From a bacterium (GTDB lineage: Bacteria > ARS69), in NCBI GenBank assembly GCA_025774805.1, contig JALGZR010000053.1, positions 1-38,995 on the forward strand: a DNA stretch of 38,995 nucleotides. The letters are read 5' to 3'. How positions within the stretch are numbered: position 1 is the stretch's first letter; each line of letters starts with the position of its first letter. The notes under the pieces are model-generated. The model saw only the letters and a program-made list of their open reading frames with translations, was not told the DNA's origin and searched no databases. Positions 1 through 38,995 of the stretch are shown here, in pieces. The position numbers were made by a program, and so were the translations under genes.

Positions 1-2
1 TG

Positions 3-1682
3 GCTCTGCAGAAGGTCAAGCTCCGCTTCGAGCGGTCCTCCCCTCTGGTGATCCGGCGCGACGAGGCGAGAAAGCTCCTCACCTGGATTCCGCCCGACCA
101 CTTCATGATGCGGCGGCTCGACGATCCGCAGGCGGTGGCCGCGGAGGCGCAGGCCGATCCCGGGGGCTTCATTCACGAGCTCCTTCGCTCCTTCGATCGG
201 AGCCTGACCGCGGCGGAGATCCGGGAGTGCATGGTCGGGATCATCGAGGGAGGGAAGTGGGGGGCGTGGTGGACGCGGGCGAAGGCCCACCCGCAGGTCC
301 TGTCCAGCAAACGGAGACGGAACGCGTTCGAGTGGAGCGAGTCCACCGAGGTGGCCGAGCAGTCGCTGCTCGACGAGTTCCGGCAGGCTTCTCTCGAAGA
401 GAAGCTCGGGATGGCCCGGCGCTTCGCGAAGCGCGGGGGCGCCGTGAAGGGGGGGGTCATCGAGGGCCTGCGGGCCGAGCTCGACCGCGCTCCCCTCACC
501 GGTTCCCCGGAGGCCGTCGAGATCGTCCACCTGCTCGAAGAACTGAGCGGACTGCCCGGCCCGCCTCCGCTCGACCTCGACGAGATCCTGCGCGGGCCGG
601 ACGCGGCGGCGACGATCGTGGGCGTCCGCGATCGCCGCTACCGCGAGAAGCTCTACGATCGGCTCGAGCGCGTACGTCCCTTCGACTGGCACCTGGTGGC
701 CCGCGACGTCTTCTTCGGAGAGAAGGACTTCCGGCTGCTGTCCCGTCTGTACGAGAGTCTGCGGGTGCGGGCGCCCGAGAACGTCGCCTACCGGCTGGTC
801 TTCGACGCGATTTCGACACCACGCCGCTCTCCCCGCGCGTTCGTGTGGGCCACCAAGGCCGTTCTCGAACGGGAGGAGCTCGCCGAGCGGGCGAATGTCA
901 GCCTCCTGTCCAAGGTCGTCGACGCGCTCGACAGCCCGAAGTTCAAGGATTTGAGGCCGGCGCTCCGGGAGCACTTCGACGAGGGAGGGCTCGCCTTCGT
1001 CGTCTTCGCGAATTCGGATCGAGAGGGCGTGGATCACCTTCTCAACCTGATCGATTCCGCCGGTTCGCTCGAAGACCACCGCAAGACCGACATCCGGCGG
1101 GCGATCTTCCGGAAGTACCCCGACATCCGCAAGCGAACCGAGGAGGACGTCATCTTCGTGACGCCCGCCGCGGCGGAGGCGAAGAGGTCCGAGTTCGAGC
1201 GGCTCGTCGGGGTCGAGATTCCTCAGAACGCGGAGGCGATCCGCGTCGCTCGCGAGTTCGGGGACCTGCGCGAGAACTTCGAGTATCACGCCGCCCGACA
1301 GAAGCACGAGCTCTTGAGCAGCCGGGCGGCCCGCCTGCACGACGAGCTCGAGAAGATCCGGCTCATCGATCACGAGACCGTGGACACCTCCCGCGTCGGC
1401 ATTGGAACCGTGGTGACGCTCGAGGCGGTCGGCGGCGGCGAGGCTCGGATCTTGACCATCCTCGGTCCCTGGGACTCGGATCCTCGGGCCGGCATCTACT
1501 CCTACCAATCGGAGTTCGCCGGCCGACTGATGGGGCGGGGCGTCGACGAGGTCGTCTCGGTAGATGGCCGAGAGGTCCGGATTGCGGCGATCCGCGGCTG
1601 GTCTCCCGTCGGAGAGTCCGGCTCGCCGCGTCGGGCCGTTCCGTCCGACCTACGCCTCACTGATTCTCCCGACATGGGGTGA
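3..1682 (+). CDS. GreA-domain fusion protein, 5' partial
   Basis: The reading frame is open to the window edge, so the true start probably lies upstream; a GTG at 48 is the first in-window start and gives 544 residues. The last ~170 residues are a complete GreA/GreB-like module: a coiled-coil stretch from about residue 373 and a C-terminal globular domain to the end. The coiled-coil tip reads GDLRENFEY, with D406 and E409 at the spacing of the acidic pair that GreA inserts into the RNA polymerase secondary channel to stimulate transcript cleavage. The ~370 residues before it are helical, rich in charged residues, and not a family I can name. GreA itself is about 158 residues, so this is a large fusion. 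Transcript-cleavage or polymerase-binding activity follows from the family; the role of the N-terminal part is unknown. A 216-base gap separates it from the next gene. Confidence 0.8.
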   Translation, partial: ALQKVKLRFERSSPLVIRRDEARKLLTWIPPDHFMMRRLDDPQAVAAEAQADPGGFIHELLRSFDRSLTAAEIRECMVGIIEGGKWGAWWTRAKAHPQVLSSKRRRNAFEWSESTEVAEQSLLDEFRQASLEEKLGMARRFAKRGGAVKGGVIEGLRAELDRAPLTGSPEAVEIVHLLEELSGLPGPPPLDLDEILRGPDAAATIVGVRDRRYREKLYDRLERVRPFDWHLVARDVFFGEKDFRLLSRLYESLRVRAPENVAYRLVFDAISTPRRSPRAFVWATKAVLEREELAERANVSLLSKVVDALDSPKFKDLRPALREHFDEGGLAFVVFANSDREGVDHLLNLIDSAGSLEDHRKTDIRRAIFRKYPDIRKRTEEDVIFVTPAAAEAKRSEFERLVGVEIPQNAEAIRVAREFGDLRENFEYHAARQKHELLSSRAARLHDELEKIRLIDHETVDTSRVGIGTVVTLEAVGGGEARILTILGPWDSDPRAGIYSYQSEFAGRLMGRGVDEVVSVDGREVRIAAIRGWSPVGESGSPRRAVPSDLRLTDSPDMG

Positions 1683-1818
1683 ATTGAACCCGCTCATCCC
1701 GACGGTGCCGCGCGCGACCTCCCCGCGACCCCCGGGGGGTGGGGGCCGGGCCCCTTTCGTGCTATGATAGGTGCGGTATCGTGTGCCTCTCGCCGAGTAG
1801 GAGTAGGCGTTCCCCCTC

Positions 1819-1848
1819 GTAGTCATCGCGTACGTAGTCATCACGTAC
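1819..1848. repeat. Two tandem 15-bp repeats in the leader of the first propeller gene
   Basis: Two head-to-tail copies of GTAGTCATC(G/A)CGTAC, differing at one base, are followed by a related GCGTACGG stretch. They lie in the 216-base gap (1683-1898) before the propeller gene. The gap also holds a GC-rich palindrome ending in CCCCTTT (about 1745-1760), a possible weak terminator for the upstream gene, and a TATGAT hexamer at 1763-1768 that could be a -10 element but has no convincing -35 partner. The purpose of the repeat is unknown. Confidence 0.5.
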
Positions 1849-1898
1849 GGCGCGTACGGCGTCCCTGTGGCCAGCCCAACCGGGAGGTATTCCTGGTC

Positions 1899-4454
1899 AT
1901 GACAACACCCTCGATCGCCCCGATCCCCCGGGGCGCGACGATTCTGTTTGCGATCGGCCTATTGTTCTCCACCTCGGGCCTTCTCCTAGCTCCCCCCGCG
2001 TCCGCGGCGGAGAAGACGGACTCCGAGATCTTCCGCGAACGGATCGAAGAGATGCAGGCGGTCTTCGATGCCGAGCCCGAGCTCAAGTCCCGGAAGGGGA
2101 GCGGGTGGAAGCCATTCAACCGCGTGAAGTGGTTCCACGAACAGCGCATGGTCGACGGTGAGCTCCCCCCGGTCGACGGCCGTTGGAACGCATGGCTGGC
2201 CAAGAAGGAAATCGAACGGGAGTCCGTCCCCCGGGCCCGCAATTCGTGGTTCTCGCTGGGCCCGACGAACTTCTCGGGTCGAATGCTCGCCATCGACTTC
2301 CATCCCTCGGACCCCAACATCGTCTACGTCGGCGCGGCCAGTGGCGGGGTCTGGAAATCGACCGACAACGGAATCAACTGGACCCCGATCGCCGACGACA
2401 TTCCCGTGATCGCCGTGGGCGGCCTGGCGGTCGACAAGACGGACCCGGACGTCGTGGTCATCGGAACGGGGGAGGCCACGCTCAACGTCGACGCGGTGTC
2501 CGGGGTCGGGATGCTCCGGTCGACGGACGCCGGCAACACGTGGATCCCGACGAGCCTGACGACCCCTTTGGGGGGCGGGGGCGGCTGCCACTTCGTGGAA
2601 TGCAGCGTCAACGGGACCTTCCTGGCCGGCAGAAACGACGGCCTCTGGCGCTCGACCGACGGGGGCGCGACCTGGGATACCGTCCGCGTCGGCGGGGATT
2701 ACTACGACGCGGTGTGGAAGCCCGGCGACCCGACTCGGGTCTACACCGTGAAGGGCAACGACGGCAGCGGAAACAACGTGAAGGTTTCCACCGACGACGG
2801 CCAGACCTGGGCGAAGGCGGGAACCGGACAGCCGTTCTCCTTCCAGATCGGGAAGTCGAAGCTCGGGGTGACCGCGGCCAACCCGGTCCGGCTGTTCGCG
2901 CTGTTCGGCGAGCTCGGCGACGGGGGCGGGACCACCGGCTTCTACCGGAGCACCGACGACGGCGCCACGTGGACCGAGCGAAACGGAGGCTCGAATCTCA
3001 TCGGCGGTCAGAGCTGGTACAACATGGTCTGCACCGGCGACCCGGACGATCCCGGCATGGTGATCATCGGCGGCGTGACGTTGGCCAAGTCGGACAACAC
3101 CGGCGGCTTCTTCTACGGCATCGGGGGCAACGTCCACGTGGACATGCACGACATCGCCTACGAGCCGGGAAGCAGCTCGATCGTGTGGGTCGCCAGCGAC
3201 GGCGGCCTCTGGCGTTCCACGAACGACGGCGACACCTGGAGCAACCGGGACACCGGGATCGTCACGTACCAGTTCTACGACATCTGCGTGAACAATGACG
3301 ACACCACCGCGTACTACGTCATGGGCGGAACGCAGGACAACGGAACCGACAAGTGGTCGGGCACCACGACGTGGGGTCAGGGTCTCGGTGGAGACGGAAT
3401 GGTCTGCAACATCAGCCGGACCAACGGAAACACGGTGTACGCCGAAATGCAGTTCGGGAACCACCACAGGAACACGAACGCCGGGGTGGGCATCTGGTCC
3501 CCGATCAACGGCGGAATCACCGGCGAGGGCCTCTGGGTGACCCCCGTCGACGCGGATCCGAGCGATGGGAGCCGCCTGTTCACGTCGACCTCGCACGGCG
3601 TCTTCCGGTCGACGTCAGGCGGCTCGGGCTGGGTGAACGTCGCCGGCCACCCCGCCGGTTGGATCTCGATCAGTCCCGTGGACGGTGACGTGGTCTGGTC
3701 CGTCGCCGGCGCCTCCTCCCCCTGGTACTCGACGGACGGCGGGGACAACTGGACCCAAACCAGCAATTACGGATTCCTGACCGGGGGCACTACGAAGGTC
3801 CTGGCCCACCCGACCGACATCAACACCGCCCTCGTCACGTTCTCCGGCTACGCCGGCTACGCCCACGTGGCCCTGACGACCGACATGGGCGGGAACTGGA
3901 CCGACGTGACGGGCGACCTTCCGGATCACGCGACGAACGCGGTCGCGATCGACCCGAGCGACCCCGACTACTGGTACATCGGAACCGATCTCGGGGTCTG
4001 GTACTCGACGAACGGGGGCACGAACTGGACCCCGTTCCAGACCGGGCTGCCGAACGTCGTGATCCACGATCTCGAGATCCAGAACACCCTGCGCAAGCTC
4101 GTGGCGGGATCCCACGGACGCGGCGCCTGGGAGATCAACATTCCGCCCGGGGCGTCGGACGCGGAGCTCGACGTGAATCCGGTCTCTCTCCGGATGATGC
4201 TCGACGCGCCGTTCCCGAACCCCGTGAGCGACCGCACGATGCTCCGCTACGCCGCGAAGCATGACGGAACGGTCACCCTGGACGTCTACGACGTGCAGGG
4301 TCGCCACGTGATCAACCTCGCCGAGTTCACGACGGGCGACGGCATCATCCGGACCACTCCCTGGTTCCCGGACGACGTGCCGAGCGGCGTGTACTTCGCG
4401 GTCTTGAAGGCCGGCGAGGAGCAGATGACGCGAAAGATGGTCGTCACGAAATAG
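1899..4454 (+). CDS. Secreted sortilin/VPS10-like beta-propeller protein with FlgD/type-A-like C-terminal domain (copy 1)
   Basis: An 851-residue exported protein. The ATG at 1899 is preferred over an upstream in-frame ATG at 1764 because GGGAGGT lies 10 bases before it and a typical signal peptide follows (hydrophobic core about residues 14-32, ending ASA). A ~100-residue helical segment leads into many BNR/sortilin-type repeats (patterns such as STDGGATW and STNGGTNW) that should fold into one or two beta-propellers with Asp-box turns. The last ~85 residues (PNPVSDRT, VYDVQGR, SGVYFAVLKAG, ending KMVVTK) look like the FlgD-Ig or type-A sorting domains of secreted FCB-group proteins. No catalytic motif is visible; binding a surface polymer or protein is an inference. 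The next gene is a full-length paralog, and a strong terminator separates them. Confidence 0.85.
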   Translation: MTTPSIAPIPRGATILFAIGLLFSTSGLLLAPPASAAEKTDSEIFRERIEEMQAVFDAEPELKSRKGSGWKPFNRVKWFHEQRMVDGELPPVDGRWNAWLAKKEIERESVPRARNSWFSLGPTNFSGRMLAIDFHPSDPNIVYVGAASGGVWKSTDNGINWTPIADDIPVIAVGGLAVDKTDPDVVVIGTGEATLNVDAVSGVGMLRSTDAGNTWIPTSLTTPLGGGGGCHFVECSVNGTFLAGRNDGLWRSTDGGATWDTVRVGGDYYDAVWKPGDPTRVYTVKGNDGSGNNVKVSTDDGQTWAKAGTGQPFSFQIGKSKLGVTAANPVRLFALFGELGDGGGTTGFYRSTDDGATWTERNGGSNLIGGQSWYNMVCTGDPDDPGMVIIGGVTLAKSDNTGGFFYGIGGNVHVDMHDIAYEPGSSSIVWVASDGGLWRSTNDGDTWSNRDTGIVTYQFYDICVNNDDTTAYYVMGGTQDNGTDKWSGTTTWGQGLGGDGMVCNISRTNGNTVYAEMQFGNHHRNTNAGVGIWSPINGGITGEGLWVTPVDADPSDGSRLFTSTSHGVFRSTSGGSGWVNVAGHPAGWISISPVDGDVVWSVAGASSPWYSTDGGDNWTQTSNYGFLTGGTTKVLAHPTDINTALVTFSGYAGYAHVALTTDMGGNWTDVTGDLPDHATNAVAIDPSDPDYWYIGTDLGVWYSTNGGTNWTPFQTGLPNVVIHDLEIQNTLRKLVAGSHGRGAWEINIPPGASDAELDVNPVSLRMMLDAPFPNPVSDRTMLRYAAKHDGTVTLDVYDVQGRHVINLAEFTTGDGIIRTTPWFPDDVPSGVYFAVLKAGEEQMTRKMVVTK

Positions 4455-4498
4455 CGCACGTTCCATGAGATCATGAACGGGCTGCCATCAGGAAGAGA

Positions 4499-4530
4499 GC
4501 CCCGGACCGGAGGACCGGTCCGGGGTTTCT
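4499..4530 (+). terminator. Rho-independent terminator
   Basis: A perfect 11-bp GC-rich stem (4500-4510 pairs with 4515-4525) has a 4-base AGGA loop and is followed by TTTCT. It lies 45 bases after the first propeller gene and before the second, so the two paralogs are probably separate transcription units. Confidence 0.8.
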
Positions 4531-4562
4531 CGATCCTCCGCCCTTCGGAAAGGAAGCTCCCC

Positions 4563-7127
4563 ATGAGTCATCCGATTCTCCCGGCCCCGGTCCGGCGGGC
4601 CTCGGCCCTGACCGTTTTCCTCCTGCTCGCGCTGACGCTGACCGCGGGACCCGCCGCTTCCGCCGGGAGAACCGGGATCGGGGACGAGATCGCCACGAAC
4701 CCGGTGACCGACTGGTACGAGCGAATGGGTGCGTACTACGAGGCGCGTCCCGAGCTGAAGACGACCCGGGGGAGCGGCTGGAAACCGTACAACCGGTTGA
4801 AGTGGTTTCACGAGCAGCGGATGGTCGGAGGAGAGCTGCCTCCCGTCGGGGCCCGATGGAATGCGTGGAAGGTCCGGCAGGAGCGCGCGCGCCGGTCGGG
4901 ATCGGGCCGGAGCGCGCCTACCTGGTTCACCCTGGGCCCCACGAACTTCGCCGGACGCATCCTGGCCCTCGCGTTCGATCCTACGGATCCGGCGACGATC
5001 TACGCCGGATCGGCGAGCGGGGGGCTGTGGAAGTCCACCGACTCCGGCGGCACCTGGACGCCGTTGACGGATGAGCTGCCCACCCTCGCCGTGGGAGGAG
5101 TCGCCGTCAGTCCGTTCGATCCGGATCTCCTGGTCATCGGGACCGGCGAGGCGACGAACAACATCGACCGGGTCACCGGCGTCGGGATCCTGCGCTCGAC
5201 CGATGGCGGGCTCACCTGGCAGACGACCGATCTATCCTACCCGATAAACGGACACCACGGATTCCACTTCGTGGAGGCGGGGCCGAACGGTACGTTCCTG
5301 GCCGGCGCCACCGACGGTCTCTGGCGCTCGTCGGACGGGGGCGTGACGTGGGAGGCGGTGAAGTCGGGCGACGACTACTACGACGCGAAGTGGATGCCGG
5401 GCAATCCGAACCGGGTCTACACGGTCAAGGGCGGAGGGAACTCCGGGAACAACGTGAAGGTCTCGACCGACGACGGGCTCACATGGTCGAAGGCCGGCAC
5501 GGGCCAGCCCTATTCCTGGGAGATCGGGAAGTCCAAGATCGCCGTGACGCCCGCCGACCCGAACATGATCTACGCCCACTACACGCACCCGTCGGAGCAC
5601 AACACCCTCGGCATCTACCGCAGCACGGACGCCGGCGCGACCTGGACCGCCCGGAACGTCGGCGTCCCCATCGCGGGCTCGCAGGGGTGGTACAACCTCT
5701 CGATCGTCGTCGACCCCGATGACGCGGATCACGTCATCAGCGGAGGGATCCGGCTCTATCGATCCACGAACGGGGGGAGTTTCTGGTTCCAGGTGGGGGG
5801 GAACGTCCACGTCGACCACCACGCCATCGCCTACGAGCCCGGCTCGACGACCACGCTGTACGTGGGAACCGACGGGGGAATCTGGCGATCCACGGACGAC
5901 GCGTCGACCTGGACCGGCCGAAACTCGGGTCTCGTGACGTATCAGTTCTACGACATCTGCACGAACAACAACCCCGACACCCCTTACTACGTGATGGGAG
6001 GGACGCAGGACAACGGAACCGACAAGTGGTCCGGAACCACGACCTGGAGCAACGGTCTGTTTGCCGACGGCATGGTCTGCAACATCGACCCGACCAACGG
6101 CACGAGGGTGTATGCGGAGATCCAGCAGGGGGAGCACTACCGAAACACGAACTCCGGGACGGGAAGCTGGACCTGGATCAACAGCGGGTTGCCCGGGGGA
6201 GGACGGTGGGTCGCGCCGACCGATCTCGATCCGCACGACGGCCAGCGCCTCTTCACCGTGTCGGGCGCCAATCTCTACCGATCGATCAACGGGGGGAACG
6301 GTTGGGCGCTCGTCGACAACCGCAACCCCAAGTGGATCTCCATCAGTCCGGTCGACGGAAACGTCGTCCTGACCCTGCTCGATGGGCACGTCCGGTACTC
6401 GACCAACGGGGGCAGTGGCTGGATCGACTCGGCGGTCTTCGGGTTCCCCACCGGAACGTCGCTCCGCGTACTCGCCCACCCGACGGATCTGAACACCATC
6501 TTCGTGACGTTTTCGGGATACGCCGAGGGGCTCGCGCACGTCGCCATGTCCACCGATCGGGGAGACACCTGGATCGACGTCACGGGGGATCTCCCGTCCC
6601 AGCCGGTGAACGACATCCTCGTGGATCCGGACGAGATCACGAACTGGTACATCGCCACCGACGTCGGGGTGTGGAAGAGCTCCAACGGCGGCACGAACTG
6701 GTACCCCTTCGAGGTCGGTCTGCCCAACGCCGTCGTCTCCGATCTCGAGATCCAGACCCACCAGCGGAAGCTCGTCGCCGGAACGCACGGGCGGGGGGCC
6801 TGGGAGATCGACATTCCTCTCGGGGGCACGGGTGCTCGAGTCGACGGCGGTCCCGCCGTTCGCTCGCTCATGCTCGACGCCCCGTGGCCCAATCCGGTCG
6901 CGGACCGCACCCTCCTCCGCTTCGCCGCGTGGCACGCGGGGACCGTGAGCCTCGACGTCTACGATGTCGGCGGTCGGCGCATCGTCCATCTGGTCGAGCT
7001 CCCGGTGGGTGACGGCGTCGTCCGGACTACCCCGTGGTTCCCCGATGGCGTCCCGAACGGCGTCTACTTCGCGGTGCTGCGGGCCGGGGAGCGGAAGATC
7101 ACCCGGAAGCTGGTCGTCGCGCGCTGA
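4563..7127 (+). CDS. Secreted sortilin/VPS10-like beta-propeller protein with FlgD/type-A-like C-terminal domain (copy 2)
   Basis: An 854-residue paralog of the preceding protein with the same architecture: signal peptide (hydrophobic core about residues 13-28, ending ASA), the conserved segment GSGWKPYNRLKWFHEQRMV, BNR/sortilin-type repeats throughout, and a C-terminal ~85-residue domain with PNPVADRT, VYDVGGR and GVYFAVLRAG. The ATG at 4563 is chosen over one at 4473 because the earlier start would place the terminator hairpin inside the coding region; GGAAAGGAAG precedes 4563. Long conserved blocks, such as YYVMGGTQDNGTDKWSGTTT in both copies, show a tandem duplication followed by divergence. 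The function is probably extracellular or surface binding; no enzyme motif is seen. Confidence 0.85.
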   Translation: MSHPILPAPVRRASALTVFLLLALTLTAGPAASAGRTGIGDEIATNPVTDWYERMGAYYEARPELKTTRGSGWKPYNRLKWFHEQRMVGGELPPVGARWNAWKVRQERARRSGSGRSAPTWFTLGPTNFAGRILALAFDPTDPATIYAGSASGGLWKSTDSGGTWTPLTDELPTLAVGGVAVSPFDPDLLVIGTGEATNNIDRVTGVGILRSTDGGLTWQTTDLSYPINGHHGFHFVEAGPNGTFLAGATDGLWRSSDGGVTWEAVKSGDDYYDAKWMPGNPNRVYTVKGGGNSGNNVKVSTDDGLTWSKAGTGQPYSWEIGKSKIAVTPADPNMIYAHYTHPSEHNTLGIYRSTDAGATWTARNVGVPIAGSQGWYNLSIVVDPDDADHVISGGIRLYRSTNGGSFWFQVGGNVHVDHHAIAYEPGSTTTLYVGTDGGIWRSTDDASTWTGRNSGLVTYQFYDICTNNNPDTPYYVMGGTQDNGTDKWSGTTTWSNGLFADGMVCNIDPTNGTRVYAEIQQGEHYRNTNSGTGSWTWINSGLPGGGRWVAPTDLDPHDGQRLFTVSGANLYRSINGGNGWALVDNRNPKWISISPVDGNVVLTLLDGHVRYSTNGGSGWIDSAVFGFPTGTSLRVLAHPTDLNTIFVTFSGYAEGLAHVAMSTDRGDTWIDVTGDLPSQPVNDILVDPDEITNWYIATDVGVWKSSNGGTNWYPFEVGLPNAVVSDLEIQTHQRKLVAGTHGRGAWEIDIPLGGTGARVDGGPAVRSLMLDAPWPNPVADRTLLRFAAWHAGTVSLDVYDVGGRRIVHLVELPVGDGVVRTTPWFPDGVPNGVYFAVLRAGERKITRKLVVAR

Positions 7128-7139
7128 TTGTTGTCCGGA

Positions 7140-7173
7140 GGGCGAAGCGCCGATACAATCCGGCGCTTCGCCC
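7140..7173 (+). terminator. Perfect hairpin after the second propeller gene; terminator without a clear U tract
   Basis: A 13-bp perfect inverted repeat (7140-7152 with 7161-7173) surrounds an 8-base loop and starts 12 bases after the stop codon. The following bases are CTCCTTC rather than a T run, so intrinsic termination would be weak; it may instead protect the mRNA 3' end. Confidence 0.5.
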
Positions 7174-7203
7174 CTCCTTCGCGCCGCCGCCGGGAGTCTC
7201 CCG

Positions 7204-8580
7204 ATGAGATCGGGTCTCTCTCTCTCCGTCACCGTCCCGGCCGCTCTTGCGGTCCTGAGCGCCGCCCTCCTCGCCCTCGCCTCCTGCGGGGCGGAGAGCG
7301 ATCGACCGAACGTCCTTCTCATCACCGTCGACACCCTTCGGCCGGATCACCTGGGGGGACACGGTCACCCGCGAGGTCCCTCGCCGGTGATCGACGCGCT
7401 GTTCGCGCAGGGCACGGCGTTTTCCGGACACACCGTGCCGCGGGGCCAGACCTGGCCGACCCTGGCCTCGATCCAGACCTCCCGGTATCCGGTCTCTCAC
7501 GGTGTGCGGAAGAACGGGCAGACCCTGCCCGAGGGGGTGCTCGGCCTCGCCGAGATCCTGAGGAGGGAAGGGTACGAGTGCGGCGCCTTTCTCGGAAACA
7601 GCGGAGGGGTCGGGTGGAAGGGATTCACACCGGTGCTTGAGCAGCGCGATCGGGATCGAGCTCTGGTCTCCCGCGCGCGCGGCTGGATCCGGGGCAACCT
7701 CGCGGGTCCTTACTTCCTCTGGATTCACCTCTTTTCGCCCCATCGCCCGTTCCAGCCTCCGCCCCCCTTCGACGAGCTGTACGATCCCGATTACGCGGGA
7801 CCCATCGACGGAAGCATCGAGCAGATGAAACGGATTGCCGCCGAGCGCACCGATCTTCCGCCCTCGGACCTCGAGCACATGCTCGCGCGCTACGACGGGG
7901 AGATCCGCTACCTGGACGGGATCCTCGCCGATCTTCTGCGGGTCACCGAAGAGACGGACACGGAGGACCGGACGCTCGTCGTCTTCACCGCGGATCACGG
8001 CGAGGAGCTCTACGCGCGGAATCACTACTTCAGCCACTCCGCGTCGGTTTACGACACCGTCCTCCGGGCGCCGCTCCTCCTCGTCTGGCCGGGAAAGATC
8101 GATGCGGGACGTTGGATTCCCGGCATCGTGGAATCGATCGACATCGCTCCGACGATTCTCGACCTCCTCGGGATCGCCCGGCCGGACGCGTTCGAGGGGC
8201 GGAGCCTCTCCCCCCAGATCGCCGGCGGGCTCCCGCCCGACCGCTCTCGGATGGCCTTCTCCGAGCTCGAGGACAAGGTGGTCTCCCTCCGGACCGAGGA
8301 CTGGCGGTACATCCACAATCCGAGCGGCTTCGGCTTTCCCCTTTCCCCGGACGGGGCGGTCTATCCGATCGGGCGGGAGGAGCTGTACGACCACCGCGAC
8401 GACCCGCGGGAGAGGAGAGACGTCGCGGGAGACAGAGAGGAGGTCGTCGCCCGCCTGCGGGAGGTCGTGGCGCGCTGGCAGTCGGAGCATCGGTGGGAGG
8501 AGCGGAGCCGTCTGCACGCCGAGAGGGAGGTCCCGGAGCACATCCGGGAGGCGCTGGAGGCGATCGGCTATGTGCAGTAA
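7204..8580 (+). CDS. Lipoprotein of the sulfatase/alkaline phosphatase superfamily
   Basis: A 458-residue protein starting at ATG 7204, with GGGAG about 8 bases upstream. Residues 1-28 form a lipoprotein signal with lipobox LASC (C28), so it should be membrane-anchored. The sulfatase fold is shown by VLLITVDTLRPDHL (metal ligand D43), the ADHGEE motif (D264, H265) and a following FSHSASVYD segment. At the position where sulfatases carry the Cys or Ser that becomes formylglycine, the sequence reads TWPTL, so the nucleophile position is T83. Threonine is the nucleophile in phosphoglycerol- and phosphoethanolamine-transferase relatives, which makes true sulfatase activity doubtful. The substrate is unknown. 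The carboxypeptidase gene follows after 61 bases, suggesting a possible cell-envelope role. Confidence 0.82.
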   Translation: MRSGLSLSVTVPAALAVLSAALLALASCGAESDRPNVLLITVDTLRPDHLGGHGHPRGPSPVIDALFAQGTAFSGHTVPRGQTWPTLASIQTSRYPVSHGVRKNGQTLPEGVLGLAEILRREGYECGAFLGNSGGVGWKGFTPVLEQRDRDRALVSRARGWIRGNLAGPYFLWIHLFSPHRPFQPPPPFDELYDPDYAGPIDGSIEQMKRIAAERTDLPPSDLEHMLARYDGEIRYLDGILADLLRVTEETDTEDRTLVVFTADHGEELYARNHYFSHSASVYDTVLRAPLLLVWPGKIDAGRWIPGIVESIDIAPTILDLLGIARPDAFEGRSLSPQIAGGLPPDRSRMAFSELEDKVVSLRTEDWRYIHNPSGFGFPLSPDGAVYPIGREELYDHRDDPRERRDVAGDREEVVARLREVVARWQSEHRWEERSRLHAEREVPEHIREALEAIGYVQ

Positions 8581-8641
8581 GAAGTGCAAGCTGGACAGAT
8601 CGATGCCGATGACTACCATGGCGCCCGGCCGGTGAAGGAGC

Positions 8642-10081
8642 GTGCCGGAAGCCGATCGCCCGAGACACCTCACCCGTTTCCGAAGTCCGCCGATGCCGAT
8701 CTCGTTCCGGAATCGAGCTCCTCTGCCTCCGCCCGGCCGGCGGAGCGGCCGGGAACGACGCGCCTCCCGTCTGCTGACCGCGGCCGTCGCACTGCTCGGG
8801 CTCGTCCTGGGCATCGCGTTCTCCCGCTCGGGGGGGGACTCTCCCGGGTCCCCCGACCCGATTCTCGACACCCATCGTCCGAGCGCGGGTTCGATAGTGG
8901 CGTGTCTGCTGGACCCGATCGAGATCGCTCGCCTGCCGTGTGCCTCCGCTCTGCTGATCGAGCCCGAGACGGGCGATGTGCTCTACGAGCAGAACGCCGA
9001 CGCGAAGCGATCCCCCGCTTCGCTCGTCAAGATGATGGTCGAGCTCCTCGTCTTCCGGGATCTCGAGTCGGGTCAGGTCTCCCTGGCGGACTCCGTCGTG
9101 ACGTCCGCGAACGCGTCGACGATGGGCGGTTCCCAGGTGTTTCTCAAACACGGGGAGAAGCAGACGATCGAATCCCTGCTCGACGCGATCGCGATCGCCT
9201 CGGCGAACGACGCCGCGATGGCGATCGCCGAGCATCTGGCGGGGAGCGAGACGGCCTTCGTGGAGCGGATGAATGAAGAGGCCACCCGTCTGGGGTGCAG
9301 GAACACCCGGTTCGCGAACGTGCACGGGCTCGATCTGTGGGGGAAACCGAAGAACGTCTCCACGGCCCGGGATATCGCGACGATCGCCCGGGCGCTCCTC
9401 GAGTATCCGCGGACGATCGCGCTCAGCTCGACGTGGCGAAAGCCCTTCCGGGGCGGGGAGTTCTGGCTCGACAACACGAACAAGCTCCTGCGCCGATGGG
9501 GCGGGTGCGACGGGCTCGACGGGCTCAAGACCGGTTTCACACCCCGGGCCGGGGGATGCCTCTGCGGGACGGCGGTGCGCGACGGCGTCCGCCTCGTCTC
9601 GGTGATCATGGGGGCCCGGCCGGGAAAGCCGCGCTTCTTCCTCACGCGGGATCTGCTCGACTCGGGGTACGCGGAGCGTCCCCGCTGGATTCGAGTCGTC
9701 GACGCGGGCGGGGAGATGCGCCTCCTCGAGCCCGTCGCGGCCACCTCGGCGCCGCGCGCCGGAAGCGTCTCCGTCGCGGGGAAGCCGCCCGGCGGGCCAC
9801 TCGCCCATGCCGGGGCGGAGGTCCGCGTCCTGCTCGAGGCGGATCGGGCCGACGACTTCTCATGGCGGCTGAGCCCTCCCCCGGAGCTCGAGACTCCGAT
9901 CCGGGCGGGAGACGCCCTCGGCACCCTGGAATGCCGGCACGAGGGCCGGATCTTCGCCCGGGTGCCCGCCCGGGCGGCGGTGCGCCTCGACTCCGCGCCC
10001 CCGAGCGCCTCTCCGCTTCTCCCCGCCGAATCCCCCCGGCCTCTTCGCGGCTCTCTCGCCTCCCGGTCCGAAACCCGGTAA
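8642..10081 (+). CDS. dacA: D-alanyl-D-alanine carboxypeptidase (PBP5/DacA family, peptidase S11)
   Basis: A 479-residue penicillin-binding protein that trims the terminal D-Ala of peptidoglycan stem peptides outside the cytoplasmic membrane. All three active-site motifs are present: SLVK (S127 nucleophile, K130), SAN (187-189) and KTG (296-298). A single hydrophobic segment at residues 43-60 is a signal anchor. The part beyond about residue 340 is the usual beta-rich PBP5-like C-terminal domain, but no amphipathic C-terminal anchor helix is visible. The start is uncertain: GTG 8642 has AAGGAG only one base away, and ATG 8693 (17 residues shorter) has no good ribosome site. The function assignment is strong; the exact dac subtype is not. 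Confidence 0.88.
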   Translation: MPEADRPRHLTRFRSPPMPISFRNRAPLPPPGRRSGRERRASRLLTAAVALLGLVLGIAFSRSGGDSPGSPDPILDTHRPSAGSIVACLLDPIEIARLPCASALLIEPETGDVLYEQNADAKRSPASLVKMMVELLVFRDLESGQVSLADSVVTSANASTMGGSQVFLKHGEKQTIESLLDAIAIASANDAAMAIAEHLAGSETAFVERMNEEATRLGCRNTRFANVHGLDLWGKPKNVSTARDIATIARALLEYPRTIALSSTWRKPFRGGEFWLDNTNKLLRRWGGCDGLDGLKTGFTPRAGGCLCGTAVRDGVRLVSVIMGARPGKPRFFLTRDLLDSGYAERPRWIRVVDAGGEMRLLEPVAATSAPRAGSVSVAGKPPGGPLAHAGAEVRVLLEADRADDFSWRLSPPPELETPIRAGDALGTLECRHEGRIFARVPARAAVRLDSAPPSASPLLPAESPRPLRGSLASRSETR

Positions 10082-10184
10082 TCTGATGGGTCCGTGCCGC
10101 CGGGACCCGTGCTTCCCGGCGGGCGGCTCTCACGCGACCTCCGATCTCTCCGAAGGAGACCGGCAGCGTGACCCGAGGTGCGCC

Positions 10185-11522
10185 GTGACCCCATCCTTGC
10201 CCGGCCCATCGGCCTCCCTCTCCGGCATTCGGATCGTGCCCGACATGCCGATCTGCCAGCAGGACCTCCCACTGGACTGGTACCAGAAGGAGTTCCAGCC
10301 CTACGCCGAGGAGTACCTCGCGCTTCCCGACCGGCTTCCGGAGACGGTGTTGCCCTGGATGGATCGGTACATCCACCCCGCGCTCGATCACTTCGGCCCG
10401 TCGATCATGCTGCTGGCCCACTACTACATGGGCGGCGAGATCGTGAAGCTCGTGGAGCGGTACGGGGGGCGCATCGGGGACTCCTACGAGCTGGCCCTCC
10501 AGACCCGGGAGCGGCCGGAGGTCACCGTGTTCGTGGAGTCCGCGGTGCACTTCATGGCCGAGGCGATCGCCATTCTCGCAGGCGAGCACCAGGACGTCTG
10601 GATCACGAATCCGAGGTCGGGCTGCACCATGGAGATGATGGCGAAGGAGCACATGGTCGAGCCCGTGTTCGAAGATCTTCGGGCGCGCTACGGCGACGAC
10701 CTGCTCGTCGTCGCCTACATGAACACGTCCGGCCGGGTCAAGGCGCTGGCCGGCAAGACGGGCGGATCCGTGTGCACGAGCTCCAACGCCAAGTCCGTCG
10801 TCTCGTGGGCGCTCGGCGAGGGGAAGAGGATCTTCTTCGTGCCCGACCGCCATCTCGGCGAAGTCGTCGCGGGATGGGTCGGGATCGGCGCCGACGAACG
10901 GTTCATCTGGGGTGAAGAGCCGGGCACGCGACCGAGCCTCGCCGACCTCTCCGCCCGGGAACGGGAGCGGTTGGACGGCGCGAAGATGATCCTCTGGGGC
11001 AGCTACTGCGGCGTTCACACCGTCTTCACGCCGGAGCACGTCGAATACTGGCGGAGCCGGGGCTACCGTGTGCTCGTTCACCCCGAGTGCCCGACCTCCG
11101 TCGTCGCGCTTGCCGACGGGGCGGGCTCGACCAAGTTTCTCTGGAACGAGATCCGGGAGGCGAAGCGGGGGGATCGACTGGCCATCGGCACCGAGGGACA
11201 CTTCGTGCGGAACGCGGCGGAGCAGGCGGAGCTGCGCGGCGTCGAGATCGTGAACCTGGCCGACATTCCCGATCCCGGCTTCGGCGAGATGGGCTGCGGG
11301 TGCGCCACCATGTCGCGCAACGATCCGCCTCACCTCGTCGCCATCCTCGACCTGCTCCGGCGGGGGAGTCCTCCCGATCTGAATCGGGTCCTTCCCGGGG
11401 ACGTCGTGAACGAGACGACCGGAAGCCGGGACCGGCTCACGGAGGAGGGAAGGACCGAGATCGTGCGGGACGCGCGAATGTCGCTGGAACGGATGATCGA
11501 GGTCGTGTCCCGCAGCGGCTGA
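10185..11522 (+). CDS. nadA: Quinolinate synthase NadA
   Basis: An Fe-S enzyme that condenses iminoaspartate with dihydroxyacetone phosphate to give quinolinate in de novo NAD synthesis. The protein is about 445 residues from GTG 10185, which has CGAGG upstream; ATG 10245 is an alternative, and an ATG at 10086 would add a non-conserved leader. Family segments visible are HYYMGGEI, YMNTSGRVKALAGKTGG, CTSSNAKSVV, GSYCGVH, HPECPTSVVALAD, GSTKFLWNEI, GTEGHFV and GCGCATM. The cysteines in CTSSNA, HPECP and the C-terminal CGC fit the three ligands of the NadA [4Fe-4S] cluster. No nadB or nadC lies in the window, so the gene is not in a visible NAD operon. Confidence 0.93.
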   Translation: MTPSLPGPSASLSGIRIVPDMPICQQDLPLDWYQKEFQPYAEEYLALPDRLPETVLPWMDRYIHPALDHFGPSIMLLAHYYMGGEIVKLVERYGGRIGDSYELALQTRERPEVTVFVESAVHFMAEAIAILAGEHQDVWITNPRSGCTMEMMAKEHMVEPVFEDLRARYGDDLLVVAYMNTSGRVKALAGKTGGSVCTSSNAKSVVSWALGEGKRIFFVPDRHLGEVVAGWVGIGADERFIWGEEPGTRPSLADLSARERERLDGAKMILWGSYCGVHTVFTPEHVEYWRSRGYRVLVHPECPTSVVALADGAGSTKFLWNEIREAKRGDRLAIGTEGHFVRNAAEQAELRGVEIVNLADIPDPGFGEMGCGCATMSRNDPPHLVAILDLLRRGSPPDLNRVLPGDVVNETTGSRDRLTEEGRTEIVRDARMSLERMIEVVSRSG

Positions 11523-11603
11523 CCGGTGGGCTCATCCCCGGGCCGGTGGCATCGGACCCGGTGCGAGGCCGGGGGAGGTCGGGTGAGAGACGCCCCCGCG
11601 GGA

Positions 11604-11632
11604 ACGGCCCCCCGGAGTTCCGGGAGGCCGTT
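11604..11632. terminator. Possible bidirectional terminator between nadA and the cold-shock gene
   Basis: A hairpin of about 12 pairs with one mismatch (arms from 11604 and to 11632, loop near AGTT) sits between convergent genes. The flanks are T-poor, so the call rests on position and stem only. Confidence 0.4.
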
Positions 11633-11684
11633 GCTGGTTCGACGAATCGAAGGGCTCCGACAGAGTGGTCCCGATTCGGTCCGT

Positions 11685-11885
11685 TCAGATCTTGACGACG
11701 TTGTTGGCCTGCGGACCCTTCGGGCCCTCGACGATCTCAAACTCGACGCGGTCTCCCTCGGAAAGAGTGCGGAAACCCTCGGCTTGGATCGCGGTGAAGT
11801 GGACGAACACGTCGTCGCCCGATTCGGGAGCGATGAAGCCGAAACCCTTCGAGTCGCTGAACCACTTGACTGTGCCTTGCGGCAT
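11685..11885 (-). CDS. cspA: Cold-shock protein, CspA family
   Basis: A 66-residue single-domain OB-fold RNA/DNA-binding protein, the normal size for the family. Both nucleic-acid-binding motifs are present: RNP1 KGFGFI and RNP2 VFVHF, with the standard start GTVKWF and the ending ANNVVKI. GGGGGA lies about 6 bases before the ATG. It is expected to act as an RNA chaperone that melts secondary structure, which matters in such a GC-rich genome. A promoter-like pair about 200 bases upstream implies a long untranslated leader, as in cold-regulated csp genes. It is transcribed toward nadA. Confidence 0.95.
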
Positions 11886-12085
11886 CTCGATTCCCCCATT
11901 ATTCCAGGGCTACGTCCGCTCCGGTCCCGCCGAAGAGGGGCCGGGTGGGAGGATTCTGTATCGAGGAGAGCCTTACGCTTCGAAAACAGAATGCCGCGAG
12001 AACCGCGACGCGAGGTATGCGAGGTTCCCACGGCCCGACTCGGAACGGTCGTCGTATCGAGGCATCGAGCTTTCCATCGCGGACG

Positions 12086-12115
12086 AGCATAAGGAGGCGG
12101 AAAGGCCGAAGTCAA
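12086..12115 (-). promoter_or_regulatory. Predicted sigma-70 promoter of the cold-shock gene, with a long leader
   Basis: On the minus strand TTGACT (12115-12110) and TATGCT (12091-12086) are separated by 18 bases. Transcription from about 12079 would give a ~190-base untranslated leader before the ATG at 11885. The gap 11886-12235 holds no other gene that I can support. Confidence 0.55.
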
Positions 12116-12235
12116 GCGGGTAGCGGGCCCCTCCCCGCTCGACTTCCCCCACTCGCGAGAACCGAGAGCGGTTGACCCGATCTCCCGGATGGCCGACCCT
12201 GGCCCGGACTGGCGGCACGAGGCGGAGAGAAGAGA

Positions 12236-13204
12236 ATGGTCGAGCTCGTCAACCGGTTGCGCTGGTCCACGACCCGCGCTCGAATGCTTCACGGCTGCGC
12301 GCGCCATTACTATCTTCGCTACTACCTCGCCTGGAACGGGTGGGAGTCGGAGGCCTCCTCCGCCACCCGTCTCGCGTACGCTCTCTCCAAGATGACCGAT
12401 CTTCCGTCGCTGGTGGGGGAGGTGGTCCACGACCTCATCGCGTCCCATCTCCGGACCCTGGAGGCTCCGGTGGAGATCACGCTCGATCCCCAGGAGGCGC
12501 TCCGGCGGATGCGCGGGGTCTGGGCCGACGCGCGACAGCACTGGGCGATGGGCGCGGAGTCACGGGTCGCTTCGCCCAAACGGCACCGACCGGTGGCGGA
12601 GATCTTCTACGGCGAAGAGAACCGAGATCCCGATCGGCTCCGAGTGCTGGCGAACCGCGCGCCGGAGTGCATCGAGGCCTTCCTGAGATCCGGTCTGCTG
12701 TCCCGACTGAGGGAAGCGCCGCGCGAGGATCTCCTCTGGCTGGATCCCGCGGGAGGAAGCTTCGACGAGAGAACCGTGTTGGAGATCGACGGCATCCCTG
12801 TGCACTGCGTACCCGACTTGGTGTGGCGCACGGACGGCGACGTGGAAGTCGTCGACTGGAAGACGGGAGTTCCCACCGTCTCCGACGGGGATCAGATCGC
12901 GGCATACGGTCTGTGGGCCGTCGGAAAGCTCGGGGCGGATCCGGAGCGGCTTCGAGGGCGTCTCGTCTATCTGGCCGAAGGCACGCGCGAGGAGCCGGTG
13001 CCGGTCGATCGGGAAGCGCTCGAGACGGCGGCTGCGACGATCCGATCCGACCTGCAGGAGATGGCCGATCTGTTGGCTCGGCCCGAGGAGAACCTCCCGC
13101 TGCCCATGGATCGCTTCCGGCGTCGCGACGAGCCCGCGGTCTGCGGGCGCTGCCATTACCGGGTCTTCTGCTGGCCCGACGGGGTGCCCGCTCCGCCACG
13201 TTGA
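12236..13204 (+). CDS. PD-(D/E)XK nuclease with AddB/Cas4-type Fe-S cysteines
   Basis: A 322-residue stand-alone nuclease-fold protein. The ATG at 12236 follows GGAGAGAAGAGA. Visible motifs in order: C21 near the N-terminus; GEVVHDLI (H65), matching the conserved GxxxH of RecB/AddB nuclease domains; VPDLVW (D194); VVDWKTG (D207, K209), the catalytic D...DxK; a QxxxY segment (Q220, Y224); and a C-terminal C303-x2-C306-x5-C312. One early plus three late cysteines is the [4Fe-4S] arrangement of AddB and Cas4 proteins. No helicase, cas gene or repeat array is nearby, so CRISPR adaptation is not supported. A DNA repair or processing exonuclease is the likeliest role. It is followed after 89 bases by the PEP synthase regulator. 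Confidence 0.82.
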   Translation: MVELVNRLRWSTTRARMLHGCARHYYLRYYLAWNGWESEASSATRLAYALSKMTDLPSLVGEVVHDLIASHLRTLEAPVEITLDPQEALRRMRGVWADARQHWAMGAESRVASPKRHRPVAEIFYGEENRDPDRLRVLANRAPECIEAFLRSGLLSRLREAPREDLLWLDPAGGSFDERTVLEIDGIPVHCVPDLVWRTDGDVEVVDWKTGVPTVSDGDQIAAYGLWAVGKLGADPERLRGRLVYLAEGTREEPVPVDREALETAAATIRSDLQEMADLLARPEENLPLPMDRFRRRDEPAVCGRCHYRVFCWPDGVPAPPR

Positions 13205-13293
13205 CCCCCGGGCGCGCTTCTGCTAACTTTCGCTGCCGCAGAAACTTGGAACGGCGATCCCCGCCCTCCGGGTCGCTCCCGCCGGATGACGCC

Positions 13294-14121
13294 ATGGGTG
13301 ACAAGGACCATCCCCACCTCTATTTCGTCTCCGACGGTCGCGGGGGAACGTGCGAGCGCCTGGTGAAGGCTGCCCTCGTTCAGTTCCGAGGCCAGGAGTA
13401 CCGGATCGTCTCCCGACCCAATGTCCGTACCTCGCGCCGCATCCGGTCCATCGTGAGCGAGGCGGCCGAGAAGCAGGGCATCATCTTCTACACGCTCGTC
13501 TCCGACGCGACGCGCCAGTCGATGAGCCGGTACGCGCGGGACGCGCTCGTCCCCACGGTCGATCTTCTCGGGCCCACGTTTCGCGCCCTCCATGACATTT
13601 TCCACGTTCAACCGCAGTTCGTACCCGGCCTCTTCTACGAGTCGGAGCGTGAGCACTTCGATCGCGTCGACGCGATCGACTACACGCTGACTCACGACGA
13701 CGGCCAGCGTCCCCACGAGCTGAAGGACGCGGACGTCATCCTGGTCGGCGTATCGCGGGCGTCCAAGAGCTCCACCTGCTTCTATCTGGCCTACGAGGGG
13801 GTCCGGGCGGCGAACGTGCCGCTCCTGCCGGACATCGAGCCGCCCCGGGAGCTCCTGGACATCGATCCGGGCAAGGTGATCGGACTCACGGTGAACGTGC
13901 TCCGCCTCCTCACGGTCCGGGAGTCGCGCGTCTCGAGCTTGCACCTGGGAACGATGCCCTCCTACCTCGACAAGCGGGCGGTGGCACGGGAGATCCTCCA
14001 CGCCAACCGTCTGATGGACCAGCACGGTTGGCGACGCATCGACGTCTCCTACATGGCGATCGAAGAGATCGGCAAGGAGGTCATGCGCCTGCGGAGCGGC
14101 GCCGAGGAGAAGGAGCTCTAG
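13294..14121 (+). CDS. ppsR: Phosphoenolpyruvate synthase regulatory protein (DUF299 family)
   Basis: A bifunctional kinase/pyrophosphorylase that switches PEP synthase or pyruvate phosphate dikinase off by ADP-dependent phosphorylation and on by phosphorolysis. The 275-residue length from ATG 13294 matches the family. It begins with HLYFVSDGRGGTCERLVKA, carries the P-loop-like motif GVSRASKS at about residues 152-159, and ends with the conserved VSYMAIEEIGKEVM helix. A longer in-frame extension upstream overlaps the nuclease gene and is not conserved-looking, so this start is preferred. The target dikinase or synthase gene is not in the window. Confidence 0.92.
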   Translation: MGDKDHPHLYFVSDGRGGTCERLVKAALVQFRGQEYRIVSRPNVRTSRRIRSIVSEAAEKQGIIFYTLVSDATRQSMSRYARDALVPTVDLLGPTFRALHDIFHVQPQFVPGLFYESEREHFDRVDAIDYTLTHDDGQRPHELKDADVILVGVSRASKSSTCFYLAYEGVRAANVPLLPDIEPPRELLDIDPGKVIGLTVNVLRLLTVRESRVSSLHLGTMPSYLDKRAVAREILHANRLMDQHGWRRIDVSYMAIEEIGKEVMRLRSGAEEKEL

Positions 14122-14136
14122 CCCGCATCGATCACC

Positions 14137-14217
14137 GCTCTCTGCTGCTGCGGCGGCTCGCCGCGTCCGGCTTCGTCGTCGCGGCGCTACCGGACCGCGA
14201 CGAGCCTGGTGAGCAAT
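14137..14217. repeat. Dispersed palindromic element, copy a
   Basis: This intergenic copy carries CTCTGCTGCTGCGG at its left, the core CCGGCTTCGTCGTCGCGGCG at 14167-14186, and the right end CGAGCCTGGTGAG at 14201-14213. The right end is the reverse complement of the CTCACCAGGCTC end seen in copies b and c. It lies between two convergent genes, so it may also affect transcript ends. Confidence 0.65.
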
Positions 14218-14230
14218 GCAGGCTACGGGG

Positions 14231-15982
14231 TCATTCGGGGGTCCGCCGCGGGTCCGGCTTAGGGCTCTCCTCGGTCGGTCCGTCGTCTCCGGCGCCCGCG
14301 TCGACCCCCCCGAGATACCCCAGGGCCCGTAGCCGCTCGTAGATCGCGGCGTCCTGCTCGGGGTCCCGCGGCGCCCCCGCCGCGGGCTCCGCCAGGTCGA
14401 GGGACGACTCGTCAATGGTCTTCACCTCGGCCGGCTGACGAAAGAGATCCACGAGAACGTCGCCGTCCATCTGCTCGAGCGCGGGCAGACCGTAGAGATG
14501 AAGCAGCGTCGGCGTGATGTCGAGGATCGAGGCCTTCGCCCGTGTCTCCCGGTGGGCGATCGAGGGCCCGGCCGCGATCAGGACTCCCATCCTCCGATGC
14601 TCCGGGAGCTGGCGGGTCAGGGGGCGGATGAACGTGTCCTCGAGCCACGCATCGCACAGCAGCCTTCGATCCGCCCGTACGAGGATCTCCGGAAGGGTGT
14701 CGACCCAAGGGCCCGGATAGATCTCCCGGGTCGCGACGACCTGCGTGAACACGGGCTTCCCGTCGCTCCGACTCCTCAACTCCGCGAGCGCGCCCATGAC
14801 GGAGCGGGTCACGGAGTCCCGTTCCGCGGGAGCCACGATCCCCTCCGGCTCGCGGCCGACCACGTTGAGCCGGATCCCCGCGAAGTTCCCTTCGGCCAGC
14901 TCGCAGTATGCGACCGTTCGACGCATGTCGATATGGCGCAGGTCGTCGCGGCGCTGGTCCCGGCGGACCTCGGCGAACGCCCGGTTCATGTCGACGCGTC
15001 GGTTGGTGACGCCGGAGCGAAGCGAGAGAAGGCCGAGGTGGGCGAGGCAGCGGTTCACGCTGAGCTTGTGGTAGTAGACGCCGAAGCCGTGATCGGACAG
15101 AAGGAGGATGTCGGTGTCGGGACCGGCGGCGCTGCGAATCCTCCCCAGTGCATCGTCGAGCAACTCGTGGTGCGCCGCTACGGCATCGGCCAGGTCCCCC
15201 CGGTAGGCCCGGTGGGAGAGCACGTCGAGACTCTTGTAGACCACCATCAGGAGATCCCAGTCGGACCGCTCGACCAGGGCGCAGACGAGATCCGTCTTCA
15301 GATCGTGGTTCGTGCGGAGGATCTCGGGGGACGGCTCCCGATCCCGCTCGCGCCACACGTCGAGCGCGGGAACGAATCCCGTTCTGCGGAGGCGGTCCGC
15401 CAGCGCCGGGGGATGCGTGTAGACGGCATCGCGAGGCGAGAGCATCCCCGCGATCATGACTCCGTCGATCGGCTCCGGAGGATACGTGACCGGAACGCCG
15501 ACGATGTGGGTCCGCCGGCCGAGGTGGTTCAGAATCCGCCAGATCGGTGCGGCCCGATTGTCCCGCGAGCTGATCAGGGTGAGGTCGTACGAGTTCGTCT
15601 CCTGGCCGAAGAATCCGAGGACCCCGGTCTTGCCCGGCCCCTTTCCGGTGACCGCGGACACCCAGGCCGCCGAGGAGATCGGGATCATCGTCGACTCGAG
15701 CCGAAGGCTCACGCCCTCCTCGATCAACGCCCGCACGTGAGGGAGTCGCCCTTCCTCTATCATGGGGTCGATCATGTTGTACGTCGCCCCGTCCCAGCCG
15801 ACGACGATCACGCGGCGGTCCGGCGAGCGGGGCGGTCCGAGAAACGGGGCGACGGCCTCCACGATCCCGGAAGGGGAAGACGCGTCCGCGGCGATCGACG
15901 GACGCGAACCGCCCGGGAGGAGGAGCGCCCCGCCGACCAGCGCCCCGGCCGCGGCCCGGCTCATCCCTTTACCGGGCCTCAT
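14231..15982 (-). CDS. Type I phosphodiesterase/nucleotide pyrophosphatase-like protein, exported
   Basis: A 583-residue protein of the alkaline phosphatase superfamily. GGGAGAG precedes the ATG at 15982. The N-terminus has a positively charged start and a short hydrophobic stretch resembling an export signal. Family features: VIVVGWDGATYNMID (first metal site), PISSAAWVS at the nucleophile position (Ser/Thr), a central LLMVVYKSLDVLSHR segment, and LLLSDHGFGVYY with the DHG metal ligands. It continues with a long C-terminal part ending in a low-complexity, proline-rich tail. Proteins of this kind hydrolyse phosphodiester or phosphonate bonds; the substrate cannot be read from sequence. The next minus-strand gene lies beyond a 200-base gap containing a 20-bp palindrome. 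Confidence 0.8.
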   Translation of the reverse strand: MRPGKGMSRAAAGALVGGALLLPGGSRPSIAADASSPSGIVEAVAPFLGPPRSPDRRVIVVGWDGATYNMIDPMIEEGRLPHVRALIEEGVSLRLESTMIPISSAAWVSAVTGKGPGKTGVLGFFGQETNSYDLTLISSRDNRAAPIWRILNHLGRRTHIVGVPVTYPPEPIDGVMIAGMLSPRDAVYTHPPALADRLRRTGFVPALDVWRERDREPSPEILRTNHDLKTDLVCALVERSDWDLLMVVYKSLDVLSHRAYRGDLADAVAAHHELLDDALGRIRSAAGPDTDILLLSDHGFGVYYHKLSVNRCLAHLGLLSLRSGVTNRRVDMNRAFAEVRRDQRRDDLRHIDMRRTVAYCELAEGNFAGIRLNVVGREPEGIVAPAERDSVTRSVMGALAELRSRSDGKPVFTQVVATREIYPGPWVDTLPEILVRADRRLLCDAWLEDTFIRPLTRQLPEHRRMGVLIAAGPSIAHRETRAKASILDITPTLLHLYGLPALEQMDGDVLVDLFRQPAEVKTIDESSLDLAEPAAGAPRDPEQDAAIYERLRALGYLGGVDAGAGDDGPTEESPKPDPRRTPE

Positions 15983-16120
15983 GAGAGCTCTCCCGGTCGG
16001 CGTTGGTGGATCGTGCCTCGGACATCGCGATTCTTGCGGGGAAGGGGCGGATCGGGACGTTCCGGGGAGGGGGACACACTCGTCTCATGATAGGGGATCG
16101 AACGGGGTGAAGCCAGTCGG

Positions 16121-16170
16121 CATATCTCACCAGGCTCTGCCGCAGCCGCAGCAGAGCCTGGTGAGATATG
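16121..16170. repeat. Dispersed palindromic element, copy b: perfect 20-bp inverted repeat
   Basis: Positions 16121-16140 and 16151-16170 are exact reverse complements around a 10-base spacer. The outer arms contain CTCACCAGGCTCTGC and its complement. It begins 12 bases beyond the stop of the minus-strand methyltransferase-like gene, where it could act as a strong 3' hairpin without a U tract. It is the most symmetrical member of the family. Confidence 0.8.
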
Positions 16171-16181
16171 TCGGCGAGGGT

Positions 16182-18416
16182 CTACCAGGCCGATCTCCGC
16201 GCGTACAGCCCCCCGGCGACCGCGTAGAGGACCGCGGTCAGCAGCAGCGTCGGACCGAACCCGTACGTGAACGCCAGGAGCACCGCCAGAGAGGAGCCCA
16301 GCACCGAGGCGGCTCCGTTCACCGCGTATCCCCAGTCGACGAGCGGTCCCACCCGGAGCCCGCCCTTCGGAAACGGCATTCCCATGAAGAGGCCGAGAGG
16401 AGCCACGAGGCCCGCGGTGATCAGCATGCGGGGACGCATCGTCCACGTGGTGAGTCCGTCGATGACGCCGCGGAAAACCGAGACGTCGAGGATCAGCCAC
16501 GCGAGGATGGCGAGAAACGCGACGCGTGCATCCACCCGGGGCGCGAGGCGACTGCCGATCCCCGATCCGATCAGGAGGGCCAGCAGGATCGTGGCGATTC
16601 CGTGCACGGCGGGTCCGATGAAGAACGTGTACTTCTGAATCAGAACGACCTCCGCCATCATGAACGCCATCCCGAGCACGAAGAAGTAGAGCCACGACAC
16701 GGGACGGAGCTTCTCTCCCTCTCGGAAGCAGGGCAGCAGACAGAGGGGAACGGCCCCGAGGAGGACGACGCCCATGCTGAGGAGGACGAGGAGCTTCGCC
16801 AGAGGGAAGCCCTGGACCTCTTGGAGCGGGGACACGCGATCGAAGGACGCGGTCCGGAAGTTGCGCCACCGGCCGAGCTGGGCGGTGTAGGGCCGGTCGT
16901 CGCGGCAGGGAGAGAGATCGATGTCGCTCTCCGCGGCGGCGCTCCGCCATCCCTCGCGAACGATCTTCTCGACCCGGTTCCCCGCGTGACGTTCCGGCGG
17001 AGGCCAGAGCAGGTGGATGGTCTCGTCGAGGTCGGGCCCGAGCGTCCCGTAGCCGAAGGCGCGGAGCTCATCGGTCAGGGGGCGCTTGGACAGGAGGATC
17101 ATCTCACGCCGCATCTGCGGGAGGGCGTACACGGCGAGGTGATCCTGGACGTTCTCGACTCCCAGCTCGCGGAGCCCCTCCAGAGCCTCGGCCACGAGCC
17201 GCGCCCCGTAGAACTGGTGCTCCATCATCAGAAAGCCGTCGTCGGTGAGGGCGGTCCAGTAGTCCTGAAACGCCTCCACGGTGAACAGGTAGTTCTCCGC
17301 CATGGCGAAGGCCCCGGAGGCCAGAGCGGCGAACGTGTTCGAGCTGAGGGAGTAGATGATGTCGAAGCGGCCCGGATGGCGTCGAACGTACGCCCGGGCG
17401 TCCTCGGTGGCGACGTGAACGCGGGGATCCTCGTAGATCCGTCCGGTGAATCCGGCGAGCTCTCCATCGATCATCATGTGATTGACGTGCGGCACGACCT
17501 CGACGGCGTGGATCTCGGTGCACCCCCCCTGGAGCGCCTGAAGGACGTCGGTTCCTCCCCCGGAGCCGAGGGAGAGGAACGTGCAGGAGTCGAACCGATC
17601 CATGAGGAACTGCACGTCGATGCCGAACTCGAAGCGAAGGGAATCGGGTCGATCCCAGTTGCCGTCGAACTCGTACACGGGCGAGTTGGCGGCGTTGTCG
17701 ATCTCGAGACCCCGGTAGCCTTCCCCGAAGTCGTAGAGCTTGATCTTCGCCATGGCGTCCCAGTGCTCGTAGATCACGGGAGCCCGCTCCTCCCGGTCCC
17801 GTCGCAGGAGGCCTCCCGCCGTCTCTCCGAGGAGGATCGCGAGGAGCATCGAGACGACCGGGACCGCCCGACGCCAGCCGCGAAGCGTGACCGATGCCGC
17901 GAGAAGCACCGGGAGGGTGATGGCGAACGTCGCCGTGGGGGTGCCGAGCCGGTTCATCGCGAGAAACGCGACCTGGACTCCGAGGCCGGCCCCGAGCAGG
18001 TCGGCCATGTAGAGGCGGGGGATCCGCTCCCACCCCCGCCGGAACAGGAGCGCGAGGGCCATTCCCCCGAAGAGGAAGGCCGCTCCCAGGAGGAGCAGCG
18101 CCAGCGCCCAGCGCGCGAGGGCGAGGGGATCGCCGAGTATCCGACTCATGTCGACGTCGAGTGCGAACACGAGCGGGGGGCCCGCGAGCCCGGCCAGACC
18201 CGTCCCGGTGAGCAGCCAGCCCACGGTCGACTCCCGTTCGAGGGTCGACCCGAGGCGAACGGCGAGTGCTCCCAGTCCGAGCCCGAGAACCGCGAGGGAG
18301 AGAATCAGGAACGCGAAGGTATAGAAGAACTCCGCGGAGAAGAGTCGCGTCCACGTCAGCTCGAGAGAGACGAGCGTGACGGAGATCGCGGCGACGAGGG
18401 TGGAGGGCCGACCCAC
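16182..18416 (-). CDS. Multi-pass membrane protein with spermidine-synthase-like methyltransferase domain
   Basis: A 744-residue protein starting at GTG 18416, with GGAGG 6 bases upstream. The first ~210 residues form about six to seven hydrophobic helices (opening VAAISVTLVSLELTWTRLF, typical of this family). A Rossmann domain follows with a SAM or decarboxy-SAM pocket motif FLSLGSGGGTDVLQAL and an HAVEVVPHV acidic-loop segment. The last ~200 residues are again several membrane helices. This fusion of membrane helices with a spermidine-synthase fold is common in environmental bacteria and mostly unassigned. Polyamine synthesis should not be assumed: no speD or partner gene is nearby. The ~20-kDa membrane halves could transport or present a lipid substrate, which is inference only. 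Confidence 0.8.
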   Translation of the reverse strand: MGRPSTLVAAISVTLVSLELTWTRLFSAEFFYTFAFLILSLAVLGLGLGALAVRLGSTLERESTVGWLLTGTGLAGLAGPPLVFALDVDMSRILGDPLALARWALALLLLGAAFLFGGMALALLFRRGWERIPRLYMADLLGAGLGVQVAFLAMNRLGTPTATFAITLPVLLAASVTLRGWRRAVPVVSMLLAILLGETAGGLLRRDREERAPVIYEHWDAMAKIKLYDFGEGYRGLEIDNAANSPVYEFDGNWDRPDSLRFEFGIDVQFLMDRFDSCTFLSLGSGGGTDVLQALQGGCTEIHAVEVVPHVNHMMIDGELAGFTGRIYEDPRVHVATEDARAYVRRHPGRFDIIYSLSSNTFAALASGAFAMAENYLFTVEAFQDYWTALTDDGFLMMEHQFYGARLVAEALEGLRELGVENVQDHLAVYALPQMRREMILLSKRPLTDELRAFGYGTLGPDLDETIHLLWPPPERHAGNRVEKIVREGWRSAAAESDIDLSPCRDDRPYTAQLGRWRNFRTASFDRVSPLQEVQGFPLAKLLVLLSMGVVLLGAVPLCLLPCFREGEKLRPVSWLYFFVLGMAFMMAEVVLIQKYTFFIGPAVHGIATILLALLIGSGIGSRLAPRVDARVAFLAILAWLILDVSVFRGVIDGLTTWTMRPRMLITAGLVAPLGLFMGMPFPKGGLRVGPLVDWGYAVNGAASVLGSSLAVLLAFTYGFGPTLLLTAVLYAVAGGLYARRSAW

Positions 18417-18439
18417 GGGATGCCTCCGTCCTGTCTGCG

Positions 18440-18470
18440 TTTCTCACCAGGCTCTGCTGCGGCAGCGGCG
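18440..18470. repeat. Dispersed palindromic element, copy c (left end only)
   Basis: TTTCTCACCAGGCTCTGCTG and the following CGGCAGCGG match the left end of copy d almost base for base (copy d has AGT for AGG). No matching right end follows within the short gap, so this looks like a truncated copy. Confidence 0.65.
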
Positions 18471-18602
18471 CGCCGCCGTCACTCTACGCAGTCTTCCAGA
18501 ACCGGGTAGGGAAGGCTGAGCGGAATGGGTCGCGCGGTCGGAACCGCGGGGCGAATCCCGGGCGAGGAGGGATCGTTCCGTCCGCCCGCGCGGCGTCTCG
18601 CG

Positions 18603-20672
18603 TCAATTCGGGGGGGATGTCTCGGCGGTAGGCGTGGCCGAGCCGGCCCCGACGTCGACGGGCGCAACGTCGACGACGACCGCCCGGTGGTCGGACCCCC
18701 ACGGCGGGGCCACCCGGGCCCGGCGCGCCGCGAGGCCTCCGGCCAGGAGGACGGTGTCGATGCGGCGGACGGGAGCCGCGGAGGGAGAGGTCGGCCCTCC
18801 TCCCACGTCCCGCCACCCCGCCTCGGCGAGAATGCGGAGGCAGCGGGAGTCGGGAGTCGCGTTGAAGTCGCCGAGCAGAATCGCGGCCGGTCCCGGTTCC
18901 GACCTCGCCGTGAGATCGCGGGCCTGGACGTTTCGGATCTCCGCGTCCTCCGTCCGATGGTGCAGATGCGTGGCGAGCACCTTCAGGGGCGGGCGGTCTC
19001 CTCCGGGAGAGGGCAGCTCCACCTCCATCACGGCGCGGGGCAGGAGAAGCCCCTTCGGGGGCAGGGCCCGGCGCCGCACACGGCGCGGAGGCATCCGGGA
19101 GAACACCGCGTTGCCCCAGTCAGTGCTCACCGAGGGACCGGGGACCCCGAATCGTCCGAGACGCTCCCGCGCCAGCTCGTACAGATCGGCTCCCCCGTTG
19201 ATGACCCAACCCCGACTCACTTCCTGAAGGGCGATCACGTCCGCGTCCGCCGCCGCGAGATTCCCGAGCATTCGGTCGAGGGCGAACGCGCCGCGCTCGT
19301 CGAAGCCGTTGTGCAGGTTGAACGTGACGACGCGGACTTCGCGGCCCGTCGGGACGGGAACCTCGGGAGCCGACGGGAGGAACGGCGTCCGCGCGAGGGG
19401 AGAGAGCGCGAGCACGGCGGCGACCGCGACGAGGCGGGGGGCAAGCGAAGGGCCGGGCCGACGCGTCGAGGCGGAGGCGGGTCGGCGCGCGGAGACGATC
19501 GCGAGCGCGATGGCGGCGGCCAGGAAGACGGCCTCGCGCGGGATCGGAAGCGGAAGGTCGTAGGCGGCGTAGTGCCCGAAGATCAGGGCGACGAGAAGCA
19601 GGAACCCCCCACCGAACGGAAGGGAGCATCGACCCCGACCGCCCTCCTCGGTCTCTCGGCGGGAGCGTGCGACCCCGGCAATGGCCAGGGCCTCCGACTC
19701 TTCGCTCCCTCCGCGCGGCCGTCCGGTGCTTCCGAGAGCGCTCGCCGGCGGACCCGCGCGAGGTGAACGGTCACCGGCGAGGGCACGCGCGATCAGGAGA
19801 GCCGCTCCGATCTGCGCCACCGGCAGAAGGGCGAGCCCGGCGGCGCCCGTCGCGTCCGCCCCGAGAGCCCCGACGCCGATCGCGAGCGCGACGACGGCCG
19901 CGGCGAAGGTCGAAGCCCGCCCCTCGTGCGGCGAGAGAGCTCGGGCGACGAAGAGGGCGAGCGCGAGACCGGCCCCGACGAGCGCGCCCCCGGTCGCGAT
20001 CGTGAGGTCCGTGCGCGCGGAGTGGCGCGCGACGTTTCCGAGGCACTCCAGATGCAGGAAGAGCCAGGGGCCCCACACCGCGAGCCCGGCGGGACAGGGG
20101 GCGGTGCCCCGTGCGCTCGGCGGCTCCGGGGCCGGCGTCGTCCCCGGCCGGACCAGGCGGTAGGCGGTCGCCCCTCCGACGACCGTCAGACCCAGTCCCG
20201 CGAGGTCGGACAATCCTCCCCCCCAGTGCAGGTCGCGCGTCCCGGCGAGGGCGTGCAGCGCAACGTCGGCGAGCGCCCCGAGGAGGAACGGCGCCGCCCG
20301 TCCCGCACCCGCCTGCGGTGGCCAGGGCCCGAGCGAGGCTCGAGCGAGGAAGCCGAAGAAGAGGGCGACCGCCGCCGTCGCGAGGACCAGGGAGACGAAG
20401 GGGTCGCCCCTCCAGGCCTGGAGGAGCGCCCGGGCCGAAGTCAGAGCCGCCAGCGCGAGCCCGAGGGCCCGGAGAGAGGGGGATGCCCGGGGGGCCGCCG
20501 CCCGGGGCGCCGCGAACGCGAGCAGGAAGATCCCGGCGGCGACCCCGCCGACCGCGGCCGACGGAAGTCCGAAGCGGTCCCGGAGAACGTAGACCAGGAG
20601 AGGAAAGAGGGCCCGGAGGGCCTGGATTCCGAACAGGGTCCCCAGGACGAGCGCGAGCGAGCGGGATCCCAT
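18603..20672 (-). CDS. Membrane protein with C-terminal endonuclease/exonuclease/phosphatase (EEP) domain
   Basis: A 689-residue protein. ATG 20672 is chosen because GGGGAGG lies 7 bases upstream and a membrane helix follows (SRSLALVLGTLFGIQAL); longer in-frame starts run into the repeat element at 20736-20900. About ten or more hydrophobic helices occupy residues 1-440, rich in Ala and Leu. The last ~240 residues are an EEP hydrolase: VTFNLHNG (N), DVIALQEV (metal-binding E), ATHLHH, ILLGDFNATPDS (D and N) and a C-terminal SDHRAVVV (catalytic DH). Such domains cut phosphodiesters in DNA, RNA or lipids such as inositol phosphates and sphingomyelin. The catalytic domain is probably next to the membrane; its side and substrate are unknown. 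Confidence 0.8.
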   Translation of the reverse strand: MGSRSLALVLGTLFGIQALRALFPLLVYVLRDRFGLPSAAVGGVAAGIFLLAFAAPRAAAPRASPSLRALGLALAALTSARALLQAWRGDPFVSLVLATAAVALFFGFLARASLGPWPPQAGAGRAAPFLLGALADVALHALAGTRDLHWGGGLSDLAGLGLTVVGGATAYRLVRPGTTPAPEPPSARGTAPCPAGLAVWGPWLFLHLECLGNVARHSARTDLTIATGGALVGAGLALALFVARALSPHEGRASTFAAAVVALAIGVGALGADATGAAGLALLPVAQIGAALLIARALAGDRSPRAGPPASALGSTGRPRGGSEESEALAIAGVARSRRETEEGGRGRCSLPFGGGFLLLVALIFGHYAAYDLPLPIPREAVFLAAAIALAIVSARRPASASTRRPGPSLAPRLVAVAAVLALSPLARTPFLPSAPEVPVPTGREVRVVTFNLHNGFDERGAFALDRMLGNLAAADADVIALQEVSRGWVINGGADLYELARERLGRFGVPGPSVSTDWGNAVFSRMPPRRVRRRALPPKGLLLPRAVMEVELPSPGGDRPPLKVLATHLHHRTEDAEIRNVQARDLTARSEPGPAAILLGDFNATPDSRCLRILAEAGWRDVGGGPTSPSAAPVRRIDTVLLAGGLAARRARVAPPWGSDHRAVVVDVAPVDVGAGSATPTAETSPPN

Positions 20673-20735
20673 GAGCGCACCTCCCCGTCGGGGATTCTTT
20701 CCCGGATTCCCCCCGGAGACAACGTTTTGCCCTCG

Positions 20736-20900
20736 TTTCTCACCAGTCTCTGCTGCGGCAGCGGCAGAGCCGCGCCCGGCTTCGTCGTTGCGGCGCTTCC
20801 GCCCTGCAACGGGGCTACGGCCGCGCCTCGGGCGAAAGCCCCCCATCTCCTCGCCAGACACGCCTGTCCGCGGCCTCGCGACGAGCCTCGTGAGAAATGC
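20736..20900. repeat. Dispersed palindromic element, copy d (longest)
   Basis: The left end TTTCTCACCAGTCTCTGCTG (20736-20755) and the right end CGAGCCTCGTGAGAAA (20882-20897) are imperfect inverted repeats about 165 bases apart. The interior holds the core CCGGCTTCGTCGTTGCGGCG (20776-20795), shared with copy a, with one base different. It sits between divergently transcribed genes and ends ~30 bases before the regulator promoter. No transposase is encoded inside, so a non-autonomous or REP-like element is likely. Confidence 0.7.
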
Positions 20901-20928
20901 GGGGTCGCGTGCCGATCTCCCCCGGCGC

Positions 20929-20970
20929 TTGACAGGCGTTCTCCGGGGAAGTATATTGATATATCGCGAT
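20929..20970 (+). promoter_or_regulatory. Sigma-70 promoter with overlapping palindromic operator for the SahR-like regulator
   Basis: TTGACA (20929-20934), a 17-base spacer and TATATT (20952-20957) make a near-consensus promoter. An imperfect palindrome centred on GATATATC (20958-20965, arms extending over 20953-20970) overlaps the -10 and the predicted transcription start. This is where an ArsR-family repressor would bind, so autoregulation of the regulator-ahcY unit is likely. Confidence 0.72.
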
Positions 20971-20992
20971 GTGACGATGAATTGGAGAGCCC

Positions 20993-21931
20993 TTGGACAG
21001 CATTCTCCAGGCCACGAAGGCCACCGCCGACGCGAACCGTCTCCGCCTTCTGCGGGTCCTCTCGGGGGGTCCGTTCAACGTGGCGGAACTGACCGAGATT
21101 CTGGGTCTGGGGCAGTCGACGGTCTCCCGGCACCTCCGGATCCTGTCGGATGCGGGACTCGTGAGCGTCCGTCGCAGCGGGACCTGGGCGTATTACTCCC
21201 TTCAGGCCCCGGAGAGTAACGGCTTCTCGACCCGTCTCCTTTCCCTTCTGATCGAGGAGCTGTCGAGTGTCGAGAACGGGGACGGGGCCCGGATCGAGCG
21301 GGTCCTGGCCCGCCGCCGGCACGCCACCTCGGTGTTCTTCCGCGATGCCGCCCGGGACTGGGACCGGAGGCGCGACGCCACTCTCGGTCCCCCGACCCAC
21401 ACCGAGCGGATGCTGGAGCTCGTCGGGGAGGGTGGGACCGTCGTGGACCTCGGCACGGGCACCGGTGTTCTGCTCCAGAGCCTGGCCCGCGCCGCGGACC
21501 GGGTCATCGGAGTCGACGCCTCACCCGAGATGCTCGAGCATGCGCGACGTCGCGTGCGGCAGGGCGATCTCCCGAATACGGAGCTGCGCCTGGGGGCGTT
21601 CGAGCACCTTCCCCTTTCCGACGGCGAGGCGGACGCCATGGTGGCGAACCTGGTTCTCCACCACGTGGCCGACGTCCCCCAGGTCCTGCGTGAGATTCGC
21701 CGCGGTCTCGCCGAGGGGGGGCGCCTCCTGATCGCCGAGCTCGAGGAGCACGATCACGAGACGTTTTGGCTGAGCCTGGGGGCCCAGTGGCCCGGATTCC
21801 GGCCCGAAGAGATCCGCGGCTGGCTGGACGCGGCGGGCTTCGACGAGGTCCGCTGCGAGCGGGGGCGGAGGGAACCGGAGGGGGACCGTCCCGGGGTCTT
21901 CCTGATGGAAGCGGTCTTACGGATCGCCTGA
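20993..21931 (+). CDS. ArsR-family HTH regulator fused to SAM-dependent methyltransferase (SahR-like)
   Basis: A 312-residue protein beginning at TTG 20993, preceded by TTGGAGAG at 5 bases; no better ATG or GTG lies in frame before the conserved helices. Residues 5-75 are a winged HTH of the ArsR type (recognition helix [13 protein letters not shown]). Residues ~135-250 are a class I methyltransferase fold with VDLGTGTG (151-158), the acidic [11 protein letters not shown] and the NLVLHHV segment. There is no CxC metal site of the metal-sensing ArsR type. The same architecture is known as SahR, which controls methionine-cycle genes and responds to S-adenosylhomocysteine. The immediate downstream ahcY and the palindrome over its own promoter support that role here. 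The ligand and enzymatic activity are not proven by sequence. Confidence 0.85.
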
Positions 21932-21995
21932 CGAACGGAGTTTCGAAGCGATCCGCGAGAGGTCGGATCATCACACCAACCGAGGAGGAGAGCGG

Positions 21996-23309
21996 GTGAC
22001 GACCACCACGAAACCGACCTGCAAGGTCAAGGACATGTCCCTCGCCGAGTGGGGCCGCAAGGAGATCGAGCTCGCCGAGAACGAGATGCCCGGTCTCATG
22101 GCCCTCCGGGAGAAGTACCGGGACTCGAAGCCGTTGACGGGGGCTCGGATCGCGGGCTGCCTGCACATGACGATCCAGACCGCGGTCCTCATCGAGACGT
22201 TGCGGGAGCTCGGAGCGGAGGTCCAGTGGTCGAGCTGCAACATCTTCTCGACTCAGGATCACGCCGCGGCCGCGATCGCCGCCACCGGAGTCCCCGTTTA
22301 CGCGTGGAAGGGCGAGACGGAAGACGAGTACTGGTGGTGCGTCGAGCAGACCCTCATCTTCCCCGACGGGAAGCCGCTGAACATGATCCTGGATGACGGC
22401 GGCGATCTCACGCTCATCGTGCACGAGAAGCACCCCGATCTGTTCGAGAACATCCGGGGCATCACCGAGGAGACCACGACGGGGGTCCACCGGCTCTACC
22501 AGATGGAGAAGGACGGGGAGCTGAAGGCGCCGGCGATCAACGTCAACGACTCGGTGACGAAGTCCAAGTTCGACAACCTCTACGGTTGCCGCGAGTCCCT
22601 CGCGGACGGGATCAAGAGGGCCACCGACGTGATGGTGGCGGGCAAGGTCATCGTCATCGCGGGTTACGGTGACGTCGGGAAGGGCTGTGCCCACGCCATG
22701 CGCAGCCTGGGAGGTCGCGTGCTGATCACCGAGATCGACCCGATCATCGCCCTCCAGGCGGCGATGGAGGGATTCGAGGTCACGACGATGGACGAGGCCT
22801 GCCCGGTCGGCGACATCTTCGTGACCGCCACCGGCTGCTGCGACGTCATCACCGGCGAGCACATGATGCAGATGAAGAACGACGCCATCGTGTGCAACAT
22901 CGGGCACTTCGACTCCGAGATCCAGATGTCGTGGCTCGTCGATCCGACCCACGGGGCGCGCAAGACCGAGGTCAAGCCCCAGGTGGATCGATGGCTCCTT
23001 CCCAACGGCCGGCACATCATCGTGCTCGCCGAGGGACGCCTCGTGAATCTGGGTTGCGCCACGGGCCACCCCTCCTTCGTGATGTCGAACTCCTTCACGA
23101 ATCAGGTCCTCGCCCAGATCGAGCTCTGGACCAAGCCCGAGGAGTACCCGCTCGGCGTGTACGTCCTGCCGAAGCGCCTCGACGAGGAGGTCGCGCGCCT
23201 GCACCTCGACAAGCTCGGCGTGCGACTCACGCGCCTCACCCCGGAGCAGGCCGAGTACCTGGGAGTTCCCGTCGACGGTCCCTACAAGCCGGACTTCTAT
23301 CGGTACTAG
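21996..23309 (+). CDS. ahcY: Adenosylhomocysteinase (S-adenosylhomocysteine hydrolase)
   Basis: A 437-residue NAD-dependent enzyme that reversibly splits S-adenosylhomocysteine into homocysteine and adenosine, removing the product inhibitor of methyltransferases. The start is GTG 21996, with GGAGGAG 5 bases before it. Family hallmarks: an N-terminal substrate domain with [17 protein letters not shown] and [15 protein letters not shown], the DDGGDLT and [14 protein letters not shown] segments, the [11 protein letters not shown] stretch, the Rossmann NAD motif GYGDVGKG, and the C-terminal KPDFYRY, whose lysine and tyrosine close the NAD site. It lies 64 bases after the SahR-like gene without an intervening terminator, consistent with one operon; a strong terminator follows. 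Confidence 0.97.
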
Positions 23310-23322
23310 CGCCCGGCCGCGA

Positions 23323-23352
23323 GATCGAGGTCGAGGTCGAGGTCGAGGTCGT
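23323..23352. repeat. Short tandem hexamer repeat (TCGAGG)n
   Basis: About four to five perfect copies of a 6-base unit lie between the ahcY stop codon and its terminator. Being non-coding, length changes here would not shift a reading frame. Its purpose is unknown. Confidence 0.6.
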
Positions 23353-23382
23353 GGGCGCCCGGAGGAGCTCCGGGCGCCCTTT
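23353..23382 (+). terminator. Rho-independent terminator of ahcY
   Basis: A perfect 12-bp stem (23353-23364 with 23368-23379) has a 3-base loop and is followed by TTT. It lies 43 bases after the ahcY stop and closes the regulator-ahcY unit. Confidence 0.8.
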
Positions 23383-23484
23383 CCGCAGGATCGCGCCCGG
23401 CCGCCGCTCTCGTGTTAGGATGCGTCCCCGTCCGGAGCGTCGGCACGCCTCCGGCCCATCCGATCCTCTCGGCGGGAGCGCCCG

Positions 23485-24678
23485 ATGGCCGATCCCCTGA
23501 TCTCCTCACACCCCGGGATCCTCGCGATCCTGGCCGGCATCGCCTCCTTCTTCTTCTGGCTCGAGCGGAAGACGCGCTGGAAGCTCTTCCACTTCTTCCC
23601 GCCTCTCCTTTTCATCTACATCTTGCCCGTCCTTCTCTCGAACTCGGGGGTGATCCCCACGCGATCCCCCGTCTACGATTTCATGGGGGCGAATCTCCTT
23701 CCGTTCTTCCTCACCGTAATGCTGCTGGAGGTCAATCTGCTGGCCACGGTGCGCGTGATGGGGAAGGGGCTCTTCGTCATGCTCCTGGGGACACTCGGCG
23801 TGGTGATCGGAGCACCTCTCGCGTTCGCCTGCGTGAACGCCGGGCTCGATCCGGGGGCGTGGAAGGCGTTCGGAGCTCTCGCGGGAAGCTGGATCGGCGG
23901 AACCGGGAACATGCTGGCGGTGGCCCAGATGGTGGAGCTCGACGATCACTCTCTCCAGTACGGGTATGCCGTGATCGCCGACAACGCCGTCTACCTCATC
24001 TGGCTGCCGATCATGCTCTCGTCGAAGAACTTCGCGGGGGTCTTCCATCGTTTCACGCGGGTTCCCGCCGAGCGGCTCGAGGAGCTCGAGGCCGCCGCCC
24101 GGAAGCTGACGAGCGACAAGGGCGTCCCCGAGTTGCGCCACTTCCTCTACCTGGCGTTTCTCGGATTCGTCGTGACCTGGATCGCGAGCTCGGCGGCCGG
24201 GCTGATTCCCTCGCTGCCCCTCGGATCCGAACAGCCGCTCGTCACCGCGAGCACCTACCGGATCCTGATCGTCACTCTCCTCGGGATCTCCCTGTCGTTC
24301 ACTCCCGCGAGTCGCATTCCCGGGTCCCACGCGCTCGCGATGGCTCTGGTCTACCTGTTCGTCGCGCGCATGGGAGCCAAGGCCGATCTGTCGGACGTGT
24401 CCGGGTCCGTGTTCTGGTTCCTGACCGGGGGCTATCTCTGGATCTTCATCCACGGTGCGTTCCTCGTGGGGGCGGCTCGACTCTTCCGCGTCGACGTCCA
24501 CACCGCGGCCATCGCGTCGGCGGCGAACATCGGGGGCGCCGCGTCCGCTCCGATCGTGGCGGCCTATCACCGCCCGACGCTCGTTCCGGTGGCGATCCTC
24601 ATGGCCATGATCGGTTACGCGATCGGGAACCCCGCCGCGTTCGGGGCGGCCCTGCTCTGCCGCTGGGTGGGGGGGTGA
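23485..24678 (+). CDS. DUF819 family integral membrane protein
   Basis: A 397-residue protein with about ten to eleven hydrophobic helices; GGGAG precedes ATG 23485. Family segments include FFPPLLFIYILPVLLSN, the glycine-rich GSWIGGTGNMLAVA, ADNAVYLIWLP, and the C-terminal ANIGGAASAPIVAAYH and GYAIGNPAAFGAA. DUF819 proteins resemble transporters of the anion/cation-proton type, but no substrate is established. A soluble loop at about residues 194-222 is encoded by the exact segment (24067-24150) that reappears at 31395-31478. The gene sits alone after the ahcY terminator and before a zone of gene remnants. Confidence 0.85.
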   Translation: MADPLISSHPGILAILAGIASFFFWLERKTRWKLFHFFPPLLFIYILPVLLSNSGVIPTRSPVYDFMGANLLPFFLTVMLLEVNLLATVRVMGKGLFVMLLGTLGVVIGAPLAFACVNAGLDPGAWKAFGALAGSWIGGTGNMLAVAQMVELDDHSLQYGYAVIADNAVYLIWLPIMLSSKNFAGVFHRFTRVPAERLEELEAAARKLTSDKGVPELRHFLYLAFLGFVVTWIASSAAGLIPSLPLGSEQPLVTASTYRILIVTLLGISLSFTPASRIPGSHALAMALVYLFVARMGAKADLSDVSGSVFWFLTGGYLWIFIHGAFLVGAARLFRVDVHTAAIASAANIGGAASAPIVAAYHRPTLVPVAILMAMIGYAIGNPAAFGAALLCRWVGG

Positions 24679-24708
24679 AGGCTCTGCCGCTTCCCATGGG
24701 CCGACGGC

Positions 24709-24797
24709 GGTCTCAGGTCGAGGAGTTGCCGGTAGGTCGCGACGAGCGTCTCCCCCTTGGCCGGCCACCCGAACACGGCCCGGGCCCGCTCGACGGC
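24709..24797 (-). pseudogene. Possible C-terminal remnant of a glycosyltransferase
   Basis: The minus strand can be read as VERARAVFGWPAKGETLVAT followed by YRQLLDLR. This resembles the last helices of many GT4-type glycosyltransferases (a Phe-Trp hinge followed by a Tyr-x-x-Leu-Leu helix). It has no start, no native stop and no more of the protein. This is a weak call from pattern recognition only. Confidence 0.25.
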
Positions 24798-24801
24798 GGT
24801 C

Positions 24802-25224
24802 GGCCGTTACGAGGCGGCCTCCCGGTTCCTCCGTACCGCCATGGGGCGGGATCCGGGGAACAAGAGGATCTACAAGACGATGGGCGACCTGCACGCGGCC
24901 CTGGGACGTGAGGGCGAGGCGGTGGGCTCATAACTGAGGTGTCTCGAGCTCCCCCCGCACACGGAAGACCGCGTCCCGCGATTCGAGCTGGCGAACGCCT
25001 ACCTGCGGCTCGACGAGCCGGGGAAGGCGGAGCACCACATGGAGATGGTCGTGCGGATGGATCCGGGCGATCCCGACGCATGGAACAACCTGGGGATTGC
25101 GCGGATTCGTCAGAAGAAACGCAAGGAGGCGCGAGGCGCATGGCAGAAGGCGATCGAGATCGATCCGGGGAACGAGATGGCACTGGACGCTCTGGCGAAA
25201 ACGAAGTCGCCTCGGCGCCCGTGA
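24802..25224 (+). pseudogene. TPR protein remnant with an in-frame stop
   Basis: One reading frame holds TPR-like helices on both sides of a TAA at 24931-24933. Before it: RYEAASRFLRTAMGRDPGNK and GDLHAALGREGEAV. After it: ELANAYLRLDEPGKAEHHME, DPDAWNNLGIARIRQKKRKE and KAIEIDPGNEMALDAL, ending at 25224. Tetratricopeptide repeats mediate protein contacts. There is no plausible start codon with a ribosome site, and the N-terminus merges into a possible glycosyltransferase remnant on the other strand, so this is probably a decayed fragment rather than an active gene. A short downstream ORF from ATG 25039 could still be translated. Confidence 0.55.
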
Positions 25225-25322
25225 GGGCTCGTCGCGCCGGGTCCCGGTCGAGGGGACACGTTCGACGACCGGGCAAGGGCGCGCTCAGGGAACTCTGCGC
25301 CCAGGGCCCCAGCGTGGGGAAG

Positions 25323-25814
25323 TTACTTCTCGTCGTCGTCCAGTTCTCTGAGAGCCTTGAGGGTATCCAGCGTGCTCTGCCCGCTGGCGATTCGTCTGAT
25401 CTCGTTCAGTCGCTCTTCGTCAGCCCGGAACTTCTTGCGCATCCGCGTCTCGTACGCCTCCAAAAGGGTCTCGAGGAGCTTGTCGATCTCGTACGGCTTC
25501 GGGAGGTAGCCGAAAGCCCCGAGCTTGGCTGCCTCCACGGCGCTTTCCAGGGCGCCATGGCCGGTCAGGATGATCACCTCGAGAAACCTGTGCTCCTCCT
25601 TGAGGATCTTGAGAAGCTGCATACCGTTCATGCCCGGCATCTTGAGATCCACGAGAGCCAGATCGAACTTGAAGGTACGAGCCAGTTCCAGGGCTTCCTC
25701 GCCGCTTGAAGCCGTGCCTACCTCCAGGCCGCGAATTGCCAACCGCGCTGCGATCGCGTCGAGAAACGGAGCCTCGTCATCAACAATCAGCAGACAGATC
25801 TTCCTCTCTTCCAT
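25323..25814 (-). CDS. Single-domain response regulator with helical C-terminal tail
   Basis: A 163-residue protein from ATG 25814 (GAGGGAG lies 8 bases upstream; a GTG three codons earlier would overlap that site). Residues 1-122 are a receiver domain with all key positions: D12/D13 acidic pocket, D56 phosphoacceptor in LALVDLKMPG, T84 in ILTGHG and K106 in LPKPYE. The remaining ~40 residues are charged and predicted helical, with no DNA-binding or enzyme domain. It is the last gene of a four-gene minus-strand operon, 34 bases after the receiver-transporter fusion, and is probably phosphorylated by the kinase at 28497-30221. The output is likely protein-protein contact or phosphate transfer. 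Confidence 0.9.
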   Translation of the reverse strand: MEERKICLLIVDDEAPFLDAIAARLAIRGLEVGTASSGEEALELARTFKFDLALVDLKMPGMNGMQLLKILKEEHRFLEVIILTGHGALESAVEAAKLGAFGYLPKPYEIDKLLETLLEAYETRMRKKFRADEERLNEIRRIASGQSTLDTLKALRELDDDEK

Positions 25815-25848
25815 GTCGATCACTCCCTCGAGGTCGGGTCCTGTCGCT

Positions 25849-27912
25849 TCACTCGACGGCCGGGAACCCGATCCAGCTCCAGTATCCCAGAAACGCCCAT
25901 AACCAGAGTACTAGTAAGGAGAGCGCCACGGCCACCATTCCGTGCTTCATGAAGTCCCTCAGCGTCACCAATTGTTCCCCGGTCCGAGGGTCCTTGGCCA
26001 TGGCATAGGCGATCGCGTTGTTGGGAGTTCCGATGATCAGCATGTGCGCGAATGATGACGCGAACGCGGTGGCAAAGCCGACCGTCCAGGGATGGACCCC
26101 CGCGAGCTTTGCCATGGGGACAGTGATCGGCCCAATGGCGGCGACGGTGGCGCCGTCGCTCATGAAGTTGGTGGTCAGCCCGGTGAACAGGCTTGCCGCC
26201 ATGGCCAGGCCCATCCCTTCCAGCATCGAGTCCGGAAGCAGGGAGACGAAGCCATCCGCCAGATACAGCGCCGCTCCCGTCACGGCAACGCCCTTCCCGA
26301 TGGCGCTGGCGGCCGCATAGAGGAACACCACCTCCCACGGAATCCGCACGATGTCCCTCCAGGACATCACGCGCAAGAGATTGAGCGCGACCAGGCCCAG
26401 AATCACCGGACCTCCCATACCCAGGGAATTGCAGGAGGTGATCCACAGCAGAATGACGGTGACCAAAACGGCCGCCGTTATGTACTCGTTCTTCGTCATC
26501 GGACCGATCCGTTCGGAGGCGTTGCGCACCGTGCGGGACACATCGAGCTTCTTCACACGGATCTTTCTGCGGAACACGAAGTAAAAGTACGTCCCCATGA
26601 CCACAGCCATGACAGGGACGTAGGGGAGCCCGTACTTGACCCACTGCCCGAACGAAGGTGCAACGCCGTAGTCTGCGAGAATGCCGATCATGACTGCGTT
26701 TCGCCCGCCGGCCGCCGGCGAACCGGGACCACCGATGTTGGCCACGAAGCAGACGGACAGCACGAAGAGGACCATCAACGGGCGGTCCTGCTTCAATCCC
26801 GTCCCGCGCAAGGTGGTTACGTAGACCATTACGAACAGCGGCATGAGGAATGCGATGAGGGCGTGCTCCGATACGAAGGAGCAGGCCACGGCGAGTCCCG
26901 GCAGGAAGAGGAACATCAACAAACCGAGGTTGCGCGCGGATCCCAACAGTAGAATCCCGAGGCGTCGGTCCAGGCCGGTCTTGGTGATCGCTCTGCTCAT
27001 GGCCAGCACGCCGAAGATGAAAATCACCGCGTCTTTAGCAAAGGCCTGGGCGATGTCGTCCGGGCGCAGGATGTTGCACAGATACATGCACGCGGCGACG
27101 AACAGGGCCGTTACCCCTACCGGGATCGCCCCCGACGCCCAGAACAACGCCGCCACCATCAGGACCCCAAGCATCACCTTCGCCCGGCGGGCGACCTCGT
27201 CGGGCGTGAGGCCACGCTCCACGGGGGTGCCGTCCCCGGAAGAGCTGGCCTTCTTCAGCTTGTACTTTCTGCTGTAGTGGTCCGGAATGGTGTCCCCTCG
27301 GTTCATGTTCATATAGTCCGCGTATCCGAAAATGGCATCGGGCATCCCGATCGCGGCGGCGGAGGATACAGACTTCGGGGCCGACAGCAGGTCGAGCAAC
27401 CGTTTCGGGGCCGGGCCGAGCAACAGCGCTGCCATCAGAAGCGCCCCGATCAGGATGAAGAGAGGTCTTGAATTGTGGCTGCCGAGGAGCCACGACGCGA
27501 ACGTCGTCGACTTCCGAACAGGGATCTCGTACCGCACCCTCGCGTGGACCGCCTGAGCACGCGCCTCGTCCACGGTCTCGAGCAGGCGGGCCAGGTCCAC
27601 CGGCTTCTCCATGTACCGGAACACATCCAAGCGGCCCGCCTCGGCCGCCGACTCGAGGCTACCGAAAGCCGTCAGCATGATCACCTGGACCTCCGGGCGG
27701 AACTCCTTGACGATCTTGAGCGTCTCCTCACCGCTCAGGCCCGGCATCTTGCGATCCAGCAGCATCACGTCGATCTCGAGATCGATACGGATCATCTTCA
27801 CGGCGTCGTCGCCGTTGGCCGCCTCCACAGTCTCGTGTCCCCGCAGGTTGAGCCGCCCCGCGAGTGACGACCGGAACTCGTGCTCGTCGTCGACGAGAAG
27901 GATCTTCGGCAT
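25849..27912 (-). CDS. Receiver domain fused to an SLC13/DASS-type membrane transporter
   Basis: A 687-residue fusion. Residues 1-120 are a receiver domain with D8/D9, phosphoacceptor D53 (MLLDRKMPG), T81 and K103 (MEKPVD). After a linker, residues ~150-680 form about twelve membrane helices resembling divalent-anion/sodium symporters (ArsB/NhaD-like superfamily). Conserved landmarks include FIFGVLAMSRAITKTGLDRR, the first ion-site loop CSFVSEHALIAFLMP, a second TNFMSDGATVAAIGP, and IIGTPNNAIAYAMA. The two SNT motifs that bind sodium and carboxylate in DASS carriers are replaced by SEH (348-350) and SDG (585-587), so ion or substrate use is probably altered. Phosphorylation of the receiver could gate transport or make this a transceptor. 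The gene lies between a CBS protein (8-base gap) and a receiver protein. Confidence 0.88.
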   Translation of the reverse strand: MPKILLVDDEHEFRSSLAGRLNLRGHETVEAANGDDAVKMIRIDLEIDVMLLDRKMPGLSGEETLKIVKEFRPEVQVIMLTAFGSLESAAEAGRLDVFRYMEKPVDLARLLETVDEARAQAVHARVRYEIPVRKSTTFASWLLGSHNSRPLFILIGALLMAALLLGPAPKRLLDLLSAPKSVSSAAAIGMPDAIFGYADYMNMNRGDTIPDHYSRKYKLKKASSSGDGTPVERGLTPDEVARRAKVMLGVLMVAALFWASGAIPVGVTALFVAACMYLCNILRPDDIAQAFAKDAVIFIFGVLAMSRAITKTGLDRRLGILLLGSARNLGLLMFLFLPGLAVACSFVSEHALIAFLMPLFVMVYVTTLRGTGLKQDRPLMVLFVLSVCFVANIGGPGSPAAGGRNAVMIGILADYGVAPSFGQWVKYGLPYVPVMAVVMGTYFYFVFRRKIRVKKLDVSRTVRNASERIGPMTKNEYITAAVLVTVILLWITSCNSLGMGGPVILGLVALNLLRVMSWRDIVRIPWEVVFLYAAASAIGKGVAVTGAALYLADGFVSLLPDSMLEGMGLAMAASLFTGLTTNFMSDGATVAAIGPITVPMAKLAGVHPWTVGFATAFASSFAHMLIIGTPNNAIAYAMAKDPRTGEQLVTLRDFMKHGMVAVALSLLVLWLWAFLGYWSWIGFPAVE

Positions 27913-27920
27913 CGGTCCTC

Positions 27921-28487
27921 CTAGGTGCCGTCGACGTCGTCGCCGGATTCGAGGATGTGATCGGAGAGGTGGTCGAAGATGTCGCTCAGGCGGAGCACAC
28001 CCACGACTACGTCGTCGTACCGGACCAGCAGGGACAGCGTCTGATGTTGCACCAGGAGCCGTATGGCGGCGACGAGCGGAATGTTGTGCTCGATCGAGAT
28101 GGCCTCCTGGGACGCTATGTCTCCAACCCGGATCGAGAGCGCGCGCTCGCGGATGTCCGAGAGGTGCCCATGCAGGAGCGCCAGGTTCTCCATGGTCTGA
28201 CGTGCGAGTTCTTCGCTCACCCAGGCCCGTTGCAGCATCGGAATCCGGAATTCCTTCTCGTGCCAGGGCAGCAGCGCGTCGAGGATCGCGAAGTGGTCGA
28301 TCTTCCCCACGAAGTTCCCCCCGGCGTCCCGCACCAGAATGGCGCGGTTGGGCTGTCGGCCGGGCGGCAGCTTTCGCTGGGCTTCCTGCAGCGCCTGCAG
28401 GGCCTGCGCGAGGGTATCGTTCTCACTGACGCTGGCATACTCCGACAGCGGGACCATCAAACCAACAATGGTTGTTATGGGTGACAT
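27921..28487 (-). CDS. CBS-domain pair protein
   Basis: A 188-residue protein with two CBS motifs, residues ~8-75 (SVSENDTLAQALQALQ...NRAILVRDAGGNFVGKID) and ~118-180 (AISIEHNIPLVAAIRLLV...VVVGVLRLSDIFDHL), separated by a helical linker. CBS pairs bind adenine nucleotides or SAM and regulate partner proteins, often transporters. ATG 28487 lies 9 bases after the kinase stop, and GAGG from the kinase 3' end can serve as its ribosome site; the transporter fusion starts 8 bases after its own stop. The spacing implies translational coupling and a role in regulating the transporter by energy charge (inference). Confidence 0.88.
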   Translation of the reverse strand: MSPITTIVGLMVPLSEYASVSENDTLAQALQALQEAQRKLPPGRQPNRAILVRDAGGNFVGKIDHFAILDALLPWHEKEFRIPMLQRAWVSEELARQTMENLALLHGHLSDIRERALSIRVGDIASQEAISIEHNIPLVAAIRLLVQHQTLSLLVRYDDVVVGVLRLSDIFDHLSDHILESGDDVDGT

Positions 28488-28496
28488 CGGAGTCCT

Positions 28497-30221
28497 CTAC
28501 TTGTCTTCGGCGGACCCGGCCCAGCCTTCCTTGCCCATGAACTGCCTGGTCGGAAGGTCAAACCGAAAGCGGCTTCCGACTCCCGGCTCGCTGTCCACGA
28601 AAAATTCGCCGCCGAGATTCTTGATGATGCTGAGGCTCACGGACAGTCCCAGTCCGGTGCCTTTGCTCGATGGCTTGGTCGTGAAGAAAGGAGTGAAGAC
28701 GTGCTCCATCTGCTCCGACGTCATTCCACATCCGGTGTCCCTGACGGAGACCGAGACACGTCCATCCCGGAGCCGAGTCTCGAGTGTGAGCTGTCCGCCG
28801 CCTTCCATGGCGTCTACCGCGTTCCGAATGAGATTGACAAGAACCTGCAGGATCTGGGCCCGGTCAGTGTGTACGGAGGGGAGATCCTCGCCGTAGCGCT
28901 TCACAACCTCGATGTGGGCTAGCGAGAGCTCGCGGCCGAGCAGGCCGTCCGCGGCTTCGTCCACGATTTCGTTGACATCGTGAGGGAGTATCTTGACCCC
29001 CCGCTGCCGCACGAAGCTCAACAACTTCTGCGTAATGTCTCGGCAGCGGAAGACCGCGGAGTGGGCGGCGTCCAGACGGCGGTTCAACTCTTCAGTGGTG
29101 AGTCTCCCCCCGAACTGCGGGTCCTGGAGATCCTTCATCATGCCGATTTCTTCAGCGATGATCGCCAGGGGGTTGTTGATCTCGTGAGCGATGCCCGCGG
29201 CAAGCTCTCCCACCGAGGCGAGCTTGGCTGCGTGCACGAGTTGACCCGATAGCTCGGCCTCGGCGCGATCGGTCTCTATGCGGGTCGTGGCCAGGAATCG
29301 GGCGCGAATCCAAAGGACGACTCCTGCGAACAAGAGCGCCGCGACGGTGAGTGCCACCATCAAGCGGTAGCCTGGATCCGACAGCATGGCGAGCCCGCTG
29401 CCGCTGGGGCTCGTGACCGCTAGCGTCCACGGTGCCATGTCCAGCCGGGCGTAAGCATACTCGACTCCCGCCCCGGCGCCGGAGGCCTCCACCACCCCGA
29501 CCGCGGGCTCCCGGGGAGGCACGAACGCAGACTGTTGCGGATGCTGGCCGCCCGAGTCCGGGGCGATCTGCAGGTACCCCTCCACGTTCACGACCACGAT
29601 CCGCTCACGCTCGCCGCTATCCGAAGGAACGATCTCTCCATAGAGCTTCGCGGGATCCAACGCTGACCGGAGGACGTAGCTGACGCCCTCGACATCCCGG
29701 CGCACGGCAACGGTGAAGTGAGGTTCATCGCGGAAGCCGAGATAGATGTCGGTCACGATGTGCTGTTGGTCGCTGGACAGAAGCTGCTCAAACCAGGGCT
29801 CGTCGCCGTAATTGACGGACTGCGGGAACTGGTGCGGCCCCACGTACATCCGGAGATTGCCAAGCTCGTCGAGCTGCCCCAGGTCCACGAACGCATCGCT
29901 CGTCGTTTGCAGCTGCTCGAGGGCTCTCTGAAGACGGGCCTGATCCGGGTCCGCCAGGTGGCCGGGATCGTCAATGACGTTGAACAGGTCGATCCATCGC
30001 TCGCGCAGGAAGAGGTCCAGGGTCGACGCGCGGTTCTCGGCTACGGTCGTCAGGTGTGCCAGGTGGCTCTCGCGCATCAACCGGCGGTACTGGAAGTGGA
30101 AGAACAGTGAGAGGAGCAGGAGGGGAGCGAAATACAGCAGGAAGACGCGGCGGAGCTCGCGACGAAGAACGGCCTTGTAGGTGGTGCCTTGAGGCGACGG
30201 CTTCCCTTTCGTGCTGTCCAT
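28497..30221 (-). CDS. Membrane sensor histidine kinase with extracytoplasmic Cache-like domain
   Basis: A 574-residue kinase from ATG 30221, chosen because GAGG lies 6 bases upstream; ATG or TTG codons at 30227-30257 are alternatives. TM1 spans about residues 26-44 and TM2 about 286-305, enclosing a ~240-residue extracytoplasmic sensor region of dCache type (FYDEPWF-like segment near 138-145, YVLRSALDP). A HisKA dimerisation domain follows with H346 in AGIAHEINNPLAII, then a HATPase_c domain with NLIRNAVDAM (N box), DTGCGM (G1), FTPFFTTK (F box) and GTGLGLS (G2). It heads the operon with the CBS protein, the receiver-transporter fusion and a receiver protein, so it probably phosphorylates both receivers. 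Its ligand is unknown; Cache domains usually bind small organic acids or amino acids. Confidence 0.92.
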   Translation of the reverse strand: MDSTKGKPSPQGTTYKAVLRRELRRVFLLYFAPLLLLSLFFHFQYRRLMRESHLAHLTTVAENRASTLDLFLRERWIDLFNVIDDPGHLADPDQARLQRALEQLQTTSDAFVDLGQLDELGNLRMYVGPHQFPQSVNYGDEPWFEQLLSSDQQHIVTDIYLGFRDEPHFTVAVRRDVEGVSYVLRSALDPAKLYGEIVPSDSGERERIVVVNVEGYLQIAPDSGGQHPQQSAFVPPREPAVGVVEASGAGAGVEYAYARLDMAPWTLAVTSPSGSGLAMLSDPGYRLMVALTVAALLFAGVVLWIRARFLATTRIETDRAEAELSGQLVHAAKLASVGELAAGIAHEINNPLAIIAEEIGMMKDLQDPQFGGRLTTEELNRRLDAAHSAVFRCRDITQKLLSFVRQRGVKILPHDVNEIVDEAADGLLGRELSLAHIEVVKRYGEDLPSVHTDRAQILQVLVNLIRNAVDAMEGGGQLTLETRLRDGRVSVSVRDTGCGMTSEQMEHVFTPFFTTKPSSKGTGLGLSVSLSIIKNLGGEFFVDSEPGVGSRFRFDLPTRQFMGKEGWAGSAEDK

Positions 30222-30307
30222 CGTCATCCTCGTCCCCGCACCAGGAACACCCATCAACCATTGGCCGCGCTGGATGGTTGGCCGCGGGGCACAGAAGACA
30301 TCTAGAC

Positions 30308-30339
30308 CACAAATGACGGCTGCCGCAAGTAGATTTGTG
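30308..30339. promoter_or_regulatory. Inverted repeat upstream of the kinase operon
   Basis: CACAAAT (30308-30314) and ATTTGTG (30333-30339) form a 7-bp perfect inverted repeat with an 18-base spacer, ~90 bases before the kinase start. The gap 30222-30551 contains no gene that I can support. The spacing fits a regulator dimer contacting two successive turns, or chance; evidence is limited to symmetry and position. Confidence 0.3.
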
Positions 30340-30551
30340 ACTTCTCGTCGGCCCGTCGCGGTGGGAGGTGGGCAGGAGTCGTCCCAGAGGCGCTCGGGAA
30401 GTCACGGGCCCGGAAGTCCGAGGAGCCCGCGCCGCGGACGTCGGGGGTATACTCCCATCAGCTGGGAGGGGGGGCGACCTCGACGGCAGCAAGACACCCC
30501 TCGTCAAGTGGCGGCCGCCCCCGCGGGAAGCCCACGACCGGGGAGGAGCTC

Positions 30552-31385
30552 ATGCGAGTCCCGCTTTCGCTGATTATCCTGCTCAGCATTGTGACCGCCG
30601 TCAACTTCGCCGTGGCAGCCGTCATCCACGTGCCGGGGGATCAGCCAACGATCCAGGCGGGCCTCGATGCCGCCGCACCAGGCGACGAGGTAGTGGTCGC
30701 CTGCGGTACCTACTACGAGCGAGACATTCTGCTCTCCTCGGGAGTCATCCTGCGCAGCGAGACTGGCGAACCGGGGTGCGTCACCGTCGACGCGAAGAAC
30801 CTCGGCCGCGGCTTCAGCGCCATCTCGCTCGCCGAGACGGCAACCGTCGAGGGCCTCACGGTCACGGGGGGCCGCATCACCGACAATTCCGAGGGTGGGG
30901 GGGGCTGTACTGCCTCTCCAGCGATCTCTCGATCCGCTACTGCGTATTCACCGGCAACTACGCCGCCTATCGCGGCGGGGGCGTCCAGATCGCTTCCTCG
31001 ATGGGCGAGATCAGAGACTGCATTTTCACGGAGAACGAAGGCGACGATGGGGGCGGCGGCGGGCTCGATTGCGGCAACTCTGACATCCTTGTCGCAGACT
31101 GCGTCTTCACCGACAACGTCGGCATCGATGGGGCCCGTATCTTCGTGAACCACTGCTCGCCGACGATCGAGCGCTGCCTGATCGCCCGCAACGATGCGAT
31201 CTTCTGGGGCGGCGGCATCGCGATCCACCACGAGGCCTCGCCGTTCGTCCGGCGCTGCACGATCGTCGGAAACGACGCCTACGAAGGCGGCGGCGCCTGG
31301 GTGGTCGCCAGCTCGAATCCCGTCTTTGAGGACTGTATCGTGGCCTTCAACGTCGACGGAACGGGTGTCTGGGCGGGACACCACG
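30552..31385 (+). pseudogene. Secreted right-handed parallel beta-helix protein, frameshifted and truncated
   Basis: ATG 30552 follows GGGGAGGAG and encodes a signal peptide (hydrophobic core residues 6-22, VTAVNFAVA) and the typical opening IHVPGDQPTIQAGLDAAAPG. Parallel beta-helix repeats follow (patterns such as VEGLTVTGG, RYCVFTGNYA, DCIFTENEG, ERCLIARN). The frame breaks at an eight-G run (30897-30904); restoring one base continues the repeats in another frame to about 31385. There the reading frame is replaced by an 84-bp copy of the DUF819 gene, so the rest of the gene, including its usual C-terminal end, is missing. Such proteins bind or cleave extracellular polysaccharide; this copy is probably inactive unless the G run slips. 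Confidence 0.65.
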
Positions 31386-31394
31386 GCCCACCCG

Positions 31395-31478
31395 GCCGAG
31401 CGGCTCGAGGAGCTCGAGGCCGCCGCCCGGAAGCTGACGAGCGACAAGGGCGTCCCCGAGTGGCGCCACTTCCTCTAC
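31395..31478 (+). repeat. 84-bp copy of an internal DUF819 gene segment
   Basis: Positions 31395-31478 match 24067-24150 with a single mismatch (TTG to TGG, changing Leu to Trp). The copy keeps the coding frame AERLEELEAAARKLTSDKGV over this stretch and diverges at both ends. It interrupts the beta-helix gene. The source lies 7.3 kb away on the same strand. An orphan downstream reading frame ends at 31532. Confidence 0.85.
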
Positions 31479-31690
31479 CGGTTCCTCGGGCTAGAGAGGC
31501 GCGACGCTCAGAAGACCCTATCCAGCCTGTGACCACACGAACGATCATGGCTTGGAGAGCCCGCCTCGCTGGACTCACTGCTGAGAAGGAGTCCGCCAGG
31601 AAAGCCGTTAGCAGAGCGACCCGATCCAACGATCCGCCATTTTGGAGACGGATCCTGGGGATGGTTCCCGCCACCGCATGTCAGGTGAGC

Positions 31691-31746
31691 CGAGCGACGG
31701 TTTCATAAACCGTTTGTCGGGTGTTCGAGTCACCCCGGGGGCGCCA
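31691..31746 (+). other. 3' half of a tRNA-Met (CAU), probable attachment site
   Basis: The sequence folds as the 3' part of a tRNA: anticodon stem ACGGT (31697-31701)/ACCGT (31709-31713) around loop TTCATAA (anticodon CAT), a 5-base variable loop, T stem GGGTG/CACCC around TTCGAGT, then a 7-base acceptor strand, discriminator G and encoded CCA. No matching acceptor 5' strand or D-stem 5' arm lies upstream, so it is not a complete gene. A lone tRNA 3' end beside recombinase sequence is what integration of a mobile element leaves behind. Confidence 0.7.
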
Positions 31747-31925
31747 CTCTCCCTTTCCGGCCGCGATCTCGGCGCAAGCCAAAAGGATGGGGACGTTACG
31801 GCGGCTCGATAATAATGCCCGTCGAAGGCGAGTCCCGCGGGAAAGATGGCCTGCTGGAGACGCACCTTCTTCGCGATGGGGAGCGACGCCCACAGCGCGC
31901 CGGGATCGCCCAGAATCTTCTCGGC
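31737..31925 (-). pseudogene. C-terminal fragment of a site-specific (probably serine) recombinase
   Basis: The minus strand reads AEKILGDPGALWASL, KKVRLQQAIFPAGLAFDG and YYRAAVTSPSFWLA. The block LQQ-x-x-FP-x-G-L-x-FDG is the signature tail of large serine recombinases. Only ~50-60 residues remain; the catalytic domain and start are absent, and the reading continues into the tRNA 3' half without its own stop. It marks a decayed integrative element whose attachment end is next to it. Confidence 0.5.
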
Positions 31926-32102
31926 GCCGCCGCCCCGTCCAGTCGGTGGGGGAAAGGGGAGTCGTGCTGGGATCCCCCCGATTCCGATCCGCTCGTCAAC
32001 GCAATTCCTACTGGATCGGGATACGGGGTCAAAATCACACGTTCCCCTGCCGTGGTACTTGCGGTACAATTCCGACCGTGGACGGCGGAGTCAGGAGCCG
32101 AA

Positions 32103-32339
32103 ATGAGGTTCCACGTCAGCGATCGAGCCAGGCAGGATGCTACGGAGTGCACGAGAGGATTCGCGTGTCTGTCAGGCAGTAGGAACGATCTCTGCAAGGT
32201 GACATGCTGCGTCGATTACGACACACTCTTCATCATATGCGCAGATGGAAAGAGTTGTCCTTACAGATGCAGAGTTCGGGGCAGAGTTTGCTGCAGTTGC
32301 CCCGTTCGCAAGGAGATATTCCACGGGTACAAGATGTGA
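32103..32339 (+). CDS. Small cysteine-rich protein, 78 residues, 11 cysteines
   Basis: ATG 32103 has AGGAG 5 bases before it, and TACAAT at 32065-32070 is a candidate -10 element. The protein has cysteines at 16, 22, 31, 35, 36, 46, 52, 56, 63, 64 and 66 and ends SCPVRKEIFHGYKM. There is no signal peptide or membrane helix, so it should be cytoplasmic, where this many cysteines points to metal, zinc or Fe-S binding or redox buffering. I do not recognise a named family. Its neighbours are a mobile-element scar and, 257 bases away on the opposite strand, the redox signalling operon, which suggests a link but does not prove one. Confidence 0.7.
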   Translation: MRFHVSDRARQDATECTRGFACLSGSRNDLCKVTCCVDYDTLFIICADGKSCPYRCRVRGRVCCSCPVRKEIFHGYKM

Positions 32340-32596
32340 GTGAGGTCGCTGCGGAGGCCTGTGGTTGAGCATGACCTGTCCAGAACATGTTGTGCCACTC
32401 CCAAAGTCAGACCAGCGGCGAGCTGGAGCGGTGGACCCTCCGCCCCGCCCCTGGGCAGTGGTGAACAAGCAGATCCGGCAATGACATGAATGGGCTGCCG
32501 GTAGAGCCTTCTCCCTCCGCCCTGGTTAGGACTGGTACGCAGGGACTACCTGTTGGACGTCAGTATCGTGGGAATGGCACGATGACCCTGGGCAGG
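32340..32596. other. Intergenic region without recognised features
   Basis: This gap lies between the ends of the convergent cysteine-rich gene and operon B. I see no long hairpin with a T run and no conserved reading frame in it. Confidence 0.4.
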
Positions 32597-33004
32597 TCAG
32601 TCGCTCGGCGCGGACCCGGCAAACAGGACCTTCAGCACGGAGAGCAACGTCTTTTGGTCTACCGGTTTGCCCAGCACGCCGTCGGGGCCCCGCACGCCGT
32701 GATGGGAACCCAGATAGGATTGGCAGTCGTCCTCGAGGATCTTGTCGTTCCCGGTGATCACCACCAGTGGGATGTCGCTCCACCGTGGGTCGCTGCGGAG
32801 GCCGACCAGCAGGTCGAGACCGGAGCGTCCCGGCATCAGCACATCGAGCAGCACGGCATCGGGGCGTGACCGGGCGACGGCCTCACGAGCGCTGGCCGAG
32901 TCGTTCGCCGCGGCCACCTCATAGCCGTTGTCCTCCAGGAACGACGACAGGTACGTCACGACGTCCGGGTCGTCGTCCACAACAAGGACCTTCTTGCCCT
33001 TCAT
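32597..33004 (-). CDS. Single-domain response regulator
   Basis: A 135-residue CheY-like receiver protein with D10/D11/D12, D54 (VLLDVLMPG), T84 (VITGND) and K113 (LGKPVD). ATG 33004 lies 3 bases after the stop of the PAS kinase, so the two are translationally coupled and almost certainly partners. There is no output domain; a short ~15-residue tail follows. It is the last gene of operon B. Confidence 0.93.
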   Translation of the reverse strand: MKGKKVLVVDDDPDVVTYLSSFLEDNGYEVAAANDSASAREAVARSRPDAVLLDVLMPGRSGLDLLVGLRSDPRWSDIPLVVITGNDKILEDDCQSYLGSHHGVRGPDGVLGKPVDQKTLLSVLKVLFAGSAPSD

Positions 33005-33007
33005 CCA

Positions 33008-34486
33008 TCACACCCTTGGCTTGGTGCTCGGCCGGGCATCCACCGGGAGCCGGATCACGAACCGGCTCCCTCGCCCCGGTTCCGATTCCACCTCGATGTC
33101 GCCCCCGTGCTTGTCCACGATCTTGTTCGCGATGAACAAACCGAGCCCGGTGCCCTTGATGCCCTTCGAAGAGAAGAACAGCGAGAAGATCTTCTCCTGA
33201 GTTTCGCGGTCCATGCCGATGCCGTTGTCACGGATGTCGAACACCACCCAGGGCTCCTCGCGCAGGACGCGGACGCTGACCTTCCCCTCCCGCTTTGGCC
33301 GCTTATTAACCGCACCGCAGGCCTCCACCGAGTTCTCCAGGACGTTGACGAGCATCGCACGGATCGCGTTGGAGTCTCCTTGAAAGGAACCGACATCCGG
33401 CGCGACCTCGACTTTCAACGCGATCTCCCCGTCGCCGGCCTTGCCGGCCAGGGTCTCCCGGACCTCCTCCATCAGCGGGCCTACCTCGATCTCGGCCAAC
33501 GTCAATTCGCGGTCCTTCGCGTAGTAGAGAATGTCGAGGACCATGCTGCGAATCCGGCCCACGTTGCGTTGGACCATCGCCCAGCCTTCCTCGACCCGAT
33601 CCGGCTTGTCCTTGGCGAAGCCGGTGTTTACCAGGTAGATCCCGCCGTCGAGACCGGTGAGCAGGCCCTTGATGCCGTGGGAGATCGATCCCACCAGCAG
33701 GCCGATGGAGGTGAGCTGGGATTGTAACTGGCGAATCTGGGTGATGTCCGTGGCCATCTCGATCACGGCCTCGATTTCGCCCTCGGCGTTGTGCACCGGT
33801 GAGGTCGTGCAGATCGCATTCATCTTCTCGCCGTCGGCGGTAATGAGGACCTCCTCGTGCTCCCGTGTTTCCCCGTCCTTTAGGGTCTGTACGGCAGGAC
33901 ATACGAGACACTGTTCGTCGCGATGCTTGTAGACACGGTAGCAGTACTGCCCCACCGAGGGTCCGAACGCCTCGCGGAATTTCCGGTTGGCGTGTTGGAT
34001 GACGAGGTCGGGGCCGTGCACCGCGATGTGGCACGGGACCTCCTCGAACAAGGTAGCTAAACGCCTCTCGCTGTCCCTAAGCAGTCCCTCCAGCCGTTTC
34101 ACCTCGCCGATGTCGGTGTGCATCTCCATCACGGCCTCGACCTCGCCACCTTCGTCGCGGATCGGCGTCGTGTGGACCATCACCGGCAGGCTCTCGCCCT
34201 CGCGAGTGGTCAGGGTCTGCTCGCTGCTGTGGGATTGACCGTCGGCGAAGGTCGCCTCTACGGGGCAGCTCGGGCATATCTCTTCACGCTGCTTGTAGAC
34301 GCGGTAGCAAAAATCGCCGATGCAGTCGCCGAAATCGGCCCGAAACCTGCGGTTGCCCTCGATGATGCGGAAGTCACGATCGTGGACGGAAAGATAGCAG
34401 GGCATTTCCTCCCAGTACTTCCGGTACGGGGCTGCGGCCGGCGATCTGCCGGTGTCAGCGGGGGAATTGACCGGATCGTCTGCCAT
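33008..34486 (-). CDS. Cytoplasmic histidine kinase with two four-cysteine PAS domains
   Basis: A 492-residue soluble kinase without membrane helices. PAS1 (~18-130) and PAS2 (~145-250) are clearly duplicated. Each has four cysteines at the same spacing: C30, C60, C71, C74 and C152, C182, C193, C196 (C-x29-C-x10-C-x2-C), in CYRVYK(Q/H)R contexts, with a further C55. That pattern suggests metal or Fe-S binding in each sensor. HisKA carries H270 in GSISHGIK, and HATPase_c has VLENSVEAC (N box), DNGIGMD, FSLFFSSKGIKGTGLGL and a final ESEPGRGSRF. It starts 13 bases after the HdrD-receiver fusion and is followed by a receiver gene after 3 bases. It probably phosphorylates both receivers in response to redox state (inference). 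Confidence 0.9.
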   Translation of the reverse strand: MADDPVNSPADTGRSPAAAPYRKYWEEMPCYLSVHDRDFRIIEGNRRFRADFGDCIGDFCYRVYKQREEICPSCPVEATFADGQSHSSEQTLTTREGESLPVMVHTTPIRDEGGEVEAVMEMHTDIGEVKRLEGLLRDSERRLATLFEEVPCHIAVHGPDLVIQHANRKFREAFGPSVGQYCYRVYKHRDEQCLVCPAVQTLKDGETREHEEVLITADGEKMNAICTTSPVHNAEGEIEAVIEMATDITQIRQLQSQLTSIGLLVGSISHGIKGLLTGLDGGIYLVNTGFAKDKPDRVEEGWAMVQRNVGRIRSMVLDILYYAKDRELTLAEIEVGPLMEEVRETLAGKAGDGEIALKVEVAPDVGSFQGDSNAIRAMLVNVLENSVEACGAVNKRPKREGKVSVRVLREEPWVVFDIRDNGIGMDRETQEKIFSLFFSSKGIKGTGLGLFIANKIVDKHGGDIEVESEPGRGSRFVIRLPVDARPSTKPRV

Positions 34487-34499
34487 CTTGGAGACCGCC

Positions 34500-36329
34500 C
34501 TATTTCTCTACTTCAAGTCCACCCTTTTGGTGCCGTTCCTCGACCTCGAGGATACGTCGGATATTGGCGATCAGTCGTTCCTCGTCCACCGGTTTGTCCA
34601 TGTAGCCCTCGGGTGGCCGGGCCGGCCGGTCGTAGATCAGGCTCCGGAACTCCGGATGGCCGGTGACGATGCAGACGGGGATCTCTTCGAGTCCATCGGT
34701 CCGTCGAAGCTCGCAGAAGGCATCGATGCCGTCCTTGCCGGGCATGGAAAGGTCTAGCGTGATGAGATCCGGCTTCTCGCGCGCCGCCACGGCGATGGCT
34801 TCGTCGCCGTCCGACGCCGTTATCACCTCAGCGCCCGCGTCCTCGAGCATCGTGGTGAGGAAGACCCTCACGTCTTCCTCGTCGTCGACGACCAGGATCC
34901 GGCGGCCCTGCAGTGCCGCTTCTCGCATCTCTTCCTCCTCGGCGGCCGGGGCCGCAGGAACGGCCTCGGCCGGGGCCGCGACCTCAACCGGCTCCTCTTC
35001 CACGGCCGGTTCCTCGAGAACCAGAGCGTCCGCCACCAGGTCGACGAGTTGCCTGACCTCGCAATCGATTTTGTAGTGCTTGATCAGGTCGCCCAGACCA
35101 TCGACACAGTTGTGGCAGGACGTGACGATGTACTTGGCCCCGGTGGCCGCGATCTCGTCGGCCTTGACCTTCCCCGACGCGAGTCGCCGGGGAGTGTACT
35201 CGGACATCGACATCGCGCCCCCACCGCCGGTGCAGCAGAGGCCTTCCAGGCGATTGTGCTCCAGCTCCTGGAAGTCATTGGTCACCACGTTGATCAGCTC
35301 GCGAGGCTCCTCGAAGAGCCCGCAGCTGCGAGCGTTGTTGCACGAGTCGTGGAACGTGTATCGCCCGGAGTTCTTCGACTTGTCGACCATGATGCGGCCC
35401 TCCCTGATGTAGCGCAACATGGTCACGACGGAGCTTTCCATGATGAAGGGGTTGTCGGCTCCCGACCAGTTGACCGCCTCGCACCGGGTCGAACGATATC
35501 CGTGACCGCACTCCGAGATCACCACGCGCTCGGCCCCGAGGTTCGCGGCGGATTCGTAGACCCGCTTCCCACAGGTGCCGCCGAGCAAGTCGTCACCTGA
35601 GAACAATCCGAAATTGGTTTGGTCCCAGCCGTCGCTGGTCATCGTCCAGTCCTCTCCCGCAGCGTAGAAGATCAGCGCAGCCTTCATGATCGTGCGCGGG
35701 TCGTACTTCACCTCGCGTGGATTGATGACGTAGACGATCTTGGCGCCCTTCTTGTCGATCGGGATCGCAGCCTTATTGTGGCCCAGGTCTTCCTCCAGCT
35801 CCTCGGACATCCACTCCAGCGTGTCGATGTAGTCCTCTTTCAAGACCCCCATCTGGTTGCCGATTTCCCATTGATCCTTGCTGACCACCCGCACGCCCTC
35901 GGGCATGACCCCCACGTGGGTGAGCAGACCGCGCATGATGCGATTCAGCGTCGCGGTGTCCACACCCATCGGGCAGTTGAAAGTACATCGACGACAGTTG
36001 GTGCACGTTCCGAACGCGATGTCCTTGAGCTTGTCGAGGTCGTCGTCGGTCAGCTGGCCGTTGGCCTTGACCCACCACGGGAAGACTCGTCCCGTCCAGT
36101 CGTGATTGCGCTTGAAGATCTTGCGGAGCTGATCCGCCTTGTAGCTGGGGGTCATTGTCGGGTCGTCGGGATGTGTCATGACGTAGTGGCACGAGTCGTT
36201 GCACATTCCGCAGTGGACGCAGCCCACCAGCGATGCGACGACCTGCCGGGTCAGCTTCTTCTGAAGCTGCTCTTCCATCATCCGGACTTTGCGGTCCCGG
36301 GTGTCCTTGGCCACGATCTCCTCCGTCAT
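34500..36329 (-). CDS. HdrD/DsrK-type Fe-S oxidoreductase fused to a C-terminal receiver domain
   Basis: A 609-residue fusion. Two [4Fe-4S] sites come first: C37-x2-C40-x2-C43-x3-C47 and C109-x2-C112-x2-C115-x3-C119. A first CCG-like domain (~195-290) lacks the full cysteine set. A second (~325-415) has the complete C330-x34-C365C366-x38-C405-x2-C408 signature of heterodisulfide reductase HdrD, DsrK and HmcF, which hold a special cluster acting on thiol-disulfide substrates. A Glu/Ala/Pro linker (438-468) leads to a receiver domain with D482/D483, D526 (LITLDLSMPG), T556 and K579. The start overlaps the cytochrome b gene stop as ATGA. With that membrane protein it resembles HdrDE or DsrMK electron-transfer pairs. 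Fusing a receiver to such an enzyme implies control by phosphorylation. Confidence 0.92.
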   Translation of the reverse strand: MTEEIVAKDTRDRKVRMMEEQLQKKLTRQVVASLVGCVHCGMCNDSCHYVMTHPDDPTMTPSYKADQLRKIFKRNHDWTGRVFPWWVKANGQLTDDDLDKLKDIAFGTCTNCRRCTFNCPMGVDTATLNRIMRGLLTHVGVMPEGVRVVSKDQWEIGNQMGVLKEDYIDTLEWMSEELEEDLGHNKAAIPIDKKGAKIVYVINPREVKYDPRTIMKAALIFYAAGEDWTMTSDGWDQTNFGLFSGDDLLGGTCGKRVYESAANLGAERVVISECGHGYRSTRCEAVNWSGADNPFIMESSVVTMLRYIREGRIMVDKSKNSGRYTFHDSCNNARSCGLFEEPRELINVVTNDFQELEHNRLEGLCCTGGGGAMSMSEYTPRRLASGKVKADEIAATGAKYIVTSCHNCVDGLGDLIKHYKIDCEVRQLVDLVADALVLEEPAVEEEPVEVAAPAEAVPAAPAAEEEEMREAALQGRRILVVDDEEDVRVFLTTMLEDAGAEVITASDGDEAIAVAAREKPDLITLDLSMPGKDGIDAFCELRRTDGLEEIPVCIVTGHPEFRSLIYDRPARPPEGYMDKPVDEERLIANIRRILEVEERHQKGGLEVEK

Positions 36330-37024
36330 GCCCTGGAGTAGGGGAAGCTACCCCTATGACCCAGAGCCTTGCCGATCCACCACCGCGAAAACGGGTAGTA
36401 CAAATAGTGCGAAATCTTCGAGAAGGGGACGTACAGCAAGAAAAAGCTGGTCAGCAGCAGGTAGGCCACCAGCCAGTTCTCGCTCGCAAACCGCGACGCG
36501 CCGGCGATGTGGGCCTGCGTCGCGACGCCCACGGCGAACCATACGGTGAGCATGATCAGCGAGAAGTAGTCGTCCGGAGAGCTGATCAGCCGCATCACCG
36601 GTCGGAACAGCCGGCGCAGCAAACGGTAGATGGCGACCAAAAAAGCGGCGGCGATCGTTCCGCCTACGATCCATGCGACCACTGGAATCTGCAGCGCGCC
36701 GGGGGCGATGGTGCTGACGAATGCCAATCCGATACCCGACACGACGCCGAGATGGAAGACGACAAAGCTGATCCAAAACGCAAACCCTTTGCCCGCCCTC
36801 GTGCTCTCCATGCTCCACGGCATGGCGACGTTGCCCAGCGAGTACATCCCACCCTTCCGGGCGTTGGTAAGCTCGGGTTGACCCGGCGCGGAGCGGTCCT
36901 TCGCTCCCTTGAACCTGAACAACCACCGAATTCGAAGGGCGTAGACGACCCCCATCACCACCAGGGCGGTCCAGTGGATCACCTCCACAGTCATCAGAAG
37001 AGCGCTTGGTTCGTCATGCGGCAT
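36326..37024 (-). CDS. Cytochrome b-like membrane subunit (NarI/DsrM/HdrE type)
   Basis: A 232-residue protein with about five membrane helices. ATG 37024 has AAGGGAG 9 bases upstream; GTG 37030, overlapping the macro-domain stop as GTGA, is an alternative. Histidines inside or next to helices (H19, H93, H174 and H208, counted from the GTG) can serve as heme b ligands; the first lies in EVIHWTALVV, the last in FSKISHYLYYPF, as in NarI-like proteins. It should pass electrons between the quinone pool and the Fe-S partner encoded immediately downstream (4-base overlap). It is short for DsrM and typical for NarI/TmcC-like subunits. Confidence 0.85.
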   Translation of the reverse strand: MPHDEPSALLMTVEVIHWTALVVMGVVYALRIRWLFRFKGAKDRSAPGQPELTNARKGGMYSLGNVAMPWSMESTRAGKGFAFWISFVVFHLGVVSGIGLAFVSTIAPGALQIPVVAWIVGGTIAAAFLVAIYRLLRRLFRPVMRLISSPDDYFSLIMLTVWFAVGVATQAHIAGASRFASENWLVAYLLLTSFFLLYVPFSKISHYLYYPFSRWWIGKALGHRGSFPYSRA

Positions 37025-37026
37025 CG

Positions 37027-37554
37027 TCACGCACTCCCTTCGATCTCTTTCTTGAATGGTTCGTACTCCCGCTCGTCCATGGTCACGAACAGAACCTCCT
37101 CGAGCGTCGTGGGGTTCTCGAGGTGTTTCGTGACGGTCTCCACCATCACGCGAGCGCAGAGGTCCATGGGCACCTGGTAAAGGCCCGTGCCGATGGGGGG
37201 AAAGGCGAGACGCTTGATGCCCTTCTCGTCGGCACGGCGCAACGCGTTCTCGGTGACGCTGCGGAGCTTCCCCTCCTCGTCCTCTTCCCTGAACTTTGGA
37301 CCGTTGACGTGGATTATGTAGGCCGCCTTGAGGATCCCCGCCTGGGTGACGACCGCCTCGCCCGTGGGGCAGCTACCGACCTCATCCAGCTCGTGCTGGA
37401 TCACGATGCCGCCACGGCGCTGGATCGCGCTGCCGAAGCCCGCGCCGAGCTTCATATCAGAGTCGATGTCGAAGACGAAAGCCTCGACATCCAGGGCGGT
37501 GAGATCCCCCCGTATCAGCCGAACGATCCGTTCGCCTATCCTCTGCTCGACCAT
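37027..37554 (-). CDS. Macro-domain protein with a divergent ADP-ribose loop
   Basis: A 175-residue protein, all one macro domain: GDLTALDVEAFVF, the GAGFGSAI loop, CPTGEAVVT, YIIHVNGP, and the phosphate-binding IAFPPIGTGLYQ-like segment (AFPPIGTGLY). These domains bind ADP-ribose or NAD derivatives and often remove ADP-ribose from proteins. The usual NAAN motif, whose Asn residues position substrate and water, reads FDIDSD here, so hydrolase activity is doubtful and binding alone may be the role. It lies between the Rrf2 regulator and the cytochrome b gene in operon B, which suggests sensing of NAD-derived signals (inference). Confidence 0.88.
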   Translation of the reverse strand: MVEQRIGERIVRLIRGDLTALDVEAFVFDIDSDMKLGAGFGSAIQRRGGIVIQHELDEVGSCPTGEAVVTQAGILKAAYIIHVNGPKFREEDEEGKLRSVTENALRRADEKGIKRLAFPPIGTGLYQVPMDLCARVMVETVTKHLENPTTLEEVLFVTMDEREYEPFKKEIEGSA

Positions 37555-38052
37555 TCCCTGTCTCCTCTCGGGCCCGATCGGGACCCCACACTGTCAGCAA
37601 ACGCCCCCCCCTCCGCGGGGGCGGCGCCGCCACGGTGAGCCCTGACCCAGTCCGCATCGAGCAGGTTCGCGAGCGTATTGCCCTGAAGGACCTCGACGAT
37701 CTGCTCGTTCATCACTCGGGAGATCATCCGGCTCTCGCAGTAGTCAGCGCGGGGACAGGAGGCCGGGTCGTCAACGCAGTCGACCAGGCAGGAGGGGCCG
37801 ATCAGGGCTTCGAAGATCCGGCCGACGGTGATCTCGTCGGTCGGAGCGGCCAGCTCGTGCCGTCCGCGGAGACCCGCCGCGAAGCAGACGCGCGGAGCGC
37901 AGCGAGAGCTCGACCTGCTCGAGATAGTCCTTGGAGATGTCGGTGCGCTTGGAGACGATGGTGAGGCCGACCGGATCGTCCTGGTCCGTGTGCCGGGCGA
38001 CCTCCAGCATCATCCGCGGGGCGTTAGGAGCACGCGTCAGAATTCGCATCAT
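37536..38052 (-). pseudogene. Rrf2-family transcription regulator with a frameshift
   Basis: ATG 38052 (AGGAAG ~10 bases upstream) opens an Rrf2 winged HTH: MRILTRAPNAPRMMLEVARH, then ISKDYLEQVELSLRSARLL. Near 37874-37883 the frame is lost. A second frame then continues exactly as Rrf2 proteins do: GRHELAAPTDEITVGRIFEA and a cysteine cluster C-x3-C-x6-C-x5-C (SCLVDC...SCPRADYC), likely Fe-S ligands, to a stop at 37536 that overlaps the macro gene. A two-base loss (GC in a CGCGCGG context) or one-base gain explains the break. It may be a true pseudogene or a sequencing error; intact, it would be an Fe-S sensor controlling operon B. Confidence 0.75.
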
Positions 38053-38074
38053 GCCGATGTCTTCCTACCGCTCC

Positions 38075-38103
38075 AAATTAGTCCCAATTCTCTTATCAGA
38101 CAA
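38075..38103 (-). promoter_or_regulatory. Predicted promoter of operon B
   Basis: On the minus strand TTGTCT (38103-38098), a 17-base spacer and TAATTT (38080-38075) form a sigma-70-like promoter, with a start near 38068 and a short leader before ATG 38052. The gap 38053-38239 is visibly more AT-rich than its neighbours and is shared with the divergent receiver gene. Confidence 0.55.
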
Positions 38104-38239
38104 GTAGGATCTTGTGGCCAGAGAATCCCATTTTTGGCAACATCCGTGGGGAGGGAATGACGACTCCTCGCGTTCCACGACCTCGATTGCCGGAGCCCCA
38201 GGTGATAGTGTTGGCTCAAGAGCGAGCTTGGAGAAATCA

Positions 38240-38569
38240 ATGAGCAGTCGCAGAGCCCTGATCATCGACGACGAACCCGATGTGGCGACCTACCTGGCTA
38301 CGCTGCTGTCGGACCACGGCTGGAACGTCCGGACGGCGCACGACGTGAACAAGGGACTCGAACTCGCGAGGGAAGAGATCCCGGACGTGGTGCTGCTCGA
38401 TCTGATGATGCCTGACCGAGGAGGCCTCAGTGCGCTGGTCGAGCTTCGTATCCGCAACTTCCTTGCACGATTCAAGTATCGGAAGGCGGATGCCTTCCTC
38501 GACAAGCCCGTGGAGCCGGACAAGTTACTCAAGACGGTGGACGAGCTCACTTCCCGGCGGACCGACTGA
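38240..38569 (+). CDS. Response regulator with an internal deletion
   Basis: A 109-residue receiver protein from ATG 38240 (GGAG 6 bases upstream), divergent from operon B. It keeps D10/D11, phosphoacceptor D54 (VVLLDLMMPD) and K89 (LDKPVE), but only 35 residues separate D54 from K89, against 50-59 in the other four receivers of this window. The missing stretch is strand 4, helix 4 and the conserved Thr/Ser that receives the phosphorylation signal. The frame stays open, so it may be a decayed or altered receiver. Its first 70 and last 35 residues are otherwise standard. Confidence 0.78.
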   Translation: MSSRRALIIDDEPDVATYLATLLSDHGWNVRTAHDVNKGLELAREEIPDVVLLDLMMPDRGGLSALVELRIRNFLARFKYRKADAFLDKPVEPDKLLKTVDELTSRRTD

Positions 38570-38995
38570 GGTGAGATTCTAACGGTCGCCGTCCGCAGGT
38601 GTTCGCGTGCGAGTCCGTATCTTGACGACACTCGTACTGTCGGCCGTCGCAACGGCCGCGGGGCCGCCGTAGAAGGCGTACGCCCGCCCGGCATCCGTCC
38701 CGCCCGAATCGGTATTACACTATTTCTCCAGTATCTGTCGCTCTTGGCAAGAAACGAGGGCATACGCCACCCTGAGGCAGATTGTCCTTTTAACGCGCGT
38801 GCCGTTACAGATGTGCCATTTCGGTTCGGTGACCTGCCTTGATTACTCATCAGAATAGGAGATAGAGCATACAGGAGTGTCTTAGCCCAGATCCACGGAT
38901 AAGGAGGGGAGTTTTGCATATGACTTTGTAATATAGATGTTGAAAAGCGCTCCAGATCTGGTAGAAAGGAATCAGCGACGAAACCAATCCTTCCA
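38570..38995. other. Non-coding end of window
   Basis: This stretch is clearly less GC-rich than the rest of the window. I see no conserved reading frame, tRNA, terminator or repeat in it. Confidence 0.4.

Follow-up and report, generated by a model that had tools for sequence, protein, structure and literature searches.

Gene content of the two operons

The window, i.e., the whole 38,995-nucleotide stretch of DNA that was analysed, harbours two gene sets, here called operons A and B. Operon A (25323-30257, minus strand) has the order dCache kinase, CBS protein, receiver–DASS transporter, receiver, while operon B comprises genes for a macro-domain protein, a NarI/HmcE-like cytochrome b, an HmcF/TmcB/DsrK-like Fe-S protein with a C-terminal receiver, a PAS kinase and a receiver. 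They are separated by 2.3 kb holding a tRNA and decayed fragments; no terminators above chance were found between them, and no Rfam elements were found across the window. The features are:

25323..25823, minus: RRa, stand-alone receiver with a conserved C-terminal tail of ~45 aa (Pfam Response_reg, 102 bits)
25849..27912, minus: Rec-DASS, receiver (aa 4-114), one extra TM helix and a DASS/SLC13-fold transporter (Pfam)
27921..28487, minus: CBS-domain protein (Pfam CBS)
28497..30257, minus: HKa, membrane histidine kinase with a periplasmic dCache domain (Pfam HisKA/HATPase)
31670-31746: tRNA-Met, in the gap between the operons
32597..33004, minus: RRb, single-domain receiver of the DVU0259 class (best match NCBIfam NF045717)
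33008..34486, minus: HKb, soluble PAS-PAS histidine kinase (Pfam)
34500..36329, minus: HmcF/TmcB/DsrK-like Fe-S subunit (Pfam), with a disordered linker (~aa 445-470) and a C-terminal receiver (aa 478-590)
36326..37030, minus: NarI/HmcE/TmcC-like membrane cytochrome b subunit (NCBIfam HmcE 55 bits, TmcC 38 bits)
37027..37554, minus: macro-domain protein (Pfam Macro, 99 bits)
37771..38052, minus: N-terminal part of an Rrf2-family regulator (Pfam Rrf2, 22.8 bits)
38114..38569, plus: RRc, divergent receiver of the DVU0259 class, at the periphery of operon B

The original prediction, made from the sequence, of two kinases and five receivers within 13 kb was borne out by Pfam, which found both histidine kinases (HKa and HKb), all five receivers (RRa, RRb, RRc and the two within Rec-DASS and the Fe-S subunit) and no DNA-binding output on any of the five. 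Of the 61 receiver matches in the genome, 5 fall within 13.2 kb, where ~0.16 would be expected (Poisson 7e-7, a value that ignores clustering of genes in operons). Two receivers are fused to effectors, as had been proposed, one to a Na_sulph_symp/DASS domain and the other to CCG/4Fe-4S domains. In both, the acidic pair is present, and the phospho-acceptor Asp (Asp53 in Rec-DASS, Asp526 in the Fe-S subunit) and conserved Lys are intact and, by comparison, invariant among relatives.

Of the accessory genes that had been named, the CBS and macro genes are real Pfam matches. The Rrf2 gene is present, but its frame (from 38052 downward) is broken near 37,880, with the C-terminal half and its Cys motif in another frame; comparison of frames showed that the Rrf2 genes of relatives are intact. 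RRc is internally ~24 residues short in alignment, lacking the beta-4 and conserved Thr region that its relatives have. The genome also has an apparent second copy of operon A that is deleted; like it, the Rrf2 and RRc lesions are putative. The cysteine-rich small protein was discarded as a component, since neither Pfam nor the related loci gave a match or relative for it; apparently it is a spurious ORF, lying close to the tRNA-Met.

Receivers fused to a transporter and an Fe-S subunit

Full-length orthologues of Rec-DASS (52-65% identity) occur in 22 of 50 operon-B genomes. The structure model (pLDDT 82) matched NaS1, NaCT and VcINDY in Foldseek (E 1e-16 to 1e-14), and the protein scores 182.6 bits against a TIGR00785 cut-off of 198.6. 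While it shares fold and sequence similarity with DASS/SLC13 proteins such as VcINDY and NaS1, it differs from them in its N-terminal receiver, its extra TM helix and the replacement of the SNT motifs, absent in alignment to VcINDY, by SEH (348-350) and SDG (585-587), which are invariant in 27/27 orthologues. Since both SNT motifs are lost, sulfate transport by Rec-DASS is uncertain. In almost every locus the gene next after Rec-DASS encodes a relative of RRa, which itself has no DNA-binding domain; the CBS gene is kept between kinase and Rec-DASS in most. HKa has two TM helices, a dCache_1 match under the Pfam cut-off and a fully conserved H358 (100%).

In Desulfobacteraceae a sulfate-uptake cluster has been described in which a DASS transporter is accompanied by CBS proteins, response regulators and kinases of the cache type (PMC11887813), and operon A, likewise from a sulfur-reducing type of genome, appears from its gene content to be a receiver-fused variant of it. 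The regulators described for that cluster are of the DNA-binding WalR type, and the passage on them mentions no fusion, whereas operon A has one receiver fused to the transporter and another that is bare. The claim that the region matches no described system is supported for the Fe-S–receiver fusion, of which we found no description in the open-access literature searched; the transporter half resembles the published cluster.

The Fe-S subunit of operon B has invariant Cys for two 4Fe-4S clusters (C37/40/43/47 and C109/112/115/119) and for one CCG cluster (CCX~38CXXC; C330, C365/366, C405/408). Its best NCBIfam scores are 306 bits for HmcF, 296 for TmcB and 249 for DsrK, all under the equivalog cut-offs (750, 735 and 400 bits), so it could be filed under none of these names; HdrD was also rejected. 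The NarI-like subunit, with H93 and H208 invariant (100% of 87), falls similarly under its cut-offs (275 bits for HmcE, 240 for TmcC). Matches of the Fe-S core to PDB sequences were weak, one at E 3e-11, and a fold search with the protein returned mostly receiver structures.

The fused receiver (D482/D483/D526/K579 invariant) belongs to the DVU0259 class; three receivers of the window best match NF045717, which stands for this class, under its 160-bit cut-off. It hangs on a disordered linker in the structure model, so allostery is not evident from that model. In two split relatives (loci L181 and L182) a separate receiver gene follows the same Fe-S gene. In the tree its product falls among the fused receivers (support 0.82/1.0) and not with RRb or RRc, so that the comparison shows the relationship of split to fused forms. 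Homologues lacking the receiver, present in eight Acidobacteriota genomes without dsrA, still make NarI-like and Fe-S pairs, and the receiver is thus not essential for the chemistry. RRb retains conserved receiver residues, and HKb carries Cys triads in each of its PAS domains (C60/C71/C74 and C152/C182/C193/C196) that are 93-96% conserved among 73 relatives, in which its phospho-His, H270, is 100% conserved.

Given that a DVU0259-class receiver is a separate gene beside the same enzyme in the split relatives, we regard operon B, on this comparison, as a receiver-fused variant of the Hmc/Tmc/DsrMK complexes. DsrMK(JOP) is a menaquinone–DsrC electron-transfer complex; operon B resembles it in its two-subunit layout, its two 4Fe-4S sites and one CCG site, and its linkage to dsrAB/dsrC, often next to canonical dsrMK. 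However, its Fe-S subunit forms a clade apart from the canonical DsrK paralogues of the same loci, has no JOP partners and carries a receiver. With Hmc/Tmc it shares its best-matching models, the adjacent HmcE/TmcC-like membrane subunit and DVU0259-family receivers, and hmc/tmc, too, have genes for Usp, kinases and response regulators as neighbours (PMC5109826, PMC4162548), e.g., in Desulfovibrio hydrothermalis, where the genes adjoining hmcF/hmcE include one for a CheY-like protein and one for UspA, which change with them (PMC4162548). It is unlike Hmc/Tmc in its far lower scores, its fused receiver, its almost constant macro gene and the lack of NrfD/HmcB-D genes beside it; no periplasmic multihaem cytochrome c (HmcA/TmcA) was found by Pfam and ORF searches in the window's operon B.

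Conservation and linkage to dsr genes

At least 80 loci of uncultured bacteria from many phyla carry operon B, at 52–76% identity, and its gene order is near invariant, with the NarI-like gene directly upstream of the Fe-S gene in 77/77 loci, the macro gene in 73 of the 74 with room and HKb in 65/68; a separate RRb accompanies it in many. By these comparisons it is a deeply conserved module, of which no description was found in the open-access literature searched, and operon A is likewise conserved.

Both operons track dissimilatory sulfite reductase and recur almost always with the dsr pathway. In Zixibacteria dsrA was present in 27/31 and 31/34 genomes (one count per operon) against 11.7 and 12.9 expected (Fisher p = 1e-10 and 7e-14), and in Acidobacteriota in 11/11 and 7/7 (again one count per operon; p 1e-13 and 9e-9), all p-values being inflated by phylogenetic non-independence. 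It is also found in the window's own genome and in 43/50 cross-phylum operon-B genomes; the 7/50 without a match include two MAGs from groundwater, related to each other, that carry both operons, and four family members without either operon also have no dsrA. Furthermore, dsr genes lie inside the flanks of 25 of the 80 operon B loci listed, and operon B or its relatives adjoin dsrC or dsrMK in some, dsrC being nearby in some loci only. In locus L031 it sits within a dsrAB-N-L-C-[operon B]-dsrMK-O-P cluster. The gene order clearly marks uncultured lineages that bear dsr, among them Zixibacteria and Acidobacteriota. What unites the genes is dissimilatory sulfur metabolism, and not the general energy, NAD or redox status to which the accessory genes had been thought to point. 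As a clue to reductive or oxidative direction, sat/apr signature peptides were looked for in stretches of the window genome's dsr contig, and none was found there.

The single regulatory island of the original prediction was rejected, A and B being two separate operons. It would have HKa and HKb cross-talk over both, co-ordinating transport with electron flow, and we consider this highly improbable. The operons are adjacent in the window and, when their joint distribution was checked, did co-occur in genomes (18 against 8 expected in Zixibacteria, 5 against 0.19 in Acidobacteriota). However, no other locus holds both, their receivers and kinases belong to two different classes with differing kinase H-boxes, and restricting the comparison to dsrA-positive genomes leaves no association in Zixibacteria (16 vs 16.7) and a weak one in Acidobacteriota (5 vs 2.5, p 0.04). 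As both track dsrA, their co-occurrence is essentially explained.

Proposed phospho-control and alternatives

As originally suggested, anion transport and electron flow at the membrane are likely to be controlled post-translationally, and direct phospho-control of both effectors would be the best mechanism we can infer. Whether two independent phosphorelay-controlled dissimilatory sulfur modules lie side by side, working in full as follows, we judge to be evenly balanced. For operon B, two subunits would form a quinone/Fe-S complex of HmcEF/TmcBC/DsrMK type. Electrons would pass between menaquinone, reached via the NarI-like haem b subunit, and a thiol/disulfide partner in the cytoplasm that is probably DsrC-like. 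Soluble HKb, with its Cys triads as the likely redox input, would phosphorylate the tethered receiver, which would then set the rate of electron passage through the Fe-S subunit; RRb may compete as a second output or phosphate sink, and Rrf2 may control expression in some lineages. In operon A, the dCache domain of HKa would sense a periplasmic anion, and the kinase would phosphorylate RRa and the receiver of the importer, whose substrate is probably a sulfur oxyanion; the CBS protein may report adenylate or energy status, so that uptake would be gated post-translationally. These kinase–receiver pairings are suggested by gene order and receiver class. A tentative reading, falling somewhat short of an even chance, is that a phosphorelay directly switches a respiratory complex: in uncultured sulfur-metabolising bacteria of many phyla, phosphorylating the receiver built into the HmcF/DsrK-like subunit would gate the passage of electrons between quinones and sulfite reduction. 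In EpsW-EpsZ a receiver activates an enzyme directly, which sets a precedent (PMC12802240); as proposed here the phosphorylated receiver would likewise act on an enzyme and not on DNA, the differences being its covalent fusion and its targets, a redox complex and a transporter.

The fused receiver might instead be an input or docking device that ties HKb to the complex, with RRb as the real output and the electron load of the complex setting how much phosphate is passed to it. The flexible linker, the separate RRb of many loci and a soluble kinase whose Cys-bearing PAS domains could read the complex all agree with this, but the fused receiver keeps its phospho-acceptor residues without variation and RRb has no known output domain or partner, and we regard docking as unlikely. 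A purely transcriptional role, in which the receiver acts via a partner on gene expression, as do Rrf1/Rrf2 of hmc, and the fusion merely tethers it, is decidedly improbable: a receiver joined to a large Fe-S enzyme subunit would be poorly designed as a transcription factor, and no receiver of the window has a DNA-binding domain, even though Rrf2 genes lie upstream of operon B in 16 of the 63 loci with room, HTH genes lie near others, and rrf1/rrf2 are reported to regulate hmc expression (PMC10924467). It is very unlikely, too, that the dsr link reflects shared lifestyle or ancestry, with operon B serving another anaerobic quinone-linked process. The operon-B genomes without a dsrA match and the receiver-less homologues of dsrA-less Acidobacteriota would fit such a view; against it stand the physical linkage to dsr genes, including adjacency to dsrC or dsrMK, and an association seen independently in two phyla and in the cross-phylum set.

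Control of sulfur metabolism is usually discussed as transcriptional. The conserved switch–effector fusions suggest that it may also be tuned at the protein level, not only by gene switching, and with direct phospho-control as the preferred reading they make phospho-control of sulfur respiration directly testable, with the receiver-less relatives of the dsrA-less Acidobacteriota and the split-gene relatives as natural controls.

Layout of the two operons

Both gene sets are compact and lie on the minus strand, with 2.3 kb holding tRNA-Met and decayed fragments between them.

Operons in the window
Operon A, 30257→25323, minus strand: dCache histidine kinase (HKa), CBS protein, receiver–DASS transporter (Rec-DASS), stand-alone receiver; intergenic gaps in order 9, 8 and 25 bp
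Operon B, 37554→32597, minus strand: macro protein, NarI-like membrane subunit, Fe-S protein with C-terminal receiver, PAS-PAS kinase (HKb), stand-alone receiver (RRb); gaps in order −4, −4, 13 and 3 bp

The kinase, receiver, CBS, macro and effector-fused receiver domains of the original prediction were confirmed by Pfam, which gave no match for the NarI-like subunit; this was placed via NCBIfam instead. The predicted Rrf2 gene is present upstream of operon B but frame-broken, being intact in relatives, as is RRc, a divergent upstream receiver that is shortened in the window. For a cysteine-rich small protein as a component, support was not found. Both operons are real, and neither is a categorically new system.

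Parts of the DUF819 membrane-protein gene (23485-24678) have further copies, 95-99% identical, beside tRNA-Met and on contig C105 of the same genome (window 24064-24151 and 31392-31479; L014 18037-18310), which suggests recent rearrangement or misassembly. A tandem duplication of ~2.4 kb (2076-4448 and 4749-7121, 69% identity) lies outside both operons, and a ~165 bp repeat (20738-20903), with copies in loci L012 and L014 (87-90% identical), occurs on three contigs of this genome.

Spread, ancestry and possible working of operon B

Scanning one genome per species gave 118 relatives of the Fe-S–receiver protein. The top 80 align over essentially its whole length, receiver included, at 52–76% identity. 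By record titles these 80 span Acidobacteria, Zixibacteria, Myxococcota, Planctomycetota, Deltaproteobacteria, Calditrichaeota, Elusimicrobia, Ignavibacteria and Poribacteria, among other groups. Every one is labelled a MAG except for a single assembled bin. Where flanking sequence sufficed, the NarI-like gene was directly upstream (77/77 loci), the macro gene upstream (73/74) and the kinase gene directly downstream (65/68), with Rrf2 upstream of the operon in 16/63. Eight Cys (two 4Fe-4S clusters), the CCG motif and the Asp pair, phospho-Asp and Lys of the fused receiver are invariant; HKb relatives keep the phospho-His and the Cys triads of both PAS domains, and membrane subunit relatives keep two His.

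The nearest NCBIfam models to the Fe-S part were HmcF (306 bits), TmcB (296) and DsrK (249), each scoring well short of its cut-off; HmcE/TmcC was nearest to the membrane subunit, and the DVU0259 family to the fused receiver, RRb and RRc. In Desulfovibrio vulgaris, DVU0259 is a neighbour of tmc. Receivers, kinases and UspA are described as neighbours of hmc/tmc loci (PMC5109826, PMC4162548, PMC10924467). Operon B is a widespread and apparently undescribed variant of the Hmc/Tmc/DsrMK complexes.

In a tree including 21 canonical DsrK-type paralogues from operon B loci, the Fe-S–receiver family forms a single clade. This clade also encloses the receiver-less homologues of Acidobacteriota, since three receiver-bearing sequences branch deeper; the pattern suggests, with moderate support (0.948), that the receiver was lost. 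Two relatives, L181 and L182, have a split arrangement, with the Fe-S gene followed by a separate receiver gene whose product groups with the fused receivers, not with RRb or RRc. Fused/split gene pairs of this type imply functional contact.

HKb probably reads redox or thiol state via its Cys-bearing PAS domains and would phosphorylate the receiver tethered to the Fe-S subunit, altering how electrons move between quinone and a partner resembling DsrC. The modelled structure, in which the linker before this receiver is disordered, leaves room for the receiver to be a docking or input device. Phosphorylation by HKa may act likewise on the anion importer of operon A, with the CBS protein contributing energy status to its control.

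The macro gene of this electron-transfer operon (37027-37554) is of the ADP-ribose-binding type. Excisionase/BldC-type HTH proteins recur beside operon B (L027 7931-8731 and 13246-14115; similar in 19 loci), some of them Cys-rich in the middle and ending in a degenerate DVU0259-like receiver, and are possibly an unusual redox transcription factor.

The receiver–DASS transporter of operon A

Among 50 operon-B genomes, 22 encode full-length Rec-DASS orthologues at 52–65% identity, and nearly all loci preserve the order kinase–(CBS)–Rec-DASS–receiver. The predicted structure (pLDDT 82) matches NaS1, NaCT and VcINDY, but SEH and SDG replace both SNT motifs (27/27 orthologues), and the substrate is therefore not to be presumed. 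For Desulfobacteraceae, a published account of a kinase/CBS/DASS sulfate-uptake cluster (PMC11887813) contains a passage on it that makes no mention of direct receiver–transporter fusion; 'receiver', 'two-component' and 'fused' are all absent from a 2018 sulfate transporter survey (PMC5840216). Operon A is a widespread and apparently undescribed variant of the DASS sulfate-uptake cluster.

At L131, L136, L137 and L146, tandem DASS transporter arrays, extra kinases and bare receivers adjoin the operon. This genome has a second copy of operon A (L012 8409-11487, contig C149; DNA identity 81-83%), in which 849 bp are cleanly missing from inside the receiver–DASS gene (window 26556-27404). The copy is either a paralogue in decay, DNA of a related strain or an artefact of assembly.

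Association with dsr and between the operons

Among 132 Zixibacteria genomes (the phylum of MAG G019), dsrA, the dissimilatory sulfite reductase marker, was found in 27/31 with operon B (vs 11.7 expected) and 31/34 with Rec-DASS (vs 12.9). Among 396 Acidobacteriota (the phylum of MAG G043) the counts were 11/11 (vs 0.86) and 7/7 (vs 0.55), and 0/8 for receiver-less homologues. Relatedness among the genomes makes the Fisher p-values look stronger than they should, but the association was seen again in independent groups of genomes. Across many phyla, 43/50 operon-B genomes carry dsrA, as does the window's genome (C105), whose four family members without the operons are without dsrA. Flanks of 25/80 operon B loci hold dsr genes, and in L031 the operon sits inside a dsrAB–dsrN–dsrL–dsrC … dsrMK–dsrO–dsrP cluster (names assigned by sequence and Pfam). 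The receiver-less Fe-S form is also adjoined by dsrC-like genes.

The original prediction joined both operons in one redox phosphorelay island. They do co-occur above chance, but the association is mostly lost within dsrA+ genomes, vanishing in Zixibacteria (16 vs 16.7 expected) and weak in Acidobacteriota (5 vs 2.5 expected, p 0.04). None of the other loci compared holds both, and their receivers are of different classes. These results speak against a single integrated island, and the best reading of the operons is as two modules serving a single metabolism, neighbours here by happenstance.

In Acidobacteriota without a dsrA match (L150-L153, L155), a receiver-less Fe-S relative, NarI-like partner and dsrC-like gene form a DsrMK–DsrC-like set without dsrAB. 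The dsr cluster on C105 is flanked by two similar receiver and kinase cassettes (L013 3375-5845, L014 16021-18029), and this contig has seven receiver matches in 85 kb.

Follow-up and report, generated by a model that had tools for sequence, protein, structure and literature searches.

A family of receiver-DASS fusion proteins associated with sulfate respiration, candidate anion carriers under two-component control

The minus strand of the window (the whole stretch of 38,995 nucleotides analysed here) carries a gene coding for a receiver domain joined to the N-terminus of a membrane carrier, which raises the question of whether the receiver controls the carrier or the carrier acts as a sensor, and of which anion is concerned. 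The open reading frame is a real gene, with an ATG start preceded by AGGAGG, a GC3 of 0.84 and homologues in many genomes. The initial annotation had described a canonical receiver with D53, T81 and K103; these residues were confirmed, and with D8 and D9 the receiver pentad is intact. Pfam scores of both domains exceed the cut-offs, which are 30.2 bits for Response_reg and 27 bits for Na_sulph_symp, and the score with the NCBIfam dass model TIGR00785 (182.6 bits) falls below its cut-off of 198.6; the carrier is therefore divergent. By Pfam, the protein contains no DNA-binding or enzymatic output domain, the transporter being the only domain other than the receiver, no SPX domain at the N-terminus, where the receiver stands instead, and no fused kinase domain, the kinase being a separate gene. 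The predicted architecture is related to sulfate/dicarboxylate carriers, with an N-terminal bacterial phosphorylation switch.

Table 1 Features of the receiver-DASS locus (positions in the window).
Feature	Position	Strand	Evidence
Receiver-DASS fusion, 687 aa	25849..27912	-	Pfam, AlphaFold2, 65 homologues
Receiver (REC) domain, aa 4-114	27571..27903	-	Pfam PF00072 Response_reg, 74 bits; CheY-like fold
Putative phospho-acceptor codon D53	27754..27756	-	D in 64/65 homologues; codon checked
DASS/SLC13-type transporter domain, aa 237-682	25867..27204	-	Pfam PF00939 Na_sulph_symp, 135 bits; fold match
First hairpin-tip motif SEH, aa 348-350 (SNT in VcINDY)	26863..26871	-	Homologue and VcINDY alignment
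Second hairpin-tip motif SDG, aa 585-587 (SNT in VcINDY)	26152..26160	-	Homologue and VcINDY alignment
Near-invariant GGPGSPAAGGRN loop, aa 394-405, R404 invariant	26698..26733	-	Homologue alignment
Sensor histidine kinase, putative dCache, 586 aa	28497..30257	-	Pfam HisKA and HATPase_c
CBS-domain protein, 188 aa	27921..28487	-	Pfam CBS, 40.4 bits; 8 nt upstream of fusion
Stand-alone receiver protein with C-terminal extension, 166 aa	25323..25823	-	Pfam REC, 102 bits

Structure prediction, suggested in the initial annotation as a check, gave an AlphaFold2 model (62-sequence input, mean pLDDT 85.3, pTM 0.82) with a CheY-like domain and a full DASS fold. The carrier part matched NaDC3 with a Z score of 33.4 over 450 residues, which assigns it to the DASS elevator fold, as well as yeast Pho90 (Z 32.9) and the human sulfate carrier NaS1 (Z 32.4), and more weakly DmINDY (Z 30.1) and LaINDY (Z 30.0). 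The receiver part matched CheY-like domains with a Z score of about 22.

The order of transcription is kinase, CBS protein, receiver-DASS and second receiver, the genes being separated by 9, 8 and 25 nt. The Cache kinase of the initial annotation was upheld as a HisKA/HATPase_c kinase, its Cache call scoring 24.7 bits, below the Pfam curated cut-off of 45; its true start may be a codon later than the TTG. In the sensor region of this kinase, Y199, W204, Y221, R225, H229 and R246 were kept in all 51 aligned kinases, and a comparison of the sensor domain with solved structures returned matches to the kinase core only. The neighbour described as a CBS pair has one CBS domain by Pfam (a homologue shows two), and the receiver protein was found as described. 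Among the loci where the contig extent allows the check, the kinase was in its operon place in 45 of 51, the CBS gene in 26 of 51 and the downstream second receiver in 52 of 61. No DNA-binding output was present in the core operon, sigma-54 regulator genes lay near the fusion in 13 loci, and a promoter scan of the operon gave nothing above chance. The position of the kinase gene, two genes upstream, suggests that the fusion receiver is phosphorylated by this cognate kinase.

On another contig of the same genome (C149, about 13400-16490) the operon occurs a second time in decayed form, with about 81-83% DNA identity. This copy lacks about aa 172-447 of the carrier, and of its kinase the C-terminal half alone was found; a real pseudogene, a strain mixture and an assembly fault are the candidate explanations. 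Next to the fusion operon there is often a second, unfused DASS whose motifs are SDH/ADG and which has its own kinase and receiver-CBS proteins. This unfused family (locus L010, 1480-3435; locus L068, 13798-15657; other loci) has a conserved GGARN loop; with receiver-CBS proteins and Cache kinases on its flanks, it forms a second two-component-linked DASS module. Elsewhere in the window, an HmcF/TmcB/DsrK-like Fe-S/CCG electron-transfer protein with a C-terminal receiver (aa 478-590) is encoded at 34500-36329 on the minus strand, and its neighbours are a NarI-like gene (36326-37030), a PAS kinase and a stand-alone receiver. The region seems to code for a Tmc-type complex controlled by a two-component system, and the protein would be a second receiver fusion to respiratory machinery in the window. 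Repeats were also seen. An 88-nt stretch of a DUF819 membrane-protein gene occurs at 24064-24151 and, with 98% identity, at 31392-31479, in a broken NosD-like region 7.3 kb from the other copy. A 43-nt sequence (core TTTCTCACCAGGCTCTGCTGC) is present in four related copies at 14115, 16110, 18427 and 20723, spaced by about 2.0-2.3 kb and one of them with an inverted partner, perhaps as a dispersed repeat; the stretch 20738-20900 is found again, at 90%, on contig C149.

A genome scan yielded 65 loci, of which about 62 are full or near-full relatives; the loci come from Zixibacteria, Desulfobacterota, Planctomycetota, Gemmatimonadota, Calditrichota, Acidobacteriota, Poribacteria and other phyla. 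The fused sequences compared, also 65 in number, comprise scan loci, whole-genome relatives and the window, two pairs being one genome reached twice; identity of the homologues was mostly 52-65%. The D8-D9-D53-T81-K103 pentad was retained in 64/65, so that the receiver residues do not vary freely among homologues. SEH was retained in 64/65 and SDG in 63/65, both misses of the latter being truncated or broken frames (L066, L067); the altered loops are not unique to the window's protein. The one true motif exception (SGS, L042) has no kinase, CBS or second receiver gene nearby and comes from a genome without an aprA match, and the one receiver exception (L029) is without the upstream kinase, each being a single case. 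The linker between receiver and carrier is short and partly invariant (W141, G144, R149, P150). A literature search, in which subscription journals were thinly covered, found no description of receiver-DASS fusions.

We compared the carrier with VcINDY and the DASS/SLC13 family (TC 2.A.47), with which it shares the PF00939 match, the full DASS fold, both hairpin serines and the GTPxN loop of the second half. It differs by SEH/SDG in place of SNT/SNT, by R404 in place of a VcINDY proline, by the N-terminal receiver and by the dass score below cut-off. In the profile alignment, with VcINDY residue numbers from our own mapping, SEH and SDG align with S150-N151-T152 and S377-N378-T379, and R404 with the proline three residues past the Gly of the TM5 loop. 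The initial annotation had described both SNT motifs as lacking. The SEH and SDG readings hold, family-wide, whereas loss of the whole motif does not, both serines remaining while Asn is replaced by Glu or Asp and Thr by His or Gly; the protein is therefore filed as DASS-fold and not as a canonical SNT symporter. The substitutions put Glu, Asp, His and Arg in the places of Asn, Thr and Pro of the Na+-coupled VcINDY, and E349, H350, D586 and R404 could give an ion coupling unlike that of VcINDY, for instance by H+ or built-in charge. In the Na+-independent LaINDY, Arg and His stand in for Na+ (PMC7553777); its R159, with E146, and H392 at the Na+ sites offer a precedent for E349, R404 and H350, the coincidence of the sites being presumed only. 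DmINDY, likewise Na+-independent, is H+-coupled (PMC11782487). Neither has a receiver; judged from these two carriers, Na+ independence of the fusion is possible.

All fused proteins formed one clade in quick trees (SH-aLRT 99-100), and the fusion seems to have arisen once. The sister of this clade was a small unfused group of four rows (support 95), in which L092, L093 and the partial L099 carry both SEH and SDG, and L091 carries SGH and GDG. Since unfused sisters have the altered loops, the altered pocket is most likely the older feature and the receiver was joined to the carrier later; an origin of SEH/SDG together with the fusion is ruled out. The family search ruled out also a fusion without unfused near relatives, hinted at by a first scan, and further matches of about 30% identity (G300, G302, G241) were not additional receiver fusions, being separate adjacent genes joined across stop codons. 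The sister operons hold a DASS gene, a kinase and a separate receiver (in L092 at 6466-8130, 4626-6365 and 4167-4610, respectively), so the fusion would have joined existing neighbours. Gene fusion usually joins the genes of partner proteins, and this speaks for an action of the receiver on the carrier.

The window's genome contains dsrAB (dsrA 579.5 bits), DsrO, a DsrK-like gene, HdrA/Qmo-like genes and, at a contig edge, an apparent C-terminus of ATP sulfurylase (Sat; 23.1 bits, just under the cut-off), and a search of this genome for aprA found none. In one phylum with 132 genomes (that of locus L014), the fusion was present in 33, dsrA/B in 52 and aprA in 50; aprA or dsrA/B accompanied the fusion in 33/33 genomes compared to 22/99 without it (Fisher p 9e-17, ignoring kinship). 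Across many phyla, 31 of the 33 distinct carrier genomes tested had aprA or dsrA; in two planctomycete carrier genomes neither was found. The receiver-DASS family is widespread and almost confined to sulfate-respiring bacteria. APS kinase lies beside the operon in three loci (L068, L023, L073) and DsrC in two, both being directly upstream of the operon in L068. The latter locus also encodes, near these genes, a histidine kinase with a phosphonate-binding-type sensor domain (423-2306), possibly an oxyanion sensor, with a paired sigma-54 regulator. This link to sulfate respiration, the apparently single origin of the fusion and the greater age of SEH/SDG are new beyond the initial annotation.

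The fusion is best explained, with a probability of roughly 0.5, as a DASS/SLC13-fold anion importer, most likely of sulfate or a closely related sulfur oxyanion, with an activity under the direct control of two-component phosphorylation. Two-component systems have as their output the domain to which the receiver is joined, which here would be the carrier. The membrane kinase would sense an outside signal by its putative Cache domain and phosphorylate D53 on the cytoplasmic N-terminus of the transporter, and the resulting change in the receiver and the short conserved linker would free or lock the elevator domain. The downstream receiver may share or drain phosphate, and the CBS protein, where present, may report adenylate levels, because activating sulfate costs ATP. 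Yeast has DASS phosphate carriers, Pho87 and Pho90, with a regulatory SPX domain at the cytosolic N-terminus, and removal of SPX raises uptake (PMC7381174). Pho90 is a working precedent for the throttling of a DASS carrier by an N-terminal domain (PMC7381174); it differs from the fusion in having SPX and not a receiver, no histidine kinase and phosphate as substrate.

The initial annotation had left the choice between a phosphorylation-gated transporter and one that senses and signals. In the second case, which we consider unlikely, the DASS part would bind or slowly move an anion and its conformation would control phosphorylation of the receiver or drain the kinase, with the second receiver or other regulators as output. 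The SNT loops altered in all members, the frequent second receiver gene and the nearby sigma-54 regulators would suit such a role, and CbrA (an SLC5-STAC kinase) and Amt-HK are known sensors in which a transporter fold is joined to two-component parts. However, these carry the kinase, on the input side, whereas the fusion carries the receiver, on the output side, with its kinase in a separate gene, and sensing and signalling is for this reason the less likely role. The pocket residues, altered yet strictly conserved, fit equally binding with transport, and the core operon is without a DNA-binding output. The receiver placed on the carrier, the kinase two genes upstream, this lack of a DNA-binding output and the sister clade with separate genes favour phosphorylation gating.

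The carrier may be gated in the same way and import another anion used by sulfate reducers, such as a C4-dicarboxylate, citrate, phosphate or bicarbonate, which again appears improbable. Known substrates of DASS carriers are dicarboxylates, citrate, phosphate and sulfate, and in fold the protein matches NaDC3 and Pho90 no less than NaS1. Sulfate respirers import other anions too, and the co-occurrence with aprA and dsrA therefore shows the lifestyle and not the substrate. Against another anion stand the strength of this tie within one phylum, the APS kinase and DsrC neighbours, and the low-sulfate induction of two genes in a homologous cluster of Desulfobacterium autotrophicum (PMC5840216). 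Three clustered DASS genes in one of our genomes (G277, contig C1) match HRM2_38230, _38270 and _38300 of this organism by spacing, if one short ORF is assumed to be unannotated. HRM2_38230 and HRM2_38300 were reported as high at low sulfate, the same paper stating the opposite response for HRM2_38300 in an earlier sentence (PMC5840216). The D. autotrophicum relative is unfused, with altered motifs (SGH, GDG, and W for R); HRM2_38300 as a receiver fusion is ruled out, being by spacing another, unfused DASS type. The putative DASS sulfate transporters of group Cii (Marietou 2018, PMC5840216) come from the same kind of organism and reach 691 aa, the length of the receiver-DASS protein of locus L100, and differ in that the paper makes no mention of receivers, kinases or CBS domains; TOL2_19410 is a candidate receiver fusion.

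Least probable is a receiver that leaves transport unaffected, as a docking or localisation tag bringing the kinase to the transporter or as a phosphate sink: receivers can be sinks and a second one is present, and against this the phospho-site is kept in 64/65 sequences, and a wide clade has retained the fusion together with a short linker that is partly invariant.

Sulfate respiration begins with the uptake of sulfate, and its rate depends to a major extent on this step (PMC5840216). We found no description in the literature of the control of uptake at the level of the carrier protein, the work found reporting expression changes. With chances slightly short of even, a phosphorelay acts here on a secondary carrier, phosphorylation of the receiver opening or closing sulfate import in sulfate respirers of many phyla through a remodelled, possibly Na+-independent site. 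The SNT ion and substrate site has in the SEH/SDG pair a natural variant that is strictly conserved, and the receiver-DASS family provides, in many phyla, a concrete candidate for a switch of carrier activity. If this is true, the output of two-component systems would reach beyond genes and enzymes and include carrier gating.

Follow-up and report, generated by a model that had tools for sequence, protein, structure and literature searches.

Two-component control of respiration is thought to be mainly transcriptional. A bacterial contig (JALGZR010000053.1 in GenBank assembly GCA_025774805.1, GTDB lineage ARS69) raises the question of whether such control may also be built into a respiratory enzyme itself: one of its genes encodes an iron–sulfur oxidoreductase subunit that continues into a receiver domain, beside a gene for a membrane cytochrome b. 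The window analysed here covers positions 1 to 38,995 of the contig. A preliminary description, made from the sequence and its open reading frames, had read the gene as an HdrD/DsrK-type enzyme that might be under direct control by phosphorylation.

Anatomy and predicted fold of the fused protein

The gene and its parts lie on the minus strand.

34500-36329, minus strand: Fe–S/CCG oxidoreductase subunit joined to a receiver, 609 residues, with an HmcF/TmcB-related core
35961-36224, minus strand: ferredoxin segment for two [4Fe-4S] clusters, residues 36-123 (Pfam Fer4_8, 5e-9), its eight cysteines invariant in 62 of 62 proteins
35106-35360, minus strand: CCG domain, residues 324-408 (Pfam CCG, 2e-9, one copy), its cysteines kept in 62 of 62
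34905-35015, minus strand: linker rich in Ala, Val, Glu and Pro, about residues 439-475, with a pLDDT of about 50 in the predicted model
34560-34898, minus strand: receiver domain, residues 478-590 (Pfam Response_reg, E 7e-21; Z about 18-19 to receiver folds)
34752-34754, minus strand: codon of the phosphoacceptor Asp526, invariant in 62 of 62 fused homologs

The whole is encoded by a single unbroken open reading frame. Re-reading this frame together with its Pfam matches returned what the preliminary description had seen: an intact frame, two ferredoxin motifs, the CCG cysteine spacing C330-x34-C365C366-x38-C405-x2-C408 and a linker leading into an intact receiver, with D526, T556 and K579 at the positions it had given. 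These residues follow the acid pair D482/D483, which completes the CheY-type set of acid pair, aspartate acceptor, threonine or serine, and lysine. The described 4-bp overlap with the cytochrome b gene was likewise recovered, the cytochrome gene ending at 36326 and the oxidoreductase gene starting at 36329. Across the fused family, the linker has a median length of 23.5 residues (range 15-57).

The AlphaFold model of the fused protein has a pLDDT of 83.6 and a pTM of 0.77, with low confidence in the receiver α4 region. By fold, the modelled core resembles EtfD, a membrane CCG enzyme, along 391 residues (Z 26.7); the CCG part resembles HdrB (Z about 20), and residues 475-600 resemble receiver folds (Z about 18-19). 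A sequence search of solved structures returned, among the matches listed, receivers and EtfD only.

Family placement of the core

The core has the features of the DsrK/HmcF/TmcB superfamily: two four-cysteine ferredoxin motifs, a C-terminal CCG domain and a partner gene for a cytochrome b. Its NCBIfam scores are highest for HmcF (NF045711, 305.7 bits; curated cut-off 750), followed by TmcB (NF045724, 296.2; 735) and DsrK (NF045796, 248.8; 400), all below the cut-offs. In a tree of 92 cores, with SH-aLRT values of 91-94 at the deep nodes, the fused family and a few unfused clades form one group that is sister to HmcF/TmcB, with DsrK outside. By score and by tree, the core is nearer to HmcF/TmcB; on these grounds and on its single CCG domain, the label HdrD/DsrK-type was abandoned.

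HdrD-type proteins carry two CCG motifs. We rejected an HdrD identity on the single CCG stretch found by Pfam, against two complete motifs in HdrD, and a DsrK identity on the subthreshold score and the separate tree branch. Membership of TmcB fails on its score, and that of HmcF both on its score and on the gene neighbours, which are a macro-domain protein, a cytochrome b, a histidine kinase and a receiver rather than the 16-haem HmcA and HmcB-D.

Distribution and origin of the fusion

We scanned GTDB-species contigs and kept the best 80 of at least 277 relatives as loci. This yielded about 63 fused homologs, although the frequencies of fused and unfused relatives in the set are biased by a query built from motifs of the fused protein and by the restriction to the best 80. 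The fused homologs span at least 12 named phyla by record titles and taxonomy: Acidobacteriota, Myxococcota, Zixibacteria, Thermodesulfobacteriota, Ignavibacteriota, Bacteroidota (Kapaibacteria), Elusimicrobiota, Electryoneota, Calditrichota, Planctomycetota, Gemmatimonadota and Hydrogenedentota. G010, a genome from a different family, has a copy that is 64% identical and lies among the same five genes. The fusion of the preliminary description is therefore real, although it belongs to a widespread family and is no peculiarity of one genome.

An alignment of 62 full fused proteins included those of the window and G010; the protein of L072 is also fused and lies outside the alignment. D526 and K579 are invariant in 62 of 62, position 556 is threonine or serine in all of them, and the acid pair is kept in 61-62 of 62. 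This conservation, whose absence the preliminary description had named as evidence against its reading, rules out a degenerate receiver. In the core, E273, C274 and H276 are invariant, as are the eight ferredoxin cysteines and C330, C365, C366, C405 and C408. In a receiver tree, all of the fused receivers group in a single clade that excludes the stand-alone receivers; the ancient fusion thus most likely arose once and was then retained. Four genomes of the window's own family (G001-G004) contained neither a fused copy nor dsrA, and give no support for vertical inheritance within that family.

A conserved operon with a kinase and a cytochrome b

Four further genes accompany the fused gene.

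37027-37554, minus strand: macro-domain protein, 175 residues, first gene of the conserved operon (Pfam Macro, 2e-28)
36326-37024, minus strand: HmcE/TmcC-like membrane cytochrome b, 232 residues (NCBIfam HmcE 6.5e-15 and TmcC 1e-9, both below cut-off)
33008-34486, minus strand: soluble PAS-PAS histidine kinase, 492 residues (Pfam PAS_4 and HATPase_c)
32597-33004, minus strand: stand-alone receiver without an output domain, 135 residues (Pfam Response_reg, 9e-21)

The conserved order is macro, cytochrome b, fused subunit, kinase, receiver. The kinase gene lies directly 3′ of the fused gene in 58 of the 61 loci with sequence there (59 if L099, with a frameshifted core, is included); L034 and L053 are fused without an adjacent kinase. 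The downstream stand-alone receiver, present in most loci, falls into more than one lineage in the receiver tree. As the core operon contains no DNA-binding domain, the only effector physically linked to the receiver is the enzyme.

The cytochrome b had been called NarI-like; its sequence is instead closer to HmcE/TmcC. Only His91 and His206 are invariant (80 of 80 sequences), whereas the two-haem DsrM/NarI type has four conserved haem-ligand histidines. With two invariant histidines, the HmcE/TmcC-like protein would bind at most one b haem, compared with two in DsrM or NarI. A sequence search of solved structures gave no match to it among the matches listed.

The kinase gene is separated from the fused gene by 13 bp. 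Its product matches HATPase_c but no HisKA model of Pfam; His270, within SHGxKGLL, is invariant in 51 of 51 full-length orthologs. The same orthologs share invariant cysteines at positions 60, 71 and 74 in the first PAS region, at 152, 182, 193 and 196 within or adjoining the second, and at 390; in the PAS domains they form an invariant C-x10-C-x2-C pattern. The protein lacks a clear transmembrane segment (top 19-residue hydropathy mean 1.33), which, together with the invariant cysteines, suggests a cytosolic kinase that senses a redox or sulfur signal.

As a separate observation, the macro-domain protein, the conserved first gene of this respiratory operon in 54 of 63 loci, lacks the canonical NAAN-type motif and instead has the family motif YA..DL.LGSG.G.AI..rGG (alignment of 61).

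Relatives with no receiver or a separate receiver

Cores without any receiver also lack the kinase (Nitrospirota L074, L078 and L086; L073; Aminicenantes L093 and L098; L094), so that receiver and kinase were gained or lost together while cytochrome b and core persisted. These Nitrospirota and Aminicenantes relatives indicate that the receiver is dispensable for catalysis. No receiver remnants were found 3′ of the unfused Nitrospirota cores.

Homologs with the receiver as a separate gene, which the preliminary description had expected to speak against its reading, do exist. L077 is a natural split: the core ends, a receiver gene preceded by a GAGGAGG site starts 52 bp further on, and the kinase gene comes next. 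In L087, L088 and L090 the order is cytochrome b, core, universal-stress-like protein, HEAT protein, receiver, kinase, and Hmc clusters of Desulfobacterota (L141 and L142) contain stand-alone receivers, USP and kinases. Such a neighbourhood of hmc has been published for D. multivorans (PMC5109826) and, as cited in that paper, for D. vulgaris. The objection thus holds in part; since receiver and kinase genes stay next to that of the same enzyme even where unfused, these versions nevertheless favour a functional link rather than counting against one.

Two observations concern the contents of these loci. Unfused relatives L087-L092 carry universal-stress-like and HEAT-repeat proteins between the core and the receiver and kinase genes. 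DsrC-like genes occur directly 3′ of the receiver- and kinase-free Nitrospirota core (L078:9377-9742) and of the fused core in L034 (L034:9742-10488, a 248-residue protein with two DsrC-like domains).

Association with dissimilatory sulfite reduction

In Zixibacteria and Syntrophaceae the operon sits within dsr clusters, and in several genomes it lies between dsrC and dsrMK(JOP). In L061, one strand-consistent run reads dsrA, dsrB, a dsrD-sized gene, dsrN, dsrC, the operon, a DsrMK-like pair, dsrM, dsrK and dsrJ, with NCBIfam scores of 545 bits for dsrA, 528 for dsrB, 116 for dsrC, 458 for DsrM, 730 for DsrK and 156 for DsrJ, the N-type gene also being confirmed. Similar arrangements are found in L037, L042, L044, L055 and L063, and in unfused Aminicenantes relatives dsrC lies immediately 5′ of the pair of cytochrome b and core. 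A dsrA above the cut-off was present in 41 of the 47 fused genomes tested, the window's own included, against 5 of 58 other genomes from a phylogenetically mixed and unmatched sample of relatives (Fisher p 4e-17). It was not found in 6 of the 47, which could reflect incomplete MAGs.

On another contig of the same genome (C105), genes annotated by similarity to other loci comprise a second DsrMK-like pair, dsrA, dsrB, a dsrD-like gene, dsrN, dsrC, dsrM, dsrK, dsrO and dsrP. This dsrC encodes both C-terminal cysteines. As aprA was not found in this draft assembly, the source organism probably respires sulfite or a sulfonate instead of reducing sulfate. The gene neighbourhood makes DsrC, in its trisulfide form, the leading candidate for the redox partner.

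A proposed phosphorylation-gated electron-transfer module

The domain anatomy, the single ancient fusion, the invariance of the phosphosite, the co-inheritance of receiver and kinase and the dsr association are our starting points, to which we add phosphotransfer, substrate, gating and the sign of gating as predictions. We propose that an HmcE-like one-haem cytochrome b and a cytoplasmic HmcF/TmcB-like Fe–S/CCG subunit would form a two-subunit membrane module, accessory to dissimilatory sulfite reduction, which would pass electrons between the quinone pool of the membrane and a thiol-disulfide partner in the cytosol, such as DsrC. The C-terminal receiver would turn the electron-transfer subunit into a response regulator. 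The neighbouring PAS-PAS kinase, with its invariant cysteine triads, would phosphorylate D526 on sensing a redox or sulfur signal in the cytosol; the α4–β5 face could then re-dock, against either the redox core or its partner, to gate electron flow, and the stand-alone receiver may share or drain the phosphate. Next to β5, the fused receivers carry a family-specific segment, PELR-LIYdR-PPEGYlDKP, unlike stand-alone receivers. Located on the usual receiver output face, it may contact the redox core or the partner.

Direct modulation of electron flow is suggested by the lack of a DNA-binding output, the strict phosphosite and the co-inherited kinase, together with the loss of both receiver and kinase in relatives that retain catalysis only. 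The preliminary description is upheld in part: a genuine receiver with an invariant phosphosite is joined to a CCG subunit that has a cytochrome b partner, and the kinase lies beside it in 58 of 61 loci. This would be consistent with a two-component system acting directly on a respiratory module; the HdrD/DsrK naming is not upheld. We consider an accessory quinone/DsrC-type electron-transfer module, gated via phosphorylation of its own subunit, to have an even chance of being correct. Somewhat more tentative is the broader reading of an ancient, widespread family in which the respiratory electron-transfer subunit is itself the response regulator, a cytosolic cysteine-rich PAS kinase switches DsrC-linked flow directly through phosphorylation, and, by analogy, orphan receivers of hmc and tmc clusters in sulfate reducers act on HmcF/TmcB in trans. 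A receiver within a respiratory subunit, with its own kinase, in dsr clusters and retained over at least a dozen phyla, suggests that dissimilatory sulfur metabolism is under rapid post-translational control. Sulfur respiration may thus be switched by phosphorylation directly, not via gene expression, and receivers and kinases beside hmc and tmc may have a direct action on the complex.

The main rival casts the enzyme as the sensor: electron flow through the core would alter the fused receiver, acting as a docking site or phosphate sink, and set the activity of the kinase, with gene regulation as the output. It is well established that receivers can serve as phosphate sinks or as docking parts for kinases. 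Candidate outputs are the stand-alone receiver and nearby Rrf2, MerR-like HTH and sigma-54-type proteins; most loci pair the kinase with a stand-alone receiver, and many have Rrf2 or HTH genes upstream. However, the DNA-binding genes differ between loci, and the stand-alone receivers, which lack an output domain, stem from more than one lineage, whereas the fused receiver and the kinase are constant. The lineages and missing output domain of the stand-alone receiver make the sensor role less likely, and we regard it as possible but doubtful.

It is improbable that the partner is another disulfide or a ferredoxin and that the dsr link is ecological, not mechanistic. The six fused genomes in which dsrA was not found would agree with this, as would the ties of TmcB and HmcF to hydrogen and periplasmic cytochrome metabolism (PMC5109826). 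By contrast, the operon lies within dsr clusters in Zixibacteria and Syntrophaceae, dsrC adjoins the Aminicenantes pair, a DsrC-like gene follows the core in L034 and L078, and the operon contains no multihaem cytochrome c.

Quite improbable, too, is a receiver that serves independently of phosphorylation as a structural part, for dimerisation or for anchoring the kinase or DsrC. Some relatives work without a receiver, and the conserved surface motif beside β5 would suit such a role, but the full catalytic phosphosite set, needless for pure structure, is invariant over at least 12 phyla, and the presence of the kinase tracks that of the receiver. An assembly or sequencing artefact has a negligible chance: the sources include draft MAGs, and frameshifts occur nearby (Rrf2, L099), but about 63 fused copies, independent of one another and sharing a single tree signal, refute it, among them the G010 copy with the same five genes.

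Comparison with known systems

Hmc shares with the fused module a homologous Fe–S/CCG subunit and cytochrome b (HmcF/HmcE), and its clusters likewise include two-component genes, besides one for a universal stress protein; in L144, Rrf2 lies beside hmcF. However, Hmc has the 16-haem HmcA, HmcB, HmcC and separate receiver genes, whereas the fused module has no cytochrome c or periplasmic subunits. Tmc resembles it in a homologous core (TmcB) and membrane anchor (TmcC), but TmcB is unfused and the module lacks the tetrahaem cytochrome TmcA.

DsrMK of DsrMKJOP belongs to the same superfamily, with a CCG catalytic subunit and a cytochrome b; it is coupled to DsrC and DsrAB, and its genes are often the next ones in the cluster of the fused operon. 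It differs in its separate deep branch, in the two haems of DsrM against one histidine pair here, and in a DsrK without a receiver, and the window's own genome has a true DsrMK besides the fused module. HdrDE/HdrB share the CCG-domain fold; besides the second CCG motif of HdrD, methanogen cofactors, which are not involved here, set them apart from the fused module. As in CheB/PleD-type response regulators, a receiver is joined to an enzyme with an adjacent kinase in control, but here the output is a membrane-associated respiratory redox subunit and the receiver is C-terminal.

The fusion was undescribed in the open-access literature searched (DsrK, HmcF/TmcB, DVU0258/DVU0259 and tmc), with most subscription journals outside the search. 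What is new is that the fusion is covalent, that it occurs in the setting of dsr clusters and that it spans so many phyla; two-component genes beside hmc were already known.

Other features of the window

Two further regulatory genes lie beyond the macro gene.

37580-38052, minus strand: Rrf2-family regulator gene, frameshifted in the assembly (Pfam matches Rrf2 in the first frame; the C-terminal half is read in a different one)
38240-38569, plus strand: divergent stand-alone receiver with the β4 segment missing (Pfam Response_reg, partial)

Rrf2 is intact at the equivalent place in L025, L026, L028 and L029. Compared with its orthologs in L026, L028 and L029, the divergent receiver has lost about 20 residues around β4, including the T/S position, and is possibly degenerate.

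A second receiver on a non-DNA-binding effector is encoded at 25849-27912 on the minus strand, where residues 4-114 match a receiver and 237-682 a Na+/sulfate-type SLC13 transporter (Pfam). The gene adjoins those for a CBS-domain protein (27921-28487) and a Cache/HisKA kinase (28497-30257); G028 has a copy that is 57% identical over residues 3-684, and a broken paralog lies on another contig of the same genome (C149). Finally, two long tandem genes on the plus strand (1764-4454 and 4473-7127) encode, by resemblance, F510_1955 glycosylhydrolase-type repeats with type IX secretion tails.
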